Below, one piece after another: positions 1 through 64,000 of a stretch of 64,000 nucleotides of DNA. This DNA is from Chloroflexota bacterium (GTDB lineage: Bacteria; Chloroflexota; Anaerolineae; Promineifilales; Promineifilaceae). The DNA is taken from positions 1 to 64,000 of the forward strand of contig JAGNBF010000020.1 of assembly GCA_018004935.1 (NCBI GenBank), read 5' to 3'. Within the stretch, counting starts at the first letter, position 1. Each line of letters starts with the position of its first letter. Made by a program: the position numbers and the translations under genes. A model generated the notes under the pieces. It was not told where the DNA came from. It saw only the letters and a program-made list of their open reading frames with translations, and searched no databases.

Positions 1-102
1 GTTTGCGAGTTTGCGAGTTTGCGAGTTTGCGAGTTTGCGAGTTTGCGAGTTTGCGAGTTTGCGAGTTTGCGAGTTTGCGACTAGTCGCAAACTCGCAAAC
101 TC
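1..102. repeat. Octanucleotide tandem array (10 units) plus inverted units
   Basis: Bases 1-80 are ten perfect head-to-tail copies of GTTTGCGA. A short CTAG spacer follows, then two inverted units (TCGCAAAC) at 85-100, so the segment can fold into a hairpin. The array may extend beyond the window edge. A degenerate single-copy version (CGAGTTTGCG ... CGCAAACTC) lies at 29088-29133, in the same place relative to a second copy of the downstream leader, so this array looks like a local expansion. Confidence 0.9.
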
Positions 103-336
103 ATTGGCGCAGGCGTTCCCCATGGGCCTACGGCGCACCAAGAGGGATGAAAATCTGTAGGACGATTTGGTAAATCGTCCGGGCGATTTGCCAAATCGCC
201 CTACATTTTCGTAGGAGTTCCCCATGGACGGAACGCACACCAAGATGAATGAAAATAACGCCACCATTTTCATTCCCATCCGTGTTTCTTCCTATCCGTG
301 TTTCCACTATCCGTGGCTATTTTCGTAGGAGAAATT
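103..336 (+). promoter_or_regulatory. Duplicated leader with R1 hairpin repeat and ribosome-binding site
   Basis: This segment holds one dispersed R1 repeat (about 111-225), with two stem-loops of the form GGACGATTT/AAATCGTCC and GGGCGATTT/AAATCGCCC. A leader (206-336) follows that is almost the same as 29145-29277 in front of the LLM oxidoreductase. The phrase TTTTCGTAGGAG occurs twice. Its second copy ends in AGGAG at 327-331, the ribosome-binding site for the ATG at 337. A small open frame (ATG 225 to the TAG at 327) spans the leader, but it is not preserved in the second copy because of a one-base change. Confidence 0.6.
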
Positions 337-1896
337 ATGGCCGAAGTTTCTGCTCCCATTGCTGTTGCTCTGCGTGGTATTACCAAACGTTTTCCCGGTG
401 TGCTGGCTAATGACCGGGTAAACCTTGATGTACGACAGGGAGAAATTCATGCCCTGCTAGGGGAAAACGGGGCGGGTAAAAGCACCCTGATGAGTGCCTT
501 GTGTGGCCTTTACCAACCTGATGAAGGGGAAATATGCCTGAGTGATGACAAGGGGCAACTGCACGCGGCCGCGATTCATTCCCCCCGTGCCGCCATTGCC
601 GCCGGTATTGGTATGGTTCATCAACATTTTAAACTTGTTGCCAGCCAAACCGTCGCCGAAAATGTCATTTTAGGACTGGATGGCATTCCCTTTCGCCTGG
701 ATATGGGGCAGGTAGAGGAGCGAATCAACCGGTTAGGGCAACAGTATCATCTGCCCGTAGACCCCAATGCCTATATCTGGCAACTTTCGGTGGGGGAACA
801 ACAGCGGGTAGAAATTCTCAAACAGCTCTACCGGGGAGCCGATATTCTCATTTTGGATGAGCCGACGGCGGTGCTGACTCCCCAGGAGTCTGAAGAGTTG
901 GGGCATGTTTTGCGGGGAATGGTAGCTGAAGGGAAGGCGATTATTTTTATCAGCCATAAGTTAGATGAGGTGATTGCCTTTGCTGACCGGGTAACCGTTC
1001 TGCGTGATGGCCGTAATGTGGCGACATTAGAGGTCAAAAATACGAATAAAGCGGAACTTGCCCGGCTGATGGTGGGGCGCGAAGTGCTTTTTCGGGTGGA
1101 AAAAGAGCCGCTTAAGGCAGGGGACACTGCTTTGGCCTTGCAAGGAGTCACGGCTCTGAACGACAAAGGGTTGAAAGCTCTCAAGAATGTGTCGTTGACG
1201 ATTTGCCGGGGAGAAATTTTAGGTATTGCCGGGGTGGCTGGTAATGGGCAACGGGCGCTTACGGAAGTGGTGACGGGGTTACGCTCTTCTATTAGTGGAA
1301 AAGTATTGTTGCGCGGACAGGATTTAACGAATCAATCTTCGCGCCGTTTTATCCAGGCTGGGGTATCCCATGTGCCCAGTGACCGACTGGGCATGGGGTT
1401 GGCTGGTAATTTGCCGGTGAGTGATAACCTGATCATGAAAGCGTACCGGCAGATGCCCCTTGCCTCAGGACCATTTTTGCGCGGGGGAGCGATTATCAGT
1501 TTTGCCAATAAGCTGATTCAGACGTTTCAGGTGAGTACTCCGAGCAGTGCTACCCCGGCGCGTATGCTTTCTGGGGGAAATCAGCAAAAGGCGATTTTGG
1601 CCCGGGAGATTACGGCGGGTAAACAGCGGTTTGGCGATGGGGCTGTTTTGCTGGTGGCGGCGTATCCCACACGGGGGCTAGATGTGGGGGCCATTGAAGC
1701 GGTGCGGCAAATGATTTTGACGCAACGGCGCGACGGCACGGCGATTTTGCTTATTTCAGAAGATTTGGATGAGTTGATGGCGATTAGTGACCGGATTGCT
1801 GTGTTGCATGGGGGCGAGATTATGGGGATTGTAGACGCGGCCGCGGCAACTATTGAAGAACTCGGTTTGATGATGGCTGGGGAGAGGAGGCAATAA
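337..1896 (+). CDS. Nucleoside-type ABC transporter, dual ATP-binding protein (YufO/RbsA-like)
   Basis: A 519-residue ATPase with two fused ABC domains. It would power import together with the two permeases downstream. The first half is intact: Walker A GENGAGKST (42-50), Q-loop Gln96, signature LSVGEQQR (150-157), Walker B LILDEP (171-176), H-loop His207. The second half has a degenerate P-loop (GVAGNGQRA, 299-307) but a good signature LSGGNQQK (411-418), typical of the sugar/nucleoside (RbsA, YufO) class. A short polar insert (428-435) precedes the second Walker B. I chose ATG 337 over the upstream in-frame ATG 298 because AGGAG sits just before it. The stop overlaps the next start (TAATG). 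The BMP-family permeases next door point to nucleosides or purines as substrate. No substrate-binding lipoprotein is in view, and it may lie left of the window. Confidence 0.9.
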   Translation: MAEVSAPIAVALRGITKRFPGVLANDRVNLDVRQGEIHALLGENGAGKSTLMSALCGLYQPDEGEICLSDDKGQLHAAAIHSPRAAIAAGIGMVHQHFKLVASQTVAENVILGLDGIPFRLDMGQVEERINRLGQQYHLPVDPNAYIWQLSVGEQQRVEILKQLYRGADILILDEPTAVLTPQESEELGHVLRGMVAEGKAIIFISHKLDEVIAFADRVTVLRDGRNVATLEVKNTNKAELARLMVGREVLFRVEKEPLKAGDTALALQGVTALNDKGLKALKNVSLTICRGEILGIAGVAGNGQRALTEVVTGLRSSISGKVLLRGQDLTNQSSRRFIQAGVSHVPSDRLGMGLAGNLPVSDNLIMKAYRQMPLASGPFLRGGAIISFANKLIQTFQVSTPSSATPARMLSGGNQQKAILAREITAGKQRFGDGAVLLVAAYPTRGLDVGAIEAVRQMILTQRRDGTAILLISEDLDELMAISDRIAVLHGGEIMGIVDAAAATIEELGLMMAGERRQ

Positions 1897-3038
1897 TGCC
1901 ATTTTCATTGAAGTTAGAAAAGCGCTTGGAAATCTCACGCAAGGCATCCTATCTCGTGCCGATGGCTTCGGTGGTATTGGCCTTGTTGTTTGGGGCTATT
2001 TTGTTGCGTATTGCGGGGGCCAACCCCTGGGAAACGTACCGGGCAATGCTGGAAGGGGCGATTGGTTCGCCTGCCCAATGGCGTGAAGGGCAATATTTTA
2101 GCCTGGTAGAAACATTGGTGAAGGCAATTCCCATTATGCTGACGGGTCTCTCCGTGGCGATAGCTTTTCGGATGCGCTTTTGGAACATTGGCGCGGAAGG
2201 GCAATTGGTGTTGGGGGGGGTGGCCGCGGCCGCGGTGGCGCTCTGGTTTCCATCCCTTTTCCCCTTTTTGCCGCAAACCGCCGGGGTTTATCTACCCATG
2301 ATGTTTATCGCCAGTGTTTTGGCCGGGGCTTTCTGGGCACTCATTCCCGCTATCCTGAAGGCGTATTTAAAGGTGGATGAGATTATCACCACGCTGATGC
2401 TCAATTACATTGGTATTTTGTTTTACGAGTATCTGTTTAACATTGTCTGGAAAGACCCTCAGGGGTTTGGTTTTCCAGGGACGGCTCTGTTACCGGAATA
2501 TACCTGGTTGCCTCGTTTTACCGGGCGGTTGCACTGGGGCATTCTTATTGCCATCGGCGCGGCCGCGGTCGTCTGGCTGTTAATGAGTCGTACCCGCTAC
2601 GGTTATGAAATCCGCCTCATTGGTGAAAACCCCCGTGCTGGTCGGTATGCCGGTGTCAGTCTGGTGTTTAACATTATTCTGGTTATGCTCCTTTCCGGGG
2701 GGCTGGCTGGGCTGGCCGGTATGTCAGAGGTAGCGGGTATTTCTCACCGCCTGCAACGAGGATTAGATGTGGGGAATGGGTTCACCGGCATCATTGTGGC
2801 CTGGTTAGCCAAACTGAACCCCTGGGCTGTCCTGTTAGTAGGCTTTTTATTAGCCGCGTTGGTGGTCGGTGGTGAACAAATCCAGATTTCTATGGGTTTA
2901 CCGGCGGCAGTATCTCTGGTATTGCAAGGGGCGATTTTACTCTTTGTGTTGGGGGGCGATATTTTTAGCCGTTACCGCCTGCGCATTATCCGCACTACAC
3001 CCGCTCCGGCCTCTGTAAAGGTAGAAGCAGGGGATTAA
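1896..3038 (+). CDS. ABC transporter permease (YufP-like, nucleoside type)
   Basis: A 380-residue polytopic membrane protein of the branched-chain/monosaccharide permease fold (BPD_transp_2). Its hydrophobic segments run from about residue 20 to 365, and it has the family-typical stretch FWNIGAEGQLVLGG (about 94-107). The start ATG overlaps the stop of the ATPase gene, so the two are translationally coupled. It is one of the two membrane subunits. The second, 3548-4498, is separated by an unusual 509-bp repeat-filled gap. GCGGCCGC occurs at 2226 and 2559, both giving Ala runs in membrane segments. Substrate assignment to nucleosides is inferred from similarity to YufP/NupP-type permeases. Confidence 0.88.
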   Translation: MPFSLKLEKRLEISRKASYLVPMASVVLALLFGAILLRIAGANPWETYRAMLEGAIGSPAQWREGQYFSLVETLVKAIPIMLTGLSVAIAFRMRFWNIGAEGQLVLGGVAAAAVALWFPSLFPFLPQTAGVYLPMMFIASVLAGAFWALIPAILKAYLKVDEIITTLMLNYIGILFYEYLFNIVWKDPQGFGFPGTALLPEYTWLPRFTGRLHWGILIAIGAAAVVWLLMSRTRYGYEIRLIGENPRAGRYAGVSLVFNIILVMLLSGGLAGLAGMSEVAGISHRLQRGLDVGNGFTGIIVAWLAKLNPWAVLLVGFLLAALVVGGEQIQISMGLPAAVSLVLQGAILLFVLGGDIFSRYRLRIIRTTPAPASVKVEAGD

Positions 3039-3547
3039 AAGCTTAATAATCGTCCAAAAATAACCTGGGTGGTGCGGTCAGGAAACCGACCACAGCAAAT
3101 GGCTAAGTTAATTGCGAACGATTACTAAGTTTATATACTTACCACGGTCATCAAGTGACATTTTGTTAGCGGCAACAGATTGGTAGGTTTGGATTGAAGA
3201 CCCATCCCCCTTCGATCCCAGAGGGAAGGGGGGAGAAACCTACCGGCGTGGTTTGGCGAGCGTCCGCTCGCCAAACCACGCCGAAATTAGTTCCCCGCCC
3301 CTGGGGGTGGGGGTGGCCTTGGATAAACCCAACACGACGATAAAGGGAGACGGTGACAGGGCGAAAAAATGTTAGATTATGCCCTTTGACAGTATAGGTA
3401 ACCGTTCAGCCTTTCGAAGGTTTCTGCAAAGGTGTTGACCAGTGGTACAAACCCTCGGAAGGCTCTTTTTCTCAGGGAACTGAACGCTTACGCTTATAGG
3501 CTGAAACGCTGACTGGTTAATGTGCTGAAAGCTAAAATGGTGCCAAA
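3039..3547. repeat. Repeat-filled gap inside the ABC operon
   Basis: No gene. From left to right there is a module with AATCGTCC/GGACGATT-like ends (about 3045-3128) carrying an R2 insert (3071-3096, sense GGTCAGGAAACCGACCACAG). Next is an R6 element (about 3205-3315) whose core, 3244-3283, is a perfect 17-bp stem. Then comes a terminal-inverted-repeat element (3398-3491) with ends GTAACCGTTCAG and CTGAACGCTTAC. A tail of short CTGAAA-type words leads to the next ATG. Confidence 0.75.
3398..3491. repeat. TIR element with terminator-like hairpin
   Basis: A 94-bp element bounded by 12-bp inverted ends (GTAACCGTTCAG at 3398, CTGAACGCTTAC at 3480). Inside, AGCCTTTCGAAGG can pair imperfectly with CCCTCGGAAGGCT, followed by CTTTTT. 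This is a rho-independent-terminator look-alike lying within the ABC operon. A better-preserved relative is at 34639-34720. Confidence 0.7.
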
Positions 3548-4498
3548 ATGGATTTACTGACTTCAATTTTAAGTATTGCCATTGTTGCCGGAACGTCGTT
3601 AGTATTTGCGACGATTGGGGAAATTTTGACGGAGCGGTCGGGTATTTTGAACCTGGGGGTAGAAGGGATCATGATAATGGGGGCGTTGTCCGCGTTCGCG
3701 GCCGCGTTCCATTCCCAAAGCGCCTGGGTTGGGATATTGGTAGCCATGCTCGTGGGGGGATCATTGGGCCTCGTCCATGCCTTTCTCACCATTACCCTGC
3801 GTGCCGATCAGGTCGTTTCCGGGTTGGCTATGACCTTATTCGGCACAGGTTTGTCTAGCTTCCTGGGCCAACGGCTGGGGCCAGAGGGTGCACCTCTGGT
3901 TGGTATGATTGGGCCACGCTTTGAGGAAATTCAGATCCCTGTTCTGAGCCAGATTCCTTTTTTGGGCGAAACCTTCTTTAACCATGACATTATGGTATAT
4001 CTGATGTACCTGTTTGTTCCGCTGTCCTGGTACTTCCTTTATAAAACTCGCCCTGGCCTGCATCTACGGGCTGTAGGAGAAAGCCCCCAGACCGCTGATG
4101 CGATGGGTGTAGATGTGTTTAATCTGCGTTATCTCTACACCATTGTGGGGGGTATGCTCATCGGGCTGGGGGGAGCACACCTCTCTCTGGCCTATACGCC
4201 GGGCTGGACGGAAAATCTGACCGGCGGCCGCGGCTGGATCGTCATCGCGCTGGTTATTTTTGCCACCTGGGACCCGGCACGGGCTGTCATTGGGGCATTA
4301 CTCTTCGGGGGGGTAAATGCTATTCAATTCCGCCTACAGGCATCGGGGACAACCATTCCTGCCAGCCTGCTTAATATGACACCTTATCTGCTCACCATTA
4401 TTGTCTTGGTGATGATTACCTGGTTTGAATCTTTCCGCAAACGGGTGGGTGCCCCAGCGGCCCTGGGTTTGCCCTATATGCGTGAAGAGCGGGCGTAG
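3548..4498 (+). CDS. ABC transporter permease (YufQ-like, nucleoside type)
   Basis: A 316-residue polytopic membrane protein and the second BPD_transp_2 permease of the system. It begins with a hydrophobic segment and the family-typical run GEILTERSGILNLGVEG (about residues 23-39), which is characteristic of the YufQ/NupQ type. It ends with a short basic tail. It should pair with the permease at 1896-3038 and the ATPase at 337-1896. It lies 509 bp downstream of its partner across a repeat cluster that could attenuate or separately drive its transcription. There is no clear Shine-Dalgarno sequence before ATG 3548. GCGGCCGC at 3698 and 4224 is read as AAA and GGRG respectively. Confidence 0.87.
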   Translation: MDLLTSILSIAIVAGTSLVFATIGEILTERSGILNLGVEGIMIMGALSAFAAAFHSQSAWVGILVAMLVGGSLGLVHAFLTITLRADQVVSGLAMTLFGTGLSSFLGQRLGPEGAPLVGMIGPRFEEIQIPVLSQIPFLGETFFNHDIMVYLMYLFVPLSWYFLYKTRPGLHLRAVGESPQTADAMGVDVFNLRYLYTIVGGMLIGLGGAHLSLAYTPGWTENLTGGRGWIVIALVIFATWDPARAVIGALLFGGVNAIQFRLQASGTTIPASLLNMTPYLLTIIVLVMITWFESFRKRVGAPAALGLPYMREERA

Positions 4499-5295
4499 GT
4501 AGTTAGTAATCGTTCGTTTTTAACTCAGGACTTACGTGCAGTGGCCGGTGTCCCCACCGAGCCACTCACGTTATTTCTGAACGATGACTTAGGATCGAAG
4601 ATTAAATAACCTACGAAACTGCTGTGGCCGGTCTCCTGACCGTGCCACTCTTAGCCAGCAGGTTATTTAATTCTCATTCCTTAGCGGTGGGTCTTGTGCC
4701 TGCCCGTCAAGGACAACTACTAATCATTCTCCTGAATTCCCAAAGGCCCTAATTTAATCAACAAACGGTTAAAACCATAAGACGCCAAACTGGAGTTTAG
4801 AGCTAGAGGAGAGAGCGAGAGGAAACTACTCTAGAAAACTCTCTAGCTCTCGCTCTGAACTCTAAACTCAAGGCCAAAAGCACACTTGAACAATGGCCCA
4901 AGCCGTAGAACAGCCTGATTGTTCATTAAATTTTTAATCGGGTAACGCGTATCTTCTCAATAACTCGGGGTGGATCGGGCCGGTCTCCTGACCGTGACCG
5001 CTGGTGGCTCGGTCAGGAGACCGGCCACAGCCCCGAAATATTGAGATGTTACGGTAACGCCTTCATTGACCCCATCCCCCCTGCCGATTCCCTCGGGAAG
5101 GGGGGAATTCCCATGGGGCATTTTTCGGGGCATTCGCCCCGAAAAATGCCCCTTAGAAAAGTTCCCCGCCCCTGGGGGCGGGGTTAGGGGTGGGGGGATT
5201 CCATTACCTGATTAATTTTTTAAACGACAAAAAGGCTGTTCTACGGCTCAACCCAACTTGTTTTTAGACGCTCACTAAGCTGGGGATAACCTTGT
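4499..5295. repeat. Nested inverted-repeat cluster
   Basis: No gene in about 800 bp between convergent genes. Modules: an R2-like insert (4541-4565) inside a module with TAGTAATCGTTC / GAACGATGACTTA ends (about 4504-4592); an R2 copy (4621-4648) inside a module with AAATAACCT / AGGTTATTT arms; a palindromic GAGTTTAGAGC...CTCTAAACTC element (4792-4871); and a five-level nest at 4901-5248, described separately. Confidence 0.75.
4901..5248. repeat. Five-level nested palindrome
   Basis: The outer arms are AGCCGTAGAACAGCCT (4901-4916) and its exact inverse (5233-5248). The next arms are about 20 bp and imperfect, 4926-4945 with 5204-5223. Inside these sit two units side by side. The first has arms 4955-4970/5031-5046 and encloses a perfect 17-bp inverted pair (4978-4994/5010-5026, the R2 sequence). 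The second is an R6 unit with a perfect 17-bp hairpin core (5115-5152, loop ATTC). Confidence 0.85.
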
Positions 5296-7290
5296 TCACG
5301 ATGCCCTTTCCCCTTTGGGCCGGTAGGCCAGCAAGCGCAAACCATTCAAAGAAACCAGTACGGTACTCCCCTCATGGCCGACAACGCTAAGCGGTAAGGG
5401 CAGACCCCAGCCCAAAACGGATGCCAACAACAGGATAATCATGCCCAGAGCAAAAACGAGGTTTTGTACCAGGGTGCGCCGGGTTTGCTGGCTCAGGCGT
5501 ATCAGATAAGGCAGGTGCTTCAGATCGTCCCCCATCAGGACAATGTCGGCGGTTTCTAGAGCAACATCGGTTCCGGCCGCGCCCATGGCAATGCCGATTG
5601 TGGCCGCCGCCAATGCTGGAGCATCATTTACGCCATCCCCCACCATTGCCACCGGGCCAACTTCCTGGGCCAGCCGTTTGAGGACGTGCATTTTGTCAGC
5701 GGGCATCAATTCGGCATATACCTCGTCAATGCCAGCCTGACGGGCCAGGGCTTCGGCGACACGGGCATTATCTCCGGTGAGCATGACCACCCGTTTAACG
5801 CCGACTTGTTTGAGTTGACGCACTGTCGCGGCCGCGTCCGGGCGCAACACATCAGCAATGCCTAGTACCCCCAAAACCTGAACCCTGTTCTCTGTGGTGG
5901 CCGCAATGATAACGGTGGTTTTTCCTTGTGCCTGCAAACTGTGGAGAACGTCCGCGGCCGCGTCCAGTCCCTTTGTTGTCCATTGGGCAAAGTAACGCTG
6001 GTTGCCAATGGTGATGCGCCGTCCCGCCACAACAGCGCCCACCCCCATGCCCGTTTCGGAATAAAAATCGGTAGCTTCAGGGATAGCCAGGTGACGTTCT
6101 GTGGCCGCGTCTACAATCGCCTGGGCTAAAGGATGTTCTGACTTGACTTCGACTGCGGCCGCGAGGGCCAGGAGTTCCATTTCACTGCCCTGCCAATCTT
6201 GCGTACAAACCCGAATGTCGGTTACTTTAGGTTTGCCAATCGTCAGGGTGCCGGTTTTATCAAACGCCACCACTTTGATCGTAGCCGCCTGCTCCACATA
6301 CGCCCCTCCCTTAAACAGGATACCCCGACGTGCCCCATTACCGATAGCCGAAAGCACCGTTGCCGGAGTGCTGATAACCAGAGCACAGGGCGAGGCCGCT
6401 ACCATCAAAGTCATCGCCCGATAAAAGGTGGGTTGAAACGGTTCATCCAGTAACAAAAGGGGTAGAACAATGGCCGAAAGGGTCATCAGAATAACCCCCA
6501 AGGCATAATATTGCTCCGCTTTTTCGATAAAACGTTGGGTGTGGGCCTTTTCGCTGTGGGCTTCTTCTACCAGTTTGATTAGCCTGGCCAGGGTGGTGTC
6601 GGCGGCCAGGTGGGTGACTTCCACTTCCAGGTGGCCCCGTTGGTTGATGGTTCCAGCCAGGACCATGTCACCCACCCGTTTGCTGACAGGGATAGATTCA
6701 CCGGTAATGGTGGCCTGGTCAACGCTACTTTCACCGGCAATGACTAGCCCATCTAAAGCCAGCCGATCACCCGGGCGGACAATCATCACATCACCCAGGC
6801 AAACTTCTTCCAGCGGTAGTGTGACTGTTTCTTCCTGGCGCTGAATGAGAGCGGTTGTGGGGCGCAAGGCCATGAGGGCACGGATGGCGTTGCGGGTGCG
6901 GTCCAGGGCATATTCTTGCAGAACGTTGGAGAGAGAAAACAGGAATAGGAGCATAGCCCCTTCAAATGGTGCTCCGACCGCGGCCGCGCCCAAAGCCGCC
7001 AGCACCATAAGCATATCTACATCAATGGTTAGTTGGCGTAAGGAAGCCAATCCCGCCTGCAAACCAAAAACGCCCCCGGCAATGTAGGCGATGAGATACA
7101 AAAGCACAATAAGCGGCCGCGAGGCTTCCTGCCGTTCGGCTAACAGGCCACCTAACATGGTTATCAGAGTGACCGCTGTCAGAAGGGCGGGCAGACGTTC
7201 ACCCACCAACCACTCCTGTAGCTGGATGATCCATCGCGGCCGCGTTGATAAACTGTTTGAAGACATCGTAATCATTTTTCCTGTCATCAT
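5296..7290 (-). CDS. P1B-4-type heavy-metal transporting ATPase (Co/Fe/Zn export)
   Basis: A 664-residue P-type ATPase that would export a divalent transition metal. Visible motifs are the actuator TGES (196-199), the phosphorylation site DKTGT with Asp344, GDGVND in the hinge (about 557), the membrane metal-site SPC (300-302) and C-terminal HEGST (639-643). SPC plus HEGxT, with no N-terminal CxxC metal-binding domain, places it in the P1B-4 (CoaT/CtpD-like) subgroup rather than the CPC-type Zn/Cd/Cu pumps. The start overlaps the stop of the TrmB-type regulator gene by four bases (ATGA), so the two form a coupled pair. Metal identity cannot be read from sequence: Co and Fe are known for the subgroup. 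Seven copies of GCGGCCGC lie within it. Confidence 0.88.
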   Translation of the reverse strand: MMTGKMITMSSNSLSTRPRWIIQLQEWLVGERLPALLTAVTLITMLGGLLAERQEASRPLIVLLYLIAYIAGGVFGLQAGLASLRQLTIDVDMLMVLAALGAAAVGAPFEGAMLLFLFSLSNVLQEYALDRTRNAIRALMALRPTTALIQRQEETVTLPLEEVCLGDVMIVRPGDRLALDGLVIAGESSVDQATITGESIPVSKRVGDMVLAGTINQRGHLEVEVTHLAADTTLARLIKLVEEAHSEKAHTQRFIEKAEQYYALGVILMTLSAIVLPLLLLDEPFQPTFYRAMTLMVAASPCALVISTPATVLSAIGNGARRGILFKGGAYVEQAATIKVVAFDKTGTLTIGKPKVTDIRVCTQDWQGSEMELLALAAAVEVKSEHPLAQAIVDAATERHLAIPEATDFYSETGMGVGAVVAGRRITIGNQRYFAQWTTKGLDAAADVLHSLQAQGKTTVIIAATTENRVQVLGVLGIADVLRPDAAATVRQLKQVGVKRVVMLTGDNARVAEALARQAGIDEVYAELMPADKMHVLKRLAQEVGPVAMVGDGVNDAPALAAATIGIAMGAAGTDVALETADIVLMGDDLKHLPYLIRLSQQTRRTLVQNLVFALGMIILLLASVLGWGLPLPLSVVGHEGSTVLVSLNGLRLLAYRPKGERAS

Positions 7291-8090
7291 GTGGCTCCGT
7301 TCGTTGTATCCAGGCTCTCAAAAATTTGGCGATCTTCCGCATCCAGGCGCATCAATAATTCTGGCCCCAAACGAGCATAAATCCGTTGCGTGAATAACTC
7401 CATCCAGACAAATTGCCGGGCAATGTGAACCAAATCATGATTACCGGTAATAGTCGCCAACATTTCGCCTTGCGTCCCTTTGCTGGCAATCAGAAGCTCT
7501 TTATCATCCGCCTCTACCAATAGGGTTGTCTGTAGTCCCTGTAATTGACTTTCGAGAGGGGGGTGATAAGCCACTCTGCCCGCGCTGAATGGTGTCGTTC
7601 CGGTCAGTAACGCGTTTATCATCACCCCTTGATTGTGAGCAGTGGTAATTTCTGAGTGGAGTTCTGCCAAATCCTCATCCGTCAGCACCAGGAAGAGTTC
7701 AGTTTGGGCGTTTTGGATGAGTTGGGTGGCATAGGTGAGGGTCGTGGAGCGTCCTTTGAGGGACCAGAGACGATTATCAGGGGTATGGGCATACAGTTCC
7801 CCCAAACCACGCCGTAATTGCTGAAGTAGGCGTTGGTGTTCAGATTCATATCGCCCTAGCAAAAGTTCAGGGGGCATAGGGCGGTACAATGTGGCCCGCT
7901 CTTCGACTGTTTCTAACGCGGCTCCTCGTCCATGTAAACGCTTTAACGCTTCGTATACCATCGAACGAGGTACACCTGAGGCTTTGCTGATCTGATAGCC
8001 CGATACAGGATGCTCCTGTAATAGGGCTAGATACACCTTTGCTTCGTATTCAGTAAACCCGATTGCTAATAAGTTTGTCAATAAGTCCAT
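7287..8090 (-). CDS. TrmB-family transcriptional regulator
   Basis: A 267-residue protein with an N-terminal winged-helix domain (about 1-75: an EYEAKVYLALL helix, then SKASGVPRSMVYEALKRL as recognition helix) followed by a coiled segment and a C-terminal TrmB-type effector domain. ATG 8090 is chosen over the upstream TTG 8102 because TTGAGG lies seven bases before it. It is co-transcribed with the metal ATPase by a 4-bp overlap, so it plausibly controls that pump or its own operon. TrmB proteins classically bind sugars, so a metal-linked member would be unusual. There is no GCGGCCGC in this gene. Confidence 0.82.
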   Translation of the reverse strand: MDLLTNLLAIGFTEYEAKVYLALLQEHPVSGYQISKASGVPRSMVYEALKRLHGRGAALETVEERATLYRPMPPELLLGRYESEHQRLLQQLRRGLGELYAHTPDNRLWSLKGRSTTLTYATQLIQNAQTELFLVLTDEDLAELHSEITTAHNQGVMINALLTGTTPFSAGRVAYHPPLESQLQGLQTTLLVEADDKELLIASKGTQGEMLATITGNHDLVHIARQFVWMELFTQRIYARLGPELLMRLDAEDRQIFESLDTTNGAT

Positions 8091-8159
8091 TTTTTGCCTC
8101 AAGGAGGTGGCTCTTTGGAAATTCAGGGGGTTGACACCATGAAAATATTTGAGTGGTTT

Positions 8160-8205
8160 GCAAACTAACTAGTAGTAATTATGCAAACAACTAATCTTTT
8201 GTCAA
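8160..8205 (-). promoter_or_regulatory. Sigma70-like promoter and direct-repeat operator for the TrmB-ATPase pair
   Basis: On the minus strand TTGACA (8205-8200) and CATAAT (8183-8178) are separated by 16 bp, upstream of the regulator. A direct repeat reading AGTTGTTTGCA and AGTTAGTTTGCA brackets the -10 element, a plausible autoregulatory operator. The spacing and hexamers are seen directly. Operator function is inferred. Confidence 0.5.
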
Positions 8206-8905
8206 CACTGTTCTGGCTTACCGTTGCCGGTTTGCCCTTATACACCCTCTCGGTGGTTCTTGGGAATTTCGCGGGATACGGGCAACCCTTGTGGTTCTCC
8301 CACACGGGGCAGGCACAAGGTCAGCCCGTACATCTGGTGTCAATCCCCTGAATTCCCAAAGAACCGTAAAAGATTAAGTTCCGTCAAGCGCTTTTAACTG
8401 TTTTGACCTTTTTTCAGTAGAGTCATAATTAATTGTTGGTATCTATACAGCCCCTCACCCTAACCCTCTCCCCAGGGAGAGGGAACTAACTCTCCTCTCC
8501 CGCTTCGGGACAGGGGCGGGGGTTTCCCCCTTCCCACTTGTTGATTAAATGATTAATCGGGTAATGAGTGGATTCGCCCTCCCCCCTGCCCGCTGGGAGC
8601 GCAGGGGAATGGGTTTTTCGTGGTCGCCATTCTATGCCTGTGTTATTTCGGAAAAACTCAATAACCGTGGGATAAATCCACGAAACGTTTAAAATCCGGG
8701 CGTGGTTCATAAGTCGGCAAACGGTGCTTAGTCATCGTTTGGAAATAAGATGGGGGGCGCGGTCAGGAGACCGGTCACAGCAAAAAGGGAAGTTGTTCTT
8801 AAACAGTTTCTTAGCCGTGCCCCCCGGGCAAGGGGGCATGGTTTTAGGGAAAATACCTGTTTGGGTGTACTCCAGACCCCCAGGGAAACTTCTGTGAGGA
8901 ATTTA
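8206..8905. repeat. Intergenic repeats before the maturation fusion gene
   Basis: No gene. It contains an R9 copy (about 8275-8375, a GGGCAACCCTTGTGGTT ... GGGCAGGCACAAGG type shared with 15606-15708), a CCCTCTCCCCAGGGAGAGGG hairpin near 8468-8487, a TTAATCGGGTAAT half-module near 8551 and an R2 copy (8757-8781). Three bases of GC-rich bias give an open frame upstream of the real ATG 8906, but it is repeat sequence. Confidence 0.65.
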
Positions 8906-11065
8906 ATGAGAGATAAAGGGTTGGTAGTGATACGTGGTGGTGGAGATTTGGCGACAGGTGTGATCGCCCGTTTGTATCGGGCAGGATACCGGGTATTGGT
9001 GTTGGAACTGGCGCACCCCTTGGTGGTGCGGCGGCGGGTGGCGGTAGCTACGGCCATTGCCGAAGGAGAAATCCTTATTGAAGACCTGATTGCCCGCCGG
9101 GCTGAGACCCTGGCCGAAGCGCTATCTCTGACCCATCAAGGGGTAATTCCGGTGCTGATTTCTCCCGCTTTACCCTTTATTGCTGATGATCTGGTAGCCC
9201 TGGTAGATGCCCGTATGGCCAAACGCAACCTTGACACCCATCTGGCGCAGGCGCCGCTGGTGATTGCCTTGGGGCCGGGATTTGTGGCGGGGCAGGATTG
9301 CCATGCGGTTATTGAAACGATGCGCGGCCATGATTTAGGACGGGTGCTCTGGCGGGGCGCGGCTTTGCCCAATACTGGTACGCCGGGTATTGTCGCCGGG
9401 AAAGGAGCGGAGCGAGTCCTGCGTGCCCCGGTAGCCGGAATAGTGACCTGGCAGGTAGATATTGGTGTGGTAGTGGCCGAAGGGCAACCCCTGGGGCAGG
9501 TGGCGGGCACGCCGTTGGTGGCCCCTTTTGCCGGGGTGGTGCGGGGTCTTATTGCCTCAGGCACGACAGTTTCGGCTGGTTTGAAGATTGGCGATGTGGA
9601 TGCTCGTTGTGAGGTGGCGGCCTGTTTTACTATTTCGGAGAAGGCGTTTGCGGTGGGTGGGGGGGTATTAGAAGCGGTGTTGATGAGGGCACCCGCGGCC
9701 GCGCCACATCCTCTCCCTGTGTTGTCCTTACCCGGGGCCATGGGCGTACGCGGCCGCAAAGAACTCATCGCTTTAGTCGGGGGCGGTGGCAAAACCAGCC
9801 TCATGTTTGCCCTGGCACAAGCATTAGGGCCGGGAGCCATCACCAGTACTACGACCCGTATCTTTGCCGCCCAGATGCGCCATGCTCCTGTTGCCCTTTC
9901 GCCCACGGGAATCACCCACCTGACAACCGCTTTACGCCGTTGGGGGACGGCTCTGATAGTAGGCGAAACCGTGGGGGATAAAGTGTCGGGTGTAGACCCG
10001 GCCTATCTGGCCGGACTGTGGCAACGGCCTGATGTGCGCCATGTTATTGTAGAAGCGGATGGTTCCCGGATGCGCCCTTGCAAAGCGCCTGCCCATCATG
10101 AGCCTCTGATTCCAACGGAAGCAACAGTGGTAATGCCTGTGGTAGGGCTAGACGCCCTGGGGCAATCAGTATTTGCGGCCGCGCACCGGCCTGAACTTGT
10201 GTGTGCCCTGACTGGCCTACAGGAAAACGAAGCCATCACCGAAGCCGCCCTGGTAATGTTACTAACCCATGAGCAAGGTGGACTGAAGGGTATCCCCGCA
10301 GAAGCACGGGTTATTCCCTTTTTAAATAAGGTGGAGAGTCCGGCCAGCCTCGCGGCCGCACGTCGGATTGCCGCTCAGGTTTTACGCCATAAACGGATAG
10401 AACGAGTCATTATTGGGGCAGTGCAGACAAGTCAGGCTGTGCAGGAACTGCATCGCCCCATCACGGCGGTAATTTTGGCCGCTGGTCAGGCCAGCCGTAT
10501 GGGTCAGTTGAAACAACTGTTGCCCTGGGGTGAGACAACCATATTGGGTCAGACGTTGCGTCAGGTGGCCCAAAGCCTGGTGCAAGAAATCCTTGTTGTG
10601 ACAGGACATGAGGCTGAAGCCGTGGGCAATGAGGTCAGGCAGGTGGAGTTAGCGGGGGGAGAGATGCGGCCGCGGCTTCTTCATAATCCTTACTACCTTC
10701 AGGGCGAAATGCTCTCATCCCTTCAACAAGCCATCCGCCATCTGGATTCACGCACCGCCGCCGTTCTTGTTGTCCTGGCTGATCAGCCCCTGGTGGAGCC
10801 GGAGACCTATAATGAAATTTTGTTGGCTTATGCTCAGGGGTACGCCGGGTTAATCGTCCCGGAATATGCAGGGCAACGAGGTAATCCGGTATTAATTGAC
10901 CGCCGTTATTTTGGGGAGCTTCTGGCACTGCCACCTGGTGCGGCTCCGCGCCATTTACTCCAACAACACCCTCATGATTTGTATGCCGTACCCGTCAGCC
11001 GTGAGAGTGTGATCCAGGATTTGGACACCCCGGAGGTGTATGAACGGTGGCGGCCAGGGGAGTGA
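8906..11065 (+). CDS. Molybdenum hydroxylase maturation fusion: YqeB-YqeC-MocA
   Basis: A 719-residue three-domain protein. Domain 1 (about 1-265) is YqeB-like with the Rossmann-type motif GGGDLATG near the start. Domain 2 (about 272-505) is YqeC-like with P-loop GGGGKTS and the EADGSR motif. Domain 3 (about 518-719) is a MocA-type nucleotidyltransferase (LAAGQASRMGQLKQLLPW), which cytidylates molybdopterin cofactor. In E. coli the three are separate neighbouring genes of the selenium-linked hydroxylase locus. Their fusion argues that they act together on cofactor maturation of the hydroxylases encoded downstream. ATG 8906 is chosen because GTGAGGA precedes it and YqeB homology begins there; upstream codons are repeat DNA. 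Five GCGGCCGC copies lie inside. Confidence 0.85.
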   Translation: MRDKGLVVIRGGGDLATGVIARLYRAGYRVLVLELAHPLVVRRRVAVATAIAEGEILIEDLIARRAETLAEALSLTHQGVIPVLISPALPFIADDLVALVDARMAKRNLDTHLAQAPLVIALGPGFVAGQDCHAVIETMRGHDLGRVLWRGAALPNTGTPGIVAGKGAERVLRAPVAGIVTWQVDIGVVVAEGQPLGQVAGTPLVAPFAGVVRGLIASGTTVSAGLKIGDVDARCEVAACFTISEKAFAVGGGVLEAVLMRAPAAAPHPLPVLSLPGAMGVRGRKELIALVGGGGKTSLMFALAQALGPGAITSTTTRIFAAQMRHAPVALSPTGITHLTTALRRWGTALIVGETVGDKVSGVDPAYLAGLWQRPDVRHVIVEADGSRMRPCKAPAHHEPLIPTEATVVMPVVGLDALGQSVFAAAHRPELVCALTGLQENEAITEAALVMLLTHEQGGLKGIPAEARVIPFLNKVESPASLAAARRIAAQVLRHKRIERVIIGAVQTSQAVQELHRPITAVILAAGQASRMGQLKQLLPWGETTILGQTLRQVAQSLVQEILVVTGHEAEAVGNEVRQVELAGGEMRPRLLHNPYYLQGEMLSSLQQAIRHLDSRTAAVLVVLADQPLVEPETYNEILLAYAQGYAGLIVPEYAGQRGNPVLIDRRYFGELLALPPGAAPRHLLQQHPHDLYAVPVSRESVIQDLDTPEVYERWRPGE

Positions 11066-11663
11066 GGAGAAAGCGTTGGAATAACAGGCCAGCTACTGGT
11101 TTGCGCCTGGGGAGTGCCTGCACGAGGTTTTCCCCCACCCCTAACCCCGCCCCAGGGGCGGGAAATTGGATAAAGTGTCGTTTTTTGAGGGCAGACGCCC
11201 TCAAAAAACGACACCAATAGGTTTCCCCTTCTCCCAGGAATCGTTAGGGGGATGGGCGTTTCCGATTAGCGACATAGCCAATTAACTTGGGAAAAGCCGT
11301 GACCCTGGTTTCCGCAATTCTCAATTTGGCCTGAACGTCTAAAAATGGTGAGGCCGCCCGGCCATGAAACGGGCCGGGCGATGGTTACGAAGGCCGTTGG
11401 CCTGCTGTTTTAGCCCGTAGGGCCTGGTACTGATAGCCCGGCGGTTTGACCACCGGGCGGATTAACGGAACATTTATTGTTCAAACTGAAAATTGTTGCC
11501 CGGGTTTACGCTTTATTGTCGCCCTAAAATCTCTGTGTTAAACTAAAGGTCAGACGATTGCCGTCTGGCCCGCAATCGTACAATCACCACTAACCCCCAT
11601 GAGTCTCCTCTTCCCGCCCCCTCATGCGTCCCAGGGGTCGGTGTGGAGAAGTAACGAGGATCC
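11066..11663. repeat. Intergenic repeats between the maturation gene and carbamate kinase
   Basis: No gene. It holds an R6 element (about 11131-11255) in inverted orientation with an 18-bp perfect stem (11175-11214, loop AGAC) and an R4-type block (about 11320-11475: GCCCGGC...GCCGGGC stems and a GGCCGTTGGCC segment). A small CAGACG/CGTCTG hairpin lies near 11550. GAGG ahead of ATG 11664 is the likely ribosome-binding site. Confidence 0.65.
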
Positions 11664-12611
11664 ATGTCTCCCATTGCTATTGTTGCCGTTGGTGGCAATT
11701 CCCTTATTACCGATAGTAAAAGACCCGATGTAGGCCATCAGTGGGACGCGGTGCGCGAAACGTGCCGTCATCTGGCTGATATGGTTGAGGCTGGCTGGCG
11801 GCTTGTTGTAACCCATGGTAATGGGCCCCAGGTTGGTTTCATTTTGCGGCGGAATGAGCTTGCGGCCGCGACCGTTCACACCACTCCCCTTGATCTCATC
11901 GTCGCCGATACCCAGGGTTCCATTGGCTACATGATCCAACAAGCCCTGCGCAACGAACTATTCAAACGAGGCGTCAGCAAACCGGTTGTTTCTGTCGTAA
12001 CCCAGGTGTTGGTAGACCGGGCCGACCCTGCCTTCGCCCACCCCAGCAAACCCATTGGCGGCTTTATGACAGAAACCGAAGCCCGCACCTTTGAAAAGGA
12101 AGGCTGGCAGGTAGTTGAAGACGCCGGTCGAGGCTGGCGGCGGGTCGTAGCTTCCCCTCAACCCCTTCAAGTCATCGAAGAAGATTCCATCCGTTTGCTG
12201 GTAGATGGAGGCACCATTGTCATTGCCACCGGGGGTGGGGGCATTCCTGTGGTACAAAATGATGCCGGAGAATTGCGCGAACTTCGTGGCGTTTATGCGG
12301 TGATAGATAAGGATTGGGCCAGTGGTTTACTGGCCGAGCGACTGGGAGCCGATCTTTTCCTGATTTCGACCGGGGTCGAAAAGGCCGCTATCCGTTTTAA
12401 CAAGCCGGATCAGGAAAATTTGGCAGAAGTAAATGTGGCACAACTCGCCCAATACCTGAACGAAGGTCATTTTGCCGCCGGGAGTATGAAGCCCAAAGTG
12501 GAAGCCATGTTGCAATTTGTGCAACGGAGTGGCAAAACCGGCCTCATCACCAATCCGCCAAACATCGCACGTGCCCTGGCGGGAGAGACAGGTACATGGG
12601 TGAAGCCGTGA
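11664..12611 (+). CDS. arcC: Carbamate kinase
   Basis: A 315-residue amino-acid-kinase-fold enzyme that converts carbamoyl phosphate and ADP to ATP and carbamate. Full length for the family. It has the N-terminal glycine loop AVGGNS (about 7-12), THGNGPQVG (about 51-59) and an ATGGGGIPV segment (about 189-197). It is the counterpart of E. coli yqeA. Sitting next to YgeY and YgeW, it is expected to harvest ATP from carbamoyl phosphate released by the carbamoyltransferase. The gene name follows the general bacterial arcC usage. Confidence 0.92.
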   Translation: MSPIAIVAVGGNSLITDSKRPDVGHQWDAVRETCRHLADMVEAGWRLVVTHGNGPQVGFILRRNELAAATVHTTPLDLIVADTQGSIGYMIQQALRNELFKRGVSKPVVSVVTQVLVDRADPAFAHPSKPIGGFMTETEARTFEKEGWQVVEDAGRGWRRVVASPQPLQVIEEDSIRLLVDGGTIVIATGGGGIPVVQNDAGELRELRGVYAVIDKDWASGLLAERLGADLFLISTGVEKAAIRFNKPDQENLAEVNVAQLAQYLNEGHFAAGSMKPKVEAMLQFVQRSGKTGLITNPPNIARALAGETGTWVKP

Positions 12612-12809
12612 GGGGTAAATAAACCATCGCCAAGAGGCAAAGGTTACCCGGGTGTTGGCCTACTTTAGAAAATTCCGTTGGGGGAAAAATCAAGTAGATA
12701 ATTGCCCCAGGTACACCTGTATACAAGTTACTTTCTTGAAGGCTATACTAACCAATCGCACCAGAAGTCGAGTTAACCGCCTAATTTCAATCCCCTATTG
12801 AGGTACATT

Positions 12810-14030
12810 ATGGAAACAATCAGTCAACAGCTAAATGCCCGGATCGCGGCCGCGCACGATGACATTCTCCAATTCTTCCGCGACATCGTGGCTATCCCCA
12901 GCATGGACAGCGACATCGAAAAAGTCGGCCAACGTGTTGGTGAGGAGATGAAAAAGCTGGGTTATGATGAAGTATATGTAGACAAATATGGCTCCATCGT
13001 CGGCAAAATAGGGCATGGCGAAAAAATCCTGCTCTACGATAGTCACCTGGATACCGTCGGCATTGGCGACCCTTCCCAATGGGAATGGGACCCCTTCCAG
13101 GGCAAGGTCGAAGATGGCATGCTCTATGCCCGGGGCGCGTTAGATGAGAAAAACAGCACTCCCGGCATGGTTTACGGTCTGGCCCTGGCCCGTGATCTGG
13201 GGTTGTTGGCGGGATTTACCGCCTATTACCTGGGCAACATTGAAGAATGGTGTGATGGTATCGGGTGCGCCGCCTTTCATGATTGGGAAGGGGTTCACCC
13301 TGATTTTGTAGTTATTGGTGAACCAACCAATATGAAGGTATACCGGGGGCACAAAGGGCGTATTGAAACGGAGATTGTCTGTAAGGGTAAAAGCGCTCAC
13401 GCCGCCAGCAACTTCATGGGTGATAACGCCATTTACAAAATGTTGCCCGTTGTTAAAGCCATCGCTGACCTGGAAAAAGATTTTGTGCCCCATGAATTTT
13501 TGGGTCAGGGGCGCGTGACTGTGACCCGCATCTCCAGTGTTAGCCCTAGCGATAATGCCGTACCGGATGAATGCCGCATTTTTATTGATCGGCGTGTCAC
13601 CTTTGGCGAAACCCGTGATTACTGGCGAACCGCACTGGAAGCAGTTATCCCTGCGGATAAACGGGCCGATTTCTCTTTCCCATCCATGATTTACGCCAAA
13701 CCCAGCCATACCGGCGCTGTTTATGAATACGAACAATACTTCCCGGCCTGGGCGTTGGAAGAAACTCATCCCCTGGTGCAGGCGGGTATTGAAGCGTTAA
13801 AAACGGCATGGCCAGACGAAACTGATCCGTTTGGACAGGGAAAGTGGGATTTTTCCACTAATGGGAACTACTGGGCGGGTAAATTGGGTATTCCTAGCAT
13901 TGGTTTTGGCCCTGGCAATGAGATTTATGCTCATGCGGTAAATGAACATGTGTCGCTGGCGGATGTGGTGGATGCCACCCGGTTTTACGCCTTGTTACCG
14001 GCGATGCTAAAAAGTAAATTGAGTGAATGA
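12810..14030 (+). CDS. ygeY: YgeY-family M20 metallohydrolase (selenium/purine cluster)
   Basis: A 406-residue M20-family dinuclear zinc amidohydrolase. The metal-site pattern is visible: SHLDTV with His79 and Asp81, GALDEK with Asp112, the catalytic/ligand pair Glu145-Glu146, and a late His in YAHAVNEHV. YgeY lies in the E. coli ygeWXY locus, and homologues are part of reported anaerobic purine catabolic sets, probably cleaving a ring-opened ureido/amino-acid intermediate. The exact substrate is not settled by sequence. ATG 12810 follows TTGAGG; the upstream TTG at 12798 is unlikely. It lies 12 bp upstream of ygeW, so the two are co-transcribed. Confidence 0.88.
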   Translation: METISQQLNARIAAAHDDILQFFRDIVAIPSMDSDIEKVGQRVGEEMKKLGYDEVYVDKYGSIVGKIGHGEKILLYDSHLDTVGIGDPSQWEWDPFQGKVEDGMLYARGALDEKNSTPGMVYGLALARDLGLLAGFTAYYLGNIEEWCDGIGCAAFHDWEGVHPDFVVIGEPTNMKVYRGHKGRIETEIVCKGKSAHAASNFMGDNAIYKMLPVVKAIADLEKDFVPHEFLGQGRVTVTRISSVSPSDNAVPDECRIFIDRRVTFGETRDYWRTALEAVIPADKRADFSFPSMIYAKPSHTGAVYEYEQYFPAWALEETHPLVQAGIEALKTAWPDETDPFGQGKWDFSTNGNYWAGKLGIPSIGFGPGNEIYAHAVNEHVSLADVVDATRFYALLPAMLKSKLSE

Positions 14031-14042
14031 GGAGAATAAATT

Positions 14043-15023
14043 ATGCAAACCAATTTTCGCGGCCGCGATTTCATTGGTGATCTCGATTTCAGCAAAGAAG
14101 AAGTCGAAACCGTCCTGGATGTAGCCTGGGACCTCAAACGCAAACGGGCGTTAGGGGAATCCCATGCCCTGTTGCGTGATAAAGTGCTGGCTATGTTGTT
14201 CTTCTTTACCAGTACCCGCACCCGTGGCTCTTTCGAGGCCGGTATGGCCCAACTTGGCGGCCACGCCGCCTTCATTGACTCCGAAACCACCCAAATCTCC
14301 CACGGTGACACCGCTAAAGAGATTGGCGAAATTTTCGGGCGTTATTTTGACGGCATTGCCATTCGGCAGTGCGATTGGCAATTTGGTAATCAGTACATCA
14401 ACGAGGTCGCCCAGGCCAGCCGTGTGCCGATTCTCAACATGCAATGTGATGTGTATCACCCCTTCCAATGTCTGGCCGACCTGATGACCATCATGGAGAA
14501 AAAAGGGCGCAATTTACGGCGCAAAAAAGTGGTGGTCTCCTGGGCCTATGCGGCTTCTTACAGCAAACCCATCTCTGTCCCCCAATCGCTTATTCTCCAG
14601 ATGACCCGCTTTGGCTGTGATGTAGTTTTGGCTCACCCGCCGGAGTTCCAACTGATGCCCGACATCATGGATATGGCCCGCGAAAATGCCCGTAAACATC
14701 ATGTGGGTTTTGAAGTGGTACATGACATGGATGAAGCGTTTAAGGATGCCGATGTGGTCTATCCCAAGAGCTGGGGGCCGCTGGTGACAACCACTGCCAA
14801 AGAAGACGGCAAAGCACTCATTGAAAAATATCGCTCCTGGATCACGGACCAACGGCGCATGAATTTAGCGAAGGAAGATGCCATTTATATGCACTGCCTC
14901 CCGGCTGACCGCAACCTGGAAGTGACGGATGAAGTCATTGATGGCCCGAACTCCGTTGTATACGACGAAGCCGAGAACCGCCTGCACGCCCAAAAAGCGG
15001 TCATGGCGCTAACCATGTCCTGA
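14043..15023 (+). CDS. ygeW: YgeW-family knotted carbamoyltransferase
   Basis: A 326-residue aspartate/ornithine transcarbamylase superfamily member. The carbamoyl-phosphate loop STRTR is at 57-61 and the HCLPA motif is near residue 280. The extended middle segment matches the trefoil-knotted YgeW group rather than ArgF or PyrB. In a catabolic setting it is expected to run phosphorolytically, releasing carbamoyl phosphate for the carbamate kinase two genes upstream. GAGGAG precedes the ATG and only 12 bp separate it from ygeY. GCGGCCGC at about 14059 is read as RGRD near the N terminus. Confidence 0.9.
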   Translation: MQTNFRGRDFIGDLDFSKEEVETVLDVAWDLKRKRALGESHALLRDKVLAMLFFFTSTRTRGSFEAGMAQLGGHAAFIDSETTQISHGDTAKEIGEIFGRYFDGIAIRQCDWQFGNQYINEVAQASRVPILNMQCDVYHPFQCLADLMTIMEKKGRNLRRKKVVVSWAYAASYSKPISVPQSLILQMTRFGCDVVLAHPPEFQLMPDIMDMARENARKHHVGFEVVHDMDEAFKDADVVYPKSWGPLVTTTAKEDGKALIEKYRSWITDQRRMNLAKEDAIYMHCLPADRNLEVTDEVIDGPNSVVYDEAENRLHAQKAVMALTMS

Positions 15024-15728
15024 TTCGGACAGGTTTTTCTCCTGTAAAATGCTCTGAATTCGATGTAAAAACCTGGTTTCTAGTTTCGCCAGATTGTACT
15101 AGTAGTTCAACAAACTTATTCCGTCGAATAGCTGTGGCCGGTCTCCTGACCGTGCCACCACCTTCCAACCGACAAATCTTGTCTGTCGCACTACTAGCAG
15201 GTTTAGAAACCAGGTTTTTTCCTACGAAAATGTAGGGCGATTTTGTAAATCGTCCTACAGATTTTCATCCCTCTTGGTGTGCCAAAGGCACATGGGGAAC
15301 TCCTGTAAAACACTCCGAAGCCTGTCAGTATCGTCTCAATAAAGTGGGGTGAAGTTGGTTGAGTCTGTCGAAACCAACGGCCTGCGACAAATTCAGGCCT
15401 CGTTTGCCCCGAAATATTGAGAAGATACACCTGTCAGGTTTAAATCGTAAGCGTTCAGTCATATATATTCAGGCTATGGTTACAAAGGCCGCTGGCCTGG
15501 GGTTTTAGCCCGCAAAGCTCCGTAGGTTTAGCCCGGCGGTCAAACCGCCGGGCAGGATAACTGAACGCTTACTTTCAATCAGGAAGTTATTTTGGGTTTT
15601 TGGGAATACGCGGAGTACAGTCAACCCTTGTGGTTGCCCCACACCGGGCAGGCACAAGGCCAGCCCGTATATCTGGTGTCAACCACCTGAATTCCTAAAG
15701 GCCCGTTATTTTTAGAAAACCACTTAAG
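15024..15728. repeat. Intergenic repeat cluster with nested R8, R2, R1, TIR and R9 modules
   Basis: No gene in about 700 bp. R8 outer arms (16 bp) at 15067-15082 and 15204-15219 enclose an R2 copy (15131-15158). An R1 copy follows directly (about 15220-15305). Next is a TCTCAATA/TATTGAGA module (about 15337-15428) with a GGTTGAGTCTGTCGAAACC core, then a TIR element (15447-15572), then an R9 copy (about 15606-15708). Confidence 0.75.
15447..15572. repeat. TIR element (GTAAGCGTTCAG ends) carrying R4 sequence
   Basis: A 126-bp element with perfect 12-bp inverted ends GTAAGCGTTCAG (15447-15458) and CTGAACGCTTAC (15561-15572). The interior holds an R4 block: GGCCGCTGGCC and a GCCCGGCGGT/ACCGCCGGGC stem. 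The same interior recurs in 21242-21398. No clear target-site duplication and no coding capacity. Confidence 0.8.
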
Positions 15729-17189
15729 ATGAGAATCCGTACCCATAAAGGTCTTACGTTTGATGATGTTTTGCTGGTACCTAAACGGTCGTCCGTCGCT
15801 TCGCGGCAGGATGTGGACACCAGTACCCGCCTGACTAACTCTATCCGCCTGAATATTCCCGTTATTAGTGCCAATATGGATACCGTTACCGAAGCGGAAA
15901 TGGCAATTGCCCTGGCGCGTTATGGGGGTATTGGCATTTTGCACCGCTTTATGACGGTAGAACAGCAGGTGCGCCAGGTGCAACGGGTGAAACGGGCCGA
16001 AGGGTTTCTAGTGGAGAAACCGTTGACCATCAGTAAGGATGCACCTATTCATAAAGCGCAACAACTGATGCTGGCCCATGATGTGGGTGGGTTGGTGGTT
16101 ACGAATGGCACGGATGAATTGGTAGGGTTGATTACACAGCGGGATGTATTGCTGGCCCCTGATGGTTCCGCTCCGGTGAGCACGGTGATGACGAACGCGG
16201 CCGCGCTCATTTCCGCCACCCCCCACACCACCTTAGCCGAGGCACGGGCCATTTTGCATGAGCACCGCCTGGAAAAACTGCCCGTTGTCAACGAATCCGG
16301 CACTCTGGTAGGGCTGATTACCGCCCAGGATATTGTTAAACAGCAACAACACCCCCAGGCGACAAAAGACGAACGCGGCCGCTTGCGTGTTGGGGCGGCC
16401 ATTGGGGTTAAAGAAGAAGACCTGGATCGGGCTGGCGCCCTGTTGGCCGCCGGGGCCGATGCCCTGGTGTTGGATATCGCCCACGGCCACGCTGACCATT
16501 GCCTGACGATGATTCAACAGTTACGCCAGAACTTCCCCCAGGCCCAAATTATTGCCGGAAATGTCGCCACCCGTGATGGGGCACGAGAACTGGCCGAAGC
16601 CGGAGCGGATGCCATCAAAGTGGGCATTGGGCCGGGTTCCATCTGTACTACCCGTATTGTCACCGGTTTTGGTGTGCCCCAACTCACAGCCATCATGGAT
16701 AGTGTGGCCGGGGTTTGGGATGCCGGGCGGGATGTTCCGGTGATCGCGGATGGGGGCATTAAGGTATCTGGTGACATGGTGAAGGCGTTGGCCGCCGGAG
16801 CCAGCACGGTAATGATTGGCAGTCTGTTTGCCGGATGTGAAGAGTCGCCCGGTTCGGCGGTGATCCGGCATGGGCAAAAGTTTAAGGTGGTGCGCGGCAT
16901 GGCCTCGTTGGGTGCGGCTATGGGGCGTAAGGCGTTGGAGCAAAGCCAGGATGAAAGTGCTGAAAGCCCGGCTGATTGGGACAAAGTTATCCCGGAAGGG
17001 GTGGAAGCGGTCGTGCCTTATCGGGGCCATGTCCGCGAAATTTTGCACCAACTGGTGGGTGGTTTACGCTCCGGGTTGAGTTACGGCGGCGGCCGCAACC
17101 TGCATGAGTTACAAGAAAACGCTGAATTTATTGAAATTTCTGCGGCGGGTGTGCGTGAGAGCCACGCCCATGATGTGACAAGAATGTAG
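15729..17189 (+). CDS. guaB: IMP dehydrogenase
   Basis: A 486-residue IMPDH of normal length, oxidising IMP to XMP in guanine nucleotide synthesis. It has the (beta/alpha)8 barrel split by two CBS domains (about 94-205), the catalytic loop GPGSICTTR with Cys306, and the C-terminal flap segment (Gly-rich, about 445-470). It sits inside the purine catabolic block, which may be coincidental or may reflect purine salvage. No good Shine-Dalgarno sequence precedes ATG 15729. GCGGCCGC at about 16198 interrupts the CBS region as AAA, and others read as RGR and GGR. Confidence 0.95.
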
Positions 17190-17213
17190 GGGTCATTTTA
17201 GGATCTGGAGTAA

Positions 17214-17312
17214 CTAAGTAATCGTCCAAGAATAAGTTCCGCGCAGACCTGACAGGTTTCCGGAAACCTGTCAGGTCTAAACCGGGAAGTTATTTTTAGA
17301 TGTTCACTAAGT
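17214..17312. repeat. R7 element with 34-bp perfect palindrome
   Basis: A roughly 98-bp element with related ends (ACTAAGTAATCGTCC / TGTTCACTAAGT). It contains a gap-free 34-bp perfect palindrome at 17245-17278 (half AGACCTGACAGGTTTCC). An inverted copy with one half-site change occupies about 40432-40530. It separates guaB from the F420 reductase gene. Confidence 0.8.
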
Positions 17313-17340
17313 AAGCGTTCAGTTGTAAGGAGCAAAGGCT

Positions 17341-17994
17341 GTGAAGGTTGCTATTTTAGGCGGAACAGGGCCGGAAGGGAGTGGATTGGGTGTCCGGTGG
17401 GCGGCCGCGGGACATGAGGTGTTTATTGGTTCGCGGCAGGCGGAACGGGGAGAGCAGGTAGCGGCAGAGTTGGCGGCTCTGTTGCCCACCGGAAAGATAA
17501 CAGGGGGAGATAATGTCGCGGCCGCGAGCCAGGCCGAAGTTATCGTTTTGGCCGTGCCCTACCAGGCACAAGCCAACACCCTGGATTCGGTTAAAGATCT
17601 TATGGGTGGCAAATTGCTGATCACCGTTGTTGCTCCCACTGGGGAAAAGAAAGCCCGCGTCTGGCGGTTGCCCAGTGGTCTCTCTGCCGCCGAAGAAGCC
17701 CAACAACAACTGGGCGAAACGGTGCGTGTCGTCGCCGCCTTCCAAAACATTGGGGCGCATCACCTGCGTGATTTGTCTTACCAATTGGATTGTGATGTGT
17801 TAATCTGTGGTGAGAAAGCCGCGGACAAAGAGGTGGCTCTGCAATTAGCCGCTGATGCTGGTTTGCGCGGCATCAACGCCGGAGCCTTACAAAACGCTTC
17901 CGTTGCGGAGGGGCTGACATCGCTTCTTATTTTTATTAACATGAATAACAAAGTTAAAGATGCCGGAATACGTATCACGGGTCTTGCGGGGTAA
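17341..17994 (+). CDS. npdG: NADPH-dependent F420 reductase (NpdG-like)
   Basis: A 217-residue NAD(P)-binding protein of the F420:NADP oxidoreductase family. It transfers hydride between NADPH and the deazaflavin cofactor F420. The N-terminal Rossmann motif is LGGTGPEGSGLG (residues 6-17). The following IGSR segment supplies the Arg expected for NADP 2'-phosphate binding. It starts with GTG 17341, preceded by AAGGAG. This implies that the organism makes F420, as does the LLM oxidoreductase at 29278. A role in the surrounding purine pathway is only a neighbourhood inference. Confidence 0.85.
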   Translation: MKVAILGGTGPEGSGLGVRWAAAGHEVFIGSRQAERGEQVAAELAALLPTGKITGGDNVAAASQAEVIVLAVPYQAQANTLDSVKDLMGGKLLITVVAPTGEKKARVWRLPSGLSAAEEAQQQLGETVRVVAAFQNIGAHHLRDLSYQLDCDVLICGEKAADKEVALQLAADAGLRGINAGALQNASVAEGLTSLLIFINMNNKVKDAGIRITGLAG

Positions 17995-18490
17995 ACATTC
18001 AGTTAGCCTGCCCGGTGGTCAAACCACCGGGCTAAATTTACGGAGCTTTGCGGGCTAAAAGCCCAGGCCAGCGGCCTTTGTCACCATAGCCCGGTCGTTT
18101 TGTCGTTTAAAAAAATAATCAGGTAATGGAATCCCCCCCACCCCTAACCCCGCCCCCAGGGGCGGGGAACTTTTCTATAGGGCATTTTTCGGGGCGGATG
18201 CCCCGAAAAATGCCCCATTAGAATTCCCCCCTTCCCGAGGGAATCGGCAGGGGGAATGGGGTCAACTATACTTGTCGAAGGCAAATGGGTTTCGACAAGT
18301 TCAGCCCTCAAGAGGGTTAATCATTACAGGCATTCTTAATTTGGCCTGAGCCTCTAAAAATGTAGAGGTCGCCTGGTCGTAAAACGGGCCTGCTCTACAG
18401 CGAGTTTTTTGGGTAAGGGCAACCCTTGTGGTGGCCCTCATCGGGGTGAATTCCCGAAGAACCCATCAGGTTTACAAATACCCTGTCACG
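17995..18490. repeat. Intergenic repeats before the xanthine dehydrogenase leader
   Basis: No gene. It contains an inverted R4 block (about 18000-18100), an inverted R6 element (about 18126-18262) with a 16-bp perfect stem (18180-18215, loop GGAT) that is nearly the reverse complement of 5071-5200, a TTCGACAAG R3 fragment (about 18270-18312), a CTAAAAATG/GAGGCCGCCTGG-type block shared with 11320-11375, and a short R9 fragment (about 18413-18470). Confidence 0.65.
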
Positions 18491-18603
18491 CCAGAAATGT
18501 GGACAATGGGCGGCTGGCGTTCATGGCGAGTCGGACTGTGTTCCCCTTGCACAGTCCGGTTGCCAGCCAACGAGTAAGGGATTCATGACGTGGAGGTGCG
18601 TTT
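18491..18603 (+). ncRNA. Candidate structured 5' leader of the xanthine dehydrogenase gene
   Basis: Unlike the surrounding DNA, this stretch is not a copy of any repeat I recognise in the window. It can form an outer stem GGCTGGC (18512-18518) with GCCAGCC (18562-18568), enclosing a perfect 8-bp hairpin GGACTGTG/CACAGTCC (18533-18540/18550-18557). An alternative pairing of GCCAG near 18490 with CTGGC at 18514 would compete, as in a switch. GGAGGT (18592-18597) and ATG 18604 follow. It does not match the Moco or purine riboswitch sequences I know. Function is unproven. Confidence 0.35.
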
Positions 18604-21183
18604 ATGGAATTTCTGCTCAATGGACAGACCAAAACATTTGATGGTGATCCGGAACTTCCCCTGCTGAATTATCTGCGGGATGTCGAAGGGATTACCTCGC
18701 CCAAAGATGGCTGTGCCCCTCAGGCGGCCTGTGGTTGTTGCGCCGTGCAACTGGATGACAAAGCCGTTCTTTCTTGTGTTACCCCCATGAAAAAGGTGGC
18801 AGATGGTGCCGTTACCACCATCGAAGGTCTCACTCATTATCAGCAAGAGGTGTATGCCAATGCCTTTGTGGCCAAAGGTGGGGTGCAATGTGGCTTTTGC
18901 ATTCCGGGTATTGTCATTCAATCCCATGTGCTCATTGGTAAGAATCCAGATCCCAGCCGGGATGAGATTGAAAAAGCCCTGACGCCTCATCTGTGTCGGT
19001 GTACCGGCTACAAGAAAATTGTGGATGCGGTACAGTGCGCGGCCGCGGCGATTCGCCAGGAAGAAGAAGTTGCCCTTCCTCAAGATACCGGCCCCATTGG
19101 CACACGCCTGCCCAAATATCAGGCCCAAAAACTTGTTCTGGGCCAGCACCAATATGTAGATGACATCAAAATAGACGGGATGCTGTTTGCGGCCTTGAAA
19201 CTGAGTGACCATCCGCGTGCCCGGGTACTAAGCCTGGATGTGAGCGCGGCCGCGCAACTGCCCGGCGTTATTCGTGTATTCACCGCAGAAGATGTGCCCG
19301 GCGGCCGCGTCATCGGCCTCATCCGGCAAGATTGGCCCCTCATGGTGGCCGTCGGTGAAACCACCCGCTACGTAGGTGATGTCCTGGCCGGGGTTGTGGC
19401 CGAAAGTGACACCATTGCCCGCCAGGCGGTGGCCCTCATCACCGTTGAGTACGACATCCTCGAACCCGTTACTGACATGCACAAAGCGCTGTTACCAGAT
19501 AGCCCACTTGTTCATGAAGGGGGTAATACCCTCTCCCGTACCGTTACGCACCGGGGAAATGTCGAGCAGGCCCGGGGTGCCTCTGCCTATATTTCACGGG
19601 GGGTTTACCAGACCCAGATGATCGAACATGGGTACATGGAGCCGGAATGTGCCATTGCTTACCCCAGCGAAGAGGGGGTGGCCGTTCTTTCCCAAAGCCA
19701 GGGGGTCTATGACGACCAGGTACAGATTGCCAAATTACTGGGCTGGCCCCTGGAAAAAGTCCGGGTCATTCTGGTTCCCAATGGCGGCGGTTTTGGCGGC
19801 AAAGAAGATTTGTCGGTGCAGGGGCACGCGGCGGTCATGGCCGTGGCTCTGGGACAGCCGGTGAAAGTACGCCTTACCCGTGACGAATCCATCACCATGC
19901 ACCCCAAACGACATCCTATCTGGATGGATTATGAGGTGGGTTGTGATGCGGCGGGGCAGTTGACCTTTGTAAAGGTCAAATTTGTCGGGGATACCGGGGC
20001 GTATGCTTCGGTGGGGATGAAGGTATTGGAGCGGTCGGCGGGGCACGCCACCGGGGCGTACCATTTCCCGGTGACGGATGTGGAAGCGACGGCGGTCTAT
20101 ACCAACAATATTCCTTGTGGGGCGATGCGCGGCTTTGGTGTGAATCAGTCGGCTTTCGGGTTGGAGAGTTGTCTGGATGATTTGTGTGAACAAGGGGGGT
20201 TTGATCGCTGGCAGTTCCGTTATAACAATGCCCTGCAAGATGGGGATATGACGGCTACCGGCCAGGTGATTGAAGGTGGGGCCGGGGTGCGGGCCACGTT
20301 AATGGCGGTGAAAGAGGCGTTTTACGCGGCCAAATATGCAGGTTTGGCCTGTGGAATTAAAAACACGGGGGTAGGTAATGGAATGGCTGATGAGGCGACG
20401 GCGCGGATTACCATCGCGGCCGCGGATCATATCCTCATTGATCATGGCTGGACAGAAATGGGGCAAGGGGTCAACACCATCGCAACCCAGGTCGTTTGCC
20501 AGGAAACCGGCCTCGATCCCCGCCTCATGGAAGTGCGCATAGATACCGCCGCCCAACAAGTTGCTGGTATGACAACCGCCTCACGAGCCACATCCCTGAT
20601 CGGTAATGCTCTCATTGATGCCTGCAAAACGTTAAAAGAGGATTTGCAGAACCATACCCTGGCTGAACTGGTGGGGCGACAATATGTGGGGGGCTGGCGG
20701 GTAGATTGGACGACCAAACCGGGGGCCAAAGTAGACAAAATTGTCACCCATTATTCGTATAGCTATGCCACGCAACTGGTAACACTTAACGACGAGGGCC
20801 AGATCGCTAAAATTACCGCCGCCCATGATGCCGGTAAGATTTTTAACCCCACTTTGTTTGAGGGCCAACTGGAAGGCTCTATTCACATGGGTTTGGGGTA
20901 TGCCATTAGCGAAGAACTGGTTATGGAAAATGGCCGTCCCAAGAGTACCCGCCTGCGCCAGATGGGGATTCTACGAGCCAAAGAGATGCCGGAGATGGAG
21001 ATCATTGGTATAGAAGTGCCCGATCCATATGGCCCATATGGTGCCAAAGGGGTGGGGGAAATTGGTCTGGTTCCTACGGCAGGTGCGGTGGCTAATGCGT
21101 TGTACCAATATGACAAAGTGCGCCGCTACCAATTGCCGCTCGCACTCCCCAAACGGAACCGCCGGGTGAAACTGGCCGATTAG
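18604..21183 (+). CDS. Selenium-type xanthine dehydrogenase (fused FeS and molybdopterin subunit)
   Basis: An 859-residue molybdenum hydroxylase that would oxidise xanthine or a related purine. Residues 1-80 form a plant-type [2Fe-2S] domain (Cys37, Cys43, Cys46, Cys58). Residues about 85-150 form the second [2Fe-2S] domain (Cys96, Cys99, Cys131, Cys133). Residues from about 166 on form the molybdopterin domain with GGGFGGKED and a C-terminal KGVGEIGLVP bearing the expected catalytic Glu. The organisation matches the selenium-dependent XDH family rather than the three-gene XdhABC enzymes. The FAD module is separate (24161). It has a strong ribosome-binding site, GGAGGT. Selenium dependence is a family property and cannot be seen in the sequence. 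Confidence 0.9.
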   Translation: MEFLLNGQTKTFDGDPELPLLNYLRDVEGITSPKDGCAPQAACGCCAVQLDDKAVLSCVTPMKKVADGAVTTIEGLTHYQQEVYANAFVAKGGVQCGFCIPGIVIQSHVLIGKNPDPSRDEIEKALTPHLCRCTGYKKIVDAVQCAAAAIRQEEEVALPQDTGPIGTRLPKYQAQKLVLGQHQYVDDIKIDGMLFAALKLSDHPRARVLSLDVSAAAQLPGVIRVFTAEDVPGGRVIGLIRQDWPLMVAVGETTRYVGDVLAGVVAESDTIARQAVALITVEYDILEPVTDMHKALLPDSPLVHEGGNTLSRTVTHRGNVEQARGASAYISRGVYQTQMIEHGYMEPECAIAYPSEEGVAVLSQSQGVYDDQVQIAKLLGWPLEKVRVILVPNGGGFGGKEDLSVQGHAAVMAVALGQPVKVRLTRDESITMHPKRHPIWMDYEVGCDAAGQLTFVKVKFVGDTGAYASVGMKVLERSAGHATGAYHFPVTDVEATAVYTNNIPCGAMRGFGVNQSAFGLESCLDDLCEQGGFDRWQFRYNNALQDGDMTATGQVIEGGAGVRATLMAVKEAFYAAKYAGLACGIKNTGVGNGMADEATARITIAAADHILIDHGWTEMGQGVNTIATQVVCQETGLDPRLMEVRIDTAAQQVAGMTTASRATSLIGNALIDACKTLKEDLQNHTLAELVGRQYVGGWRVDWTTKPGAKVDKIVTHYSYSYATQLVTLNDEGQIAKITAAHDAGKIFNPTLFEGQLEGSIHMGLGYAISEELVMENGRPKSTRLRQMGILRAKEMPEMEIIGIEVPDPYGPYGAKGVGEIGLVPTAGAVANALYQYDKVRRYQLPLALPKRNRRVKLAD

Positions 21184-21241
21184 CCCGTATTGAACTACTC
21201 GTAACAGGCTTGTTGAATTGCCATTCACTATCCTGGCAAGG

Positions 21242-21398
21242 GTAAGCGTTCAGTCATATGGATTCATCCGCCAGACCCGCCCGGTCGTTTATGACCGGGC
21301 TATGGTTACAAAGGCCGCTGGCCTGGGCTTTTAGCCCGCAAAGCTCCGTAGGTTTAGCCTGGCGGTTTAACCGCCGGGCGGGGTAACTGAACGCTTAC
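21242..21398. repeat. TIR element (GTAAGCGTTCAG ends) carrying R4 sequence
   Basis: A 157-bp element with perfect 12-bp inverted ends (21242-21253 and 21387-21398). It encloses the same R4 interior as 15447-15572, extended by a CCCGGTCGTTTATGACCGGG hairpin. It fills most of the 232-bp gap between the dehydrogenase and ssnA, and the gene start follows 18 bp later. Confidence 0.8.
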
Positions 21399-21415
21399 CA
21401 GCAAGGGGGAAAATC

Positions 21416-22768
21416 GTGAGTTTACTTATCCACAATGTCACTATTTTTACGAACGATGAAGCCAACCAGATGCTGACAGGGCAGGGGGTGGTGATTGAGG
21501 GTACGCGGATTGGGGCGGTGGGGCCGGTAGCGGAACTCCAGGCGCAATACCCTGAAGCGGAGAGATTGGATGGCCGCGGCCGCTTACTCATGCCCGGTTT
21601 TGTCAACACCCACATGCACTTCTATGGCCTCTATGCGCGGGGAATCAGCCTGCGCCAGACCGCCCACAACTTTCACGAAATCCTGCAATATCTCTGGTGG
21701 GCCTTAGATAAAGTGTTAGACCCCGAAGCCGTGTATTACAGTGCCCTCATTCCCGCCATAACCGCCGTACGTAAAGGTGTCACCAGCATGATCGATCATC
21801 ATGCCAGCCCATTTGCCTGTGCCGGAAGCCTGGATCAGATTGAAGAGGCGTTGGCCCTGGTAGGGGTGCGGGGGCTGTTGTGTTATGAAGTCTCAGACCG
21901 GGATGGTAAGGTGATTCGAGATGCCGGACTGGCCGAAAATGAACGCTACATGCGTCACTGCCAGCGAGCCAAAGCCGAGAACCCGGATCATTTGTTTGAT
22001 GGCATGATGGGGTTACACGCTTCGTTTACCCTGGACGATGACTCTTTACAGCAGGCGGTCGCCATTGCCAACACTCTGGATCGTGGGTGTCATATCCACA
22101 TGCTAGAAGATTTTGTGGATGAGACCCTCACCCAGGCCCAGTATGGCCGTTCGGTGGTAGAGCGGCTGGATTATTTTGGTGTGTTGGGGGAGAAGAGTAT
22201 TACAGCACATGGCATATTTGTGGATGCCCGCGGCCGCGACCTGCTCGCCAACAGCAACACCATCGTCGTCCATCAGGCCCAATCTAATATGAACAACGCC
22301 GTGGGCCGTGCCGACGTGTTCGCCCTGCTCGACCGGGGTATCACCGTGGGTATTGGCACCGATGGTATGACCCCCGACCTGCGCCGTGAGGCGATGACCG
22401 GCTATCTGATGCACAAACATCACATGCACGACAATAACCTGGGCTGGGGAGAATATGAACGGATGACCCTCAAGCACAATCCGGCTATTTATCAGCGGCT
22501 TACCGGGCAAAAGGTGGGCCGAATTGCTCCCGGTTATCTGGCGGATGTGATTTTGGTGGATTATTACCCCCCCACGCCCATGAGCGGGGATAACTTTTGG
22601 GGCCATTTTTTGTTTGGCCTGGTGGATGCCGATGTCAATACAACGATTGTGAATGGCCGTATCCTCATGCACGACAAAGTGATACCGCACCTGGATGAAG
22701 CTGAGATCGCGGCCGCGTCCCAACCTGTTGCTCAAGCTGTCTGGCATAAGTACCAGGGTGAGGACTAG
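21416..22768 (+). CDS. ssnA: SsnA-family aminohydrolase
   Basis: A 450-residue amidohydrolase-superfamily metal enzyme of the SsnA type, encoded in E. coli beside ygfM and xdhD. It has the metal-site HMH in NTHMHFYG (about 60-67), the SsnA-typical stretch WWALDKVLDPEAVYYS, CHIHMLE, AHGIFV and the catalytic Asp in GTDGM. SsnA homologues belong to reported anaerobic purine catabolic gene sets, but their precise reaction is not clear from sequence. The start is GTG 21416 with AAGGGGGAAA upstream. A gap of 23 bp to the next deaminase gene indicates an operon. Confidence 0.88.
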   Translation: MSLLIHNVTIFTNDEANQMLTGQGVVIEGTRIGAVGPVAELQAQYPEAERLDGRGRLLMPGFVNTHMHFYGLYARGISLRQTAHNFHEILQYLWWALDKVLDPEAVYYSALIPAITAVRKGVTSMIDHHASPFACAGSLDQIEEALALVGVRGLLCYEVSDRDGKVIRDAGLAENERYMRHCQRAKAENPDHLFDGMMGLHASFTLDDDSLQQAVAIANTLDRGCHIHMLEDFVDETLTQAQYGRSVVERLDYFGVLGEKSITAHGIFVDARGRDLLANSNTIVVHQAQSNMNNAVGRADVFALLDRGITVGIGTDGMTPDLRREAMTGYLMHKHHMHDNNLGWGEYERMTLKHNPAIYQRLTGQKVGRIAPGYLADVILVDYYPPTPMSGDNFWGHFLFGLVDADVNTTIVNGRILMHDKVIPHLDEAEIAAASQPVAQAVWHKYQGED

Positions 22769-22791
22769 AGCGAGAAAAAGTAGAGCATATT

Positions 22792-24147
22792 ATGTCAACA
22801 TTACTCCTGAAAAATGCCCGTTTGCTCATCACCATGAACGATGCTGGCGACACCATTCCTGATGGCGCATTGTTCATTCACAATAACAGCATTGCCTGGG
22901 TGGGTCGCACCGCCGACCTACCCCCCGCCTACCAGATCGCTGACCGGGTGATTCAGGCCCATGACCGGGTGGTTTTGCCCGGTCTGGTCAACACCCATCA
23001 TCACCTTTACCAGACCCTCACCCGGGCGCTGGCTCCCAACAGCGGCCTGTTCCCCTGGTTACAGACCCTTTACCCCATTTGGGCCAGAATGGATGGTGAA
23101 GCCGTTTACACCAGTGCCTTAGTCGGCATGGCAGAACTTATTCTGAGTGGGTGTACAACCGCCAGCGATCACCTGTACCTTTTTCCCAATGGGGCAAAAC
23201 TAGATGATGAAATCCGCGCCGCCCAGGAGCTGGGGTTCCGTTTCCATGCCGCCCGTGGCTCTATGTCATTGGGTGAAAGTCAGGGGGGCCTACCCCCGGA
23301 TAGTGTTGTGGAAGAGGAAGAAGCCATTCTCAAAGATTGTATCCGTGTGATTGAAACCTATCACAATCCTAACCCCCTGGCGATGGTTCGGGTGGTGGTG
23401 GCCCCTTGCTCCCCCTTCTCAGTAACTCCCGATCTCATGCGGGAGTCGGCACGCCTGGCACGGGCGTATGGGGTTACATTGCACACCCATCTGGCGGAAA
23501 CCAAAGACGAAGAACAGTTTTGCCTGGAAAAATTTGGCTACCGTCCGGCGGCATATGCCGAACACCTGGAATGGGTAGGGCCAGATGTGTGGTGGGCACA
23601 TTCCGTGCATGTGGATGCCACAGAAATTGCCCTTATGGCCCATACCCATACCGGTGCGGCCCATTGCCCCTGTAGCAATATGCGCCTGGCCAGTGGCATT
23701 GCCCCGGTGCGGCAATGGCTGGATGCTCAGGTGCGGGTAGGGTTGGGGGTAGATGGCTCGGCGAGTAATGATGGTTCGCACATGCTCAATGAGGCACGGC
23801 AGGCCTTACTCTTGCAACGGGTACTAAATGAGGCGACGACGCTGAAAGTGGAAGAGGCGTTGTGGTTGGGCACACGAGGGGGCGCGGCCGCGTTAGGGCG
23901 TGACGATATTGGTCAATTAACTCCCGGCAAAGCCGCCGATGTGATCGCTTTTGATCTAAATCGCCTGGCCTACACCGGTGCCCAACATGATCCCATGGCC
24001 GCACTCATCTTTTGTGCTCCCCAACCGGTAGATTTATCCATCATTAATGGCCGGATCATCGTCGAAGATGGCGAATTGCGACCGATGGATCTGCGCCCCA
24101 TCATCACCCGGCACAACCAGATTAGCCGGAAGTTAATTAACGGGTAA
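22792..24147 (+). CDS. 8-oxoguanine deaminase-like amidohydrolase
   Basis: A 451-residue amidohydrolase resembling characterised 8-oxoguanine deaminases, with atrazine chlorohydrolase/TrzN-type enzymes as more distant relatives. Motifs: HHH in NTHHHLYQ (about 67-74), HTHLAETKDE with a ligand His and catalytic Glu, AHSVHV, and GVDGSASND with the ligand Asp. It would convert 8-oxoguanine to uric acid, or deaminate a related purine, which fits its place between SsnA and the FAD subunit of the purine hydroxylase. It shares an operon with both (23 bp upstream gap, 13 bp downstream gap). Confidence 0.82.
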   Translation: MSTLLLKNARLLITMNDAGDTIPDGALFIHNNSIAWVGRTADLPPAYQIADRVIQAHDRVVLPGLVNTHHHLYQTLTRALAPNSGLFPWLQTLYPIWARMDGEAVYTSALVGMAELILSGCTTASDHLYLFPNGAKLDDEIRAAQELGFRFHAARGSMSLGESQGGLPPDSVVEEEEAILKDCIRVIETYHNPNPLAMVRVVVAPCSPFSVTPDLMRESARLARAYGVTLHTHLAETKDEEQFCLEKFGYRPAAYAEHLEWVGPDVWWAHSVHVDATEIALMAHTHTGAAHCPCSNMRLASGIAPVRQWLDAQVRVGLGVDGSASNDGSHMLNEARQALLLQRVLNEATTLKVEEALWLGTRGGAAALGRDDIGQLTPGKAADVIAFDLNRLAYTGAQHDPMAALIFCAPQPVDLSIINGRIIVEDGELRPMDLRPIITRHNQISRKLING

Positions 24148-24160
24148 TACGGAGAAAACC

Positions 24161-24898
24161 ATGCCTCAATTAAAAAGTTACCACCGCCCAGACAGTGTGA
24201 CAGCGGCTTTGTCGTTGTTGACGCGGCCGCGTACCGTCGTTTTAGCCGGGGGAACCAACCTCGTGGCCCAGTTAAATGACATGCTGGTGGATGAGGTTGT
24301 AGATCTACAGGCCATAGGGTTAGATCAGATTGTTGTGGGGGCAGATACCATTAGCCTGGGGGCAATGGTGCGCCTGCAAACGCTGGTTGATCACCCTGAA
24401 CTCCCCTTGCTGATTCGCCAGATGGCCCAACGCGAGGGGCCAAATACCTTTCGCCATGTTAGCACCCTGGGCGGAACGGTCGCGGCCGCGGATTGGGAGA
24501 GTGAACTGTTTGCCGCTCTGCTGGTGTATGGGGCGGTTGTAACCTTCCACACAGCAGACGGTGTGCATAACAGCACCCTGGCCGATTGTGGCCCCGCCCT
24601 GGCCCAAAAGGGGGTTTTGATTACCGGGATAACGATTGAACGAGCCGGGCACGCGGCCGCGGAAAGAGTGGCCCGTACCCCTGCCGATAAACCCATCGTG
24701 GCGGTTTGCGGCCGCGTTACCCCCGGTGGGCAACTATTTCTGGCCTTCTGTGGTGTTGCCGAACGCCCCTGCCTGCTCCCACCCGCTGATCTGCCCCACA
24801 TCCAACCCCCTACCGATTTTCGCGGATCATCCACCTACCGCCAGCAAATGGCTCAGGTATTGAGCCAGCGGGTGCTGAAAGCAATACGCAGTGAATAA
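24161..24898 (+). CDS. FAD-binding subunit of molybdenum hydroxylase (YgfM/XdhB-like)
   Basis: A 245-residue protein, shorter than the usual 280-290, of the CO dehydrogenase/xanthine dehydrogenase FAD subunit fold. The two FAD loops are visible: AGGTNLVAQL (about 30-39) and STLGGTVAAAD (about 102-112). It passes electrons from the molybdopterin and FeS domains to the acceptor. It lies 13 bp after the deaminase gene and upstream of the XdhD-like gene. It could serve either hydroxylase in the cluster. Four GCGGCCGC copies in about 740 bp make it one of the densest genes for this octamer. Confidence 0.86.
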   Translation: MPQLKSYHRPDSVTAALSLLTRPRTVVLAGGTNLVAQLNDMLVDEVVDLQAIGLDQIVVGADTISLGAMVRLQTLVDHPELPLLIRQMAQREGPNTFRHVSTLGGTVAAADWESELFAALLVYGAVVTFHTADGVHNSTLADCGPALAQKGVLITGITIERAGHAAAERVARTPADKPIVAVCGRVTPGGQLFLAFCGVAERPCLLPPADLPHIQPPTDFRGSSTYRQQMAQVLSQRVLKAIRSE

Positions 24899-25039
24899 TC
24901 GTAAGCGTTCCGTTATCCCACCCGGCAGTCAAACCGCCAGGCTGGGGATGAATTTACCCAACTGTTGTGGCCGGTCTCCTGACGGTGCCCCCCAACTTAA
25001 TTTCGAGCGAACCCTTCATTCTCATTCCTTACCATAAAA

Positions 25040-25231
25040 GTAACCGTTCAGTTCAGAGACGATTTCAGGCCATTTTGGATTACTTCAGCGGATTTAGAAC
25101 TGGAGTTTAGAGCGAGAGGAGAGAGCGAGAGGGAATTACTCTGGAAAACCCTCTCGCTCTCGCTCTAGCTCTCGCTCTGAACTCTAAACTCAAATACTTA
25201 ATCCGTTGAAGTAACTCAACTGAACGCTTAC
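25040..25231. repeat. TIR element with two further nested inverted repeats
   Basis: A 192-bp element with ends GTAACCGTTCAG (25040) and CTGAACGCTTAC (25220-25231). Inside are arms TTACTTCAGCGGAT (25080-25093) with ATCCGTTGAAGTAA (25201-25214), and inside these GAGTTTAGAG (25103-25112) with CTCTAAACTC (25182-25191) around GAGCGAGAG-rich sequence. The innermost part recurs at 4792-4871. The upstream part of the gap (24899-25039) has a half-TIR near 24901 and an R2 copy (24963-24989). Confidence 0.82.
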
Positions 25232-25249
25232 CCATAACACGAGTGAACC

Positions 25250-28213
25250 ATGAACATCCATGTAACGATCAACAGGGAAGCAAAAACATTTACCTGCCAG
25301 CCCGGGGAGACCCTCATGCGGGTCTTACGGCGGGAAGGGTATTTTAGTGTGCGTTTTGGCAGTGACACTGGAGAAACGGGCGCGGCCGCGTTGCTCCTGG
25401 ATGGCCAACTGGTTAGTGCTGATATTCTCCTGGCTCCCCAGGCCGATGGCCATACCCTGGAAACCATTGAAGGGTTGGCCCATGGGTTAGATTTGCACCC
25501 CATCCAATTGGCTTTTATCAATACAGGGGCCATTCAGTCTGGGTATGCCACCCCAGCGATGGTGCTGGCGGCGAAAGCGTTACTGGCCCAAAACCTCAAC
25601 CCCACCGAGGCAGAAATTCGGGATGCGTTATCTGGCATTTTGGACCGGGAGACGGGGTATGTGAAACCGGTGCAGGCGATCCAGGCCGCGGCCGCGGTGC
25701 TTCGTGGCGAACAGCCAGAAACCACCCCGCCCAATGTCCTCACCCCCATAGACTTTGATCCCGGCCTCTTTGGGGACCCCGGTAACGACGGTCACTCCGA
25801 TGCCCTCACCCCGGAAATGAACGGTGGCATAGCCACCAAACCCATCGCTCCCCCCCAGCCTAAAATCACCTCCAGCATCCCTGATACCAACGTGGTAGGC
25901 AAACCAGAAACCAAAGTAGATGCCATCAAACTCGCCAAAGGCAATCCAGCTTTTGTAGATGATGTGGAGATGCGTGGCCTGTTATATGCCCGCCTGCTCA
26001 CCAGCCCCCATGCCCATGCCCGCATTCTCGATATAGACGACAGCGACGCCGTAGCCCTGCCCGGTGTCCATGCCGTCATCCATTATAAAAACGTCTCCCG
26101 AGTCCTCTATGCTTCCGGCGGCCAATCCTACCCCAATCCGCCCCCCTATGATCAGGTCAGCTTTGATAACAAAGTGCGCCATGTTGGTGATCGTGTTGCC
26201 GCCGTAGCCGCCGAAACCTTAGAAATTGCCGATGAGGCGGTCAAACGGATCAAGGTTGTCTATGATGTGTTACCCGCCATATTTGATGAGCGTGAAGCCA
26301 TGAATGAGGGTGCTCCTATCATCCATGACGAGCCAGATGCCATCAAAATTCACGATGCCAGCCACAATGTCGTTCACCACATCAAGGCCCAGGTGGGAAA
26401 TGTGGCCCAAGGGTTCGCCGAAGCCGACCAGGTGTTTGAACAAACCTACCGGGTGCATCAGGTGCAACAATGTCCCATTGAACCCCACATTGCCATTGCC
26501 TACTGGGATGCCGACGAGCGACTCACGTTTCGTACCAGCACCCAGGTTCCTTTCCATGTGCGGCGCATGGTTGCCCCCCTGTTAGGGTTGCCGGTGAAAC
26601 GCATTCGCGTTATCAAGCCCCGCATTGGCGGTGGTTTTGGGGCTAAACAAGAGATGCTCATCGAAGACATCGTGGGCCATTTGACCATCAAAACGGGCCG
26701 CCCGGTACGCCTGGAGCTAACTCGCGCCGAAGAGTTTATGTCTAGTCGTACTCGCCACCCCCAGACTATCACCTACAAAACCGGTGTCAAGAACGATGGC
26801 ACACTGGTCGCGCAAGAGATGACCATTGTGGCCAATACGGGAGCCTATGGCACTCATGGCCTGACGGTACAGACCGTCTCCGGGTTACGTGGCCTCAGCA
26901 CCTACAACTGCCCCAACAAACGTTTTGATTGCCATGTGGTTTATACCAACATACCCGTGCCCGGAGCGTATCGTGGGTATGGTGCGCCGCAAGCCTTGTT
27001 CGCGCTAGAAGTCCACATGGATGAAATAGCCACCGCTTTGGGACTGGATGTTGTGGAATTCCGGCGGCGCAACTGGGTAAAGGTAGGGGATCGGCTCAAC
27101 ATTGCCCCCCATCTGGGCGAAGGGGAAAAAGAGACGGTTATCGAAGCGCCAGTTATTTTGTCCAGTGCACTGGCGGAATGTGTGGAAATGGGTAAACAGG
27201 CCAGCGGCTGGGCACGTCGTTATGATCCGAGCTGGAAACAGATTCCGGACCAACCCCATCTGCGTCGTGGATTGGGTATGGCTGTTTGTATGCATGGTAC
27301 GGCCATTCCCGGGCTGGATATGGGTGGGGCCAGTGTCAAAATCAACGACGATGGCTCCTTTAATGTCCTGGTGGGTGCTACCGATTTAGGGACGGGTTCG
27401 GATACTGTGCTTTCCCAGATTGCCGCGGAGGTGTTGGGCGTACCCTTAGAAGACATCATTATTTACTCCAGTGATACGGATATGACGCCATTTGATACGG
27501 GTGCGTATGCCAGTAGTACGACTTATATCTCTGGCACGGCGGTGAAAAAAGCGGCTGAAGGGGTGCGGGAACAGATTAAGGAACGCGCCGGGCTGATGTT
27601 GGGTTTGGCTGATTGGAGTACGGTGACGTTGCATGATCGGCGTGCCTGGGCGACAGATGGCCGTTCGGTGACGTTAGCGGCGATTGCCCTGCATTCGTTG
27701 CACCAGGATCAGCAACGCCAGATTATGCACACCGCTTCGTATGTGTCGCATGAGTCACCGCCGCCTTTTGCCGGGCAGTTTGTGGAGGTGTTGGTGGATA
27801 CGGAGACGGGTCAGGTAACGATCACAAAAATGGTGATGGCGGTAGATGCGGGGGTGGTAATTAACCCGCTCACGGCCAGTGGTCAGGTGGAAGGGGGGAT
27901 GGTGCAGGCGTTGGGGTATGCCCATTGTGAGGAGATGGTGTATGATGCCCGCGGCCGCATGGTCAATCCCACATTTGGTCCCTACAAAATCTACCGCGCC
28001 GATGAAATGCCCGAATTAGGCGTTATCCTTGTCCAAACCAACGAACCCAGCGGCCCCTTTGGAGCCAAAGCCATTGCCGAAATTCCCAAAGATGGCGTAG
28101 CACCCGCTTTAGCCAATGCCATTTTCGATGCCACGGGGGTGCGTCTGCGCCAGATACCCTTCACTCCCGAGCGGGTGTTAGCCGCGTTAAGAGAGACGGC
28201 TACGAACCAATAA
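25250..28213 (+). CDS. xdhD: XdhD-like molybdopterin-binding hydroxylase subunit with cysteine-less FeS-like N terminus
   Basis: A 987-residue protein. The N-terminal ~160 residues align in order with the two [2Fe-2S] domains of xanthine dehydrogenases, but every ligand cysteine is gone: GSDTGETGAA replaces the C-x4-CGxC loop, QSGYATP replaces QCGFCTP, and LDRETGY replaces LCRCTGY. After a Pro-rich linker (about 175-215) the molybdopterin domain is complete (GGGFGAKQE, about 460). I recall that E. coli XdhD has a similar cysteine-poor N terminus, so this is probably a family trait. Electrons must therefore leave through another subunit. It lies downstream of ygfM-like and upstream of xdhC, in the order of the E. 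coli locus. There is no strong ribosome-binding site. Confidence 0.87.
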   Translation: MNIHVTINREAKTFTCQPGETLMRVLRREGYFSVRFGSDTGETGAAALLLDGQLVSADILLAPQADGHTLETIEGLAHGLDLHPIQLAFINTGAIQSGYATPAMVLAAKALLAQNLNPTEAEIRDALSGILDRETGYVKPVQAIQAAAAVLRGEQPETTPPNVLTPIDFDPGLFGDPGNDGHSDALTPEMNGGIATKPIAPPQPKITSSIPDTNVVGKPETKVDAIKLAKGNPAFVDDVEMRGLLYARLLTSPHAHARILDIDDSDAVALPGVHAVIHYKNVSRVLYASGGQSYPNPPPYDQVSFDNKVRHVGDRVAAVAAETLEIADEAVKRIKVVYDVLPAIFDEREAMNEGAPIIHDEPDAIKIHDASHNVVHHIKAQVGNVAQGFAEADQVFEQTYRVHQVQQCPIEPHIAIAYWDADERLTFRTSTQVPFHVRRMVAPLLGLPVKRIRVIKPRIGGGFGAKQEMLIEDIVGHLTIKTGRPVRLELTRAEEFMSSRTRHPQTITYKTGVKNDGTLVAQEMTIVANTGAYGTHGLTVQTVSGLRGLSTYNCPNKRFDCHVVYTNIPVPGAYRGYGAPQALFALEVHMDEIATALGLDVVEFRRRNWVKVGDRLNIAPHLGEGEKETVIEAPVILSSALAECVEMGKQASGWARRYDPSWKQIPDQPHLRRGLGMAVCMHGTAIPGLDMGGASVKINDDGSFNVLVGATDLGTGSDTVLSQIAAEVLGVPLEDIIIYSSDTDMTPFDTGAYASSTTYISGTAVKKAAEGVREQIKERAGLMLGLADWSTVTLHDRRAWATDGRSVTLAAIALHSLHQDQQRQIMHTASYVSHESPPPFAGQFVEVLVDTETGQVTITKMVMAVDAGVVINPLTASGQVEGGMVQALGYAHCEEMVYDARGRMVNPTFGPYKIYRADEMPELGVILVQTNEPSGPFGAKAIAEIPKDGVAPALANAIFDATGVRLRQIPFTPERVLAALRETATNQ

Positions 28214-28230
28214 CCTGAAGCATCAAACCC

Positions 28231-29031
28231 ATGTCTTTAGATAACGATCAACCCCTTCTCCAAGCGATATTGGCGGCACAAGCGGCGGGTGAAACCGTGG
28301 TTTTGGCTACGGTGATAAAGGCCAGAGGGTCTGTGCCCCGTCATGTTGGAGCCAAAATGCTGGTTTATGCCGACGGCCGCTTGAAGGGCACGATTGGTGG
28401 CGGCGAAATGGAATCACGCATCATTCAGGAAGCGCAGGTAGTTCTGCAAGAGCAACAGCCGCGTACCCTGGCCTACACCCTGGTAGACCCCCAAAAAGGT
28501 GATCCCGGCATCTGTGGGGGTGAAGTGGAAATTTATCTGGAGCCGTATGTGCCCCCGGCGACGGTGTTTGTGGTAGGGTGCGGGCATGTGGGGCGGGCGA
28601 TTGCTTCTCTGGCCCATTGGTTGGGTTTTCAGGTAGTGGTAACAGATGATAGAGAGGAATTGGTCGCGGCCGCGTACATCCCCCATGCTGACATCTACCT
28701 CCCTGGTTCTATCGAGTCCGCCCTACAACAACATCCCCTCACCACCAACACCTACGTCACCGTCGTTACACGTAATGCAATGGTAGACCGGGCCGTGTTG
28801 CCCCATCTGGCCCGTACCCCGGCTCCCTTCATTGGTGTCATGGGCAGTCGGCGGCGCTGGGAAACAACCCGCCAGCAACTCCTTGCCGATGGCCTGACCG
28901 AAACCGAACTGGCCCGCCTGCATGCCCCACTGGGCATAGACCTAAACGCCGAGTCACCCGAAGAAATCGCCGTGAGTGTGCTGGCAGAAATCATCAGAGC
29001 AAGACGGCAACACCCAAAGAGCATGCCTTAA
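28231..29031 (+). CDS. xdhC: XdhC/CoxF-family molybdenum hydroxylase maturation protein
   Basis: A 266-residue XdhC-type protein. It would bind molybdenum cofactor and help insert the sulfurated form into the hydroxylases. The N-terminal XdhC domain carries ARGSVPRHVGAK (about 30-41) and GTIGGGEME. The C-terminal Rossmann domain begins VVGCGHVGRAIA (about 114-125). It starts 17 bp after the XdhD-like stop, so they share an operon. The gene name is by family. GCGGCCGC at about 28667 gives an Ala run in the Rossmann domain. Confidence 0.88.
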   Translation: MSLDNDQPLLQAILAAQAAGETVVLATVIKARGSVPRHVGAKMLVYADGRLKGTIGGGEMESRIIQEAQVVLQEQQPRTLAYTLVDPQKGDPGICGGEVEIYLEPYVPPATVFVVGCGHVGRAIASLAHWLGFQVVVTDDREELVAAAYIPHADIYLPGSIESALQQHPLTTNTYVTVVTRNAMVDRAVLPHLARTPAPFIGVMGSRRRWETTRQQLLADGLTETELARLHAPLGIDLNAESPEEIAVSVLAEIIRARRQHPKSMP

Positions 29032-29277
29032 AATGAAGGCTCTCAACCAGGGCGCACTATGAATAACCCCTGGCCTTTAGGAAAACGAGTTTGCGCGTAA
29101 CGAGTAAACGCCCACTCGCTACTCGCAAACTCAATCAGTGGCTATTTTCGTAGGAGTTCCCCATGAGCCTACGGCACACCAAGATGAATGAAAATAACGC
29201 CACCATTTTTCATTCCTATCCGTGTTTTTTCCTATCCGTGTTTCCATTATCCGTGGCTATTTTCTCAGGAGAAAAAC
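29032..29277 (+). promoter_or_regulatory. Second copy of the duplicated leader, before the LLM oxidoreductase
   Basis: Bases 29145-29277 match 206-336 nearly base for base, including three ATCCGTG words and the terminal AGGAG. They are preceded by a CGAGTTTGCG/CGCAAACTC hairpin (29088-29133) corresponding to the expanded array at 1-102. This copy lacks the GGACGATTT stem-loops of R1. CAGGAGAAAAAC directly precedes ATG 29278. Confidence 0.7.
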
Positions 29278-30285
29278 ATGTCCCAAGATCGTATGGCCCT
29301 CTATTTACAAGATGCCCATGAAATAACCGAAGGCATCGAACTGGTAAAATACGCTGAAGCTAAAGGGTTCGAGGCCGTGTGGCAGGCGGAAAGCCGTCTG
29401 GTACGTGATGCCATTGTCCCCATGGCCGCCTTTGCCTCCCACACTACCCATCTAAAAGTGGGAAGCGGCGTCACCAACAACTGGACCCGCAACATTGGTC
29501 TGCTGGCGGCTACCTTCCTCACCCTCGATGACCTTGCTCCAGATAGAATCATCTGCGGCATTGGAGCCTGGTGGGATCCACTCGCCAGCAAAGTCGGTAT
29601 CCAACGGCGCAAACCCCTGGAAGCCATGCGCGAAACCGTCCATGTTCTACGTCGCCTCCTTAACATGGAAAACGTCACCTTTCATGGCGAATTTCATCAT
29701 GTAGATGGCATTCAGCTAGACGTGGTTCACGGGCGCAAAACCCCCCGTAACGTCCCCATCTACATCGGCGCTACCGGCATGAAAATGATGGAACTGACTG
29801 GAGAAGTGGCTGATGGAGCAGTGCTGAACTACCTGGTGGCCCCCAAGTACAACCTGGAAGCTCTAGATGCCCTGGAACGTGGGGCTAAAAAAGCCGGACG
29901 CTCCATTGATGACATTGATCGCCCCCAACTGATGATCTGTTCCGTAGACCACGACCGCAAAAAGGCCCTTGATGGAGCACGGAAGATGATCACCCAATAT
30001 CTGGGCCAACAACCCCACCTGATGAAAGCCAGTGGTGTTAGCCAGGAATTATTAGATGATCTACATCAGGTATTAACCTGGCCAGCCACCGATGAACAAA
30101 TCGAAGCGGCCATGCACCTTGTCCCGGATGATGTGGTACAGATGTGTACCGCCGCTGGCTCACCCGCCGAAGTGAAAGCAAAAGTACGCGAATACATTGA
30201 CAACGGTTGCACCTGCCCAATTTTGTACCCATTGGGTGATGCCCGCTTGATGATTGATATTTTTAGTGAGGGATATTCGGACTGA
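29278..30285 (+). CDS. F420-dependent LLM-class oxidoreductase
   Basis: A 335-residue luciferase-like monooxygenase-fold enzyme resembling methylenetetrahydromethanopterin reductase (Mer) and F420-dependent glucose-6-phosphate dehydrogenase. It has the TIM-barrel pattern, with [18 protein letters not shown] near residue 40 and [10 protein letters not shown] near 95. The substrate is unknown. It implies F420 use, as does NpdG at 17341. ATG 29278 is chosen over upstream ATG 29188 because the upstream codons lie in the duplicated leader and CAGGAG stands before 29278. No GCGGCCGC lies in it. Confidence 0.8.
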
Positions 30286-30292
30286 ACTCGGG

Positions 30293-30298
30293 TATAAT
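30293..30298 (+). promoter_or_regulatory. -10-like TATAAT before lepA
   Basis: A perfect TATAAT lies in the 24-bp gap between the LLM gene and lepA, ending 11 bases before ATG 30310. No Shine-Dalgarno sequence is present, so a very short or leaderless lepA transcript is possible. No convincing -35 hexamer is seen. Confidence 0.3.
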
Positions 30299-30309
30299 CA
30301 CACCTTGCT

Positions 30310-32115
30310 ATGATTGATCTAGAAAAAATTCGTAACTTCTGCATTATTGCCCATATTGACCACGGCAAATCAACCCTGGCTGATCGTTTACTACAGGCTA
30401 CCGGAACCGTCTCCGACCGGGAAATGCAAGAGCAAGTGCTCGATAGCATGGATCTGGAACGAGAAAAAGGTGTCACCATTAAAGCCTCCGCTGTCCGTAT
30501 GGAGTATAGGGCGCGGAATGGTGAAGATTACATTCTGAACCTGATTGACACCCCCGGCCACGTAGACTTTGCCTACGAAGTCAGCCGCGCCTTGCAAGGG
30601 TGTGAAGGCGCGGTGCTTGTTGTTGATGCGTCTCAAGGTGTGGAGGCTCAAACCCTGGCAAACCTTTATCTGGCGGTTGATGCCAATCTGGAACTGGTTC
30701 CCGTTGTCAACAAAATTGACCTGCCCGCCGCCCAACCCGAAGAAGCCGCTGAAGAGATTGAAAACCTGACCGGTATAGACGCCGCCGATGTGGTGCCCAT
30801 CAGTGCCAAGATGGGCACCAATGTCGAGCAAGTTTTAGAAGCTGTCATCAAACGAGTTCCGCCACCGCATGGGGATCGTCATGCCCCCTTAAAAGCCCTC
30901 GTTTTTGATTCTCATTATGATGCCTACAAAGGGGTTATTGCCTACGTTCGTATTTTTGAGGGCACGGTAAAAGATCGTCAATGGATCAAGGTAATGTCCA
31001 ATGATGTGGTGGTAGAACCATTGGAAATAGGGGTCTTTACTCCAGGTATGAAAGCCGTTAAAGAGCTTTCCGCCGGAGAGGTGGGTTATGTTGCCACGGG
31101 TCTCAAATCGGTACGAGAGTGCCGGGTGGGAGACACCATTACCTTGCGTGATCATGCGGCTGATGAGCCACTGGCCGGGTATCGTACCATTAAACCAATG
31201 GTATATGCTGGTTTCTACCCTACTGAAGGGGAGGATTATGCCCTACTCAAAGAAGCACTGGAAAAACTGCAACTGAATGACGCTTCGTTGGTCTACGAAC
31301 CAGAAACTTCCAACGCCTTGAACTTTGGCTTTCGTTGTGGCTTTCTGGGGTTATTCCATATGGAAATTATTCAGGAGCGATTGGAACGGGAATATGATCT
31401 GGATCTGGTTGCCACCGCTCCCAGTGTGCGTTATGAAGTTGTAATGACCGATGGTGAGGTTAAAATCATCGAAAGCCCGGCCGATTTGCCTGATGAGACA
31501 GAGATCGCAGAAATTCGTGAACCCTGGATGCATGTGCAAATCTTTGCCCCGGAAGAGTATTACGGCACCATTATGGATCTGGTACGTAAGCGACGTGGGG
31601 AGTATCTGGGACAAGAACACCCTTCAACGGGGCGGGTTATTTTGAAATATGACATTCCCCTGGCGGAAATCATTGTAGATTTTTACGATAAATTGAAGGG
31701 TGGGACACGTGGTTATGCGTCCATGGATTATGAGTTTGCCGGTTATCGCACTTCGGATCTGGTTAAGTTGGAAGTGTTGGTGAACAAAACACCAGTAGAC
31801 GCCCTGGCGATGATCGTGCACCGGGATGACTCCTTTAACCGGGGGCAGAAGCTGGTATCCAAGCTGAAAGATTTGATTCCGCGCCAACAGTTTGAAGTGC
31901 CGATTCAGGCGGCGGTGGGTAAACGGGTGGTTAGCCGGGCCAACGTTAAAGCGATGCGTAAAGATGTTCTGGCCAAATGTTATGGTGGTGATATTACGCG
32001 TAAGAAGAAGTTGCTGGAAAAGCAGAAGAAAGGCAAGAAACGGATGAAGATGATCGGCAATGTGGAAGTGCCGCAAGAGGCGTTTATGGCGGTACTGAAA
32101 CTGGGTGATGATTAG
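30310..32115 (+). CDS. lepA: Elongation factor 4 (LepA), ribosomal back-translocase GTPase
   Basis: A 601-residue translational GTPase of standard length. G1 is AHIDHGKST (about 14-22), G3 DTPGHVDF, G4 NKID and G5 SAKMG, followed by domain II, two alpha/beta domains and the LepA-specific C-terminal domain ([18 protein letters not shown] and [15 protein letters not shown]). It acts on the ribosome in the cytoplasm. It contains no GCGGCCGC, notable in 1.8 kb given the density around it. Eight bases separate it from the Rpn-family gene. Confidence 0.97.
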
Positions 32116-32123
32116 AGGCTACT

Positions 32124-33116
32124 ATGGCCGCAGAAAAATCGCTCCGTGCTGATTTTGATTCCCCCTGGAAAGAAATCCTGGAACTGTTCTTTCCCCAGTT
32201 CATGCAATTTTTCTTTCCTGACGCTTATGAGCAAATTGATTGGGCTAAGGGATACAAGTTTCTCGATCAAGAGTTGCAGCAAGTTGCCCGTGAAGCGGAA
32301 ATTGGTCGGCGACGGGTGGATAAATTGGCCGAGGTTTATCTAAAGGATGGGCAGGACGCCTGGGTTTTGGCTCACATTGAGATTCAAGGCCAGAAAGAAG
32401 CGGCTTTTGCCAAACGGCTTTATGTTTATAACTACCGTCTGTTTGATCGCTATGACCGACAGGTGGCGACGTTGGCCGTGTTGACGGATGGGGATGTTCA
32501 GTGGCGGCCGCGACAATACGGCTATGAATTGTTTAAGTGTCGGGTTTCGCTGGAGTTTCCGGTGGTAAAGTTGTTGGACTACCGGGAAAAACGGCGCGAG
32601 TTGGAGATGAGTGATAATCCATTTGCTGTCGTGGTGATGGCTCATCTGGAAACTCAGGCCACTCGTCGCAAACCGCTCCAGCGATATGATGCCAAACTGC
32701 GGCTGGCAAAACTGTTGTATAAGCGTGGTTACAATCGGCAGACGATTATTGACCTGTTCCGATTTATAGACTGGATTATGACCTTGCCCGAAGACCTGAG
32801 TCAACAGTTTCTGGGGGAAATGAGACGCTTCGAGGAGGAAGTAAAAATGCCTTACGTAACGAGTATTGAACGTATCGGAATCGAAAAAGGGCTGTTGCAG
32901 GGGCGTCAAGAGGGGCGTCAAGAGGGGCGTCAAGAAGGGCGTCAGGTTGGATTGCGCGAAAGTATCATCCGCGTTTTGGAAGTGCGCTTTGGCCCTGTTT
33001 CGTCCAGAGTGCGTGGGCTGTTGGAACAGGTTGCCGATGTGGATAAATTATTGAAATTGAATGAACGAGCAGTCTTGACACCTACTTTGTCAGATTTTGA
33101 GCAAGCGTTGTTGTGA
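32124..33116 (+). CDS. Rpn-family PD-(D/E)XK nuclease (recombination-promoting nuclease/transposase-like)
   Basis: A 330-residue protein of the Rpn/YhgA-like group, formerly annotated as a putative transposase. The predicted nuclease core is in the N-terminal ~120 residues, with the HIEIQGQ segment (about 92-98) as the E-x-K/Q-type active-site strand. A run of four GRQEG units (about 259-275), encoded by a 12-bp DNA repeat at 32901-32948, precedes a C-terminal helical domain typical of DUF4351-bearing members. It follows lepA by 8 bp, and its stop overlaps the next start (GTGA). Rpn proteins are widespread in Chloroflexota and cyanobacteria. Here it is full length and looks intact. Confidence 0.83.
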   Translation: MAAEKSLRADFDSPWKEILELFFPQFMQFFFPDAYEQIDWAKGYKFLDQELQQVAREAEIGRRRVDKLAEVYLKDGQDAWVLAHIEIQGQKEAAFAKRLYVYNYRLFDRYDRQVATLAVLTDGDVQWRPRQYGYELFKCRVSLEFPVVKLLDYREKRRELEMSDNPFAVVVMAHLETQATRRKPLQRYDAKLRLAKLLYKRGYNRQTIIDLFRFIDWIMTLPEDLSQQFLGEMRRFEEEVKMPYVTSIERIGIEKGLLQGRQEGRQEGRQEGRQVGLRESIIRVLEVRFGPVSSRVRGLLEQVADVDKLLKLNERAVLTPTLSDFEQALL

Positions 33117-34633
33117 GTGATGTGGGGATGAAAGGGCCGATTCGTTACTGGCTGTGGGGTGGTGGGGTGATCCTCGCGGCCGCGTTCTTTCTTCTCATCC
33201 GCCCTTCCACCCCACCACCGGCCCTCTCCTACATCACCATCACCCCGCAACCCACACCCTTTGTCACTCCCTCCCCATCTCTGACGGCCGCCCCCCTATC
33301 CTCCCAAAGCCTTACCCCGACGACGGTTTTACCTGCGCCTACGTCACCACCGGACTCTCCCACGCCGGTCCCGGTGATCGTTGTCACCAGTTCACCCACC
33401 TCACCTCCCTTTGCTACACTTGATTTCACCGTGGCAACGCCCGCCACCGCTGTCCCCACCCACGTTCCTCCCTTCAGCCAGCCGAATGGCGTGATCAATA
33501 TTTTGCTGTTGGGTAACGACGTAGACTGGGCGCAAGGTGGCCGCACCGATAGCATCATCCTTGTCTCCCTCAACAAAGAAACCGGCTCCGTCACCATGCT
33601 TTCCTTTCCACGAGACTTGTATGTCTACATTCCCGGCTGGAAAATGGAGCGCATCAACCTGGCCCTGCCCCACGGCAACGGCTCGGATTACCCTGGTGGT
33701 GGTGGGCAGTTGCTCAAAGACACACTGCTCTACAACTTCGGCATCCCAGTGGATTATTACATCCGCATCGGGTTTGAGGGGTTTAAGCAGGTGGTAGATT
33801 TATTGGGGGGGGTGGAAATTGTCGTTAATTGCCGGTTAACCGATTGGCGGCTGAAGTCGCCGGAATTGGACCTGAATGTGGAGGAAAACTGGGAGCAGTT
33901 TACCCTGGAAACGGGAATTCAACCGATGGATGGGGATCTGGCCCTGTGGTATGTGCGTTCACGGCGTACAACGAATGATTTTGAACGCGGCCGCAGACAG
34001 CAACAACTTCTTCGGGCTATTCTTCAGGCCGGGATCAATTCCCCCCGTTTACTCACCCGTCTGCCCACCTTATGGGAAACCTACCACGATTATGTGGAAA
34101 CCGATATGCCGCTTACGGTGATGGTTGAATTAGCTACTCTCATACCTTCTCTGGATAGCAGTCATATTCGTTCCCTGACCCTTTACGGCACAACCGCCGC
34201 CTGGCAGGTTCCCGTAACCCATGAAATGGTGCAGTTGCCTCGGTGGGAGATGGCGCAACCTGTTTTTGCCCAACTCATGGCCGAGCCGGGGTTGGGTCAA
34301 GGCAATCACCCCCCGATTACGATGGAAATTGTGGCCCCTGATAATGTTTATTACCGTCAGGTGGCCGAGAATTTATCCTGGTATGGCATTGGATCGGTGT
34401 GGTCGCGGCCGCAAGAACCTATGCCCGAACAATCCCAAATTGCCTACTATGGGCTAAATTTCAAAGGATCGTATGATTGGCTCGTGGCCTGGCTCTTTTC
34501 CCAGCCAAAAGAAGCAATCACTCTTATCTCAATCCCCGACAGCAGTGCCTATAGCTACCGCATCGTCATCGGCAAGGATTACAATATTTGCCAGTCGCCA
34601 TTGTATACACCTACTGGTGAAGCGGCTGAATAA
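33113..34633 (+). CDS. LytR-CpsA-Psr (LCP) family cell-wall ligase
   Basis: A 506-residue membrane-anchored enzyme that would attach glycopolymers to peptidoglycan or a related envelope polymer. One N-terminal transmembrane helix (about 11-29) is followed by a Pro/Thr/Ser-rich stalk (30-105), then the LCP catalytic domain (about 122-300: NILLLGNDVD, GRTDSIILVS, SFPRDLYV with the conserved Arg). A C-terminal LytR_C-like domain covers about 410-500. GTG 33113 overlaps the preceding stop; ATG 33128 is an alternative start. A clear intrinsic terminator follows at 34649-34699. Confidence 0.88.
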   Translation: MSDVGMKGPIRYWLWGGGVILAAAFFLLIRPSTPPPALSYITITPQPTPFVTPSPSLTAAPLSSQSLTPTTVLPAPTSPPDSPTPVPVIVVTSSPTSPPFATLDFTVATPATAVPTHVPPFSQPNGVINILLLGNDVDWAQGGRTDSIILVSLNKETGSVTMLSFPRDLYVYIPGWKMERINLALPHGNGSDYPGGGGQLLKDTLLYNFGIPVDYYIRIGFEGFKQVVDLLGGVEIVVNCRLTDWRLKSPELDLNVEENWEQFTLETGIQPMDGDLALWYVRSRRTTNDFERGRRQQQLLRAILQAGINSPRLLTRLPTLWETYHDYVETDMPLTVMVELATLIPSLDSSHIRSLTLYGTTAAWQVPVTHEMVQLPRWEMAQPVFAQLMAEPGLGQGNHPPITMEIVAPDNVYYRQVAENLSWYGIGSVWSRPQEPMPEQSQIAYYGLNFKGSYDWLVAWLFSQPKEAITLISIPDSSAYSYRIVIGKDYNICQSPLYTPTGEAAE

Positions 34634-34638
34634 CAATT

Positions 34639-34720
34639 GTAAGCGTTCAGCCTTCCGAAGGTTTGTTCCACTGGTCAACAGCTTCGGAAGGCTTTTTTAT
34701 CAGAGGGACTGAACGCTTAC
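34639..34720 (+). terminator. Intrinsic terminator inside a TIR element
   Basis: Stem AGCCTTCCGAAG (34649-34660) pairs with CTTCGGAAGGCT (34682-34693), followed by a T-run. The whole hairpin is enclosed by perfect 12-bp inverted ends GTAAGCGTTCAG (34639) and CTGAACGCTTAC (34709-34720). The element therefore delivers a ready-made terminator behind the LCP gene. A degenerate relative lies at 3398-3491. Confidence 0.75.
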
Positions 34721-34746
34721 CAATAATTCCCAACAAGCCATAATGC

Positions 34747-35796
34747 ATGTTCTACCAATACCTGATTTTTCCCTTCTTACGCCGTTTTGATGCGGAAACA
34801 ATTCACGAACGCACCCTCGCCGCGCTGGAACTGGCGCAAAGTTGGGCGGGCGGGCGGCTAATCTTGCGACTCATCGCAGGGCGGCTTCCCTCGCGGCCGC
34901 AAACCCTCTTCGGCCTCACCTTCCCCAACGTGTTGGGCATGGCCGCCGGTTTCGACAAAGATGTACGCGTAGTGGCAGGACTGGCCCGGCTCGGTTTTGG
35001 GCATATCGAGGTGGGCACGTTGACGCCGCGGCCGCAATCCGGCAACCCTCGCCCCCGCATCTTCCGCCTGCCTGACGACGGAGCCATCATCAACCGGATG
35101 GGCTTCCCCAATGGGGGGGTGATCGAGGCGTTGCCCCGTTTGCAACAGTTGTCACAACAAAAACGGTCTTATGTCCTGGGGGTCAGCCTGGGCAAACAGA
35201 AGGAAACGCCCCTGGCGGACGCGGCCGCAGATTACGTCACCGTGATGCAGGCTGTCTACCCCTACGCCGATTATCTGGCGGTCAATATCAGTTCCCCCAA
35301 CACCCCTGGCCTGCGCGAACTCCAGGGGGGCAATTATTTGAGCCACCTGCTGGGTACACTGCAACAGGAAAATGAAACTTTAGCTGAACGGCACAATCTG
35401 GCGGTGCGGCCGCTGCTCCTCAAAATTGCGCCTGATTTGACCTGGGTAGAGGTAGATGAAGTGGTTGCGGCCGCGTTGGAACACCAAATCGCCGCAATCA
35501 TTGCCACCAACACCACCCTCAGTCGGGACAATCTCACCCACCCCGCCCAAAGCGAAAGCGGCGGTTTGAGCGGTCTTCCTTTGCGTCAGCGTAGCACCGA
35601 AATCATCGCCTACATCACCCGGCAGACCAACGGCCAACTCCCCATCATCGGTGTGGGCGGCATTCGCACGGCCTCCGATGTACAGGCCAAACTGGACGCC
35701 GGGGCCACCCTGGTGCAGATATATACCGGGTTGGTTTATAGCGGGCCACGCATGGCTGGTACCATTTTGCGCCAACTCCCCACACCCACCCCCTGA
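34747..35796 (+). CDS. pyrD: Dihydroorotate dehydrogenase (quinone-type, class 2)
   Basis: A 349-residue class 2 PyrD, oxidising dihydroorotate to orotate with electrons to membrane quinone. The N-terminal amphipathic extension (FYQYLIFPFLRRFDAETIHE) is the class 2 membrane-docking segment. Barrel motifs are GMAAGFDKD (about 60-68), ISSPNTPGLRELQ with the class-typical Ser, KIAPDL, and GVGGI with phosphate-loop glycines. No obvious Shine-Dalgarno sequence. Five GCGGCCGC copies occur in about 1 kb, several in the RP frame. Confidence 0.93.
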   Translation: MFYQYLIFPFLRRFDAETIHERTLAALELAQSWAGGRLILRLIAGRLPSRPQTLFGLTFPNVLGMAAGFDKDVRVVAGLARLGFGHIEVGTLTPRPQSGNPRPRIFRLPDDGAIINRMGFPNGGVIEALPRLQQLSQQKRSYVLGVSLGKQKETPLADAAADYVTVMQAVYPYADYLAVNISSPNTPGLRELQGGNYLSHLLGTLQQENETLAERHNLAVRPLLLKIAPDLTWVEVDEVVAAALEHQIAAIIATNTTLSRDNLTHPAQSESGGLSGLPLRQRSTEIIAYITRQTNGQLPIIGVGGIRTASDVQAKLDAGATLVQIYTGLVYSGPRMAGTILRQLPTPTP

Positions 35797-35875
35797 TACA
35801 AGGCGATTGCCTACTTCCCAAAATGAACCCATCCCCCTAACAGTTCCCCCGAAGGGAGAAAAATCAATTCAGCCA

Positions 35876-36435
35876 TTCTCAATTTAGTATGCGCATGGCG
35901 TTTTTTGTTTTCTCGAGAGGGTGAACAGCCTGAAAGGCTGTTCTACGGCTTGGGTCGTTTCCCCCCGGAAGGGGGGAAAATCAATAATTCTCAATTTGGT
36001 ATGCGCCGGGCGTTTTTTGTTTTCTCGGGAGGGTGAACAGCCTGAAAGGCTGTTCTACGGTTTGGGTCGTTTCTCCCTGGAAGGGGGGGAAATCAATAAT
36101 TCTCAATTTGGTATGCGCCGGGCGTTTTTTGTTTTCTCGGGAGGGTGAACAGCCTGAAAGGCTGTTCTACGGCTTGGGTCGTTTCTCCCTGGAAGGGGGG
36201 AAAATCAATAATTCTCAATTTAGTATGCGCCGGGCGTTTTTTGTTTTCTCGAGAGGGTGAACAGCCTGAAAGGCTGTTCTACGGCTTGGGTCGTTTCCCC
36301 CTGGAAGGGGGGAAAATCAATAATTCTCAATTTGGTATGCGCCGGGCGTTTTTTGTTTTCTCGGGGGGGTGAACAGCCTGAAAGGCTGTTCTACGGCTTG
36401 GGTCGTTTCCCCCCGGAAGGGGGGGAAATCAATTC
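35876..36435. repeat. 112-bp tandem repeat, five copies
   Basis: Five head-to-tail copies begin at 35876, 35988, 36100, 36212 and 36324, each 112 bp and differing at only a few positions. Every unit contains the perfect palindrome GAACAGCCTGAAAGGCTGTTC and a GGAAGGGGGG tract. The word pair AGCCGTAGAACAGCCT and AGGCTGTTCTACGGCT also forms the outer arms of the nest at 4901-5248, so the unit derives from the dispersed vocabulary. Open frames through the array (112 is not a multiple of 3) are not genes. Confidence 0.93.
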
Positions 36436-36572
36436 GGGCCGTTTTTCGCGGGCGTCCGCCCGCGAAAAACGGCCCATAAAAAGTTCCCCGCCCCTGGGGG
36501 CGGGGTTAGGGGTGGGGGAAACCCCAAACCATCCCCCTCATACGCACAATTTACGCACAGCCCCTGGCTTTA
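36436..36572. repeat. R6 element adjoining the tandem array
   Basis: A perfect 18-bp stem (36436-36475, loop GTCC) followed by the R6 signature TTCCCCGCCCCTGGGGGCGG and GGTTAGGGGTGGGG. Its position directly after the last 112-bp unit suggests that the array grew within an R6-containing cluster. Confidence 0.8.
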
Positions 36573-36881
36573 GGTATAATCAGCGTAACTAGACACATCA
36601 GAAACCGGGGTTTTCTCTTGTAAGGCATGAGCAGGTCTAAGCAAAAACCCGGTTTCTCCAACAAAACAGCCTCCTCTCAATATTTCGGGGAAAACGTAGC
36701 CCGAACCAGTCGAAGGCAGTTAATTGCGACAAGCTCAACCAACGTGGTCAAAAAGCTTCTTTTTCGTAACTACTAAGACCCTCGAGGGCTGAGCTTGTCG
36801 AAGCCTCGTGTTGCCTTCGACAAGCTCAGGCAACGGCTTATTCGTTACTCTTTTTCAGAGAATTCACTATTGACTAATTCT
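36550..36881 (+). promoter_or_regulatory. Candidate promoter and repeat-bearing leader of the FecR-like gene
   Basis: TTTACG (36550-36555) and TATAAT (36573-36578) are 17 bp apart. Downstream lie an R8 hairpin (AGAAACCGGGGTTTT ... AAAACCCGGTTTCT, about 36601-36656), a TCTCAATATTTCGGGG fragment and an R3 inverted pair (CTGAGCTTGTCGAAG/CTTCGACAAGCTCAG, about 36788-36830). Confidence 0.4.
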
Positions 36882-38138
36882 ATGAGTGGAAACCGTGAAC
36901 GCCTGGCCTGGGCCATTATTCTGATGGGTTTTACCATCTTAATTGCGGTGTTGATTGCAATTCCTATTAGCCTGAACGCTATTCGTTTGCGGGCTACGCG
37001 GCCGCTAAATATCTTCGTGCAAGCCAACCAGGGGACAGTAGCGGTAGATGACGAAACCGGCAACCGCAACGCTGTTTTTACGGATGACATCGCCCGTGAG
37101 TTTGAAACCGAATTGAATATCTTCACCAGTAACGCTGATACCGGTGTGGTGTTGTTTAACCTGCCAGATGTAGAAGAGCGAGTGGCCTGGGTGCAAGTGT
37201 ACAGCAACACCAATCTTCATGTGCAGACGGCGGATACCCCCCGTTTTCGCAGTAGCAATCGCAGTCATCAGATAGTTTTGCAACTGGAACAAGGGCGATT
37301 ACGTCTGACAGTGCCGGAGAACATGGAGCGAACGATTACTTTGCAGGTGATAACTCCTCAGGGAGAGGTATGGATTGATGAGCCAGGGCAATATGCCCTG
37401 GAAGTAGCCAATGTAGAAACCCGATTGGTGGTGCTAAAGGGCGCGGCCGCGTTACGAACCGCAGAAAATCAGCTTACCCTACTCACCGATGAATTAGGCA
37501 TGATTCCCCTGGATGAAGTCCCCGTTGGTCCCTTCGATACCGAGCGGAACCTGCTTCGTAACAGTGACTTTACCAATGATATGGCCGATTGGACCCTATT
37601 GGCCTGGAATATCGAACTACCAGATCAGCCTGAAGGCACAGTAACATCAGGAACTGTTACTGACGAGCCTGCTTTACGCTTTTATCGCCTGGGAACCGGC
37701 CATGCCGATGTCGCCGTCCGCCAGACCCTGGAGCAGGATGTCGCGGATTTTAGCAGTCTGCGCCTGGAAGCGACGATGATTATTCGTGGGCAAGATGTGG
37801 CGGTTTGTGGCGTGCGCGGAAGTGAATGTCCCCTGACTGTGCGCCTGGAATATGTGGATGAAAATGGGGTCAGCCAGATCTGGCAACAAGGCTTTTATGC
37901 CGTAGGTGATATTGCGCCCAACCAGACACCTGATATTTGCGTTTCTTGTGCCGTGGTGCAACCTCCCCATGTCAATGTCAACCTGAACCAACTCGCCTTC
38001 TTTGAACTAGACATTCTGGCCGAATTGGCCCGGCAAGGTTATTTAGCCCCCACCCGCCTGAAAAGTATTACGCTTATTGCCGCTGGTCATAGCTTTGAGG
38101 TAGATGTGGTGCAGGTGGGGCTATTTGGCAAGGAATGA
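36882..38138 (+). CDS. Membrane-anchored FecR-like protein with C-terminal carbohydrate-binding-like domain
   Basis: A 418-residue protein. One transmembrane helix (about 10-32) anchors it; the rest is extracytoplasmic. The middle (about 40-215) looks like a FecR-type domain (ITPQGEVWIDEPGQYALEV and a basic-acidic beta pattern). The C-terminal part (from LLRNSDFTNDMADW, about 230) resembles a galactose-binding/CBM fold. It contains three Cys in CGVRGSEC and CVSC segments. A longer frame starts at TTG 36795 but its first 29 codons are R3 repeat sequence, so ATG 36882 is preferred. Function is unknown; the neighbouring convergent gene also opens with a CBM-like LLHNGDF segment. Confidence 0.6.
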   Translation: MSGNRERLAWAIILMGFTILIAVLIAIPISLNAIRLRATRPLNIFVQANQGTVAVDDETGNRNAVFTDDIAREFETELNIFTSNADTGVVLFNLPDVEERVAWVQVYSNTNLHVQTADTPRFRSSNRSHQIVLQLEQGRLRLTVPENMERTITLQVITPQGEVWIDEPGQYALEVANVETRLVVLKGAAALRTAENQLTLLTDELGMIPLDEVPVGPFDTERNLLRNSDFTNDMADWTLLAWNIELPDQPEGTVTSGTVTDEPALRFYRLGTGHADVAVRQTLEQDVADFSSLRLEATMIIRGQDVAVCGVRGSECPLTVRLEYVDENGVSQIWQQGFYAVGDIAPNQTPDICVSCAVVQPPHVNVNLNQLAFFELDILAELARQGYLAPTRLKSITLIAAGHSFEVDVVQVGLFGKE

Positions 38139-38173
38139 GAGTGCCAGAGTAAAGGTCTTCCCAAACCCGTCTC

Positions 38174-39388
38174 CTATTCCTCAGAAGGAACCCATTTTCT
38201 TAGCCAGGCTTCTAAATCGGCGGGGGTGTTGGCCACAATGGCTGTGAAGAGGGTGCCCGGATAATGGTCATGGAACCAACCTGCCGTAAGAGGGGTAGGC
38301 CAGTGGTGGGGATTAATAGCCAGAACTTGCCGTTTTTCCAATAAACCTAACCCGGCATCATCGGCTGAATAACCAACGGTGTAACGACCGGTAAAACTCC
38401 CTTTCGCGGCCGCGATCAGCCATTTCTCATCTGCCGTCGGGGGTAACAAAACATATATCCGCCGGTAAGCAATCCGAGGATCCCCCTTAGGTTTCAATGC
38501 GGCCGCTTTGCTCAAATCATCATGTTTCACCGACAACAACTGTTGCGCCAGAAGCCGCGCCCCCCGATCCCCAATAAAACGAATATCGTACAACCCTTCG
38601 TCCGGCACATGAAAACGATAACGCCATGTGAACCGATCATTTTCCTGCGTCATCCCCTGAAAGGCGACCAACGCATATTCCCCATCTGGTCGTTGCACCG
38701 TTAATTCCATAAAAACCTGGTTCCGATTAGAGGAAACCAGGGCGGTCATCTCCGTACCGGGCAACGGTTTTTCCGGCTCCAGGTTGATGTGGGTATCGCC
38801 CGCGCCGATAACGGTAATCGTGCGACGGTAACGACTCACCGGGATCAGTTCGCTCATGCGCCAGAAGATACTCTGTTGCCGCTTGGGCCGTTCCGGCGCT
38901 GACTTGAGAAAGACGGTAATAATTGAAGTTTCGGCCTCCAGGCTGAGTTCTAAAGTTTCCCATTTACCCAGCGGGTTGACTTTTTTGCTCCAGACAATGA
39001 GGGGACTATTGGGATCGAGGCCACCGGTTGGGTCAATGCCTATTTGCAGGTCTACGTTACTCGGTTCTACCAGGTTGCCAGGGGTTTCATCTTCGCTGGA
39101 CCAGGCCAGTGCTTCTACCGTGAGTTTGTAGGTGTCGCCAGGGGCGGCGGGAACTTGCTGGTATAGCCCGGCAGTATGAGTTGCCCAAGGAGAGCTGATT
39201 TCTTGAGCCGAGAGGGTTTCTAATGCGGCCGCACGGAATACCGGTGTCTGGTTTTTCCATTGTGGATCGCTGGCCCGCTGGACTGTCCACCAGGGTGCCC
39301 AAGACGCGGCCACAGTCATCCGCTCATCTTTGCGGTAAGGCTGGAAAGCCCCGGAGAAGTCGCCGTTGTGGAGAAGATTGGTTGCCAT
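38174..39388 (-). CDS. Hypothetical protein with N-terminal carbohydrate-binding-like domain
   Basis: A 404-residue protein of unknown function. The first ~160 residues begin LLHNGDFSGAFQPY and have the jelly-roll pattern of CBM/galactose-binding domains. The middle contains beta-rich repeats, and the last ~90 residues have a TAGWFHDHYPGTLF segment. No signal peptide or membrane helix is evident. ATG 39388 is chosen because an in-frame extension to 39535 reads through R2 and R3 repeats. It converges on the FecR-like gene, with which it shares the LLxNxDF motif, so both may handle the same polysaccharide. GCGGCCGC occurs three times. Confidence 0.6.
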   Translation of the reverse strand: MATNLLHNGDFSGAFQPYRKDERMTVAASWAPWWTVQRASDPQWKNQTPVFRAAALETLSAQEISSPWATHTAGLYQQVPAAPGDTYKLTVEALAWSSEDETPGNLVEPSNVDLQIGIDPTGGLDPNSPLIVWSKKVNPLGKWETLELSLEAETSIITVFLKSAPERPKRQQSIFWRMSELIPVSRYRRTITVIGAGDTHINLEPEKPLPGTEMTALVSSNRNQVFMELTVQRPDGEYALVAFQGMTQENDRFTWRYRFHVPDEGLYDIRFIGDRGARLLAQQLLSVKHDDLSKAAALKPKGDPRIAYRRIYVLLPPTADEKWLIAAAKGSFTGRYTVGYSADDAGLGLLEKRQVLAINPHHWPTPLTAGWFHDHYPGTLFTAIVANTPADLEAWLRKWVPSEE

Positions 39389-39585
39389 AAGGGGATTCGG
39401 TGAGTGTCTAAAATAACCTGAGGTGGCACGGTCAGGAGACCGGCCACAGCAGGCCACTAATTTAAAAAATGGCCTCCATACAGGTGGGGTATGGCTCTGC
39501 CTGAGCTTGTCGAAGGCGGAGCCGGGCTTCGACAAGCTCAGCCCTCGGGGGCGTGTATAGTTACAAAAAATGAATGAGTATGAAC
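39389..39585. repeat. R2 and R3 repeats between convergent-leaning genes
   Basis: R2 at 39424-39450 (GGCACGGTCAGGAGACCGGC plus CACAGC) and R3 with perfect 15-bp arms CTGAGCTTGTCGAAG (39501-39515) and CTTCGACAAGCTCAG (39527-39541). The sequence flanking R3 (a GGTGGGGTATGGCTCTGC lead) recurs at about 62138-62180. Confidence 0.75.
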
Positions 39586-40104
39586 TTATTGTGCGCCAGT
39601 TTCTGCTAAGGGAGTCGCGGCCGCGACCCGGCGAACATAATCTTCGACCAACAGCAAACTGCTCCCTGCATGTTTAATCGTCTGAAGCAGGCTGGTCATA
39701 CTCGATATCTCTTCCACCTGTTCATTGACAAACCATTGTAGAAAGTTCTCGCTGGTATGATCGTTATTCGCCTTGGCCACTGTCACCAAATTGTTGATCT
39801 CATTGGTGACACGGACTTCTTGCTCCAGCGCATATTGCACCGCATCGGATGCCCCGGAAAAGTCATTGCGTAGCTCAGGGGTAGCGGGAATGGTGGGTTT
39901 GACACCCGCATCGAGCATGAAATGAACAAATTTCATCGCGTGCATCCGCTCTTCTTCCGCCTGACGATAGAAAAATCCAGCCAGATCCGGTAATCCTTCA
40001 TCGTCAAAATAGACAGCGATGGCGACATACTGAGCAGAAGCACCAAATTCGCTTCTGATTTGTTGATTCATGGGGGCTATGATAGCCTGACTGATAATTT
40101 GCAT
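39586..40104 (-). CDS. Ferritin
   Basis: A 172-residue four-helix-bundle iron-storage protein (FtnA-like, non-haem). The ferroxidase-centre pattern is visible: Glu19, the EEERMH cluster (about 50-55), Glu in QEVRVTNEI (about 94) and the QWFVNEQVEE segment (about 126-135). It stores Fe(III) mineral and limits oxidative stress. The ribosome-binding site TAGGAGAATAAATC before ATG 40104 comes from the edge of the R1 repeat, as for the ABC ATPase at 337. GCGGCCGC at about 39617 is read as AAA near the C terminus. Confidence 0.92.
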   Translation of the reverse strand: MQIISQAIIAPMNQQIRSEFGASAQYVAIAVYFDDEGLPDLAGFFYRQAEEERMHAMKFVHFMLDAGVKPTIPATPELRNDFSGASDAVQYALEQEVRVTNEINNLVTVAKANNDHTSENFLQWFVNEQVEEISSMTSLLQTIKHAGSSLLLVEDYVRRVAAATPLAETGAQ

Positions 40105-40114
40105 GATTTATTCT

Positions 40115-40425
40115 CCTACGAAAATGTAGGGCGATTTTATAAATCGCCCAGTGGACGATTTATAAAATCGTCCTACAGATTTTCATTCCACTTGGTGAGC
40201 ACTCGCTCATGGGGAACTCCTACGAAAATGTAGGGCGATTTGGCAAATCGCCCGGACGATTTACAAAATCGTCCTACAGATTTTCATTCCACTTGGTGAG
40301 CACCCCGCTCATGGGGAACTCCTGCGAAAATGTAGGGCGATTTTTTAAATCGCCCAGTGGACAATTTACCAAATTGTCCTACAGATTTTCATCCCTCTTG
40401 GTGCGCCGTAGGCTTATGGGAACTC
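40115..40425. repeat. R1 repeat, three tandem copies
   Basis: Three copies, beginning at about 40115, 40219 and 40322 (period about 103-104 bp). Each has CCTACGAAAATGTAGG, two short stem-loops of the GGGCGATTT/AAATCGCCC and GGACGATTT/AAATCGTCC type, and a TTTTCATTCCACTTGGTG tail. Their loops vary. The edge nearest ferritin provides its Shine-Dalgarno sequence. Single copies lie at about 111-225, 15220-15305 and 48997-49051. Confidence 0.9.
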
Positions 40426-40936
40426 ACTAAGTGAACATCTAAAAATAACTTCCCGGTTTAGACCTGACAGATTTTCGGAAACCTGTCAGGTCTGCGCGGA
40501 ACTTATTCTTGGACGATTACTAAGGAATGAGAACGAAATAACTTGTTCGCCGGGAGTGGCACGGCCAGGAGACCGGCCACAGCAAATGTTCAAGTTATTT
40601 AATCGTCAAGCCTAAGTTTTCTGCGTAGTTATAAGCCCTGGCCAATAAGAGGCTACGGATTGAGTCATCAAAAATGCGTTCATGTCAGCTTACCTTATTT
40701 TAAGCGTACCTTCAAGGTATGGATCAGACGGGTAGGGCTTTTTCAAAGTCCGATTTCTTAGCGCTGGCTTATACCAGGGACGGTTTTCCCTCACCCCTAA
40801 CCCCGCCCCCAGGGGCGGGGAATTGGATAAAGTGTCGTTTTTTGAGAGCGTCCGCCCTCAAAAAACGACACAAATAGGTTTCCCCCTCGGGGAAGGGGTT
40901 AGAGGGATGGGCGTTTCCGATTAGCGACATATCCAA
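40426..40936. repeat. Intergenic R7, R2 and R6 repeats
   Basis: No gene. R7 (about 40432-40530) is the inverted counterpart of 17214-17312. An R2 copy (40556-40583) lies inside AAATAACTT / AAGTTATTT arms. An R6 element (about 40790-40915) has a hairpin core at 40832-40871 with one mismatch (loop GTCC). About 110 bp near 40620-40780 show nothing recognisable. Confidence 0.7.
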
Positions 40937-42151
40937 TTAACTTTGGAGAGGCCGTGCCAGACGGGGAATCCTCGCCAGGCTGTGGAAGATGCCGCTGATG
41001 GCCGCGGCCGCATCCAGCAGATAAAAAATGGGCAAAATGGGTAAACGAAGCCAGTACGCGGCCGCAACTCTTTCCTGCCATAGCGCCACCACTACCTGTA
41101 CGCATGGTGTAAGCCAGGACACCGCCAACAACCAATCCCATCTTTGCCCCTTCACTTGAGCTAAAGTCACCACTGCTGTTGCCAGCCGATCCAGATAACC
41201 TAGACTAAACAGCCGATTTTCCCACCATACCCACCCTCCGGCACGCCTGGGGTGATGAACCTGGGAGTGAGATTGAGTCAGAGCTACATCTGTAAAACCA
41301 GCCGACCAGCGTTGGTGTTGGTGCCAGTAAGCCCGCAGGGTTGTGGGGGCCAAGGTTGTACTGATCGCCTGAGGTACATAACGCGTCGCCCAACTTGCCT
41401 GTGCCAGCCGTACCGTGACATCACTGTCTTCGAGAATGGCTCCGGGGGTAAAACCGCCCACATTGGTCAGGGCCGTTAGCCGATACGCACAGTTTGAGCC
41501 GAGGGTGGGGGGCTGTAGGTTGAGCCGATCTTTGGCCCGGATGGTGATGGCCTGGTGGACAGTGGCTTCATAGGTGGCATAAGTAGCCGTCAGACTGTCT
41601 AGCCCATTGCCAATGATGCGCCGTCCGCTGGTGGCCCCGATGGTGGTGTCGGTGAAGGGGGTAATGAGGTGCTGTAATGCGTCTGGTCGCGGCCGCTCAT
41701 CGGCATCATATACCACCAGTAGTTGCGCGTAGTCAGAGTGTGAACTAAACAATAACTGGTTTAGAGCCATGGCCTTGCCCTGATTGGACTCGACACGCTG
41801 ATATATCCAGCCATTTTGAAGTGTACAGGCGGTTTGGATGACGCGGCCGCAACCATCTGTTGACCCATCATCCCACCAGATAATCCGGCACCGTTCCTTC
41901 GGGTAATCTAGCTGTCGGATGGCTTCCAGGCAGGCAGGCAGGGTGGTGGCTTCGTTGTAAAAGGGGATGGCGATCAGCAAGTGGGGCCATTCACCCGGTG
42001 GGGGGAGGGGCCGTGGCCGGGTAAATCCGGCCACGAACAGGAAGAGCCAGCGGCGCACGGTGAAGAGGAGAAGAATTGCGGCCGCGAGCCTTACCCCTAT
42101 TCGCCCTACCCATGTAATTACCAGGTGTAGATTTATACAGGCGAAGGACAT
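40937..42151 (-). CDS. Membrane glycosyltransferase, family 2
   Basis: A 404-residue processive-type GT2. An N-terminal hydrophobic segment (about 10-38) is followed by the GT-A domain (AIPFYNE near 55, WWDDGSTDG, VYDADERPRPDA as the DxD site), LEDSDVTVRLAQ as the ED motif, and QHQRWSAG as the Q/RxxRW motif. Several C-terminal hydrophobic segments follow. It would make or extend an extracellular polysaccharide or glycolipid. ATG 42151 is clear. It is 26 bp downstream of the epimerase gene on the same strand. GCGGCCGC occurs five times. Confidence 0.85.
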   Translation of the reverse strand: MSFACINLHLVITWVGRIGVRLAAAILLLFTVRRWLFLFVAGFTRPRPLPPPGEWPHLLIAIPFYNEATTLPACLEAIRQLDYPKERCRIIWWDDGSTDGCGRVIQTACTLQNGWIYQRVESNQGKAMALNQLLFSSHSDYAQLLVVYDADERPRPDALQHLITPFTDTTIGATSGRRIIGNGLDSLTATYATYEATVHQAITIRAKDRLNLQPPTLGSNCAYRLTALTNVGGFTPGAILEDSDVTVRLAQASWATRYVPQAISTTLAPTTLRAYWHQHQRWSAGFTDVALTQSHSQVHHPRRAGGWVWWENRLFSLGYLDRLATAVVTLAQVKGQRWDWLLAVSWLTPCVQVVVALWQERVAAAYWLRLPILPIFYLLDAAAAISGIFHSLARIPRLARPLQS

Positions 42152-42177
42152 AATGGGACGGAACGCTTACCGATGGG

Positions 42178-43110
42178 CTACTGTTTATGCTGAATCAAAT
42201 GACGAATGGCGGCCAACAGTTCTGGGTGGGTAAAGGTGAATCCAGCGTCTTGTAAACGTTGCGGCCGCTGACGTTGGCTATCTAACACCAGCGATGCCGT
42301 TTCCCCAAGGAGTAGGCGTAGGGCAAATGCGGGCACAGGCAGAAACGAGGGTCGTTTAATTGCCTTGCCAATTGTTTTACTCATCGTTCGGTTGGTAACG
42401 GCTTCTGGGGCGCACAGGTTGTAGACGCCATGGGCTTGTGAGTTCTCCATGAGGAACTGGATAGCCTGTACCTCATCTTCCAGGTGAATCCAGGGCAACC
42501 ACTGTTGGCCCTTGCCCATAGGCCCCCCGACAAATAGTTTATGGGGGAGTAAGAGTAAGGGGAAGGCTCCCCCCTGGGTGCTGAGGACAACCCCGGTGCG
42601 AATCGTGACCAGCCGAACGCCCTGAGTTTTGACGGACTGGATGCTCTTTTCCCATACTTTGCATACTTCGGCGACAAAATCGTGGCCGGGTGTGGCGGCT
42701 TCGGTCAAGACTTCATCACCGCGCCCGCCATAATATCCCACCGCTGATGCCTGGATGATAACTTCGGGTTTGGTCGCGGCCGCGTTCACCGCCGCCACCA
42801 CCGCCTGCCCCGCCTGTACCCGGCTGTCCTTGATGAGCTTCTTCCGTTTTTCCGTCCAGCGGCTGGGGATGAAACCGTCACCAGCAATGCTGGCCCCCGC
42901 CAGATTGACAATGGCTTTGGCCCCATCGGCCAGATGGCCCCAGCCTTGTGCCGTGCGTCCATCCCATTTCACGGCGCGGACACCAGCGGGTAGCCCGATG
43001 GCCTTGTCGGGATTGCGGGTGAGGATGATGATGTCGTAGTTCGCGGCCGCGAGCCGTTGCGCCAACGCTTTCCCAATGAGACCGGTTCCCCCGGTGATGA
43101 TGATACGCAT
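42178..43110 (-). CDS. TIGR01777-family NAD-dependent epimerase/dehydratase
   Basis: A 310-residue extended short-chain dehydrogenase homologue. Nucleotide-binding motif GGTGLIG (7-13), then YYGGRGDE bearing the active-site Tyr (about 141-148). The family has a TIGR01777 (SulA-like, YfcH) assignment and an uncertain substrate. The C-terminal ~50 residues form the DUF1731-like domain typical of the family (ending PELLAAIRHLIQHK). ATG 43110 is chosen over the longer frame to 43149, since homology begins at MRIIITGG. It is probably co-transcribed with the glycosyltransferase. Confidence 0.85.
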   Translation of the reverse strand: MRIIITGGTGLIGKALAQRLAAANYDIIILTRNPDKAIGLPAGVRAVKWDGRTAQGWGHLADGAKAIVNLAGASIAGDGFIPSRWTEKRKKLIKDSRVQAGQAVVAAVNAAATKPEVIIQASAVGYYGGRGDEVLTEAATPGHDFVAEVCKVWEKSIQSVKTQGVRLVTIRTGVVLSTQGGAFPLLLLPHKLFVGGPMGKGQQWLPWIHLEDEVQAIQFLMENSQAHGVYNLCAPEAVTNRTMSKTIGKAIKRPSFLPVPAFALRLLLGETASLVLDSQRQRPQRLQDAGFTFTHPELLAAIRHLIQHKQ

Positions 43111-43868
43111 AAAACCACCTACCTTTTTTGAAGCCAAAGTCAGAGACACAACCCCAACTCGAAACTCGAAACTCTCTCTTAACCGATAAAAGTTAGCCGG
43201 AATTAGCCAAAATGCAAACTACCCAGTGGGGCCGAATTCATCCATCGGCCAGGCCTGCCCGGTTGTTATGAAGGTTGAGAATTTAATACGGTAATGCGAT
43301 GGGTACGGGCTGGCCTTGTACCTGCCCGGTTGGGCAACCACAAGGGTTGTCCGTACATTACCGGTTTATTTTTTGAACATTCATTACGACCGGGCTATTT
43401 TTACAAAGGCCGCTGGCCTGGGTTTTCAGCCCGCAGGGCGGGGTAACTGAACGCTTGCGATAGAGCTTTCAAGATAAAGATTTTGGGTTTTACGAGACGT
43501 TATCCAGAGTGTTCCCCATCGTTAGGAATGGTGACTATACAGCCCCTCACCCTAACCCTCTCCCCAGGGAGAGGGTTAGGGTGAGGGTCAGCGGTTTCAC
43601 CTTCTCATGCCACGCTCGGTGTCGTGTAGGACGCCGAGCGTCTCAGAGGGAATTCCCACGCCGAGCGGGGGAATAAGTTGTGACACCTGAATAGTTACAA
43701 ATCGTCAATCGTAAATGCTATAGTTTGCCCAGGTGACTACCCCCTTGTACACTTCCCCTGTGTGCCAGAAAAGCTAGTCAGCCAGCGGCTAACGGCTAAC
43801 CGCCAGCGGCTGAACTGCTGAACTGCTGAAATGCTAAAACGCTGACCCGCTATTCCCCAGGAGTTCCC
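43111..43868. repeat. Intergenic repeats before the MttB homologue
   Basis: No gene. An inverted R9 copy (about 43305-43365), an R4 half-element ending in GTAACTGAACGCTT (about 43385-43455), a CCCTCTCCCCAGGGAGAGGG hairpin (43557-43578) and a GCTCGGTGTCG/CGCCGAGCGTC stem region (about 43613-43660). From 43790 to 43850 short words CTGAACTGCTGAAATGCTAA repeat. AGGAG (43859-43863) precedes ATG 43869. Confidence 0.65.
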
Positions 43869-45395
43869 ATGAGCGATTCCCCTAGACGTGTAGGTCGTGA
43901 AGCCCGACGAGAACAGGCCCGAACCGCGGCCGCAGTCCATCACATTACCCAACCGGTTCACAATCTGCCCACCTACGAACTGGTCAACCCGGAAGGGGTG
44001 GAACTGCTCCACCAGAGTTCCATGACCATCCTCTCTGAGGTGGGTATTGATTTTTATGACGATGAAGCCCAGGCTATTCTGAAGGAGCATGGTGTGCCGT
44101 TTCAGGGGGACACAGCCTTCTTCGACCCCGATCTGGTGATGCAGTATGTGGCGATGGCCCCGCGCCAGTTCACGCAATTGGCGCGTAACCCCGCCAATAA
44201 TGTGATAATCGGCGGCAACCACATCTGTTTTGCCCCGGTGTATGGGCCGCCATTTGTCTATAGTGTGGACCGCGGCCGCAGAGAAGCCACCCTCGCCGAC
44301 TTCATCAACTTTGTCAAACTGGCCTATCTCTCTCCCTACATCCACCACTCCGGCGGCACCATCGTCGAACCCACCGACGAACCCACCCACACCCGCCACC
44401 TGGACATGGTGTATAGCCACATCAAATACAGCGACAAACCGTTCATGGGGTCGGTGACATCTGGGAGTAACGCCGAAGACAGCATCAAAATGGCCGAAAT
44501 CTTGTTTGGGGCTGAAACCATCCGCGAAAATCCGGTCCTCATCTCCCTGATCAACATCAGCAGTCCGCGCCGCCTGGACGACCGGATGTTGGGTGCGCTC
44601 AAAGCCTATGCCAAAGCCCGGCAGGCCCTCATCATCACTCCGTTCATCCTCTCCGGGGCCATGGCTCCAGTGACGGTGGCAGGTACGGTGGCCCAACTCA
44701 ACGCCGAAGCCCTGGCCGGTATCATCCTGACGCAAATGATCAACCCCGGCACACCTGTCGTGTATGGTGCGTTCCAGACCAACATTGATTTACAGAGCGG
44801 TGCGCCGGTGTTTGGTTCACCGGAGAGCCAGATCGCCCTGTTTGCCAGTGCCCAATTGGCCCGACGGTATGGCCTGCCCTTCCGTAGTGGGGGTATGTTT
44901 GCCAGCAGTAAAGTGGGGGATGCTCAGGCGGCGTATGAATCGGTGATGGTCATGTTGCCGACAGTGCTGGCACGGGTCAATTTTGTCCTGCATACGGCGG
45001 GCTGGCTGGAAGGGGGGCTGACCGCCGGATACGAGAAGTTTGTGATGGATTGTGAACTGTTGGGGATGTTCCACAAATTTTTGCAGGGGTTGGACTTGTC
45101 GGAGAATGGGCTGGCGATGGAGGGGATTCGGGCTGTGGCTCCTGGTGGGCATCATCTGGGCACGGATCACACCATGCGGAACTTCCGCACCGCTTTCTAC
45201 CGTTCGGATTTGTTTGATTACAACTCGTTTGAGCAGTGGGCTGAGGAAGGCAGTTTGACGGCGGAGCAGAAGGCGAGCGCGAAGGTTAAGCAGTTACTCC
45301 GTTCTTATGAGGCTCCCTCGCTGGATAAGGCAATTGATGAAGAGATGATGGGGTTTGTACGCGGCCGCAAGGCCACCATCAAACCCGAATATTGA
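43869..45395 (+). CDS. MttB-family (trimethylamine/quaternary amine) corrinoid methyltransferase, non-pyrrolysine
   Basis: A 508-residue MttB-superfamily TIM-barrel methyltransferase. Full length without an in-frame TAG, so it belongs to the non-pyrrolysine group whose members demethylate glycine betaine, carnitine or related quaternary amines to a corrinoid protein. It has the typical C-terminal region with GGHHLGTDHTMRNFRTAFYR (about 422-441). AGGAG precedes the ATG. No MttC-type corrinoid protein, RamA activator or MtgA partner is visible in the window. Nearby GcvT and flavoprotein genes suggest methylated amine use. Three GCGGCCGC copies. Confidence 0.85.
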   Translation: MSDSPRRVGREARREQARTAAAVHHITQPVHNLPTYELVNPEGVELLHQSSMTILSEVGIDFYDDEAQAILKEHGVPFQGDTAFFDPDLVMQYVAMAPRQFTQLARNPANNVIIGGNHICFAPVYGPPFVYSVDRGRREATLADFINFVKLAYLSPYIHHSGGTIVEPTDEPTHTRHLDMVYSHIKYSDKPFMGSVTSGSNAEDSIKMAEILFGAETIRENPVLISLINISSPRRLDDRMLGALKAYAKARQALIITPFILSGAMAPVTVAGTVAQLNAEALAGIILTQMINPGTPVVYGAFQTNIDLQSGAPVFGSPESQIALFASAQLARRYGLPFRSGGMFASSKVGDAQAAYESVMVMLPTVLARVNFVLHTAGWLEGGLTAGYEKFVMDCELLGMFHKFLQGLDLSENGLAMEGIRAVAPGGHHLGTDHTMRNFRTAFYRSDLFDYNSFEQWAEEGSLTAEQKASAKVKQLLRSYEAPSLDKAIDEEMMGFVRGRKATIKPEY

Positions 45396-45468
45396 CATTG
45401 TATTGGGCTAGCCGCTGGATTAAAATAGCCAACTAGATAGCCATTTGTGCATCTAAAAGGAGTTGACT

Positions 45469-45744
45469 ATGACCAACACTTATTCGATTGCCGAAGCCCG
45501 CGACCAATTTACGACCCTGGTTCATGATCTCCAACATCAACCCCTCATTCGATTAACGCGACGAGGCAAACCGGTGGCTGTTCTGTTATCCATTGAAGAA
45601 TACGAACGCCTCTCCATGCCCAAGCTAGGCTTCTGGCAAGCCTACAACAAGTTTCGTCACGATACCGATCTTGCCACATTGGCGATTGATTCTGATCTAT
45701 TCACCGAACGCGATCCCTCACCTGGGCGTGAGGTGGCCTGGTAA
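45469..45744 (+). CDS. Phd/YefM-family antitoxin
   Basis: A 91-residue antitoxin that would bind its own promoter and neutralise the adjacent VapC. N-terminal YSIAEARDQFTTLVHDLQ and RLTRRGKPVAVLLSIEEYERL (read in two parts, about 3-20 and 27-47) are the classic Phd/YefM pattern. Start ATG 45469 follows AAAAGGAG; the upstream TTG at 45463 lies within the ribosome-binding region. Its stop overlaps the toxin start by one base (TAATG). Confidence 0.88.
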   Translation: MTNTYSIAEARDQFTTLVHDLQHQPLIRLTRRGKPVAVLLSIEEYERLSMPKLGFWQAYNKFRHDTDLATLAIDSDLFTERDPSPGREVAW

Positions 45745-46160
45745 TGCTCAAATTCCTGTTGGACACCAACATCATCTCCGAACCCTTGCGCCCGGTTCCG
45801 GCATCAGATGTCCTGATCCAATTACAGGCCCACCAAAATGAAATCGCCATTGCGTCTGTGGTCTGGCATGAACTGTGGTTTGGCTGTTATCGTTTGCCCC
45901 CTTCCGCCCGACGTACAGCGATTGAGCACTATTTGCATGAGGTGGTTGGGCCTAATTTGCCGCTTTTACCCTATGACGATCAGGCGGCGGAATGGCACGC
46001 CGCTGAACGAGCGCGTTTAACTGCCATCGGCAAACCACCCCCTTTTGCTGATGGTCAGATCGCGGCCATTGCCGCCGTGAACAACTTGACCCTCGTCACC
46101 TTTAATTTGAAAGATTATGCCTGTTTTCAGGGGGTACAATTGGTAGATTGGCGATCTTAA
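45744..46160 (+). CDS. VapC-type PIN-domain toxin
   Basis: A 138-residue PIN-domain ribonuclease toxin. The acidic active-site set is visible: LLDTNIISE (Asp near residue 7), a WHELWFG segment with Glu, and FADGQIAAIA with Asp near 103, then LVTFNLKDYACF. It is paired with the Phd-type antitoxin by a one-base overlap. It would cleave RNA when free of antitoxin. A typical accessory module between the MttB and GcvT genes. Confidence 0.9.
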   Translation: MLKFLLDTNIISEPLRPVPASDVLIQLQAHQNEIAIASVVWHELWFGCYRLPPSARRTAIEHYLHEVVGPNLPLLPYDDQAAEWHAAERARLTAIGKPPPFADGQIAAIAAVNNLTLVTFNLKDYACFQGVQLVDWRS

Positions 46161-46220
46161 ACTTTGCCAACCGAATTATCATATTGTCCAAAGCCCTATC
46201 AAACCCGAAACTAAAGATAA

Positions 46221-46700
46221 TTACGCTTTGTGAATGATGCCACAAGCATAGTCGCCATTCAACCAGGCCAGTTGAAATTCCTCGTGCGGGATGAGGCGTA
46301 ACGTTGCAGAAAATGCTGGGTCAAGAACCAATACATTCTCTTCATCTAAGCCCACAACGACCAGGGCATGGTTTGTTATTCTTGACCAATAACTGAGTTC
46401 ACCGGTATCCACAAAGGCAATAACGGGTTCGCCTTTTTGCAGATAATCTTCGGCCAGGATAGTCAGAGTCGCTTCTCGATAGGTGACGTGATAACCAACC
46501 TGCGTCAAATTGACGATATTGCGTCGGGGTGCGCCGATCGGCCCAATTTGTAACAAACGCACCAATTGAGAATACGGAAGTGGGCGACCGATGTAGCGCA
46601 ACAGCATAGTTGCACAAGCCGCCAGACAATCCGACTCGGCTTCTTGTTTATGAAAGGGAACTGGAAGCGGGGGAATAATGGGTAGCTTTTTGCTCGGCAT
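46221..46700 (-). CDS. C39-like papain-fold cysteine peptidase
   Basis: A 159-residue protein of the peptidase C39/papain-like fold. The Cys nucleophile Cys25 lies in AESDCLAACATMLLRYIG; the His is in ITNHALVVVGL (about 112) and the following VLDPAF supplies the Asp. No transporter domain is attached, unlike bacteriocin ABC-peptidases. It overlaps the upstream gene by 53 bp in another frame, a strong sign of joint expression. The partner may be its substrate, inhibitor or antitoxin. Function is unproven. Confidence 0.72.
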   Translation of the reverse strand: MPSKKLPIIPPLPVPFHKQEAESDCLAACATMLLRYIGRPLPYSQLVRLLQIGPIGAPRRNIVNLTQVGYHVTYREATLTILAEDYLQKGEPVIAFVDTGELSYWSRITNHALVVVGLDEENVLVLDPAFSATLRLIPHEEFQLAWLNGDYACGIIHKA

Positions 46701-47013
46701 ACGCTTGTATCAGGCGAATATCTTCAGGGGTAATGATAAGCTCTCCCGTTTCGACATCAATATCTATGTGACCCACTGGACCAACAGTGCCCTGGCTGGG
46801 TAAGGTAAGCAACACAGGAACCCGCCAACGTACTCGATCCGCCACAATCAAGGTTGGTTCGCCGCCCCGTAACAAATAAGCGATTTCGTTCGCTACAAAG
46901 CGACTGACCAGGCGGCGGGCGGCTTCGGCAGAAAAATGGATATTTGTTGAGACTTGAATCGTAAATTCCATTTGTCCTGAACGGGGTATTTGTTCGACAA
47001 TGGCTTCCATCAT
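46648..47013 (-). CDS. Small protein paired with the C39-like peptidase
   Basis: A 121-residue protein, not recognised as a named family. It starts at ATG 47013 (TAGGAGATTAC upstream) and ends inside the peptidase gene. The middle segment FSAEAARRLVSRFVANEIAY (about 27-46) is helical. The end has the form GHIDIDVETGELIITPEDI, seen in small proteins that accompany toxin-like partners in Chloroflexota and cyanobacteria. A longer frame extends to 47559, but it is antisense to the next gene and is not real. Confidence 0.6.
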   Translation of the reverse strand: MMEAIVEQIPRSGQMEFTIQVSTNIHFSAEAARRLVSRFVANEIAYLLRGGEPTLIVADRVRWRVPVLLTLPSQGTVGPVGHIDIDVETGELIITPEDIRLIQAYAEQKATHYSPASSSLS

Positions 47014-47112
47014 GTAATCTCCTATCCTCGCACCGAGTAAGGTGCAAAAGTTATTGGTATCATAGTAGCTAAGTGATATGATGACAATACCTAATCCCCC
47101 AAAGGTTGATTT

Positions 47113-48390
47113 ATGACTCAAGATAAACGCTCCCGTCGGCCTTCCCCTGCTCGCCCGGTAACACCGGCAACCCCCGTCGAACGGCGGACACCGTTGTATG
47201 ACATCCACGCCCGCGCGGCCGCGAAGATGATTCCCGGCGGTGGTGGTTTTATGTTCCCGTTCTCCTACACCGCCCCCATGGAAGAGCACCTGAACACCCG
47301 CACCAACGTGGGGATGCAGGATTTGTCCACGATGGGTGAGGTGGATGTGAAAGGGCCGGGGGCCGAACGGCTCATCAACCGCCTGCTGGTCAACGACATC
47401 CGCGATATGCACCCCGGTCAGGTGCGTTACTCCACGATGTGCAACGAAGATGGCCTGATTTTGGATGACATCACCGTGTACAAGTTCAGCGAAGAGCATT
47501 TTATGGTGGTCACCAGTTCCGGGCCACGCAAGGCAAGCTACCGCTGGATTGCCGACCATGCGGTGGGGGCCAGTGCCTACGCCACCGACCTGACCGGGGC
47601 GATTGCCCTCATTTCGGTGCAGGGGCCGCGCTCGCGGGATTTTCTGCTGTCCCTGGTGGAGGGGGCCGACCTGGAGAATTTGCGCTTTTTCTGGTTTACC
47701 TCGGCGGTGATCAACGGCACGGAACTGCTCATTTCTCGGTCAGGGTACACGGGGGAGTTGGGGTATGAACTGTATGTACCGGCTGAGGAAGCGGCCGCGA
47801 TCTGGAATCATCTCCTCACGCAAGGCAAAGAATTCGGCCTGCTCCCCTACGGTGTTCAGGCCATGCAAAGCCTGCGCATCGAAAAGGCGTTGCCCCTCTA
47901 CGGGCCAGACATTGACGGCTCGCAAACGCCGTTCCATGTGGGGTTGAACCGCTGGATTCGGTTCGACAAGCGGGAGTTTGTGGGGCGCGAGGCTCTCTTG
48001 CGCGTACAGGACATGGGACTGGATCAACGCTGGACGGGGCTGGTGCTGGAGAGCGACATCCCAGCCAATAACGGTGATTCGGTCTACAGCATCGCCGACA
48101 TCAGCACGGTGAAGCAGAAAATGTTCAGCGGCAGTGAGGCGGGGGCCTCGTTTGACCTGGAAACCGCCGGACAACCCATCGGCATGGTGACATCCAGCGC
48201 GAAGGGGCATAGTGTGGGCAAGATGTTGGCCCTGGCCTACCTGGACGTAACCCATTCCTGGCCGGGGGCAAGGGTGCTGGTGAATGTTAGCGGCCGCGGC
48301 GTCCTCGCCACCGTCACATCCACCCCCTTCTTCGACCCACAGGGCATCAGGATTCGCGCTACCGGCCCCAGGAAAGTAGCTCAATCCTGA
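47113..48390 (+). CDS. GcvT-family aminomethyltransferase (T-protein/DMGDH-domain homologue)
   Basis: A 425-residue folate-binding aminomethyltransferase. It has the GcvT core from about residue 50 (YTAPMEEHLNTRTNVGMQD), SGYTGELGYELYVP (about 200-213) and a C-terminal barrel domain ending GVLATVTSTPFFDPQG. The N-terminal ~30 residues (basic, Pro-rich) are an extension beyond classical GcvT. It would move one-carbon units from a methylated amine to tetrahydrofolate. There is no GcvH or GcvP in view, so it is not obviously part of a glycine cleavage operon. Context with MttB and the two flavoproteins favours methylamine or dimethylglycine demethylation. Confidence 0.82.
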   Translation: MTQDKRSRRPSPARPVTPATPVERRTPLYDIHARAAAKMIPGGGGFMFPFSYTAPMEEHLNTRTNVGMQDLSTMGEVDVKGPGAERLINRLLVNDIRDMHPGQVRYSTMCNEDGLILDDITVYKFSEEHFMVVTSSGPRKASYRWIADHAVGASAYATDLTGAIALISVQGPRSRDFLLSLVEGADLENLRFFWFTSAVINGTELLISRSGYTGELGYELYVPAEEAAAIWNHLLTQGKEFGLLPYGVQAMQSLRIEKALPLYGPDIDGSQTPFHVGLNRWIRFDKREFVGREALLRVQDMGLDQRWTGLVLESDIPANNGDSVYSIADISTVKQKMFSGSEAGASFDLETAGQPIGMVTSSAKGHSVGKMLALAYLDVTHSWPGARVLVNVSGRGVLATVTSTPFFDPQGIRIRATGPRKVAQS

Positions 48391-48579
48391 TAAAAAACTA
48401 TCTTGTATACACCCATTCATAACTCGACACTGGCGAAAATTGGGACGACCTCTGGAAGTCTCTCAGTCTCTCAGTCTCTTAGTCTCCAGAGGTCAGCGTA
48501 AAAAACGTAATGTCGAGTAAATAAAGCGGAATCTGGCACATAACATCACTGAAATTGGGAACCCCAAAGGAAAAACAAA
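48391..48579. repeat. Short AGTCTCT repeat hairpin
   Basis: Around 48440-48495 the arms ACCTCTGGA and TCCAGAGGT enclose a run of AGTCTCTCAGTCTCT words. The same AGTCTCC vocabulary appears inside the FAD-GcvT gene at 54811-54898. Nothing else is recognisable in the gap. Confidence 0.55.
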
Positions 48580-48957
48580 ATGAAATTCACCGCCACCTAC
48601 ATCGAGCCCTACACCAACGACATCACGGCCAATGTCATGTTCGCAGACCCGGAGACAGACCCGGACCAACCCTCTGTTTTATCCTTCTCACGCCCCATCG
48701 AACCCGGCTTTGAAGACAGCGCCTATTATTTTGAAGTCAACGACCAATCGTATGGCAGTTATGGCGGTTTGGTCTATGCCAAACTGACTCGCGACAGCAT
48801 CGAAATCCGCCTGGAAGAATATCTGGTCGAGAAATTTGGCGAGGATGATTTGCGTGAGATTCGGGCGGAGTTCCAGGCCAATGACGAACTGTATGCGTCC
48901 ATCCTCGAAACCATGAAGCGGATTTTCCAGGGTCACGACATTCTGCAAACCGAATAA
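48580..48957 (+). CDS. Hypothetical protein
   Basis: A 125-residue acidic protein, not recognised. Predicted mixed beta/alpha, with an N-terminal beta-rich half (FTATYIEPYTND, then a long acidic loop) and an amphipathic C-terminal helix pair. No signal peptide. AAAGGA precedes the ATG. Stands alone between the GcvT-like gene and a repeat-filled gap. No function is proposed. Confidence 0.6.
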   Translation: MKFTATYIEPYTNDITANVMFADPETDPDQPSVLSFSRPIEPGFEDSAYYFEVNDQSYGSYGGLVYAKLTRDSIEIRLEEYLVEKFGEDDLREIRAEFQANDELYASILETMKRIFQGHDILQTE

Positions 48958-49167
48958 TGGGCATGGTTCAAAAGTCGGCAAACTGTACTTAACATTTTGT
49001 AGGGTGATTTTTTAAATCGCCCAGCGGACGATTTAAAAAATCGTCCTACAGATGTAAGCGTTCAGTCATATATTCATCGGCCAGTCGTAAACGACCGGGC
49101 TATGGTTACAAGGCCGCTGGCCTGGGCTTTTAGCCCGCAGGGCAAAGATGCTGGCGCAAACGGGACA
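48958..49167. repeat. R1 and R4/TIR half-elements
   Basis: An R1 remnant (about 48997-49051, stems GGGCGATTT-like with variable loops) followed by a left TIR end GTAAGCGTTCAG (about 49053-49064) and an R4 block (to about 49145) without a matching right end. It is therefore a decayed or truncated TIR element. Confidence 0.7.
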
Positions 49168-49866
49168 ATGTTAATGAAGATATGGCTCATGACTAAACGG
49201 CTCAATTTTTGGATGTGCAGTTGGGTCTTGTTATTGATGATAGGGTGTCAGAACACCTCTGATGTGCCGTCGCCAACGGTTACTCTGCCGTCCGCGGCCG
49301 CTACCCCAATACCAAGCGTCACACCAACCTCCACGATTTCTTTACCAATCGCTACACCAGACTTCCAAGTTCTCGAACACTCTGTTTATCGTGACCTTCT
49401 CCCTGGGCTATTTGGAGATCGGACAATATTCCTCATCAACAATCGGATTGTTACTTTTGATGATGACCATTCTGATTGGCAATATTTTTCAGAACGTATG
49501 CCCACCGTTCAACCGGACACCTGGGATGACTTTTTGCATTCTCAAAGCCGTACATACGCTATTGATGCGTTGTTATCTTCTTTGCCTGGCCTCATATTGG
49601 TCAATCCTGAAGATTATTACCACGCGTTTATGTGCGGAGAAACTTTCTGCGCTGATACTGAAAAAATTCGGGCCGACTATCCACAAGCCTTTACGGCATT
49701 GATCACACTTTCCCGTGTTGGGTTTAGTCAGGATGGGCAACAGGCATTGGTTTGGCTCAGTGTGGATGACGGTGACAGCATATTTGAGGATTACATCGTC
49801 CTATTAACCCAGCAGGGCACACACTGGGTAATTGAAGACAAGGCCATTTCGACTTGGGTGTCTTGA
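49168..49866 (+). CDS. Putative lipoprotein
   Basis: A 232-residue exported protein, not recognised. Signal sequence with a hydrophobic core (about 13-26) and lipobox LMIGC; Cys27 would be lipidated. A Pro/Thr/Ser-rich linker (about 33-65) leads to a globular part with DYPQAFTALITLSRVGFSQDGQQALVWL-like beta-helix pattern (about 170-200, read here in abbreviated form) and a stretch EDYIVLLTQQGTHWVIED. The lipoprotein signal could also start at 49174 or 49189. Codon usage is more AT-rich than in the flanking genes. Confidence 0.62.
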   Translation: MLMKIWLMTKRLNFWMCSWVLLLMIGCQNTSDVPSPTVTLPSAAATPIPSVTPTSTISLPIATPDFQVLEHSVYRDLLPGLFGDRTIFLINNRIVTFDDDHSDWQYFSERMPTVQPDTWDDFLHSQSRTYAIDALLSSLPGLILVNPEDYYHAFMCGETFCADTEKIRADYPQAFTALITLSRVGFSQDGQQALVWLSVDDGDSIFEDYIVLLTQQGTHWVIEDKAISTWVS

Positions 49867-50025
49867 ACTGGTAAGCGTAGGACTTGTCATTCTGACGAGT
49901 CTTCGAGGAAGAATCCCATAAGTTCCGTCCAGCAAGTTGTTGGATGGGCAAAGGGTACTGGATGCTTCGCTCCGAAGACTCCGCTCAGCATGACAGGTAG
50001 AAGCTGTAGCAAAAAAGAGCAAATT

Positions 50026-51384
50026 ATGATTGGATACAGCAAACATTTCAACGTCATTGTTGTTGGGGTTGGCGGAATGGGGAGTGCAACCTGCTATCAG
50101 CTTGCCAGGAGAGGCAAGCGGGTGTTGGGGATTGAGAAGTACGACATTCCCCACGACCTCGGCTCGTCGCATGGGTATACGCGCATCATCCGGCTGGCCT
50201 ATTACGAGCATCCTTCCTACGTGATGCTCCTCAGACGTTCCTACGAACTGTGGGAAGAGATTGAGCGGCGTACCAGCACAAAACTGCTCCACAAAGTCGG
50301 CTCGATTGACGCTGGCCCGGCCGATAGCTGGGTGTTCAAGGGGTCACTGCAATCGTGTGTGGAACATGATTTGCCCCATGAAGTTCTGACCGGCAAAGAG
50401 CTACACGACCGGTTCCCCGGCTATAACCTGCCCTACGACCATCTGGCGGTTTTGCAACCAGATGGTGGTTTCCTGGTTCCCGAACAGGCGACGGTGGCCT
50501 TTGTTGAGGCGGCGCAGGCGATGGGGGCGGAGATTCGCGGCCGCGAGGAGATGCTGGAGTGGCGTCCTACGTCAGAAGGGGGCGTGCGCGTCTTCACCGA
50601 CCGGGGCGAATACACCGCCGACCATCTGGTCATCACTGCCGGATCGTGGAATCAGAATGTTCTGCCGTTTTTGCGCGGGTTGGCCGTGCCGGAGCGTCAG
50701 GTGTTGGCCTGGTTGCAACCGGAACGACCGGAACTGTTCCGCCCGGAGCGATTCCCGGTGTTTAACTGTCTGGTGAACGAAGGGCGATATTATGGCTTCC
50801 CGGTGTTTGGCGTGCCGGGGTTCAAGTTTGGCAAATACCACCATTTTGAAGAACAAGGGCCAGCCGACCAGATAGATTTTGAACCGCGCTGGGACGATGA
50901 GGAGATGCTCCGTGAGTTTGCCGCCCGCTATTTCCCGCTGGGGGCAGGGCCGGTGATGTCGTTAAAGGCGTGTATGTTCACCAACTCGCCGGATGGACAT
51001 TTCATCATGGATTTGCACCCGGATTATCCACAGGTGTCGTTTGCCGCCGGTTTTTCCGGGCACGGGTACAAGTTCGCCAGCGTTATCGGCGAAATCCTGG
51101 CCGACCTGGCCGAGCGTGGGGATACACGCCACGACATCAGCCTGTTTAACCTGGCCCGGTTTACGGGGCAGGTGAGTGCGCTCCATGCCGGGCACATGGC
51201 GGGAGTGGGGTTGCCGGTGATGCGTAGGCAGACTTCGCGGCGTATGTTGCCACGAGAAACCGGGTTTTTCGGAAAAACCCGGTTTCTACGCCAGCGGCAC
51301 ACTCAACATCATACCCACTCTGGTCTTATGGACTCCACCGACCCGCTGTATTGGGAACAAGATTCGCTCAAACCATTCTGGTAA
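50026..51384 (+). CDS. MTOX/monomeric sarcosine oxidase-like flavoprotein with extra C-terminal tail
   Basis: A 452-residue FAD amine oxidoreductase of the N-methyltryptophan/monomeric sarcosine oxidase family. Dinucleotide motif GVGGMG (14-19). The covalent-flavin Cys is in KACMFTNSPDGHF (about 315). The family fold ends near LARF (about residue 380); the remaining ~70 residues are unlike the family. They are partly encoded by an R8 hairpin (51255-51287, 15-bp perfect stem), giving a GFFGKTRF segment. ATG 50026 has weak upstream support. It would demethylate a secondary amine with O2 or another acceptor. Confidence 0.8.
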   Translation: MIGYSKHFNVIVVGVGGMGSATCYQLARRGKRVLGIEKYDIPHDLGSSHGYTRIIRLAYYEHPSYVMLLRRSYELWEEIERRTSTKLLHKVGSIDAGPADSWVFKGSLQSCVEHDLPHEVLTGKELHDRFPGYNLPYDHLAVLQPDGGFLVPEQATVAFVEAAQAMGAEIRGREEMLEWRPTSEGGVRVFTDRGEYTADHLVITAGSWNQNVLPFLRGLAVPERQVLAWLQPERPELFRPERFPVFNCLVNEGRYYGFPVFGVPGFKFGKYHHFEEQGPADQIDFEPRWDDEEMLREFAARYFPLGAGPVMSLKACMFTNSPDGHFIMDLHPDYPQVSFAAGFSGHGYKFASVIGEILADLAERGDTRHDISLFNLARFTGQVSALHAGHMAGVGLPVMRRQTSRRMLPRETGFFGKTRFLRQRHTQHHTHSGLMDSTDPLYWEQDSLKPFW

Positions 51385-51417
51385 TTTGTGGACGACTTTT
51401 TGTCTCATTAGAGACGA

Positions 51418-52782
51418 TTATTCCCACTGCGGCACAACACCCAGTAAAAGACCAGGCCGTAGGATTTCTTCCGGTGGTTCCGTACCTGTAGCAGAAATGC
51501 GCCAGATAGCTGTTTCCTCTAGTAACCCACTTTTTACTTCTTGCAACAAGAGAAATTCACCCAATGGAGTCCAGCTTACGAGTTGCAAGGGTTGCGGCAA
51601 TGTCTGTTGCCAGAATATTGTGCCAGTTAGTAGAGAAATAACAGATAAACGATAAACTTCTTGTTCTTTACCCTGACAGTTCAGAAAATAGGCAAATAAT
51701 TGGCTCTCAAATGACCATGCCCAACTCTGAGATTGAAGTAGCGTATCCGAACAAATTTCCAACTCTGGTAATGAGAATAGGCTTTCACCTTTCCGGTTTT
51801 TGATTTGCCCGTCTGGTTGCAAAAAATACTGGCCATCGGGCGAAATATCTAATACCGGTCCGGTAAACTCTGTGGTCAGACTTGCTTCTGGAGAAAAAAA
51901 GATGGCCGGGTTGGCAGCTTTGATTAATAAGGTCTCATCAGGTAGCCAGGCTAATAGACTGTTTATGCTGGTTTCAGGGGGTGTGGCAAATGTACCTATT
52001 AGCCGGGATTCTTTGGTAGAGGAATGAATGAGCCAAAGGTTTACATAACAGCAAGCAGGGTGGGTAGAGTCTGCGGCCGCGACAACAATCCAGGAACTAC
52101 TTGGGGACCAGCTTGCCCCTAACAACTTGTCCTCACTTTCCCAAAAGGGACAAACCTCATGCTGGTTGGCTACATCATACATACATAACCAACGATCTCG
52201 TACCCCCTGACCATCCCAGTCAAGGTAAGCAAATTGTTGACTATCGGGTGCCCACGCGGGCCAGATACCGCGCTTTTCCGCCATAACCTCTTGATTGTCC
52301 ACATCTAACAAAACCCAATATCCATTGCCGTTATCAGCAACTAACCACTGACCATCTTTAGAAACAAGGGACGCATCATATAAAAGAGTGGGCCAGGCCG
52401 AATCAGGGTTAACCTCAATAGACAATAAAGCCTCAACTTGCGTACCCGATGACTCTAAACGTATCAGGGATCCCACACTATCCAGACCTAAAAGCGTCAT
52501 TGACTGACCATTTGATACGGTTACACTCTCGACGTTAGAGGATGTTTCGGTTGGTAAAGGTGTAAATGTTACGGTTTCCTTTACCTCTGTAGGAGATTGT
52601 GAAACAGATGAGGGCAAAGAGGCTATAGTAGAAGAAGGAGGCAATAAATCAGGGGATGGTGAAAGCAGAGAAATTTTTGTCTCATCTGGAACATGCGGAG
52701 TGGGATTGTTTGTTGATGTGCAACCCACCAGACTGCCACATAAACTAAACAAGATTATCCAGTAGGGTAGTGAGAATTTCAT
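51418..52782 (-). CDS. Lipoprotein with WD40/TolB-like beta-propeller
   Basis: A 454-residue exported lipoprotein. Signal peptide with lipobox LVGC (Cys about 21), followed by a Ser/Thr/Pro-rich linker. The rest has repeated beta-propeller blades of the TolB/WD40 type, such as PDSQQFAYLDWDGQG, SPSSSWIVVAAADS and SFESQLFAYFLNCQG. It presumably binds or senses something at the cell surface; no partner is evident. A 23-bp perfect hairpin lies 20 bp before its start (52803-52855). One GCGGCCGC copy. Confidence 0.75.
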   Translation of the reverse strand: MKFSLPYWIILFSLCGSLVGCTSTNNPTPHVPDETKISLLSPSPDLLPPSSTIASLPSSVSQSPTEVKETVTFTPLPTETSSNVESVTVSNGQSMTLLGLDSVGSLIRLESSGTQVEALLSIEVNPDSAWPTLLYDASLVSKDGQWLVADNGNGYWVLLDVDNQEVMAEKRGIWPAWAPDSQQFAYLDWDGQGVRDRWLCMYDVANQHEVCPFWESEDKLLGASWSPSSSWIVVAAADSTHPACCYVNLWLIHSSTKESRLIGTFATPPETSINSLLAWLPDETLLIKAANPAIFFSPEASLTTEFTGPVLDISPDGQYFLQPDGQIKNRKGESLFSLPELEICSDTLLQSQSWAWSFESQLFAYFLNCQGKEQEVYRLSVISLLTGTIFWQQTLPQPLQLVSWTPLGEFLLLQEVKSGLLEETAIWRISATGTEPPEEILRPGLLLGVVPQWE

Positions 52783-53129
52783 TTAGCTCTCCTTGACATC
52801 ACATCTGCCAATACGCAACAAGTGTAATGATAACACTTGTTGCGTATTGGCAGATGACAGCCTGCTAAAAATGTGCAACTATTGAGTCAATATGCTTTTT
52901 GACCCTGCGCCTGTTTAGTACCTTACGAGTTAACTTCTTGTACAGTTAGCCAGAAAAAGGTTACACAGAGATTCACAGAGGAGGCACAGAGGTTCACAGA
53001 GAATTCTTTCAAACTCTGTGTATCTCCGTATTTTCTCTGTGCCTCTCTGTGTTCCTTCTCTTTGGTTCTGGCTCGTCCAGGTTAGGAAACTGTCCCACGC
53101 AAAATCAGAAATTGTCTGTGGATAACTCT
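52783..53129. repeat. 23-bp perfect hairpin and CACAGAG inverted repeat
   Basis: Arms 52803-52825 and 52833-52855 (half ATCTGCCAATACGCAACAAG then TGT) pair perfectly around a 7-nt loop; this is the leader region of the beta-propeller lipoprotein. About 150 bp further, ACACAGAG-type words near 52960-53000 face CTCTGTG-type words near 53030-53050, forming a second, imperfect hairpin. Neither matches other repeats in the window. Confidence 0.75.
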
Positions 53130-54308
53130 TTAGTAGTACAACGTCCCACACTTACCGGGTGGTGTTGCATTAGGGTTGCCTGGATAGGGGTAAACAAGAG
53201 CTGTAAAACCACTCATTCCGACCAGGCTTACCCCGACATTAGAACTATTTCTTACCTCAAAATGCAAATGAGCACCAGAACTTTGCCCTGTATTGCCTGA
53301 ATAACCCACCCGTGCTCCTTTGGCAATTGTACGAGGCGGAAACAAGATGCTTTCATCAAACGAAGATAAGTGAGCGTAGTAGTGGTAATAAGAACTTGTT
53401 TGAATTTTGACATAATTGCCAAAACCACCAGCGTCCCACCCAAGCGTCAGTACTGTTCCAGAATTAGCCGCATAAACCGATGTTCCTTCAGGTCTTGGCA
53501 CATCAATGGCATATCGGGAGCGATTGTTGTTATGATAGCTTGAATTGCAAGTAGCATTCCACGTACCACCACTGAGGGGAACACGCCAGCCATTAAGGTT
53601 TGTCTGTCGTGTCGGGAACCACATCGTAGCATCCTGGTTTTCTTCATTATCTTTTGTGGGTGAATCTTCAGAACTATTCCCTAATGGAAAGGGCGAAAAT
53701 TCATCCCCAAAAATATCTTGAAGTGTCTCTGGTGTTGCTTCGCCAAATCTGAATGATGCAATCAAAGACGAAAAAGTGCTTGCTTTATCCGTGTTCATAT
53801 TTGACCAGATAAACCAAACCATCTTTCCTCTAGGGATATTAACATAACGGAAAGCCGTGAGAGGTGATGTGCCTTCAACATATAAAGCTGTCAATTTATC
53901 AACTTCTATTTCGTAGCTTTGCTTGTCATAGAGTTCAGACGCATCGAGAACACTATTGCTTTTATTATATTTTTCTGTCCATTCAGTAATTGATATATGT
54001 TCGTCCCACGCCACGAAATAGAAGCCAATTGCTACAAAAGGAAGAGAATCGTGGTGATTCTCAGGATCGGTAATTGCAGAAGATGATTGTCGGAACATGA
54101 TCACCTCTCCGGCGGCTGTTTCCTCAGTACGAGGGATCGCATCCCAATCAGAAGGGTAATCAACGGAAAAATCATAGACAGAATCATGATAGGTGTACCA
54201 ATCACCGTTCGTGCCATTGTCTGATACCATTGCAAAACCAGAAAGCATCATAACAAGGAAACCGAGGATGACAACCCCAACAAGCAAGCGAAATTCTTTA
54301 TGTTTCAT
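53130..54308 (-). CDS. M23-family peptidoglycan endopeptidase-like protein
   Basis: A 392-residue exported protein. N-terminal transmembrane/signal segment (about 8-28), a PsbP/DcrB-like domain (about 35-205) and a C-terminal M23 (LytM) metallopeptidase domain (about 270-392). M23 features are GAHLHFEV (second His pair), YYHYYAHL and GYSGNTGQSSG. The first zinc motif, usually HxxxD, reads RYAID in the register I see, so activity is uncertain unless a nearby His in YHNNNRSRYAIDV substitutes. It may be an envelope remodelling enzyme or a degenerate, non-catalytic M23. AT-rich and free of GCGGCCGC. Confidence 0.72.
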   Translation of the reverse strand: MKHKEFRLLVGVVILGFLVMMLSGFAMVSDNGTNGDWYTYHDSVYDFSVDYPSDWDAIPRTEETAAGEVIMFRQSSSAITDPENHHDSLPFVAIGFYFVAWDEHISITEWTEKYNKSNSVLDASELYDKQSYEIEVDKLTALYVEGTSPLTAFRYVNIPRGKMVWFIWSNMNTDKASTFSSLIASFRFGEATPETLQDIFGDEFSPFPLGNSSEDSPTKDNEENQDATMWFPTRQTNLNGWRVPLSGGTWNATCNSSYHNNNRSRYAIDVPRPEGTSVYAANSGTVLTLGWDAGGFGNYVKIQTSSYYHYYAHLSSFDESILFPPRTIAKGARVGYSGNTGQSSGAHLHFEVRNSSNVGVSLVGMSGFTALVYPYPGNPNATPPGKCGTLYY

Positions 54309-54580
54309 TTTTTATTCTCCTTCTATTTTATATTCAACACAGTGAGAACGCGACTTCAATAATATTGTTTTTTTTTTTGAATTAGTCAAGAGAAATAAAC
54401 TAAAACTTCCCAAAAAACATAGTTGTTCAATCTTGAAGTCATTCAATTTTGCACAAAGCTCTTGGAACCAACTTGTGTGGTATTTGAGCGCACCTGCTAC
54501 CCGGTGCCTCTGTCTGGCTATTTTTGCACTCCATGTTACCATTGGAATCTTTGGTGACTTTTTATTGTTGGAGATGTGTT
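54309..54580. other. AT-rich intergenic segment
   Basis: An AT-rich stretch with a T8 run near 54368, between divergent genes. I see no repeat module here. GGAG (54570-54573) precedes the ATG of the FAD-GcvT gene. Confidence 0.5.
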
Positions 54581-57100
54581 ATGAAGCAAACTAATCTGGT
54601 TGTTGTGGGGGCGGGGATTGTGGGGTGTAGTGCGGCGTACCATCTGGCAAAGCTGGGCTGGCGGGATATTTTGGTGCTGGATCAGGGGCCGCTGTTTGAA
54701 ACGGGCGGCTCGACTTCCCATGCCCCCGGCCTGATTTTCCAGACCAACGGCTCGCGGCTGATGTGTAAGATGGCGCAGTATACAGTGGGGCTGTTGGGGG
54801 GACTGGGATACAGTGAGCAGTTAGCAGTGAGCAGTGAGCAGTTAGCAGTAACCAGTGACCAGTCTCCAGTCTCTAGTCTCCAGTCTCCTGACTCAGCACT
54901 AACCCCTTGTTTCTACTCTGTAGGCAGTATTGAAGTGGCGACAACGCCAGAGCGAGCGGCAGATTTATACCGGCGGCAGGGATGGGCGGCCGCATATGGG
55001 TTGGAAGGGCAGGTCATCTCGCCCGCTGAAGTAAAAGGGATGATCCCCATCTTGGATGAGCAGGCGATTCTGGCGGGGTATCATGTGCCGTCGGATGGGG
55101 ATGCACGGGGGTGGTTCGCGGCCGCGTCCCTCGCCCAACTCGCCATGTCTACCGGTGGGGTGGCCTTCCAGGGGGAGACGAAGGTGCTGGATGTCCTGGT
55201 AGAAAACGGGCGGGTGACAGGGGTGATGACGGATCGCGGCCGCGTGGCCTGTGAAGCTGTTCTCCTCTGCACCAACATTTGGGGGCCGGTGCTGGGGGAC
55301 AAACTCGGCCTGCCCCTGCCCCTCTACGCCGTCGAACACCAATACCTCATCAGCGAACCCCTGCCCGAACTGGCCCAAGACCGGGATCGCTTCGTGACCC
55401 ATCCTATTTTGCGCCATCAAGACAAAAGGATGTATTTCCGCCAGCATGGGGACGCTTACGGCATTGGCAGTTATTGCCACGAACCGCGCCTCGTCAGCCC
55501 GTATGCTTTGCAAAAATCGGCCATTCACCCGTTCACGCCCGATGATTTCGACGAAGCCCGTGAGGCCACCGACATCTTGTTGCCCGCGCTCAAGGGGCGG
55601 GAATACGTCACCCGCTTCAACGGCATGTTCGCCTTCACCATTGACGGCTACCCCGTCTTGGGCGAAAGCCAGACCAAGGGGTTGTGGTCAGCCATCGGCA
55701 TTTGGGTGACGCACAGCGGCGGGGCGGGCAAAACCATCGCCGAGTTGATGACGCACGGCACAACGGAATGGGACATCCGCGAGGCCAGCATTGACCGCTT
55801 CCACCGCCACCACACAACCCCCAACTACGTGGCCTTGCGCTGTGCCCAACAATACCGCGAGGTGTACGACATCCTCCACCCCCTACAACAGATGGAAAAT
55901 CCGCGCAACCTGCGCCTCAGCCCGTACCACGAGCGACTGGTGGCCCAGAAAGGGGTCTTTTTTGAGAACAGCGGCTGGGAAGTGGCCCAATGGTATGAGG
56001 CGAATGAAGGGTTGTTGGCCGAATTTGGCGGCCGCGTGCCCGAACGCACCGGTTGGGCGGCTCAAAACTGGTCGCGCATTCAGGGGGCGGAACATCTGGC
56101 GACACGGGAGCGGGTGGGGCTGTTCAACCTGACCCAGTTCACCAAAATTGAGGTGAGCGGGCCGGGGGCGTTGGCCTTCCTCAACTTCATGGCCGCCAAT
56201 CAGGTGGATCAGCCGGTGGGCAAGGTGGTGTACACGACCCTGCTCAATCAGGCCGGGGGGATCAAGGCCGATTTGACCATCACGCGCACGGGCGAGACAA
56301 GTTTCCTGGTGTTGACCGGGGCTGGGGGTGGGCCGCAGGACGTGGCCTGGTTGCGCCAACACGCCCCGACGGATGGCTCGGTGATGATCGAGGATGTGAC
56401 CTCACGCTATGCGGCGGTGGGGTTGTGGGGGCCGTTGGCGCGTGAAGTGTTGGCGCGGGTGACGCCGGATGAGGTTCGTAACGAGGCGTTTCCTTATTTT
56501 ACGTCGCGGCCGCTCACCATTGACTCCATCCCCGTCTCCGCTCTGCGCCTCTCCTACGCCGGGGAACTGGGCTGGGAGATTTACGCGCCGATGGAGATGG
56601 GTTTGCGGCTGTGGGATGTGTTGTGGGACGCCGGGCAGCCATCCGGGCTGGTGGCGGTGGGAGCCGGGGCGTTCAACTCCCTGCGCCTGGAGAAAGGGTA
56701 TCGCGCCTGGGGCAGTGACATCCACACCGAGTACAACCCGTTTGAGGCAGGATTGGGCTGGGCGGTGCGGCTGAAGAAGGGGAATTTCCTGGGGCGCGAG
56801 GCGTTGTTGAAGGCACGCGAGCAGGGCATCCAGCGGCAGTTGTGTTGCCTGACGTTGACGGAGCCAGGGGCGGTACTGCTGGGCAAAGAGCCGATCCTGG
56901 TGGGGGAGCAGGTGTTGGGATATGTGACGAGCAGTGATTTTGGTTACAGCGTGGGCCAGCACATCGTGTACGGCTACCTGCCGGTGGAATATGCCGTGCC
57001 CGGTACGCCGGTGGAGATACAATATTTTGGGGAAAGGGTTGCGGCCGCGGTGCGTGAAGAACCCCTATATGACAGGCAAATGGAAAGACTACGGGCTTAA
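54581..57100 (+). CDS. Dimethylglycine/sarcosine dehydrogenase-like FAD-GcvT fusion with in-frame repeat insertion
   Basis: An 839-residue enzyme. FAD domain with GAGIVG (10-15) and the covalent-flavin His in STSHAPG (His47), a central FAO_M-type domain (about 370-440) and a C-terminal GcvT folate-binding domain (from about 450, with YAGELGWEIYAPMEMGLRLW). It would oxidatively demethylate a tertiary amine and pass the methyl to folate. Residues about 77-108 are a low-complexity Ser/Gln/Leu/Ala/Val block encoded by 54811-54898, made of GCAGTTAGCAGTGA- and CAGTCTCC-type words, kept in frame. It is not expected from the family. ATG 54581 follows GGAG; 54524 is a weak alternative. Seven GCGGCCGC copies. 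Confidence 0.85.
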   Translation: MKQTNLVVVGAGIVGCSAAYHLAKLGWRDILVLDQGPLFETGGSTSHAPGLIFQTNGSRLMCKMAQYTVGLLGGLGYSEQLAVSSEQLAVTSDQSPVSSLQSPDSALTPCFYSVGSIEVATTPERAADLYRRQGWAAAYGLEGQVISPAEVKGMIPILDEQAILAGYHVPSDGDARGWFAAASLAQLAMSTGGVAFQGETKVLDVLVENGRVTGVMTDRGRVACEAVLLCTNIWGPVLGDKLGLPLPLYAVEHQYLISEPLPELAQDRDRFVTHPILRHQDKRMYFRQHGDAYGIGSYCHEPRLVSPYALQKSAIHPFTPDDFDEAREATDILLPALKGREYVTRFNGMFAFTIDGYPVLGESQTKGLWSAIGIWVTHSGGAGKTIAELMTHGTTEWDIREASIDRFHRHHTTPNYVALRCAQQYREVYDILHPLQQMENPRNLRLSPYHERLVAQKGVFFENSGWEVAQWYEANEGLLAEFGGRVPERTGWAAQNWSRIQGAEHLATRERVGLFNLTQFTKIEVSGPGALAFLNFMAANQVDQPVGKVVYTTLLNQAGGIKADLTITRTGETSFLVLTGAGGGPQDVAWLRQHAPTDGSVMIEDVTSRYAAVGLWGPLAREVLARVTPDEVRNEAFPYFTSRPLTIDSIPVSALRLSYAGELGWEIYAPMEMGLRLWDVLWDAGQPSGLVAVGAGAFNSLRLEKGYRAWGSDIHTEYNPFEAGLGWAVRLKKGNFLGREALLKAREQGIQRQLCCLTLTEPGAVLLGKEPILVGEQVLGYVTSSDFGYSVGQHIVYGYLPVEYAVPGTPVEIQYFGERVAAAVREEPLYDRQMERLRA
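54811..54898 (+). repeat. In-frame simple-repeat insertion in the FAD-GcvT gene
   Basis: About 88 bp of AGTGAGCAGTTAGCAGTGAG- and CAGTCTCCAGTCTCTAGTCT-type words that maintain the frame and give SEQLAVSSEQLAVTSDQ followed by SPVSSLQSPDS. The vocabulary overlaps the intergenic hairpin at 48440-48495. Confidence 0.85.
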
Positions 57101-57130
57101 GTCGTGCTCTTTACACTGTTCAGGTCCTGA

Positions 57131-58192
57131 GTGATCAAGATTTCTAACGCGAAAAGTCAACGTATATTCATAGGTGTTGTTTTTATGTTCGCCCTGTTCG
57201 TTTTGCTTATGAACAGGGCGTTTATTATGGACAGATTTGATTGGCGTCCAAGTTTGTTGGAACATAACGTTGCAGATTTGGATTCGGACTTTCAATTCTT
57301 GTGGCAAAAATCAAGCATCTTTCTACTAACAACTGATTTTGAAACGTACCTCACGGTGCAAGACAGTCACATTATTTTTGCCGGAAGCCTTAATGAAAAT
57401 GGTACTCCTTCTCTTTTTAATCTGGATTCATCAACTGGAGATATAAACTGGCAAACAGACGTTCACCCAACCGGGTTTGCAGGTGATTCATTACTCGTTT
57501 ACACAGGGAATGGAAATGATTCCCTGGTGGCCCGTGAGATAAGTACTGGAACCATTGTCTGGAAAACAAGCCTGCCAAACGCAAAAAACTTCATTTATCT
57601 TATCGCCGATCAAGGGAACTTACATGCCCTATCATCTACCGACAACTATTACCGCCTTGATTCCCAGACCGGTCAGTTACAACAAATAGTTGAAGCGACT
57701 AATACTTATTTTATAGATGGGAATTTGGCGTATTCACGCTCATTTGGCCCAACTTTAATCGTAAAGCAGATAGGGAACGGAACCGTGGACTGGCAAACTG
57801 GATTATCTGGACCGTTTTCGATGAAACCAGTGTTTACCAATGACATCGTTTTCATTAAGGTACAACAAGGGGCTGGGCCAATGGGTCAGATAGTTGCTTT
57901 AGATCGTCGAAGGGGAGCTATTTTGTGGCAGACGGCACCTGGCTCTGTTCTAAGCAATATAGCTGTCAGTAATGGATTAGCCTTCTACTTAACATCGGAA
58001 GCCCAACTTTATGTTGTAAATGCTCAAACAGGAGATAAGCTCAGGACAATTGAGTTTCTGCCTGCTATTCCTGACGAAGATATAGTGAATCGCCGGTTTG
58101 CAGTAGCGGCGAGCGAAAATAGCGTTGTTGTATATCTTGGTGATAGCCAGCAAATGTTTGTGTTTCGTGTTTTAGCTGATACACAGAATTAA
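57131..58192 (+). CDS. Membrane-anchored PQQ-type beta-propeller protein
   Basis: A 353-residue protein. N-terminal transmembrane helix (about 10-28), then PQQ-enzyme/BamB-like repeats with recurring blade motifs ending in DW or W (TGDINWQT, GTIVWKT, GTVDWQT, GAILWQT). No catalytic residues of true PQQ dehydrogenases are evident, so a structural or binding propeller is likely. Starts with GTG 57131, 30 bp after the FAD-GcvT stop. AT-rich, with no GCGGCCGC. Function is unknown. Confidence 0.72.
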   Translation: MIKISNAKSQRIFIGVVFMFALFVLLMNRAFIMDRFDWRPSLLEHNVADLDSDFQFLWQKSSIFLLTTDFETYLTVQDSHIIFAGSLNENGTPSLFNLDSSTGDINWQTDVHPTGFAGDSLLVYTGNGNDSLVAREISTGTIVWKTSLPNAKNFIYLIADQGNLHALSSTDNYYRLDSQTGQLQQIVEATNTYFIDGNLAYSRSFGPTLIVKQIGNGTVDWQTGLSGPFSMKPVFTNDIVFIKVQQGAGPMGQIVALDRRRGAILWQTAPGSVLSNIAVSNGLAFYLTSEAQLYVVNAQTGDKLRTIEFLPAIPDEDIVNRRFAVAASENSVVVYLGDSQQMFVFRVLADTQN

Positions 58193-58332
58193 AGGGATTA
58201 TCGCGGCCGCGATCCCCCTTCATTTCTCCTTGCACAAAACCGGCCGGGCCGGTCATGTGAGGGGATGGGAATTGCGGCAGTTTAATCTCAACAAAATGAA
58301 GACGCAAATCTTGACCACGTTATAATTAGCTT
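58193..58332. promoter_or_regulatory. Repeat pair member and leaderless-type promoter
   Basis: 58202-58279 is a diverged copy of 60366-60449, both opening with CGCGGCCGCG. At the right end TATAAT (58321-58326) ends six bases before ATG 58333, so the PIN gene could be leaderless. Confidence 0.4.
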
Positions 58333-58902
58333 ATGGCTCAACAGTTCCGCATCCCTGGTGCGACTTACGCACTCAGCAACACCGGCCCGCTCATTTCCGC
58401 TTTTCAATCCGATAGTTTTACCCTGCTCACCAAAATCTTTGCCGAAGTGCATATCTCTGCCGTTTGTGCGGCTGAGTTGGTGCGGCATGGTTGGGAAGCA
58501 GAGTTGAACGCGGCCGCGCCCCAACTGAAAGTCGTAAAGTTGACCTCACATGAAGAGAAAAAGGCCCTCACGATTGCCAGCCTTATTGCCCAACATTCTG
58601 ATACCAACGACCCCATCGTTGAAAATCATTTGGGGGAAGCCCAGGTTATCGTTTTAGCCCAACGCCCTGAGTACCGTCATGATTTGCTTCTGCTGGATGA
58701 ATTGGCGGCCAGGGCTATAGCCAAACAAAACAAGGTACGACTTTCGGGTTTCCCTGGTGTGTTACTGTTAACGGTACAAACGGGTTTGATTTCAGCGGCA
58801 GAGTTGAAAAATCGGTTAGAGATATGCCGGATACAAGGAACCCATTATGGTGTAAAATTCATTGAGCAAGTTTATGAGATGGCAAAGAAAGGACGGAGAT
58901 AA
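58333..58902 (+). CDS. DUF3368-type PIN-domain protein (putative toxin)
   Basis: A 189-residue PIN-like protein. DUF3368 features are NTGPLISAF (about 16-24), HLGEAQVIVLA (about 99-109) and LLLLDELAARAIAKQ (about 117-131). It is usually a toxin with an upstream UPF0175-type antitoxin, but here the small gene is downstream, 2 bp later. It could cleave RNA. TATAAT lies directly before its start. GCGGCCGC at about 58508 is read as AAA. Confidence 0.78.
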   Translation: MAQQFRIPGATYALSNTGPLISAFQSDSFTLLTKIFAEVHISAVCAAELVRHGWEAELNAAAPQLKVVKLTSHEEKKALTIASLIAQHSDTNDPIVENHLGEAQVIVLAQRPEYRHDLLLLDELAARAIAKQNKVRLSGFPGVLLLTVQTGLISAAELKNRLEICRIQGTHYGVKFIEQVYEMAKKGRR

Positions 58903-58904
58903 TC

Positions 58905-59135
58905 ATGGCCCAAAAACTGATTCACGAACCCAAAGCCACCCTCATGTCAGCGGACGAAGTTTGGGGTGACGCTCAAGAAGTGACCGCTGTCTTGCGCCAA
59001 AACCTACTTGAGGCTGAGCCGGTGGTGCGCTTACAAATACCCTTTTCTAGTTTTCTCTCCGCTTTGGATGGCTTTAATCGAGATGAACTGGTTGTTTTGC
59101 GCCAAAGATTAGAGGAGCGTTTAGCCACAGCCTAA
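58905..59135 (+). CDS. Small partner of the PIN protein (putative antitoxin)
   Basis: A 76-residue protein, not recognised. Two amphipathic helices are suggested (SADEVWGDAQEVTAVLRQNL and NRDELVVLRQRLEERL). It begins 2 bp after the toxin-like gene, with GGACGGAGATAATC upstream as ribosome-binding site. A role as antitoxin rests on position only. Confidence 0.6.
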   Translation: MAQKLIHEPKATLMSADEVWGDAQEVTAVLRQNLLEAEPVVRLQIPFSSFLSALDGFNRDELVVLRQRLEERLATA

Positions 59136-59194
59136 AAATAGTTCCCCGCTTTCCCCATCATCACCCCACTCCCAACCCAAACTGGCCTGACTGG

Positions 59195-59428
59195 TCATGC
59201 CGGTTGCGCCACATTCAACTGCATCAACTTCCCCTGCACCGATTCTAAAATCGAATCACGAATAAAGGTGCTGGCATTCAAAATTTCAAGCCCAATCAAC
59301 TCACCCAACTCGTTGAGTTCGGCGGTAATATTGGGGCTAAGTTCAATGCTGTTGCTTTCCGGGCCATCAGAAACAACCAGGTGCAAAACATCCTCTTTTT
59401 CAAAATAGATCAGACGTGGTTTATTCAT
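59195..59428 (-). CDS. DUF2283 family small protein
   Basis: A 77-residue protein of the DUF2283 type, recognised by the YFEKEDVLHLVVSDG opening and the GELIGLEILNAS segment. Proteins of this kind are often the antitoxin-like partner of DUF4258/BrnT-like genes, as here. ATG 59428 follows GGGAG; an upstream TTG at 59434 is less likely. Overlaps its partner by 8 bp. Confidence 0.82.
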   Translation of the reverse strand: MNKPRLIYFEKEDVLHLVVSDGPESNSIELSPNITAELNELGELIGLEILNASTFIRDSILESVQGKLMQLNVAQPA

Positions 59429-59702
59429 TGACAAATCTCCCGGCCTTGAGCCGCATCGCTACTTGTTGACGTGTCGTAACATGAATCGTTACCGGTGTAA
59501 TCGTGTCCTCATCAGCGTCATAGGGTATTACGACTAACATGTTATCATGTTTACCTACCACAACGCTACGCCCGGTTGCCATGTCAAAATATCGTTCAGC
59601 GGCAAAACGAACAAGATGCTCAATGCGGGCTAGATCGAAACCCCGCACAGTCGCCCGATGGTGCATGTACTCTGTCCAGATGATTCTAACTCGTGTGCCC
59701 AT
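59421..59702 (-). CDS. DUF4258-like small protein (putative toxin partner)
   Basis: A 93-residue protein resembling DUF4258/BrnT-type toxins, with a RIIWTEYMHHRATVRGFDLA opening and TATGRSVVVGKHDNMLVV core. It forms an overlapping pair with the DUF2283 gene. The start is uncertain: ATG 59702, or TTG 59738, which would overlap the upstream gene by four bases and add 12 residues. No ribosome-binding site is clear for either. Confidence 0.7.
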   Translation of the reverse strand: MGTRVRIIWTEYMHHRATVRGFDLARIEHLVRFAAERYFDMATGRSVVVGKHDNMLVVIPYDADEDTITPVTIHVTTRQQVAMRLKAGRFVNE

Positions 59703-59734
59703 AATATTCTGTTCAACAAAAACCAGTATCTTGC

Positions 59735-59950
59735 TCAAGCCAACCGCCGGTAAAGTTCCTCGTTCTTCTCAAGCACATGGCGCAAACTCTTTTGAAACGC
59801 TTCTTCGGGTTGGTTTAGAAGGTCTTCGAGTTTCAGAGCATCTTCATCACTGGCGGTTTCCCAGACTGCTATTTCTTCAGCCAGAAGCAATTCTTCATTC
59901 AGCTCATGGTGCTCGACAATTGGTTGAGGATCAGGGGGTGGTGTTGTCAT
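59735..59950 (-). CDS. Small hypothetical protein of the accessory string
   Basis: A 71-residue acidic, helical protein (LNEELLLAEEIAVWETASDE, then LEDLLNQPEEAFQKSLRHVL). Not recognised. It directly precedes the DUF4258-like gene on the same strand and may be part of the same small module. ATG 59950. Confidence 0.55.
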   Translation of the reverse strand: MTTPPPDPQPIVEHHELNEELLLAEEIAVWETASDEDALKLEDLLNQPEEAFQKSLRHVLEKNEELYRRLA

Positions 59951-59981
59951 GGTCGTTTATCTGAGAGAGAAAATTGGTGTC

Positions 59982-60317
59982 TCAATTTACAGCAAAACCG
60001 GTATGCGGCCGCAGTTCTTTGGGCCGAAAACCTAAAATAATATGTTCTTTGGGCACACCCGCTTCAACCAACTCAGTGGCAATCCCTTCTTCCGTGCCGT
60101 CATACTGAATCCAGATTTTGTCGTCTATCAGGTCAACGTGAATGAGATTCCCATGCACATGCTTCTTCCCTTCCCAACCCAGTTCCATCAGGGCATAACT
60201 GCCCCGTTCATCATCAAAAATAACGCGGGAATCAATATCGCCTACAGCCGGTTTGTAACGGGCATACTCCAGGAGAATGTCCTTGATTAACTGACGGTAG
60301 TCCAATGAAGTAGCCAT
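59982..60317 (-). CDS. XisI-like protein
   Basis: A 111-residue protein of the XisI family, named for control of fdxN element excision in heterocystous cyanobacteria but widespread outside it. It has the typical RQLIKDILLEYARY start and IWIQYDGTEEGIATELVEAG plus HIILGFRPKELRPHTGFAV end. XisI normally follows XisH; no XisH is visible here. ATG 60317 is preferred; 60326 is also possible. Longer frames upstream run into repeat DNA. Confidence 0.8.
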   Translation of the reverse strand: MATSLDYRQLIKDILLEYARYKPAVGDIDSRVIFDDERGSYALMELGWEGKKHVHGNLIHVDLIDDKIWIQYDGTEEGIATELVEAGVPKEHIILGFRPKELRPHTGFAVN

Positions 60318-60582
60318 GTGGGGCATTATAGCAAAAACAAGGGAACTTGAGGGAGTAGATAGGTTCGCGGCCGCGTTCCCCCACCCCTTCACCTCTCCAT
60401 ACACAAAACTGGCCCGCTGGTCATGTGCGAGGATGGGAATTGCGGCCGCGCACCATCAGTCCAATCTCCGTTTCATGAAAATCGCTATCTCACCATCCGG
60501 GTAATCTTCATTGGTGTAGTAGGAAAGGTCAACCCCATCGGCGCGGGACCCAAGCTGGCGATTAATTTGAATCGCGGCCGCG
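60318..60582. repeat. Intergenic segment with three GCGGCCGC copies and the repeat pair partner
   Basis: 60366-60449 is the diverged duplicate of 58202-58279; both begin with CGCGGCCGCG. Three octamers (about 60367, 60443 and 60574) make this the densest non-coding cluster of the word. No gene is supported. Confidence 0.65.
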
Positions 60583-61134
60583 TCACCCCCGCAACAAAAA
60601 CTCGGCAATTTTGGTGGTTAGATGCCCGGTGATAAATTGTAGCCGCTCGACTGTGGTTTGCGGCCGCACCACAAACGCCACCCAACCACGCACCCGCATC
60701 CCCGGCGTGATAAACCGTTCCCCACCCAGCGGCGGCCGATCCTTCTCCCTGAACAGGTTCGAATCGCTGGACGCATCGTAAGTGTAGCCATCACTGTCAA
60801 ACAAAATCCATTGACTGTAACGGCAACTTAACTGCTCCGTGCCGTTATTGCGATACGCCACATCCGCCCACACCACCCGGCGCGATTCCACCTTTTCCTC
60901 AAACAGCGCATGGACAAAAATCTCATACTTACCCACTTTTAGCCATTGCTGTAAATTAGGCGCGTAAGTGGTCAATGGCGAAAGGTGATCCCGTTGCGGC
61001 GCACCCATCTCTTTGACAGTCTGCTCCAGCAGGTAGGCCGTACCACAATGGTCACACCTGAACTGGTTTTTGTCTCCGGCAATTTGTAAATTGGCCCCGC
61101 AGGTGGGGCAACGTAAGGCAAAGAGTTTAGACAT
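60583..61134 (-). CDS. Zinc-ribbon protein of unknown function
   Basis: A 183-residue protein. Two CxxC pairs (Cys9-Cys12 and Cys27-Cys30) form a rubredoxin-like zinc ribbon. The C-terminal ~130 residues (from about 50) are beta-rich and resemble DUF4352-like or immunoglobulin-like domains (RYSQWILFDSDGYTYDAS, then RVRGWVAFVVRP). Not further recognised. ATG 61134. One GCGGCCGC. Confidence 0.68.
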   Translation of the reverse strand: MSKLFALRCPTCGANLQIAGDKNQFRCDHCGTAYLLEQTVKEMGAPQRDHLSPLTTYAPNLQQWLKVGKYEIFVHALFEEKVESRRVVWADVAYRNNGTEQLSCRYSQWILFDSDGYTYDASSDSNLFREKDRPPLGGERFITPGMRVRGWVAFVVRPQTTVERLQFITGHLTTKIAEFLLRG

Positions 61135-61207
61135 TTTTTCTTTCCTTTGATAGGTTACTCTGGCCCATCCCCTGACTGCGCCACCTGCCTTATCTCCGAA
61201 CGACTAT

Positions 61208-62116
61208 TTACCCTTCACTCCCCACTTCACTTATCACTGGGGTTGAGCCAATGACCATTAACGAATAACCGGTCAGTTTATAAACCATCATCTTTAAGAG
61301 TAAAGCCGAGCGCCAGAAGGCTACGGCGGCCATACCGTGGGCCAAAACGGCAAACAGGGGGGGTGTTTCGTGGGTGTAATATGTCCAACAAAGGCGGGTT
61401 GTGCCCCACCGCTCCAAAAAATATCCCAGTCCCGCGCCCGCCAAAAAGGTCAGAACGGCCAACCGATGATTGGTGGGCGTGAGTATGAACAGGCCACACA
61501 AAGATAAAGCCATCAGAGTGAAGGATTTGCCCAGAGTCGGCCAGACAAACCAGAGCATCATGCCATAAAAAACGGGAAAGATGAGCCAGTAAAGCCAGAC
61601 AAAGCGTTTGTCGGATGTAGGGCGGGCCAGGAAAGGGGATGAAGGGGAGACTGATGACGGTTGACTGCTGGCGGTTAACTGATTTCCCCTGTGTAACAAT
61701 AATGTTAATACATACACCATCCGGTCAATGGTCAAGCTGGCGATAGGCCAGGCGGGAATGATCCATAGGGGCGGCCGCTCGGCGGTGTAGTAAGTCCATA
61801 TTTCTGTCTGCGTGCCCCAGCTCTCAATGACTAACCCGCCGATGAAGCCCACAAAGATGATGGTGGCATCGCGGCGCAAATCGGCCCCGGCCATGAGCAT
61901 GAAGGACATAAAAAGGAAGATACTGATGAGAAGCCAGTCAATCTGAAGCCACCAGTTACCCTGCCAATTCACTTGATTAAGGTACTCTTCGGCCAGAGGC
62001 CACCAGACGTATCCCAAAACAAACAGGGTCAGGACAAACAGGCTCATCAGATGTTTGCTGGAGCGGGTAAAACGCAATTCAGTACGGAGTTGTTGCCAGC
62101 GGGATATATTGACCAT
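61208..62116 (-). CDS. Polytopic membrane protein with internal duplication
   Basis: A 302-residue membrane protein with about eight hydrophobic segments. Two halves share ESWGT...WTYYT...PPLWIIPAWPIASL (about 98-127) and ERWGT...WTYYTHETPPLFAVLAHGMAAV (about 234-266), pointing to an internal duplication. A Ser-rich low-complexity loop (about 150-165) separates them. Function is unknown. One GCGGCCGC. Confidence 0.72.
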   Translation of the reverse strand: MVNISRWQQLRTELRFTRSSKHLMSLFVLTLFVLGYVWWPLAEEYLNQVNWQGNWWLQIDWLLISIFLFMSFMLMAGADLRRDATIIFVGFIGGLVIESWGTQTEIWTYYTAERPPLWIIPAWPIASLTIDRMVYVLTLLLHRGNQLTASSQPSSVSPSSPFLARPTSDKRFVWLYWLIFPVFYGMMLWFVWPTLGKSFTLMALSLCGLFILTPTNHRLAVLTFLAGAGLGYFLERWGTTRLCWTYYTHETPPLFAVLAHGMAAVAFWRSALLLKMMVYKLTGYSLMVIGSTPVISEVGSEG

Positions 62117-62272
62117 GAGATTAATGATTTGTGTCTATACAGGTGGGATATATGGTTCTGCCTGAGCTTGTCGAAGGCGGATCCGCCTTCGAGGATGTGA
62201 ATCGTTACGATGATTTTAGTAAGTATTGAGTCAAGAAGTTAAACTTTTCTCTGGTAATGCGTCCTTTGTCAA
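62117..62272. repeat. R3-type inverted repeat before the surface glycosidase
   Basis: CTGAGCTTGTCGAAGGCGGA and a partner TCCGCCTTCGA surround a small GGATCC core at about 62161-62192. The preceding text is shared with 39481-39500. No gene is supported. Confidence 0.6.
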
Positions 62273-64000
62273 TTACCGTTGCCGGAGCATGAAGATGATC
62301 AGGCTGAGAGCCAGAGCGACCCCACCGCCTAAAAACCAAAGACCAACAGGGGTGGTCGCGGCCGCGTTCTCTCCGTCAGTCCCATCCCCTTCCAACACAC
62401 CGGGTGTCGCCGTTGGTACCTGAACAACGGCTGTTGCGGAGGGGGTGATGGTAGTTGTCGGGGTAGCTGTAGGGATAGCTGTTGGAGATGCTGTAGGAGT
62501 AGCGGTTAGGGATGGTGTTATCGTCGGTGAGGGACGGGGTGTTCTTGTGACCGTGGCAGTGGGCGTTACGGTGGCTGTGGCGGTAATGGTGGGGGTGACC
62601 AATACCGTGGCCGCCGTGCCTGTGGTTGTTGCGGAGGGTGTGCCACGTGTTGGGGTGGGGGCGCTAATCGTACCGGCTACGGCGGTGGGTACGGTTTGAA
62701 CCGTAACCCCTTCTTCTACCAGGAAAATGGGTGCGCCCCCCATGTAACAACCATCGGTACAGCGGGCGGCCTGAAGGGTCAGGTTATAAACCCCATTGGT
62801 GGCTGACAAAGGGATGGTTTCCCCGGTGGCCTGTACCAACATGGCTGAGGACGCCAGGGCCGGGACATTTAAAGTAACATTGCTTTGGACTCTGGACCAT
62901 AGAATGCGGGTGACGCCTTGCGGCCGCGTAAAGGTAAAAATGTAATAATTATCTGTGCGCTCCCGTTGCACCGGGCCAGTAAAACCGGCCAGATACTTGA
63001 TGAGGTTTTGGTAGGCAAAAAAGGCGGGCCGTTTACTGAAATCATCAGGTCGGATCAGCCCCCACGATTCATCACCGGGATTCAGGTTAATATCTACCAA
63101 TTTGTACACGGCAATGCGGCTGGCTCCGGCATGGAAACCAATTGCATACGCCTGCACGATATACCAAGCTTGCTGATCCAGATCGATCTCAAACTCCTGC
63201 ACCGCCACCGGCCATTCCGGATCCTGGTTGGGGCGGGCATTCGTTTCATTAATCCAAACCGCCTTGAGGGGGCTGATACCGGCCTGACTTTGGGCCCCAT
63301 AAGCATTGCCCACAATGTTATAAATTGTTTCCGGGCGGAAATAGATGTGCAGAGATACCACATCAAAGAAGTAATTGTTCGCGGCCGCGTCTGGATCCGC
63401 CACAATCGCCTGGAGCAACCGGCTCAGGTACCCCTGATCGTGCCAGTAGGTCATGCCCCCCAGGTGAATGACCGCCGCCGGGTCTATCGCTTTAATGGAA
63501 AGATAAGCCACTTTAAGTAATTGCACATAATCCTGCACCGATCCCCCAAACTCATGCCCATACACTTCTGGGGCAATATCCGGCTCATTCCAGATGATCC
63601 AATTATGAACGCCATGAGCGCTATAATAACCGGCAATCTGCCGGGTGTAATTGGCCCATAAGTTAGCAGGATCATCCAGCGGCAGGTACAACCCACGCGG
63701 CACACCGGAAGCAAATTGGCCATCCGTGGCCCAGGTGGGGGTGTTTTTGAGCAAGCCAACCACGGTGCGGCCGCGACTGGTCGCTTCGCTCAACCATTCT
63801 TCTGGCACATGCAGGGTATTCCAATCTGTGGGGCCAGTGGGCTGAATTTCATTCCAATAGAAGAGAATACGCTCCCAGCCTACCCCTAATTCGGCCGCTT
63901 CATTCGGCGCCCAAAAAGCCTCAATGGCCCCAAACCGGGGATCTAAAGCGCCTTGAGCAAAGGTGATGGTTGGCGTCGCGGCCGCGCTTCTCAGCCCCAC
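62273..64000 (-). CDS. Cell-surface GH-A clan glycoside hydrolase (truncated at window edge)
   Basis: A partial 575-residue reading frame that continues past the right edge. The TIM-barrel part carries WNEPD (acid/base Glu, about 139) and WINETNA (nucleophile Glu, about 249), the clan GH-A pattern seen in families such as GH5 and GH39. A Thr/Pro/Ala-rich linker (about 455-545) and a C-terminal transmembrane helix (WFLGGGVALALSLIIFML) with basic end anchor it in the membrane, outside the cell. The true start is not visible. GCGGCCGC occurs five times, the last at 63978. Confidence 0.78.
   Translation of the reverse strand: MGLRSAAATPTITFAQGALDPRFGAIEAFWAPNEAAELGVGWERILFYWNEIQPTGPTDWNTLHVPEEWLSEATSRGRTVVGLLKNTPTWATDGQFASGVPRGLYLPLDDPANLWANYTRQIAGYYSAHGVHNWIIWNEPDIAPEVYGHEFGGSVQDYVQLLKVAYLSIKAIDPAAVIHLGGMTYWHDQGYLSRLLQAIVADPDAAANNYFFDVVSLHIYFRPETIYNIVGNAYGAQSQAGISPLKAVWINETNARPNQDPEWPVAVQEFEIDLDQQAWYIVQAYAIGFHAGASRIAVYKLVDINLNPGDESWGLIRPDDFSKRPAFFAYQNLIKYLAGFTGPVQRERTDNYYIFTFTRPQGVTRILWSRVQSNVTLNVPALASSAMLVQATGETIPLSATNGVYNLTLQAARCTDGCYMGGAPIFLVEEGVTVQTVPTAVAGTISAPTPTRGTPSATTTGTAATVLVTPTITATATVTPTATVTRTPRPSPTITPSLTATPTASPTAIPTATPTTTITPSATAVVQVPTATPGVLEGDGTDGENAAATTPVGLWFLGGGVALALSLIIFMLRQR

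Follow-up and report, generated by a model that had tools for sequence, protein, structure and literature searches.

Between positions 4901 and 5248 of the window (here, the whole 64,000-nt stretch of DNA that was analysed), inverted repeats are nested within one another, which raises the question of whether the nest is a single complex repeat or the outcome of successive insertions and, in the latter case, by what rule the inserted elements chose their sites. The first-pass annotation had favored serial insertion of palindromic modules into each other's loops, through five levels. All the inverted repeats of the nest are present, each where it had been annotated. Folded as single-stranded DNA, the 348-nt nest reaches -118.1 kcal/mol, compared to -55.3 +/- 4.5 kcal/mol for 100 dinucleotide shuffles (z = -14.1), none of which is equally stable; therefore, a chance origin of the nest is excluded.

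Features of the nest

4901..4916, + strand: left arm of hairpin D, AGCCGTAGAACAGCCT; outer arm of the nest, perfect 16-bp inverted repeat with 5233-5248
4917..4918, + strand: left half of the D loop, GA; the central loop base, which is duplicated, is the A at 4918
4919..4948, + strand: left segment of element A, with the left terminal inverted repeat at 4919-4945, TTGTTCATTAAATTTTTAATCGGGTAA (next arms inward, about 27 bp, imperfect, paired with 5204-5230); defined by empty-site paralogues
4941..4948, + strand: first copy of the target-site duplication of B, GGTAACGC, 8 bp, perfect
4949..5052, + strand: element B, a 104-bp MITE with ends GTATCTTCTCAATA / GTAACATCTCAATA; full-length copies elsewhere share the exact termini
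4948-4970 / 5031-5053: third arms, 23 nt, 83% complementary
4978..5026, + strand: R2 pair, within B; arms 4978-4994 and 5010-5026, perfect 17 bp
5053..5060, + strand: second copy of the target-site duplication of B, GGTAACGC, 8 bp, perfect
5061..5230, + strand: right segment of element A, with the right terminal inverted repeat at 5204-5230; defined by empty-site paralogues
5115..5152, + strand: R6 hairpin, beside the R2 arms, in the core of A; arms 5115-5131 and 5136-5152, perfect 17 bp
5231..5232, + strand: right half of the D loop, AA; the central base recurs here as the A at 5231
5233..5248, - strand: right arm of hairpin D, perfect 16-bp partner of 4901-4916
35875..36433, + strand: in the same window, five tandem 112-bp units, each with an uninterrupted D hairpin, GAACAGCCT-GAA-AGGCTGTTC

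A repeat finder merged the outer and second arms into a single 45-nt pair with 80% complementarity. Two ORFs converge on the nest, one permease-like (3548-4498, + strand) and the other metal-ATPase-like (5296-7290, - strand), both names being read off the translations. Other repeats are found in the same window. Positions 1-80 hold ten copies of a perfect 8-bp tandem repeat, GTTTGCGA, with an inverted copy alongside, and the octamer GCGGCCGC, a HIP1-like dispersed palindrome, occurs 92 times in the 64 kb against 1.9 expected, at sites from 565 to 63985, many of them within coding sequence. The output of a generic split-hairpin scan was dominated by GCGGCCGC arms.

The genome to which the window belongs is an 8.0-Mb draft in 229 contigs, of which 2.05 Mb (26%) was sampled as stretches; the flank statistics of element A given below cover about a quarter of this one draft genome, and the empty sites used are paralogous sites in the same genome.

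Element A occupies the loop of an older hairpin

Element A (4919-4948 plus 5061-5230) is 200 bp long, starts with TTGTTC, finishes with CGACAA, carries 27-bp terminal inverted repeats and has no room for a transposase gene. The imperfect 20-bp arms of the first-pass annotation exist, but they are these transposon ends and extend over 27 bp. The ends of A were detected 319 times in the genome, with no hits for a reversed-pattern control, which corresponds to approximately 160 copies genome-wide. Short, bounded by terminal inverted repeats, lacking a transposase gene and dispersed in many copies, A is a MITE by the usual definition.

The hairpin hosting A, denoted D, is widespread in its uninterrupted form, GAACAGCCT-GAA-AGGCTGTTC, with 71 copies in the 2.05 Mb of this genome (loop variants included, one mismatch per arm tolerated), five of which lie in the window. 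The intact loop is the trinucleotide GAA, whereas in the window, GA precedes and AA follows the element, with GAACAGCCTGA on the left of A and AAAGGCTGTTC on its right. Given the intact copies of D and this split loop, A lies midway within the loop of a repeat that predates it.

Element B and other MITEs with 8-bp duplications

A search of the genome with the whole nest as the query yielded about 40 places matching query positions 169 to ~346; at most of these, the match to query positions 35-64 finishes on the same 8 bases, GGTAACGC, that open query position 169. In the 30-40 copies of A that lack B, the left part joins the right part across a single copy of the 8-bp repeat, and 29 copies without 4949-5060 were inspected base by base. 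Since other copies of A lack this segment and GGTAACGC is doubled here, 4949-5052 is an insertion, B, into A. The 8-bp direct repeats outside the ends of B (4941-4948 identical to 5053-5060) were absent from the first-pass annotation, which had described a 16-bp arm pair around R2; the pair is real, but is part of the 22-23-nt end pair of this second transposon. The entry point of B is the terminal region of A, with an ordinary 8-bp duplication, and not a loop.

Other copies of B in this genome have their own duplications (e.g., ATATTCAT and TTTTCAAG), and a wider scan for B-type ends recovered elements of 100-104 bp with perfect 8-bp duplications at several sites. Matching terminal inverted repeats and 8-bp target-site duplications at independent sites place B among the 8-bp-TSD MITEs: like ordinary ones, it has terminal inverted repeats, a fixed length, 8-bp duplications and no gene, and the sole difference is its R2 cargo. 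B represents a new family within a known kind; its ends begin with GTA and go together with an 8-bp duplication, as in the IS66 group. The R2 pair is found in full-length, 104-bp copies of B; isolated R2 arms are frequent (86 exact 17-mers), with only three exact inverted pairs. Within the 104-bp B subfamily, the R2 pair is a constant component, and its separate insertion is not supported.

Another family, MITE-C, has ends GTAAGCGTTCAG and 8-bp duplications (21 of 59 end pairs are perfect). Its copies, among them L062:3962-4268 and window 15447-15572, fall into numerous length classes between 94 and 477 bp, and some contain further nested modules. The MITE-C at L062 is flanked by the 8-bp duplication ATATTTTT and spans 307 bp, with A2, of 149 bp, at the center of the GCCCGGCGGT hairpin; subtracting 149 from 307 leaves 158 bp, the length of empty MITE-C copies. 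A further family of ~163 bp has ends GCATACTC/GAGTATGC and is bracketed by arms AGGGCGATT and AATCGCCCT (loci L093, L103, L108, L112, L144, and others), and yet another, with ends ACCAAAGGGTGTGTTTCA, lies between GGGCGATTT arms. These two families may also be hairpin-centered, or the arms may belong to the elements themselves.

R6 is part of the core of A

All 74 R6-type hairpins in the 2.05-Mb sample are located in A or in the C-rich core unit of A. Shorter copies of A without R6 look like the outcome of ragged deletions that left remnants of the arms; because of these ragged breakpoints and leftover arm bases, a later insertion of R6 into A was rejected. R6 is a built-in part of the core of A, and its separate insertion is not supported. 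The 4-nt loop of R6 (window 5132-5135) reads either ATTC or GAAT and is flipped in five of 29 copies of A (L014, L016, L017, L028, and L029) although the rest of the element keeps its orientation, as if the tip of the hairpin inverted alone. Many truncated copies of A have their breakpoints at the borders of the C-rich core unit, with an end near element position 166 or a start near positions 36-44 (L131, L106, L064, L067, L070, and L124; L127, L071, and a window copy at ~18100), as if recombination between core units yielded chimeras.

Order of insertion

With empty-site copies available for both the D/A and the A/B junction, the sequence of events can be read as D first, A next and B last, and the nest records at least two successive insertions. 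The dispersed hairpin repeat D with its 3-nt loop GAA came first; A then entered the exact center of this loop, with both arms kept and the central base doubled to leave GA on one side and AA on the other; and B entered last, near the left end of A, with its 8-bp target duplication.

Could the nest instead be one composite repeat, moved or copied as a unit, with the levels being domains of a single element? The entire structure folds as one, and R2 and R6 are indeed fixed parts of B and A, respectively. However, empty-site copies already refute this explanation at the D/A and A/B junctions, A lies in about 24 distinct hairpins, separate target duplications flank B at unrelated sites, and the complete D-A-B nest was found a single time. 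We consider this explanation extremely improbable for the nest as a whole; its remaining scope would be R2 within B and R6 within A. By contrast, we estimate at roughly 80% the probability that the nest consists of stacked non-autonomous DNA transposons, the mobility of A depending on a transposase that would act in trans and recognise hairpins.

The first-pass annotation was thus largely right. Identifying which module interrupts which, the check it had called for, was performed on within-genome copies, and D without A, A without B, and MITE-C without A2 were all found. Entry into a loop holds for A, with the intact copies of D and the copies lacking A or B as evidence, but not for B; D, A and B are independent modules, but R6 and R2 are not; and the insertion order is legible, but for two demonstrated events and not five, as only the D/A and A/B junctions are proven.

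A mostly inserts at the centers of palindromes

The flanks of other A copies also form palindromes across the element. Among 42 full-length copies of A, 71% have a flank complementarity score of at least 7, compared to 1.3% of random positions; when both end types are included, this holds for 30 of 47 copies. The same score is reached at 1.4% of positions 20-300 nt away from A, in 8% of cases when flanks are re-paired between copies of A, and at none of the 32 MITE-C and eight MITE-B sites, for which the dyad was placed at the center of the duplication. Complementarity is 81-87% over the eight positions outside the two loop nucleotides on either side of A, and then drops to the background. Sequence information in the flanks is below 0.9 bit at every position, the targets comprise 24 different arm 7-mers, and insertions occur in either orientation, with no fixed flanking tetranucleotide. 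As judged from these sequences, the target of A is a shape, approximately that of a 9-bp stem closed by a 3-nt loop, whatever the sequence of the arms; the sequences would be compatible with recognition of either an extruded hairpin or a symmetric duplex. About a third of the A sites have a weak palindrome or none, for which decay, rearranged flanks or relaxed specificity are proposed readings.

The palindromic flanks might, conversely, be a consequence of insertion, if ~9 bp of the flank were copied in inverted orientation when A inserted, or subsequently through template switching across its inverted ends. Complementarity does end sharply at ~9-10 bp, as a mechanistic duplication might, but arms of 9-10 bp are usual among the hairpin repeats of this genome, and some arms are far longer than 9 bp. 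Moreover, an uninterrupted paralogous hairpin is present in the sample for 47 of 47 A sites, and numerous hairpins of D and MITE-C lack A and are uninterrupted, which makes this origin of the flanks highly unlikely.

Position of the cut

The base before A is identical to the base after it in 37 of 47 copies (p = 2e-13). An intact loop XYZ often becomes XY before and YZ after the element, as seen with GAA, TTC, CTG, TCT, TTG, GTT and ATT, and at an even palindrome, AACGGTTTTAACCGTT, no base is duplicated. This pattern suggests that the cut in each strand would fall at a constant position with respect to the apex, the even case being represented by one hairpin family. The A site L003, at a D hairpin but with zero duplication, calls for slippage or another mode of insertion.

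A transposase provided in trans would recognise the extruded hairpin, either in a cruciform or single-stranded at a replication fork, and cut both strands at an equal place from the apex, which would produce a stagger of 1 nt at odd loops and 0 at even ones. The enzyme might be a DDE transposase acting like that of IS1272 (IS1182 family), with its gene lost or located outside the sampled part of the draft genome.

Alternatively, insertion might be opportunistic, with hairpin nucleases (e.g., SbcCD) cutting cruciform tips and repair joining excised A ends into the break. Such a route would account for targeting by shape only and for a stagger that follows the loop center, but the exact termini in dozens of copies and the undamaged arms and loop are cleaner than usual end joining, and the 8-bp-TSD MITEs of the same genome do not enter hairpins (0 of 40); we regard this route as unlikely.

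Returning to a dedicated transposase, it is possible, albeit short of probable, that these elements represent a group of Chloroflexota transposons that target purely by hairpin structure and are inserted through cuts at the apex, the duplication being set by the parity of the palindrome (1 bp at odd, 0 at even) and not by a fixed stagger. The products, being palindrome-rich, would then become later targets and build recursive nests. Hairpin targeting helps explain why palindromes within palindromes accumulate in this genome and offers a rule for reading relative insertion order from nested palindromes. With tens of sites in each of two lineages, and intact paralogues revealing the exact position of the cut, the A sites make a natural data set for testing the in vivo formation of cruciforms or single-stranded hairpins and their cleavage at the tip.

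A-type elements in other genomes

An exact search of GTDB contigs for the left end of the type found in this genome gave no hits outside it, whereas relaxed A ends were detected in four other genomes of the same family, most of them in one genome (G022). The end type of the latter was found in 20 stretches from two Chloroflexota MAGs, USCA_metabat.78 and Go_SlAct_bin_68. In a search of other close genomes by DNA similarity, the match to A was limited to the C-rich core. The elements in the related genomes are ~90-240 bp long and have ends related to those of A but different interiors; 17 of 28 lie at palindrome centers, compared to 1% of random positions, and 22 of 28 have a 1-bp duplication. 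Thus, with the same targeting found elsewhere in elements with different interiors, targeting by shape belongs to the element family and not to the repeats of one host. The A family is present in at least two bacterial genera.

Candidates for the mobilizing enzyme

Among the end pairs in the 2.05-Mb sample (26% of the draft genome), no autonomous element with A ends was detected; the only long pair, spanning 3,850 bp, combines a poorly matching end with the right end of a short A copy. In the draft genome G022, none of the listed A-type ends are paired at transposon length, and the ORFs beside unpaired ends in the related genomes are host genes. As an autonomous partner was not found, the class of the transposase is a guess.

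IS1182 is represented in the genome by one broken copy that lacks the ends of A, and the IS1182 elements examined in genomes of the family have other ends; they were rejected as mobilizers of A on these grounds. A 1.77-kb IS1182-family element with perfect ends in a related genome (L277, G030:C481) lies in a 17-bp palindrome (TTTGTGGTGgGCCCCCG / CGGGGGCtCACCACAAA), so hairpin-seeking IS1182 enzymes may occur in the group. CRISPR-like direct repeats (CCCCTCGAAAGGGAGCCGTCCTCTGAGAACT) adjoin the broken IS1182 transposase at ~2180-2440 of L276 (G000:C120). IS110 elements mostly lack terminal inverted repeats, whereas those of A are 27 bp long, and neither of the two IS110 genes in this genome is flanked by A ends; IS110 was likewise rejected.

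A different route would involve movement of A as single-stranded DNA by a Y1 (HUH) transposase of the IS200/IS605 or REP/RAYT kind, with entry into loops at replication forks. Hairpin-loop targets and the near-absence of target duplication fit single-strand chemistry. However, Y1 elements have no long matching terminal inverted repeats, and A has them; a 1-bp duplication is not expected; both orientations are used, with no fixed flanking tetranucleotide; and the sole Y1_Tnp match in the genome is a response-regulator fusion protein and not a RAYT. We judge this route, too, to be improbable. The fusion protein (L061:646-1812, + strand, G000:C65; 388 aa) combines an N-terminus resembling a response regulator with a C-terminal domain resembling Y1_Tnp, which may be a transposase domain that was domesticated.

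Comparison with known mobile elements

To our knowledge, there are very few cases of transposons selecting their targets by DNA shape, IS1272 being one. Like REPINs (RAYT, Y1), A is short, abundant, non-autonomous, palindromic and intergenic, but in contrast to them, it has terminal inverted repeats, enters other palindromes and is not an inverted pair of REPs, and no RAYT was found in this genome. Insertion into extragenic palindromic repeats is shared with IS1397 and ISKpn1 of the IS3 family and IS621 and ISPpu9/ISPa11 of the IS110 family, which insert specifically into REP palindromes (PMC1525189). IS1397, IS621 and ISPpu9, however, each read one REP sequence family, whereas A uses about 24 unrelated arm sequences.

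In the literature on insertion at hairpin centers, nothing closer than IS1272 was found. IS1272/TnSha1, of the IS1182 family in staphylococci, inserts into hairpins or inverted repeats with little if any sequence consensus and in both orientations, produces no conventional target duplication, and was described at three newly inserted sites with stems of 9-12 bp; on its insertion, the hairpin is replaced or deleted, partly or wholly, through blunt cuts, and it carries its own transposase (PMC4923244, PMC5678879). A resembles IS1272 in using a hairpin target regardless of sequence and in both orientations, but differs in that the arms and loop are kept, the central base is usually duplicated, and there is no gene. 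No IS1182 element examined has the ends of A, and A leaves the arms and loop in place, so A is not assigned to IS1182, and its membership in that family is not supported; by analogy, A would work like IS1272, the closest known behavior.

Follow-up and report, generated by a model that had tools for sequence, protein, structure and literature searches.

A natural fusion of YqeB, YqeC and a MocA-type domain in a Chloroflexota bacterium, with a probable role in the maturation of selenium-dependent molybdenum hydroxylases

Haft and Self (2008; PMC2276186) have proposed, by profiling, that YqeB, YqeC and MocA are all accessory families of the selenium-dependent molybdenum hydroxylases, and their paper already describes fusions of XdhC with YqeB. 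According to another report, the trait is marked only by the co-occurrence of YqeB and YqeC (PMC5029168). MocA is described as transferring CMP onto Mo-molybdopterin, and XdhC-like proteins as keeping the cofactor during its sulfuration (PMC2997495). A 2024 study of C. difficile has reported that deletion of yqeB resembles deletion of selD on xanthine and uric acid, that deletion of yqeC alone had no clear effect in the experiments described, and that in a yqeB-yqeC double mutant a copy of yqeB restored the phenotype only partly (PMC11448449).

The window studied here is a stretch of 64,000 nucleotides from a Chloroflexota genome, in which homologues of these three proteins form a single chain. 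In E. coli K-12 the homologues of all three window domains are encoded by yqeB, yqeC and mocA (b2875-b2877), in a similar purine/selenium locus. A preliminary description of the window had called them separate neighbours in E. coli; neighbours they are, but yqeB-yqeC lies on the strand opposite mocA, and the 541-aa E. coli YqeB carries an extra N-terminal XdhC half that the window YqeB lacks. The XdhC-YqeB fusions likewise join YqeB to a cofactor-maturation domain, although their partner is an N-terminal XdhC and that of the window is YqeC-MocA; they include E. coli YqeB and locus L094 by Pfam, and L095, L107, L116, L119 and L135 by length only. Two-domain YqeC-MocA proteins (TIGR03172 plus TIGR03310/NTP_transf_3) of Anaerolineae and of Blautia caecimuris have the same order and the same two C-terminal domains as the window protein, and the MocA half of the Blautia protein falls under the TIGR03310 cut-off, as it does in the window. 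In these systems YqeB has its own gene, in many cases the one immediately upstream, whereas in the window it is fused. The cultured strain B. caecimuris DSM 29492 (locus L087, 6904-8325) encodes a 474-aa YqeC-MocA fusion that adjoins YqeB, and is a possible test host. A further parallel is offered by molybdopterin guanine dinucleotide synthesis. MobB is a P-loop protein regarded as a nucleotide-driven partner of MobA. The bifunctional MobA/MobB proteins (NCBIfam PRK14489 and PRK14490, by model name) combine, like the window protein, a nucleotidyltransferase and a P-loop protein for a molybdopterin dinucleotide, but they serve the guanine cofactor and have no YqeB, whereas the window concerns the cytosine cofactor and the profile similarity of its YqeC to MobB is limited to the P-loop.

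The fusion gene and its parts are arranged as follows:

8896-8900, + strand: GAGGA, a probable ribosome-binding site judged from the sequence, 5 nt upstream of the ATG at 8906
8906-11065, + strand: YqeB-YqeC-MocA fusion ORF, 719 aa, TGA stop at 11063-11065
8924-9685, + strand: YqeB domain (TIGR03309) of the short type, which has no XdhC half, with a predicted Rossmann part and biotinyl-type sandwich (residues ~166-234)
9686-9766, + strand: Ala/Pro-rich linker between YqeB and YqeC
9767-10387, + strand: YqeC domain (TIGR03172) with P-loop VGGGGKTS and EADG motif, predicted SIMIBI-type fold
10466-11050, + strand: MocA-type NTP transferase domain (LAAGQASRMGQLKQLLPW, DQP), closest solved relatives by sequence 2we9 and 2waw

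No stop interrupts the frame between 8750 and the TGA, and translation could also begin further upstream, giving 771 aa from the first ATG; counted from the ATG at 8906, YqeB homology begins at residue 7. A stop-free run of 719 codons has a chance probability of ~3e-12 at the base composition of the window. Residues 7-260 match YqeB (TIGR03309) with 312.2 bits against a curated NCBIfam cut-off of 220, and residues 288-494 match YqeC with 175.2 bits for TIGR03172 (NCBIfam curated cut-off 73.05) and 113.5 bits for PF19842 (Pfam cut-off 27.6). Residues 521-715 match MocA (TIGR03310) with 155.8 bits, which is below the curated NCBIfam equivalog cut-off of 186.45, and match PF12804 (NTP_transf_3, MobA-like NTP transferases) with 112.6 bits, above the gathering cut-off of 27. 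The stop-free ORF and the three domain matches bear out the preliminary description of one 719-residue polypeptide with YqeB, YqeC and MocA, and its estimates of the junctions (9740 and 10455) agree with the HMM borders at 9685/9767 and 10387/10466. Including the window row, 26 alignment columns are invariant in YqeB (68 domains), 11 in YqeC (51) and 6 in the MocA-type domain (34); those of YqeC include GxGGK, constant in 51 of 51 rows, and EADG. Identity to the E. coli K-12 proteins is 51% for YqeB (C-terminal half only), 33% for YqeC and 29% for MocA. The last domain matches E. coli MocA at 29% (E 1e-24) and MobA at 26% (E 3e-4), and its first motif is AAG and not AGG. Being closer to MocA and carrying the AAG motif, the transferase is, as far as sequence can tell, of the MocA type (CTP) rather than the MobA type (GTP).

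A second triple fusion is present in genome G311. It is 715 aa long without a stop, is 60% identical to the window protein and has the same architecture; its contig is letter-for-letter identical to JAGVTM010000567.1 of the public MAG 'Chloroflexi bacterium isolate THP_Bin_29'. The two genomes belong to different genera of one family. In both fusions the YqeB and YqeC domains exceed their family cut-offs, and the TIGR03310 score of the second (153.4 bits) is also under 186.45; E. coli MocA scores 214.2. The existence of this protein bears directly on whether the join is an assembly or sequencing artefact in a probable metagenome-assembled genome. The window genome is in 229 contigs, and the codon-position G+C pattern, which holds for most of the ORF including the second junction, weakens at residues 241-360 and is least typical near the first junction, which lies in that segment; composition therefore neither proves nor disproves the first join. 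The argument against an artefact comes instead from the second genome: an independent case in another genus shares the architecture at 60% identity, and the linker ends alike in both (LSLPxAxG). An assembly error is therefore unlikely, and the artefact reading, largely refuted, deserves very little credence. A frameshift or mis-assembly at the junctions, named beforehand as what would undo the fusion, is unlikely, with the frame open and G311 providing an independent case of the same architecture.

The fused state is rare. Among 647 distinct genomes (298 of the class, 35 more of the family and 314 more of the phylum, with up to three candidates per genome in the class and phylum searches), a stop-free YqeB-YqeC-MocA frame was found in the window genome and G311, i.e., in 2 of 647 among the matches listed. 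The domain-architecture search called for in the preliminary description thus yielded one recurrence. YqeC and MocA are joined in one chain in 33 of 52 genomes of the family, both triple fusions included. In 80 analysed of 396 confirmed loci, there were 1 triple fusion, 27 cases of YqeB with a YqeC-MocA fusion, 30 of YqeB with a separate YqeC and 22 with YqeB alone in the stretch covered, so that the YqeC-MocA join occurs in 28 of the 80, counting the triple fusion. Phyla beyond Chloroflexota were covered by these loci and by E. coli. The YqeC-MocA join is ordinary in the lineage and the rare part is the added join of YqeB to YqeC; the fresh evidence therefore concerns YqeB only. Evidence of the Rosetta-stone kind is broad for YqeC with MocA, and for YqeB it consists of two genomes plus close adjacency. 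Where YqeB and YqeC are separate ORFs in these 80 loci, their stop-to-stop frames lie at most 450 nt apart in 52 of 57. Four open frames of more than 700 aa that were considered as further fusions (G305, G231, G148 and G558) proved to be separate ORFs, and the stretch around a fifth (G124) yielded no YqeB. A search of open-licence papers found no report of a YqeB-YqeC-MocA triple fusion.

The same survey gives weight to a plainer explanation, namely that two adjacent genes in the same frame lost a stop and that the domains work as independently as before, the fusion having no mechanistic meaning. In the split relatives yqeB lies directly upstream of yqeC(-mocA), and several are one in-frame stop short of fusion: in G227, G232, G243 and G262 the two are in the same frame with one stop between them, and the long matches in G194, G227, G232, G243, G262, G641, G597 and G433 are adjacent same-frame YqeB and YqeC (or YqeC-MocA) with 1-2 stops between. 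A 26-codon linker would stay open by chance with a probability of ~0.38, so the open linker alone is weak evidence; the rarity of the fusion also fits, as do the nearest unfused relatives, described below. Against this, fusions occur in two genera, their proteins being 60% identical and each of the three domains still recognisable, and the linker of G311 is without any start-type codon (ATG, GTG or TTG), the closest in-frame one ahead of the YqeC P-loop being 38 codons off, inside YqeB. The window linker has six such codons in frame, 12 to 33 codons ahead of the P-loop, which leaves room for a separately made YqeC-MocA; from the sequence, such a product may arise there by an internal start. 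In the unfused relative G035, start codons stand 3 to 23 codons ahead of the P-loop. Shine-Dalgarno strength ahead of YqeC was tried as a sign of fusion and rejected as uninformative, since 29 split relatives average -2.4 kcal/mol and the random background -2.3. Taken together, a fusion of operon neighbours without mechanistic meaning appears rather unlikely.

Downstream of the fusion gene, the window contains the following genes, and the fusion gene opens a selenium-dependent xanthine dehydrogenase/purine locus:

11664-12611, + strand: carbamate kinase (as E. coli yqeA), by profile match
12798-14030, + strand: YgeY family selenium metabolism-linked hydrolase (440 bits, cut-off 321.5)
14043-15023, + strand: carbamoyltransferase, OTC/YgeW-like, scoring under the cut-off of each of the 16 listed models (YgeW and OTC included)
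18604-21183, + strand: selenium-dependent xanthine dehydrogenase (TIGR03311; 921 bits, cut-off 830)
21416-22768, + strand: SsnA aminohydrolase
22792-24147, + strand: 8-oxoguanine deaminase
24161-24898, + strand: molybdenum hydroxylase FAD-binding subunit
25250-28213, + strand: second molybdenum hydroxylase, 2Fe-2S and Mo-binding
28231-29031, + strand: stand-alone XdhC, the domain that is joined to YqeB in E. coli

An IMP dehydrogenase gene is also downstream of the fusion gene. Two F420-type genes lie within the locus, an NADPH-dependent F420 reductase NpdG (17341-17994) and an LLM-class oxidoreductase (29188-30285) that is under the cut-offs of its models. Just upstream of the fusion gene, on the opposite strand at 5296-8102, are a heavy-metal P-type ATPase that exceeds its cut-off and a TrmB-like regulator that does not. 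The contig of the second fusion is only 6.2 kb long, and no selenium-dependent molybdenum hydroxylase genes were found among the three neighbours scanned. The TIGR03309 family is expected in selD-positive genomes with molybdenum hydroxylase genes alongside (PMC2276186), and the window genome has both, a SelD (G000:C207:94470-95402, 376 bits) and the xanthine dehydrogenase at 18604. This SelD has an in-frame TGA in 'CAG*AAK', which we take to be the catalytic Cys/Sec site. Across the family, an in-frame TGA is present in every over-cut-off SelD match that extends to the beginning of the profile, so that SelD itself looks like a selenoprotein.

The window genome, which is 96.6% complete, has seven molybdenum hydroxylase large subunits (MoCoBD_1), and the fused domain is its single MocA-type domain above 50 bits, the next best match being MobA-like. 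If all seven hydroxylases use the cytidine cofactor, the MocA domain is therefore not dedicated to selenium. This suggests an account in which YqeC-MocA is general, making the dinucleotide cofactor for every hydroxylase, and the selenium factor is YqeB alone, so that the fusion ties a general step to a selenium-specific one. Genus g10, represented by six genomes (G298, G224, G299, G300, G301 and G244), is instructive in this respect. YqeC-MocA is kept in all six and SelD is over its cut-off in all six, and a TIGR03311 protein is over its cut-off in five; no YqeB match was found in any of the six. In g10 either YqeB is dispensable or the enzymes contain no selenium. The retention of YqeC-MocA without YqeB agrees with a general role, as does the finding that deletion of yqeB, not of yqeC, phenocopies the loss of selD in the C. 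difficile study (PMC11448449). On the other hand, as g10 keeps SelD, and TIGR03311-type enzymes in five of six genomes, loss of YqeB did not coincide with loss of the selenium genes, and profiling had linked the YqeC family itself to selenium, as Haft and Self describe (PMC2276186). We regard the general role of YqeC-MocA as possible, at somewhat less than even chances.

Five of the six g10 genomes are also the nearest to the fusions in the YqeC-MocA tree. In a YqeC-MocA tree of 38 rows the two fusions and five g10 genomes form a clade with support 92/93, and the window protein adjoins g10 with support 100/98; the sixth, G298, which likewise has no YqeB, is placed elsewhere. When G243, G232, G263 and G227 are left out, the fusions and the five unfused g10 genes form a clade with support 97/94. 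A clade of the two fusions alone has a p-AU of 0.061 in the YqeC-MocA tree, near rejection, and a single origin of the two has a p-AU of 0.41 in the YqeB tree (without G243 and G227) and is not rejected. One fusion followed by loss of YqeB in g10 and two separate fusions both fit these results.

These comparisons also limit what the fusion says about function. The preliminary description had taken it as a Rosetta-stone link that places YqeB and YqeC in the same cofactor step as MocA. That YqeB and YqeC-MocA share a pathway is supported by the fusion in two genera and by the selenium-dependent molybdenum hydroxylase locus in the window, but the same step is too strong a claim, given g10 without YqeB and the yqeC deletion reported for C. 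difficile (PMC11448449). The join of YqeB in two genomes supports the link, whereas that of YqeC and MocA is usual in the lineage and the link was proposed in 2008 (PMC2276186). The fusion is good physical support for a link already proposed, which it refines and does not found.

What is new here is the predicted folds of YqeC and YqeB. The YqeC model (pLDDT 95.7) has its best Z of 13.4 to SRP GTPases, at 3.3 A over 176 residues, and this SRP/MinD-type fold belongs to the SIMIBI class. Foldseek on the YqeC model alone was weak (best E 8e-4, TM 0.44), and the fold agrees with weak sequence similarity to FtsY (E 1.8e-4) and ArsA. YqeC is thus predicted, from the model, to be a SIMIBI-type P-loop NTPase. 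In hhalign, YqeC matched MobB with a probability of 46 over 32 P-loop columns, FtsY with 24, MeaB-type ArgK with 7 and HypB with 2.5; because the profile match is limited to those 32 columns, the MobB likeness is at the level of fold class only. An identification of YqeC as MobB drew no support beyond the P-loop from hhalign, and MobB was absent from the 50 structure matches listed for the model. The YqeB model (pLDDT 96.9) has an N-terminal part of Rossmann type together with a biotinyl-type sandwich (residues ~166-234), which matches biotinyl-type domains with Z ~11 across 65-74 residues; no biotinyl lysine motif was seen in the sandwich on inspection of its sequence. The YqeB model also matches 3on5, titled xanthine dehydrogenase and presumably XdhC-type, with Z 9.6 at 3.2 A over 124 residues, tied with short-chain dehydrogenases. 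We do not claim YqeB as a relative of XdhC in view of this tie and an empty profile comparison with the window XdhC (hhalign probability 2.6 over 35 columns); an XdhC-like, cofactor-carrying role of YqeB therefore draws no support from likeness. The predicted folds suggest that the proteins for the cytidine cofactor are arranged in the manner of MobA and MobB.

We lean towards a genuine fusion of neighbour genes, whose product is a single protein for the maturation of selenium-dependent molybdenum hydroxylases. The intact ORF, the three HMM matches, the second genus, the adjacency in split relatives, the selenium/XDH locus, SelD, the predicted folds, the closeness of the transferase to MocA, the parallel of the bifunctional MobA/MobB proteins and the selD-like yqeB deletion reported from C. 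difficile (PMC11448449) all speak for it. The MocA score under the TIGR03310 cut-off in both fusions, g10 without YqeB, the match of YqeC to MobB in the P-loop only, the missing profile similarity of YqeB to XdhC and the start-type codons ahead of YqeC in the window speak against it, as does the lack of a clear phenotype of the yqeC deletion in the same C. difficile study. The fusion, its recurrence, the domain identities, the locus, selD and the predicted folds are what the analysis shows; from these we infer every chemical step below and the sequence of the steps, and likewise that YqeC acts as a partner and that the cofactor is channelled. The MocA domain would join CMP to Mo-molybdopterin to give MCD, and the YqeC domain, as a SIMIBI-type P-loop NTPase, could act as its partner, using nucleotide to drive loading or hand-over, in the manner suggested for MobB beside MobA. 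The YqeB domain might keep the cofactor, or pass it on, during attachment of the labile selenium ligand, and the stand-alone XdhC would then aid insertion. Covalent joining could channel the labile cofactor. The strictest form of such a scheme, a one-chain assembly line in which MCD made by MocA moves by way of NTP hydrolysis in YqeC to YqeB, receives selenium there and is then delivered, is speculative and we consider it doubtful; if true, it would offer, for the first time, purified material with which to study the least understood of the routes by which selenium is used. Apart from the scheme, the fusion physically ties YqeB to a cytidine-cofactor enzyme, the fold models of YqeC and YqeB offer testable roles, and the natural single chain would supply YqeB, YqeC and MocA in equal amounts for purification and reconstitution, a useful reagent.

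Other arrangements of these genes were also observed among the loci. In L066, L127, L133, L160, L164, L165, L166 and L169, the gene for the YqeC-MocA fusion is followed immediately by another MocA-type gene that stands alone, which hints at specialisation of the fused and the free MocA. In a Chloroflexi MAG (L130, 5992-8218), YqeC, MocA and YqeB are encoded in that order by three separate adjacent genes.
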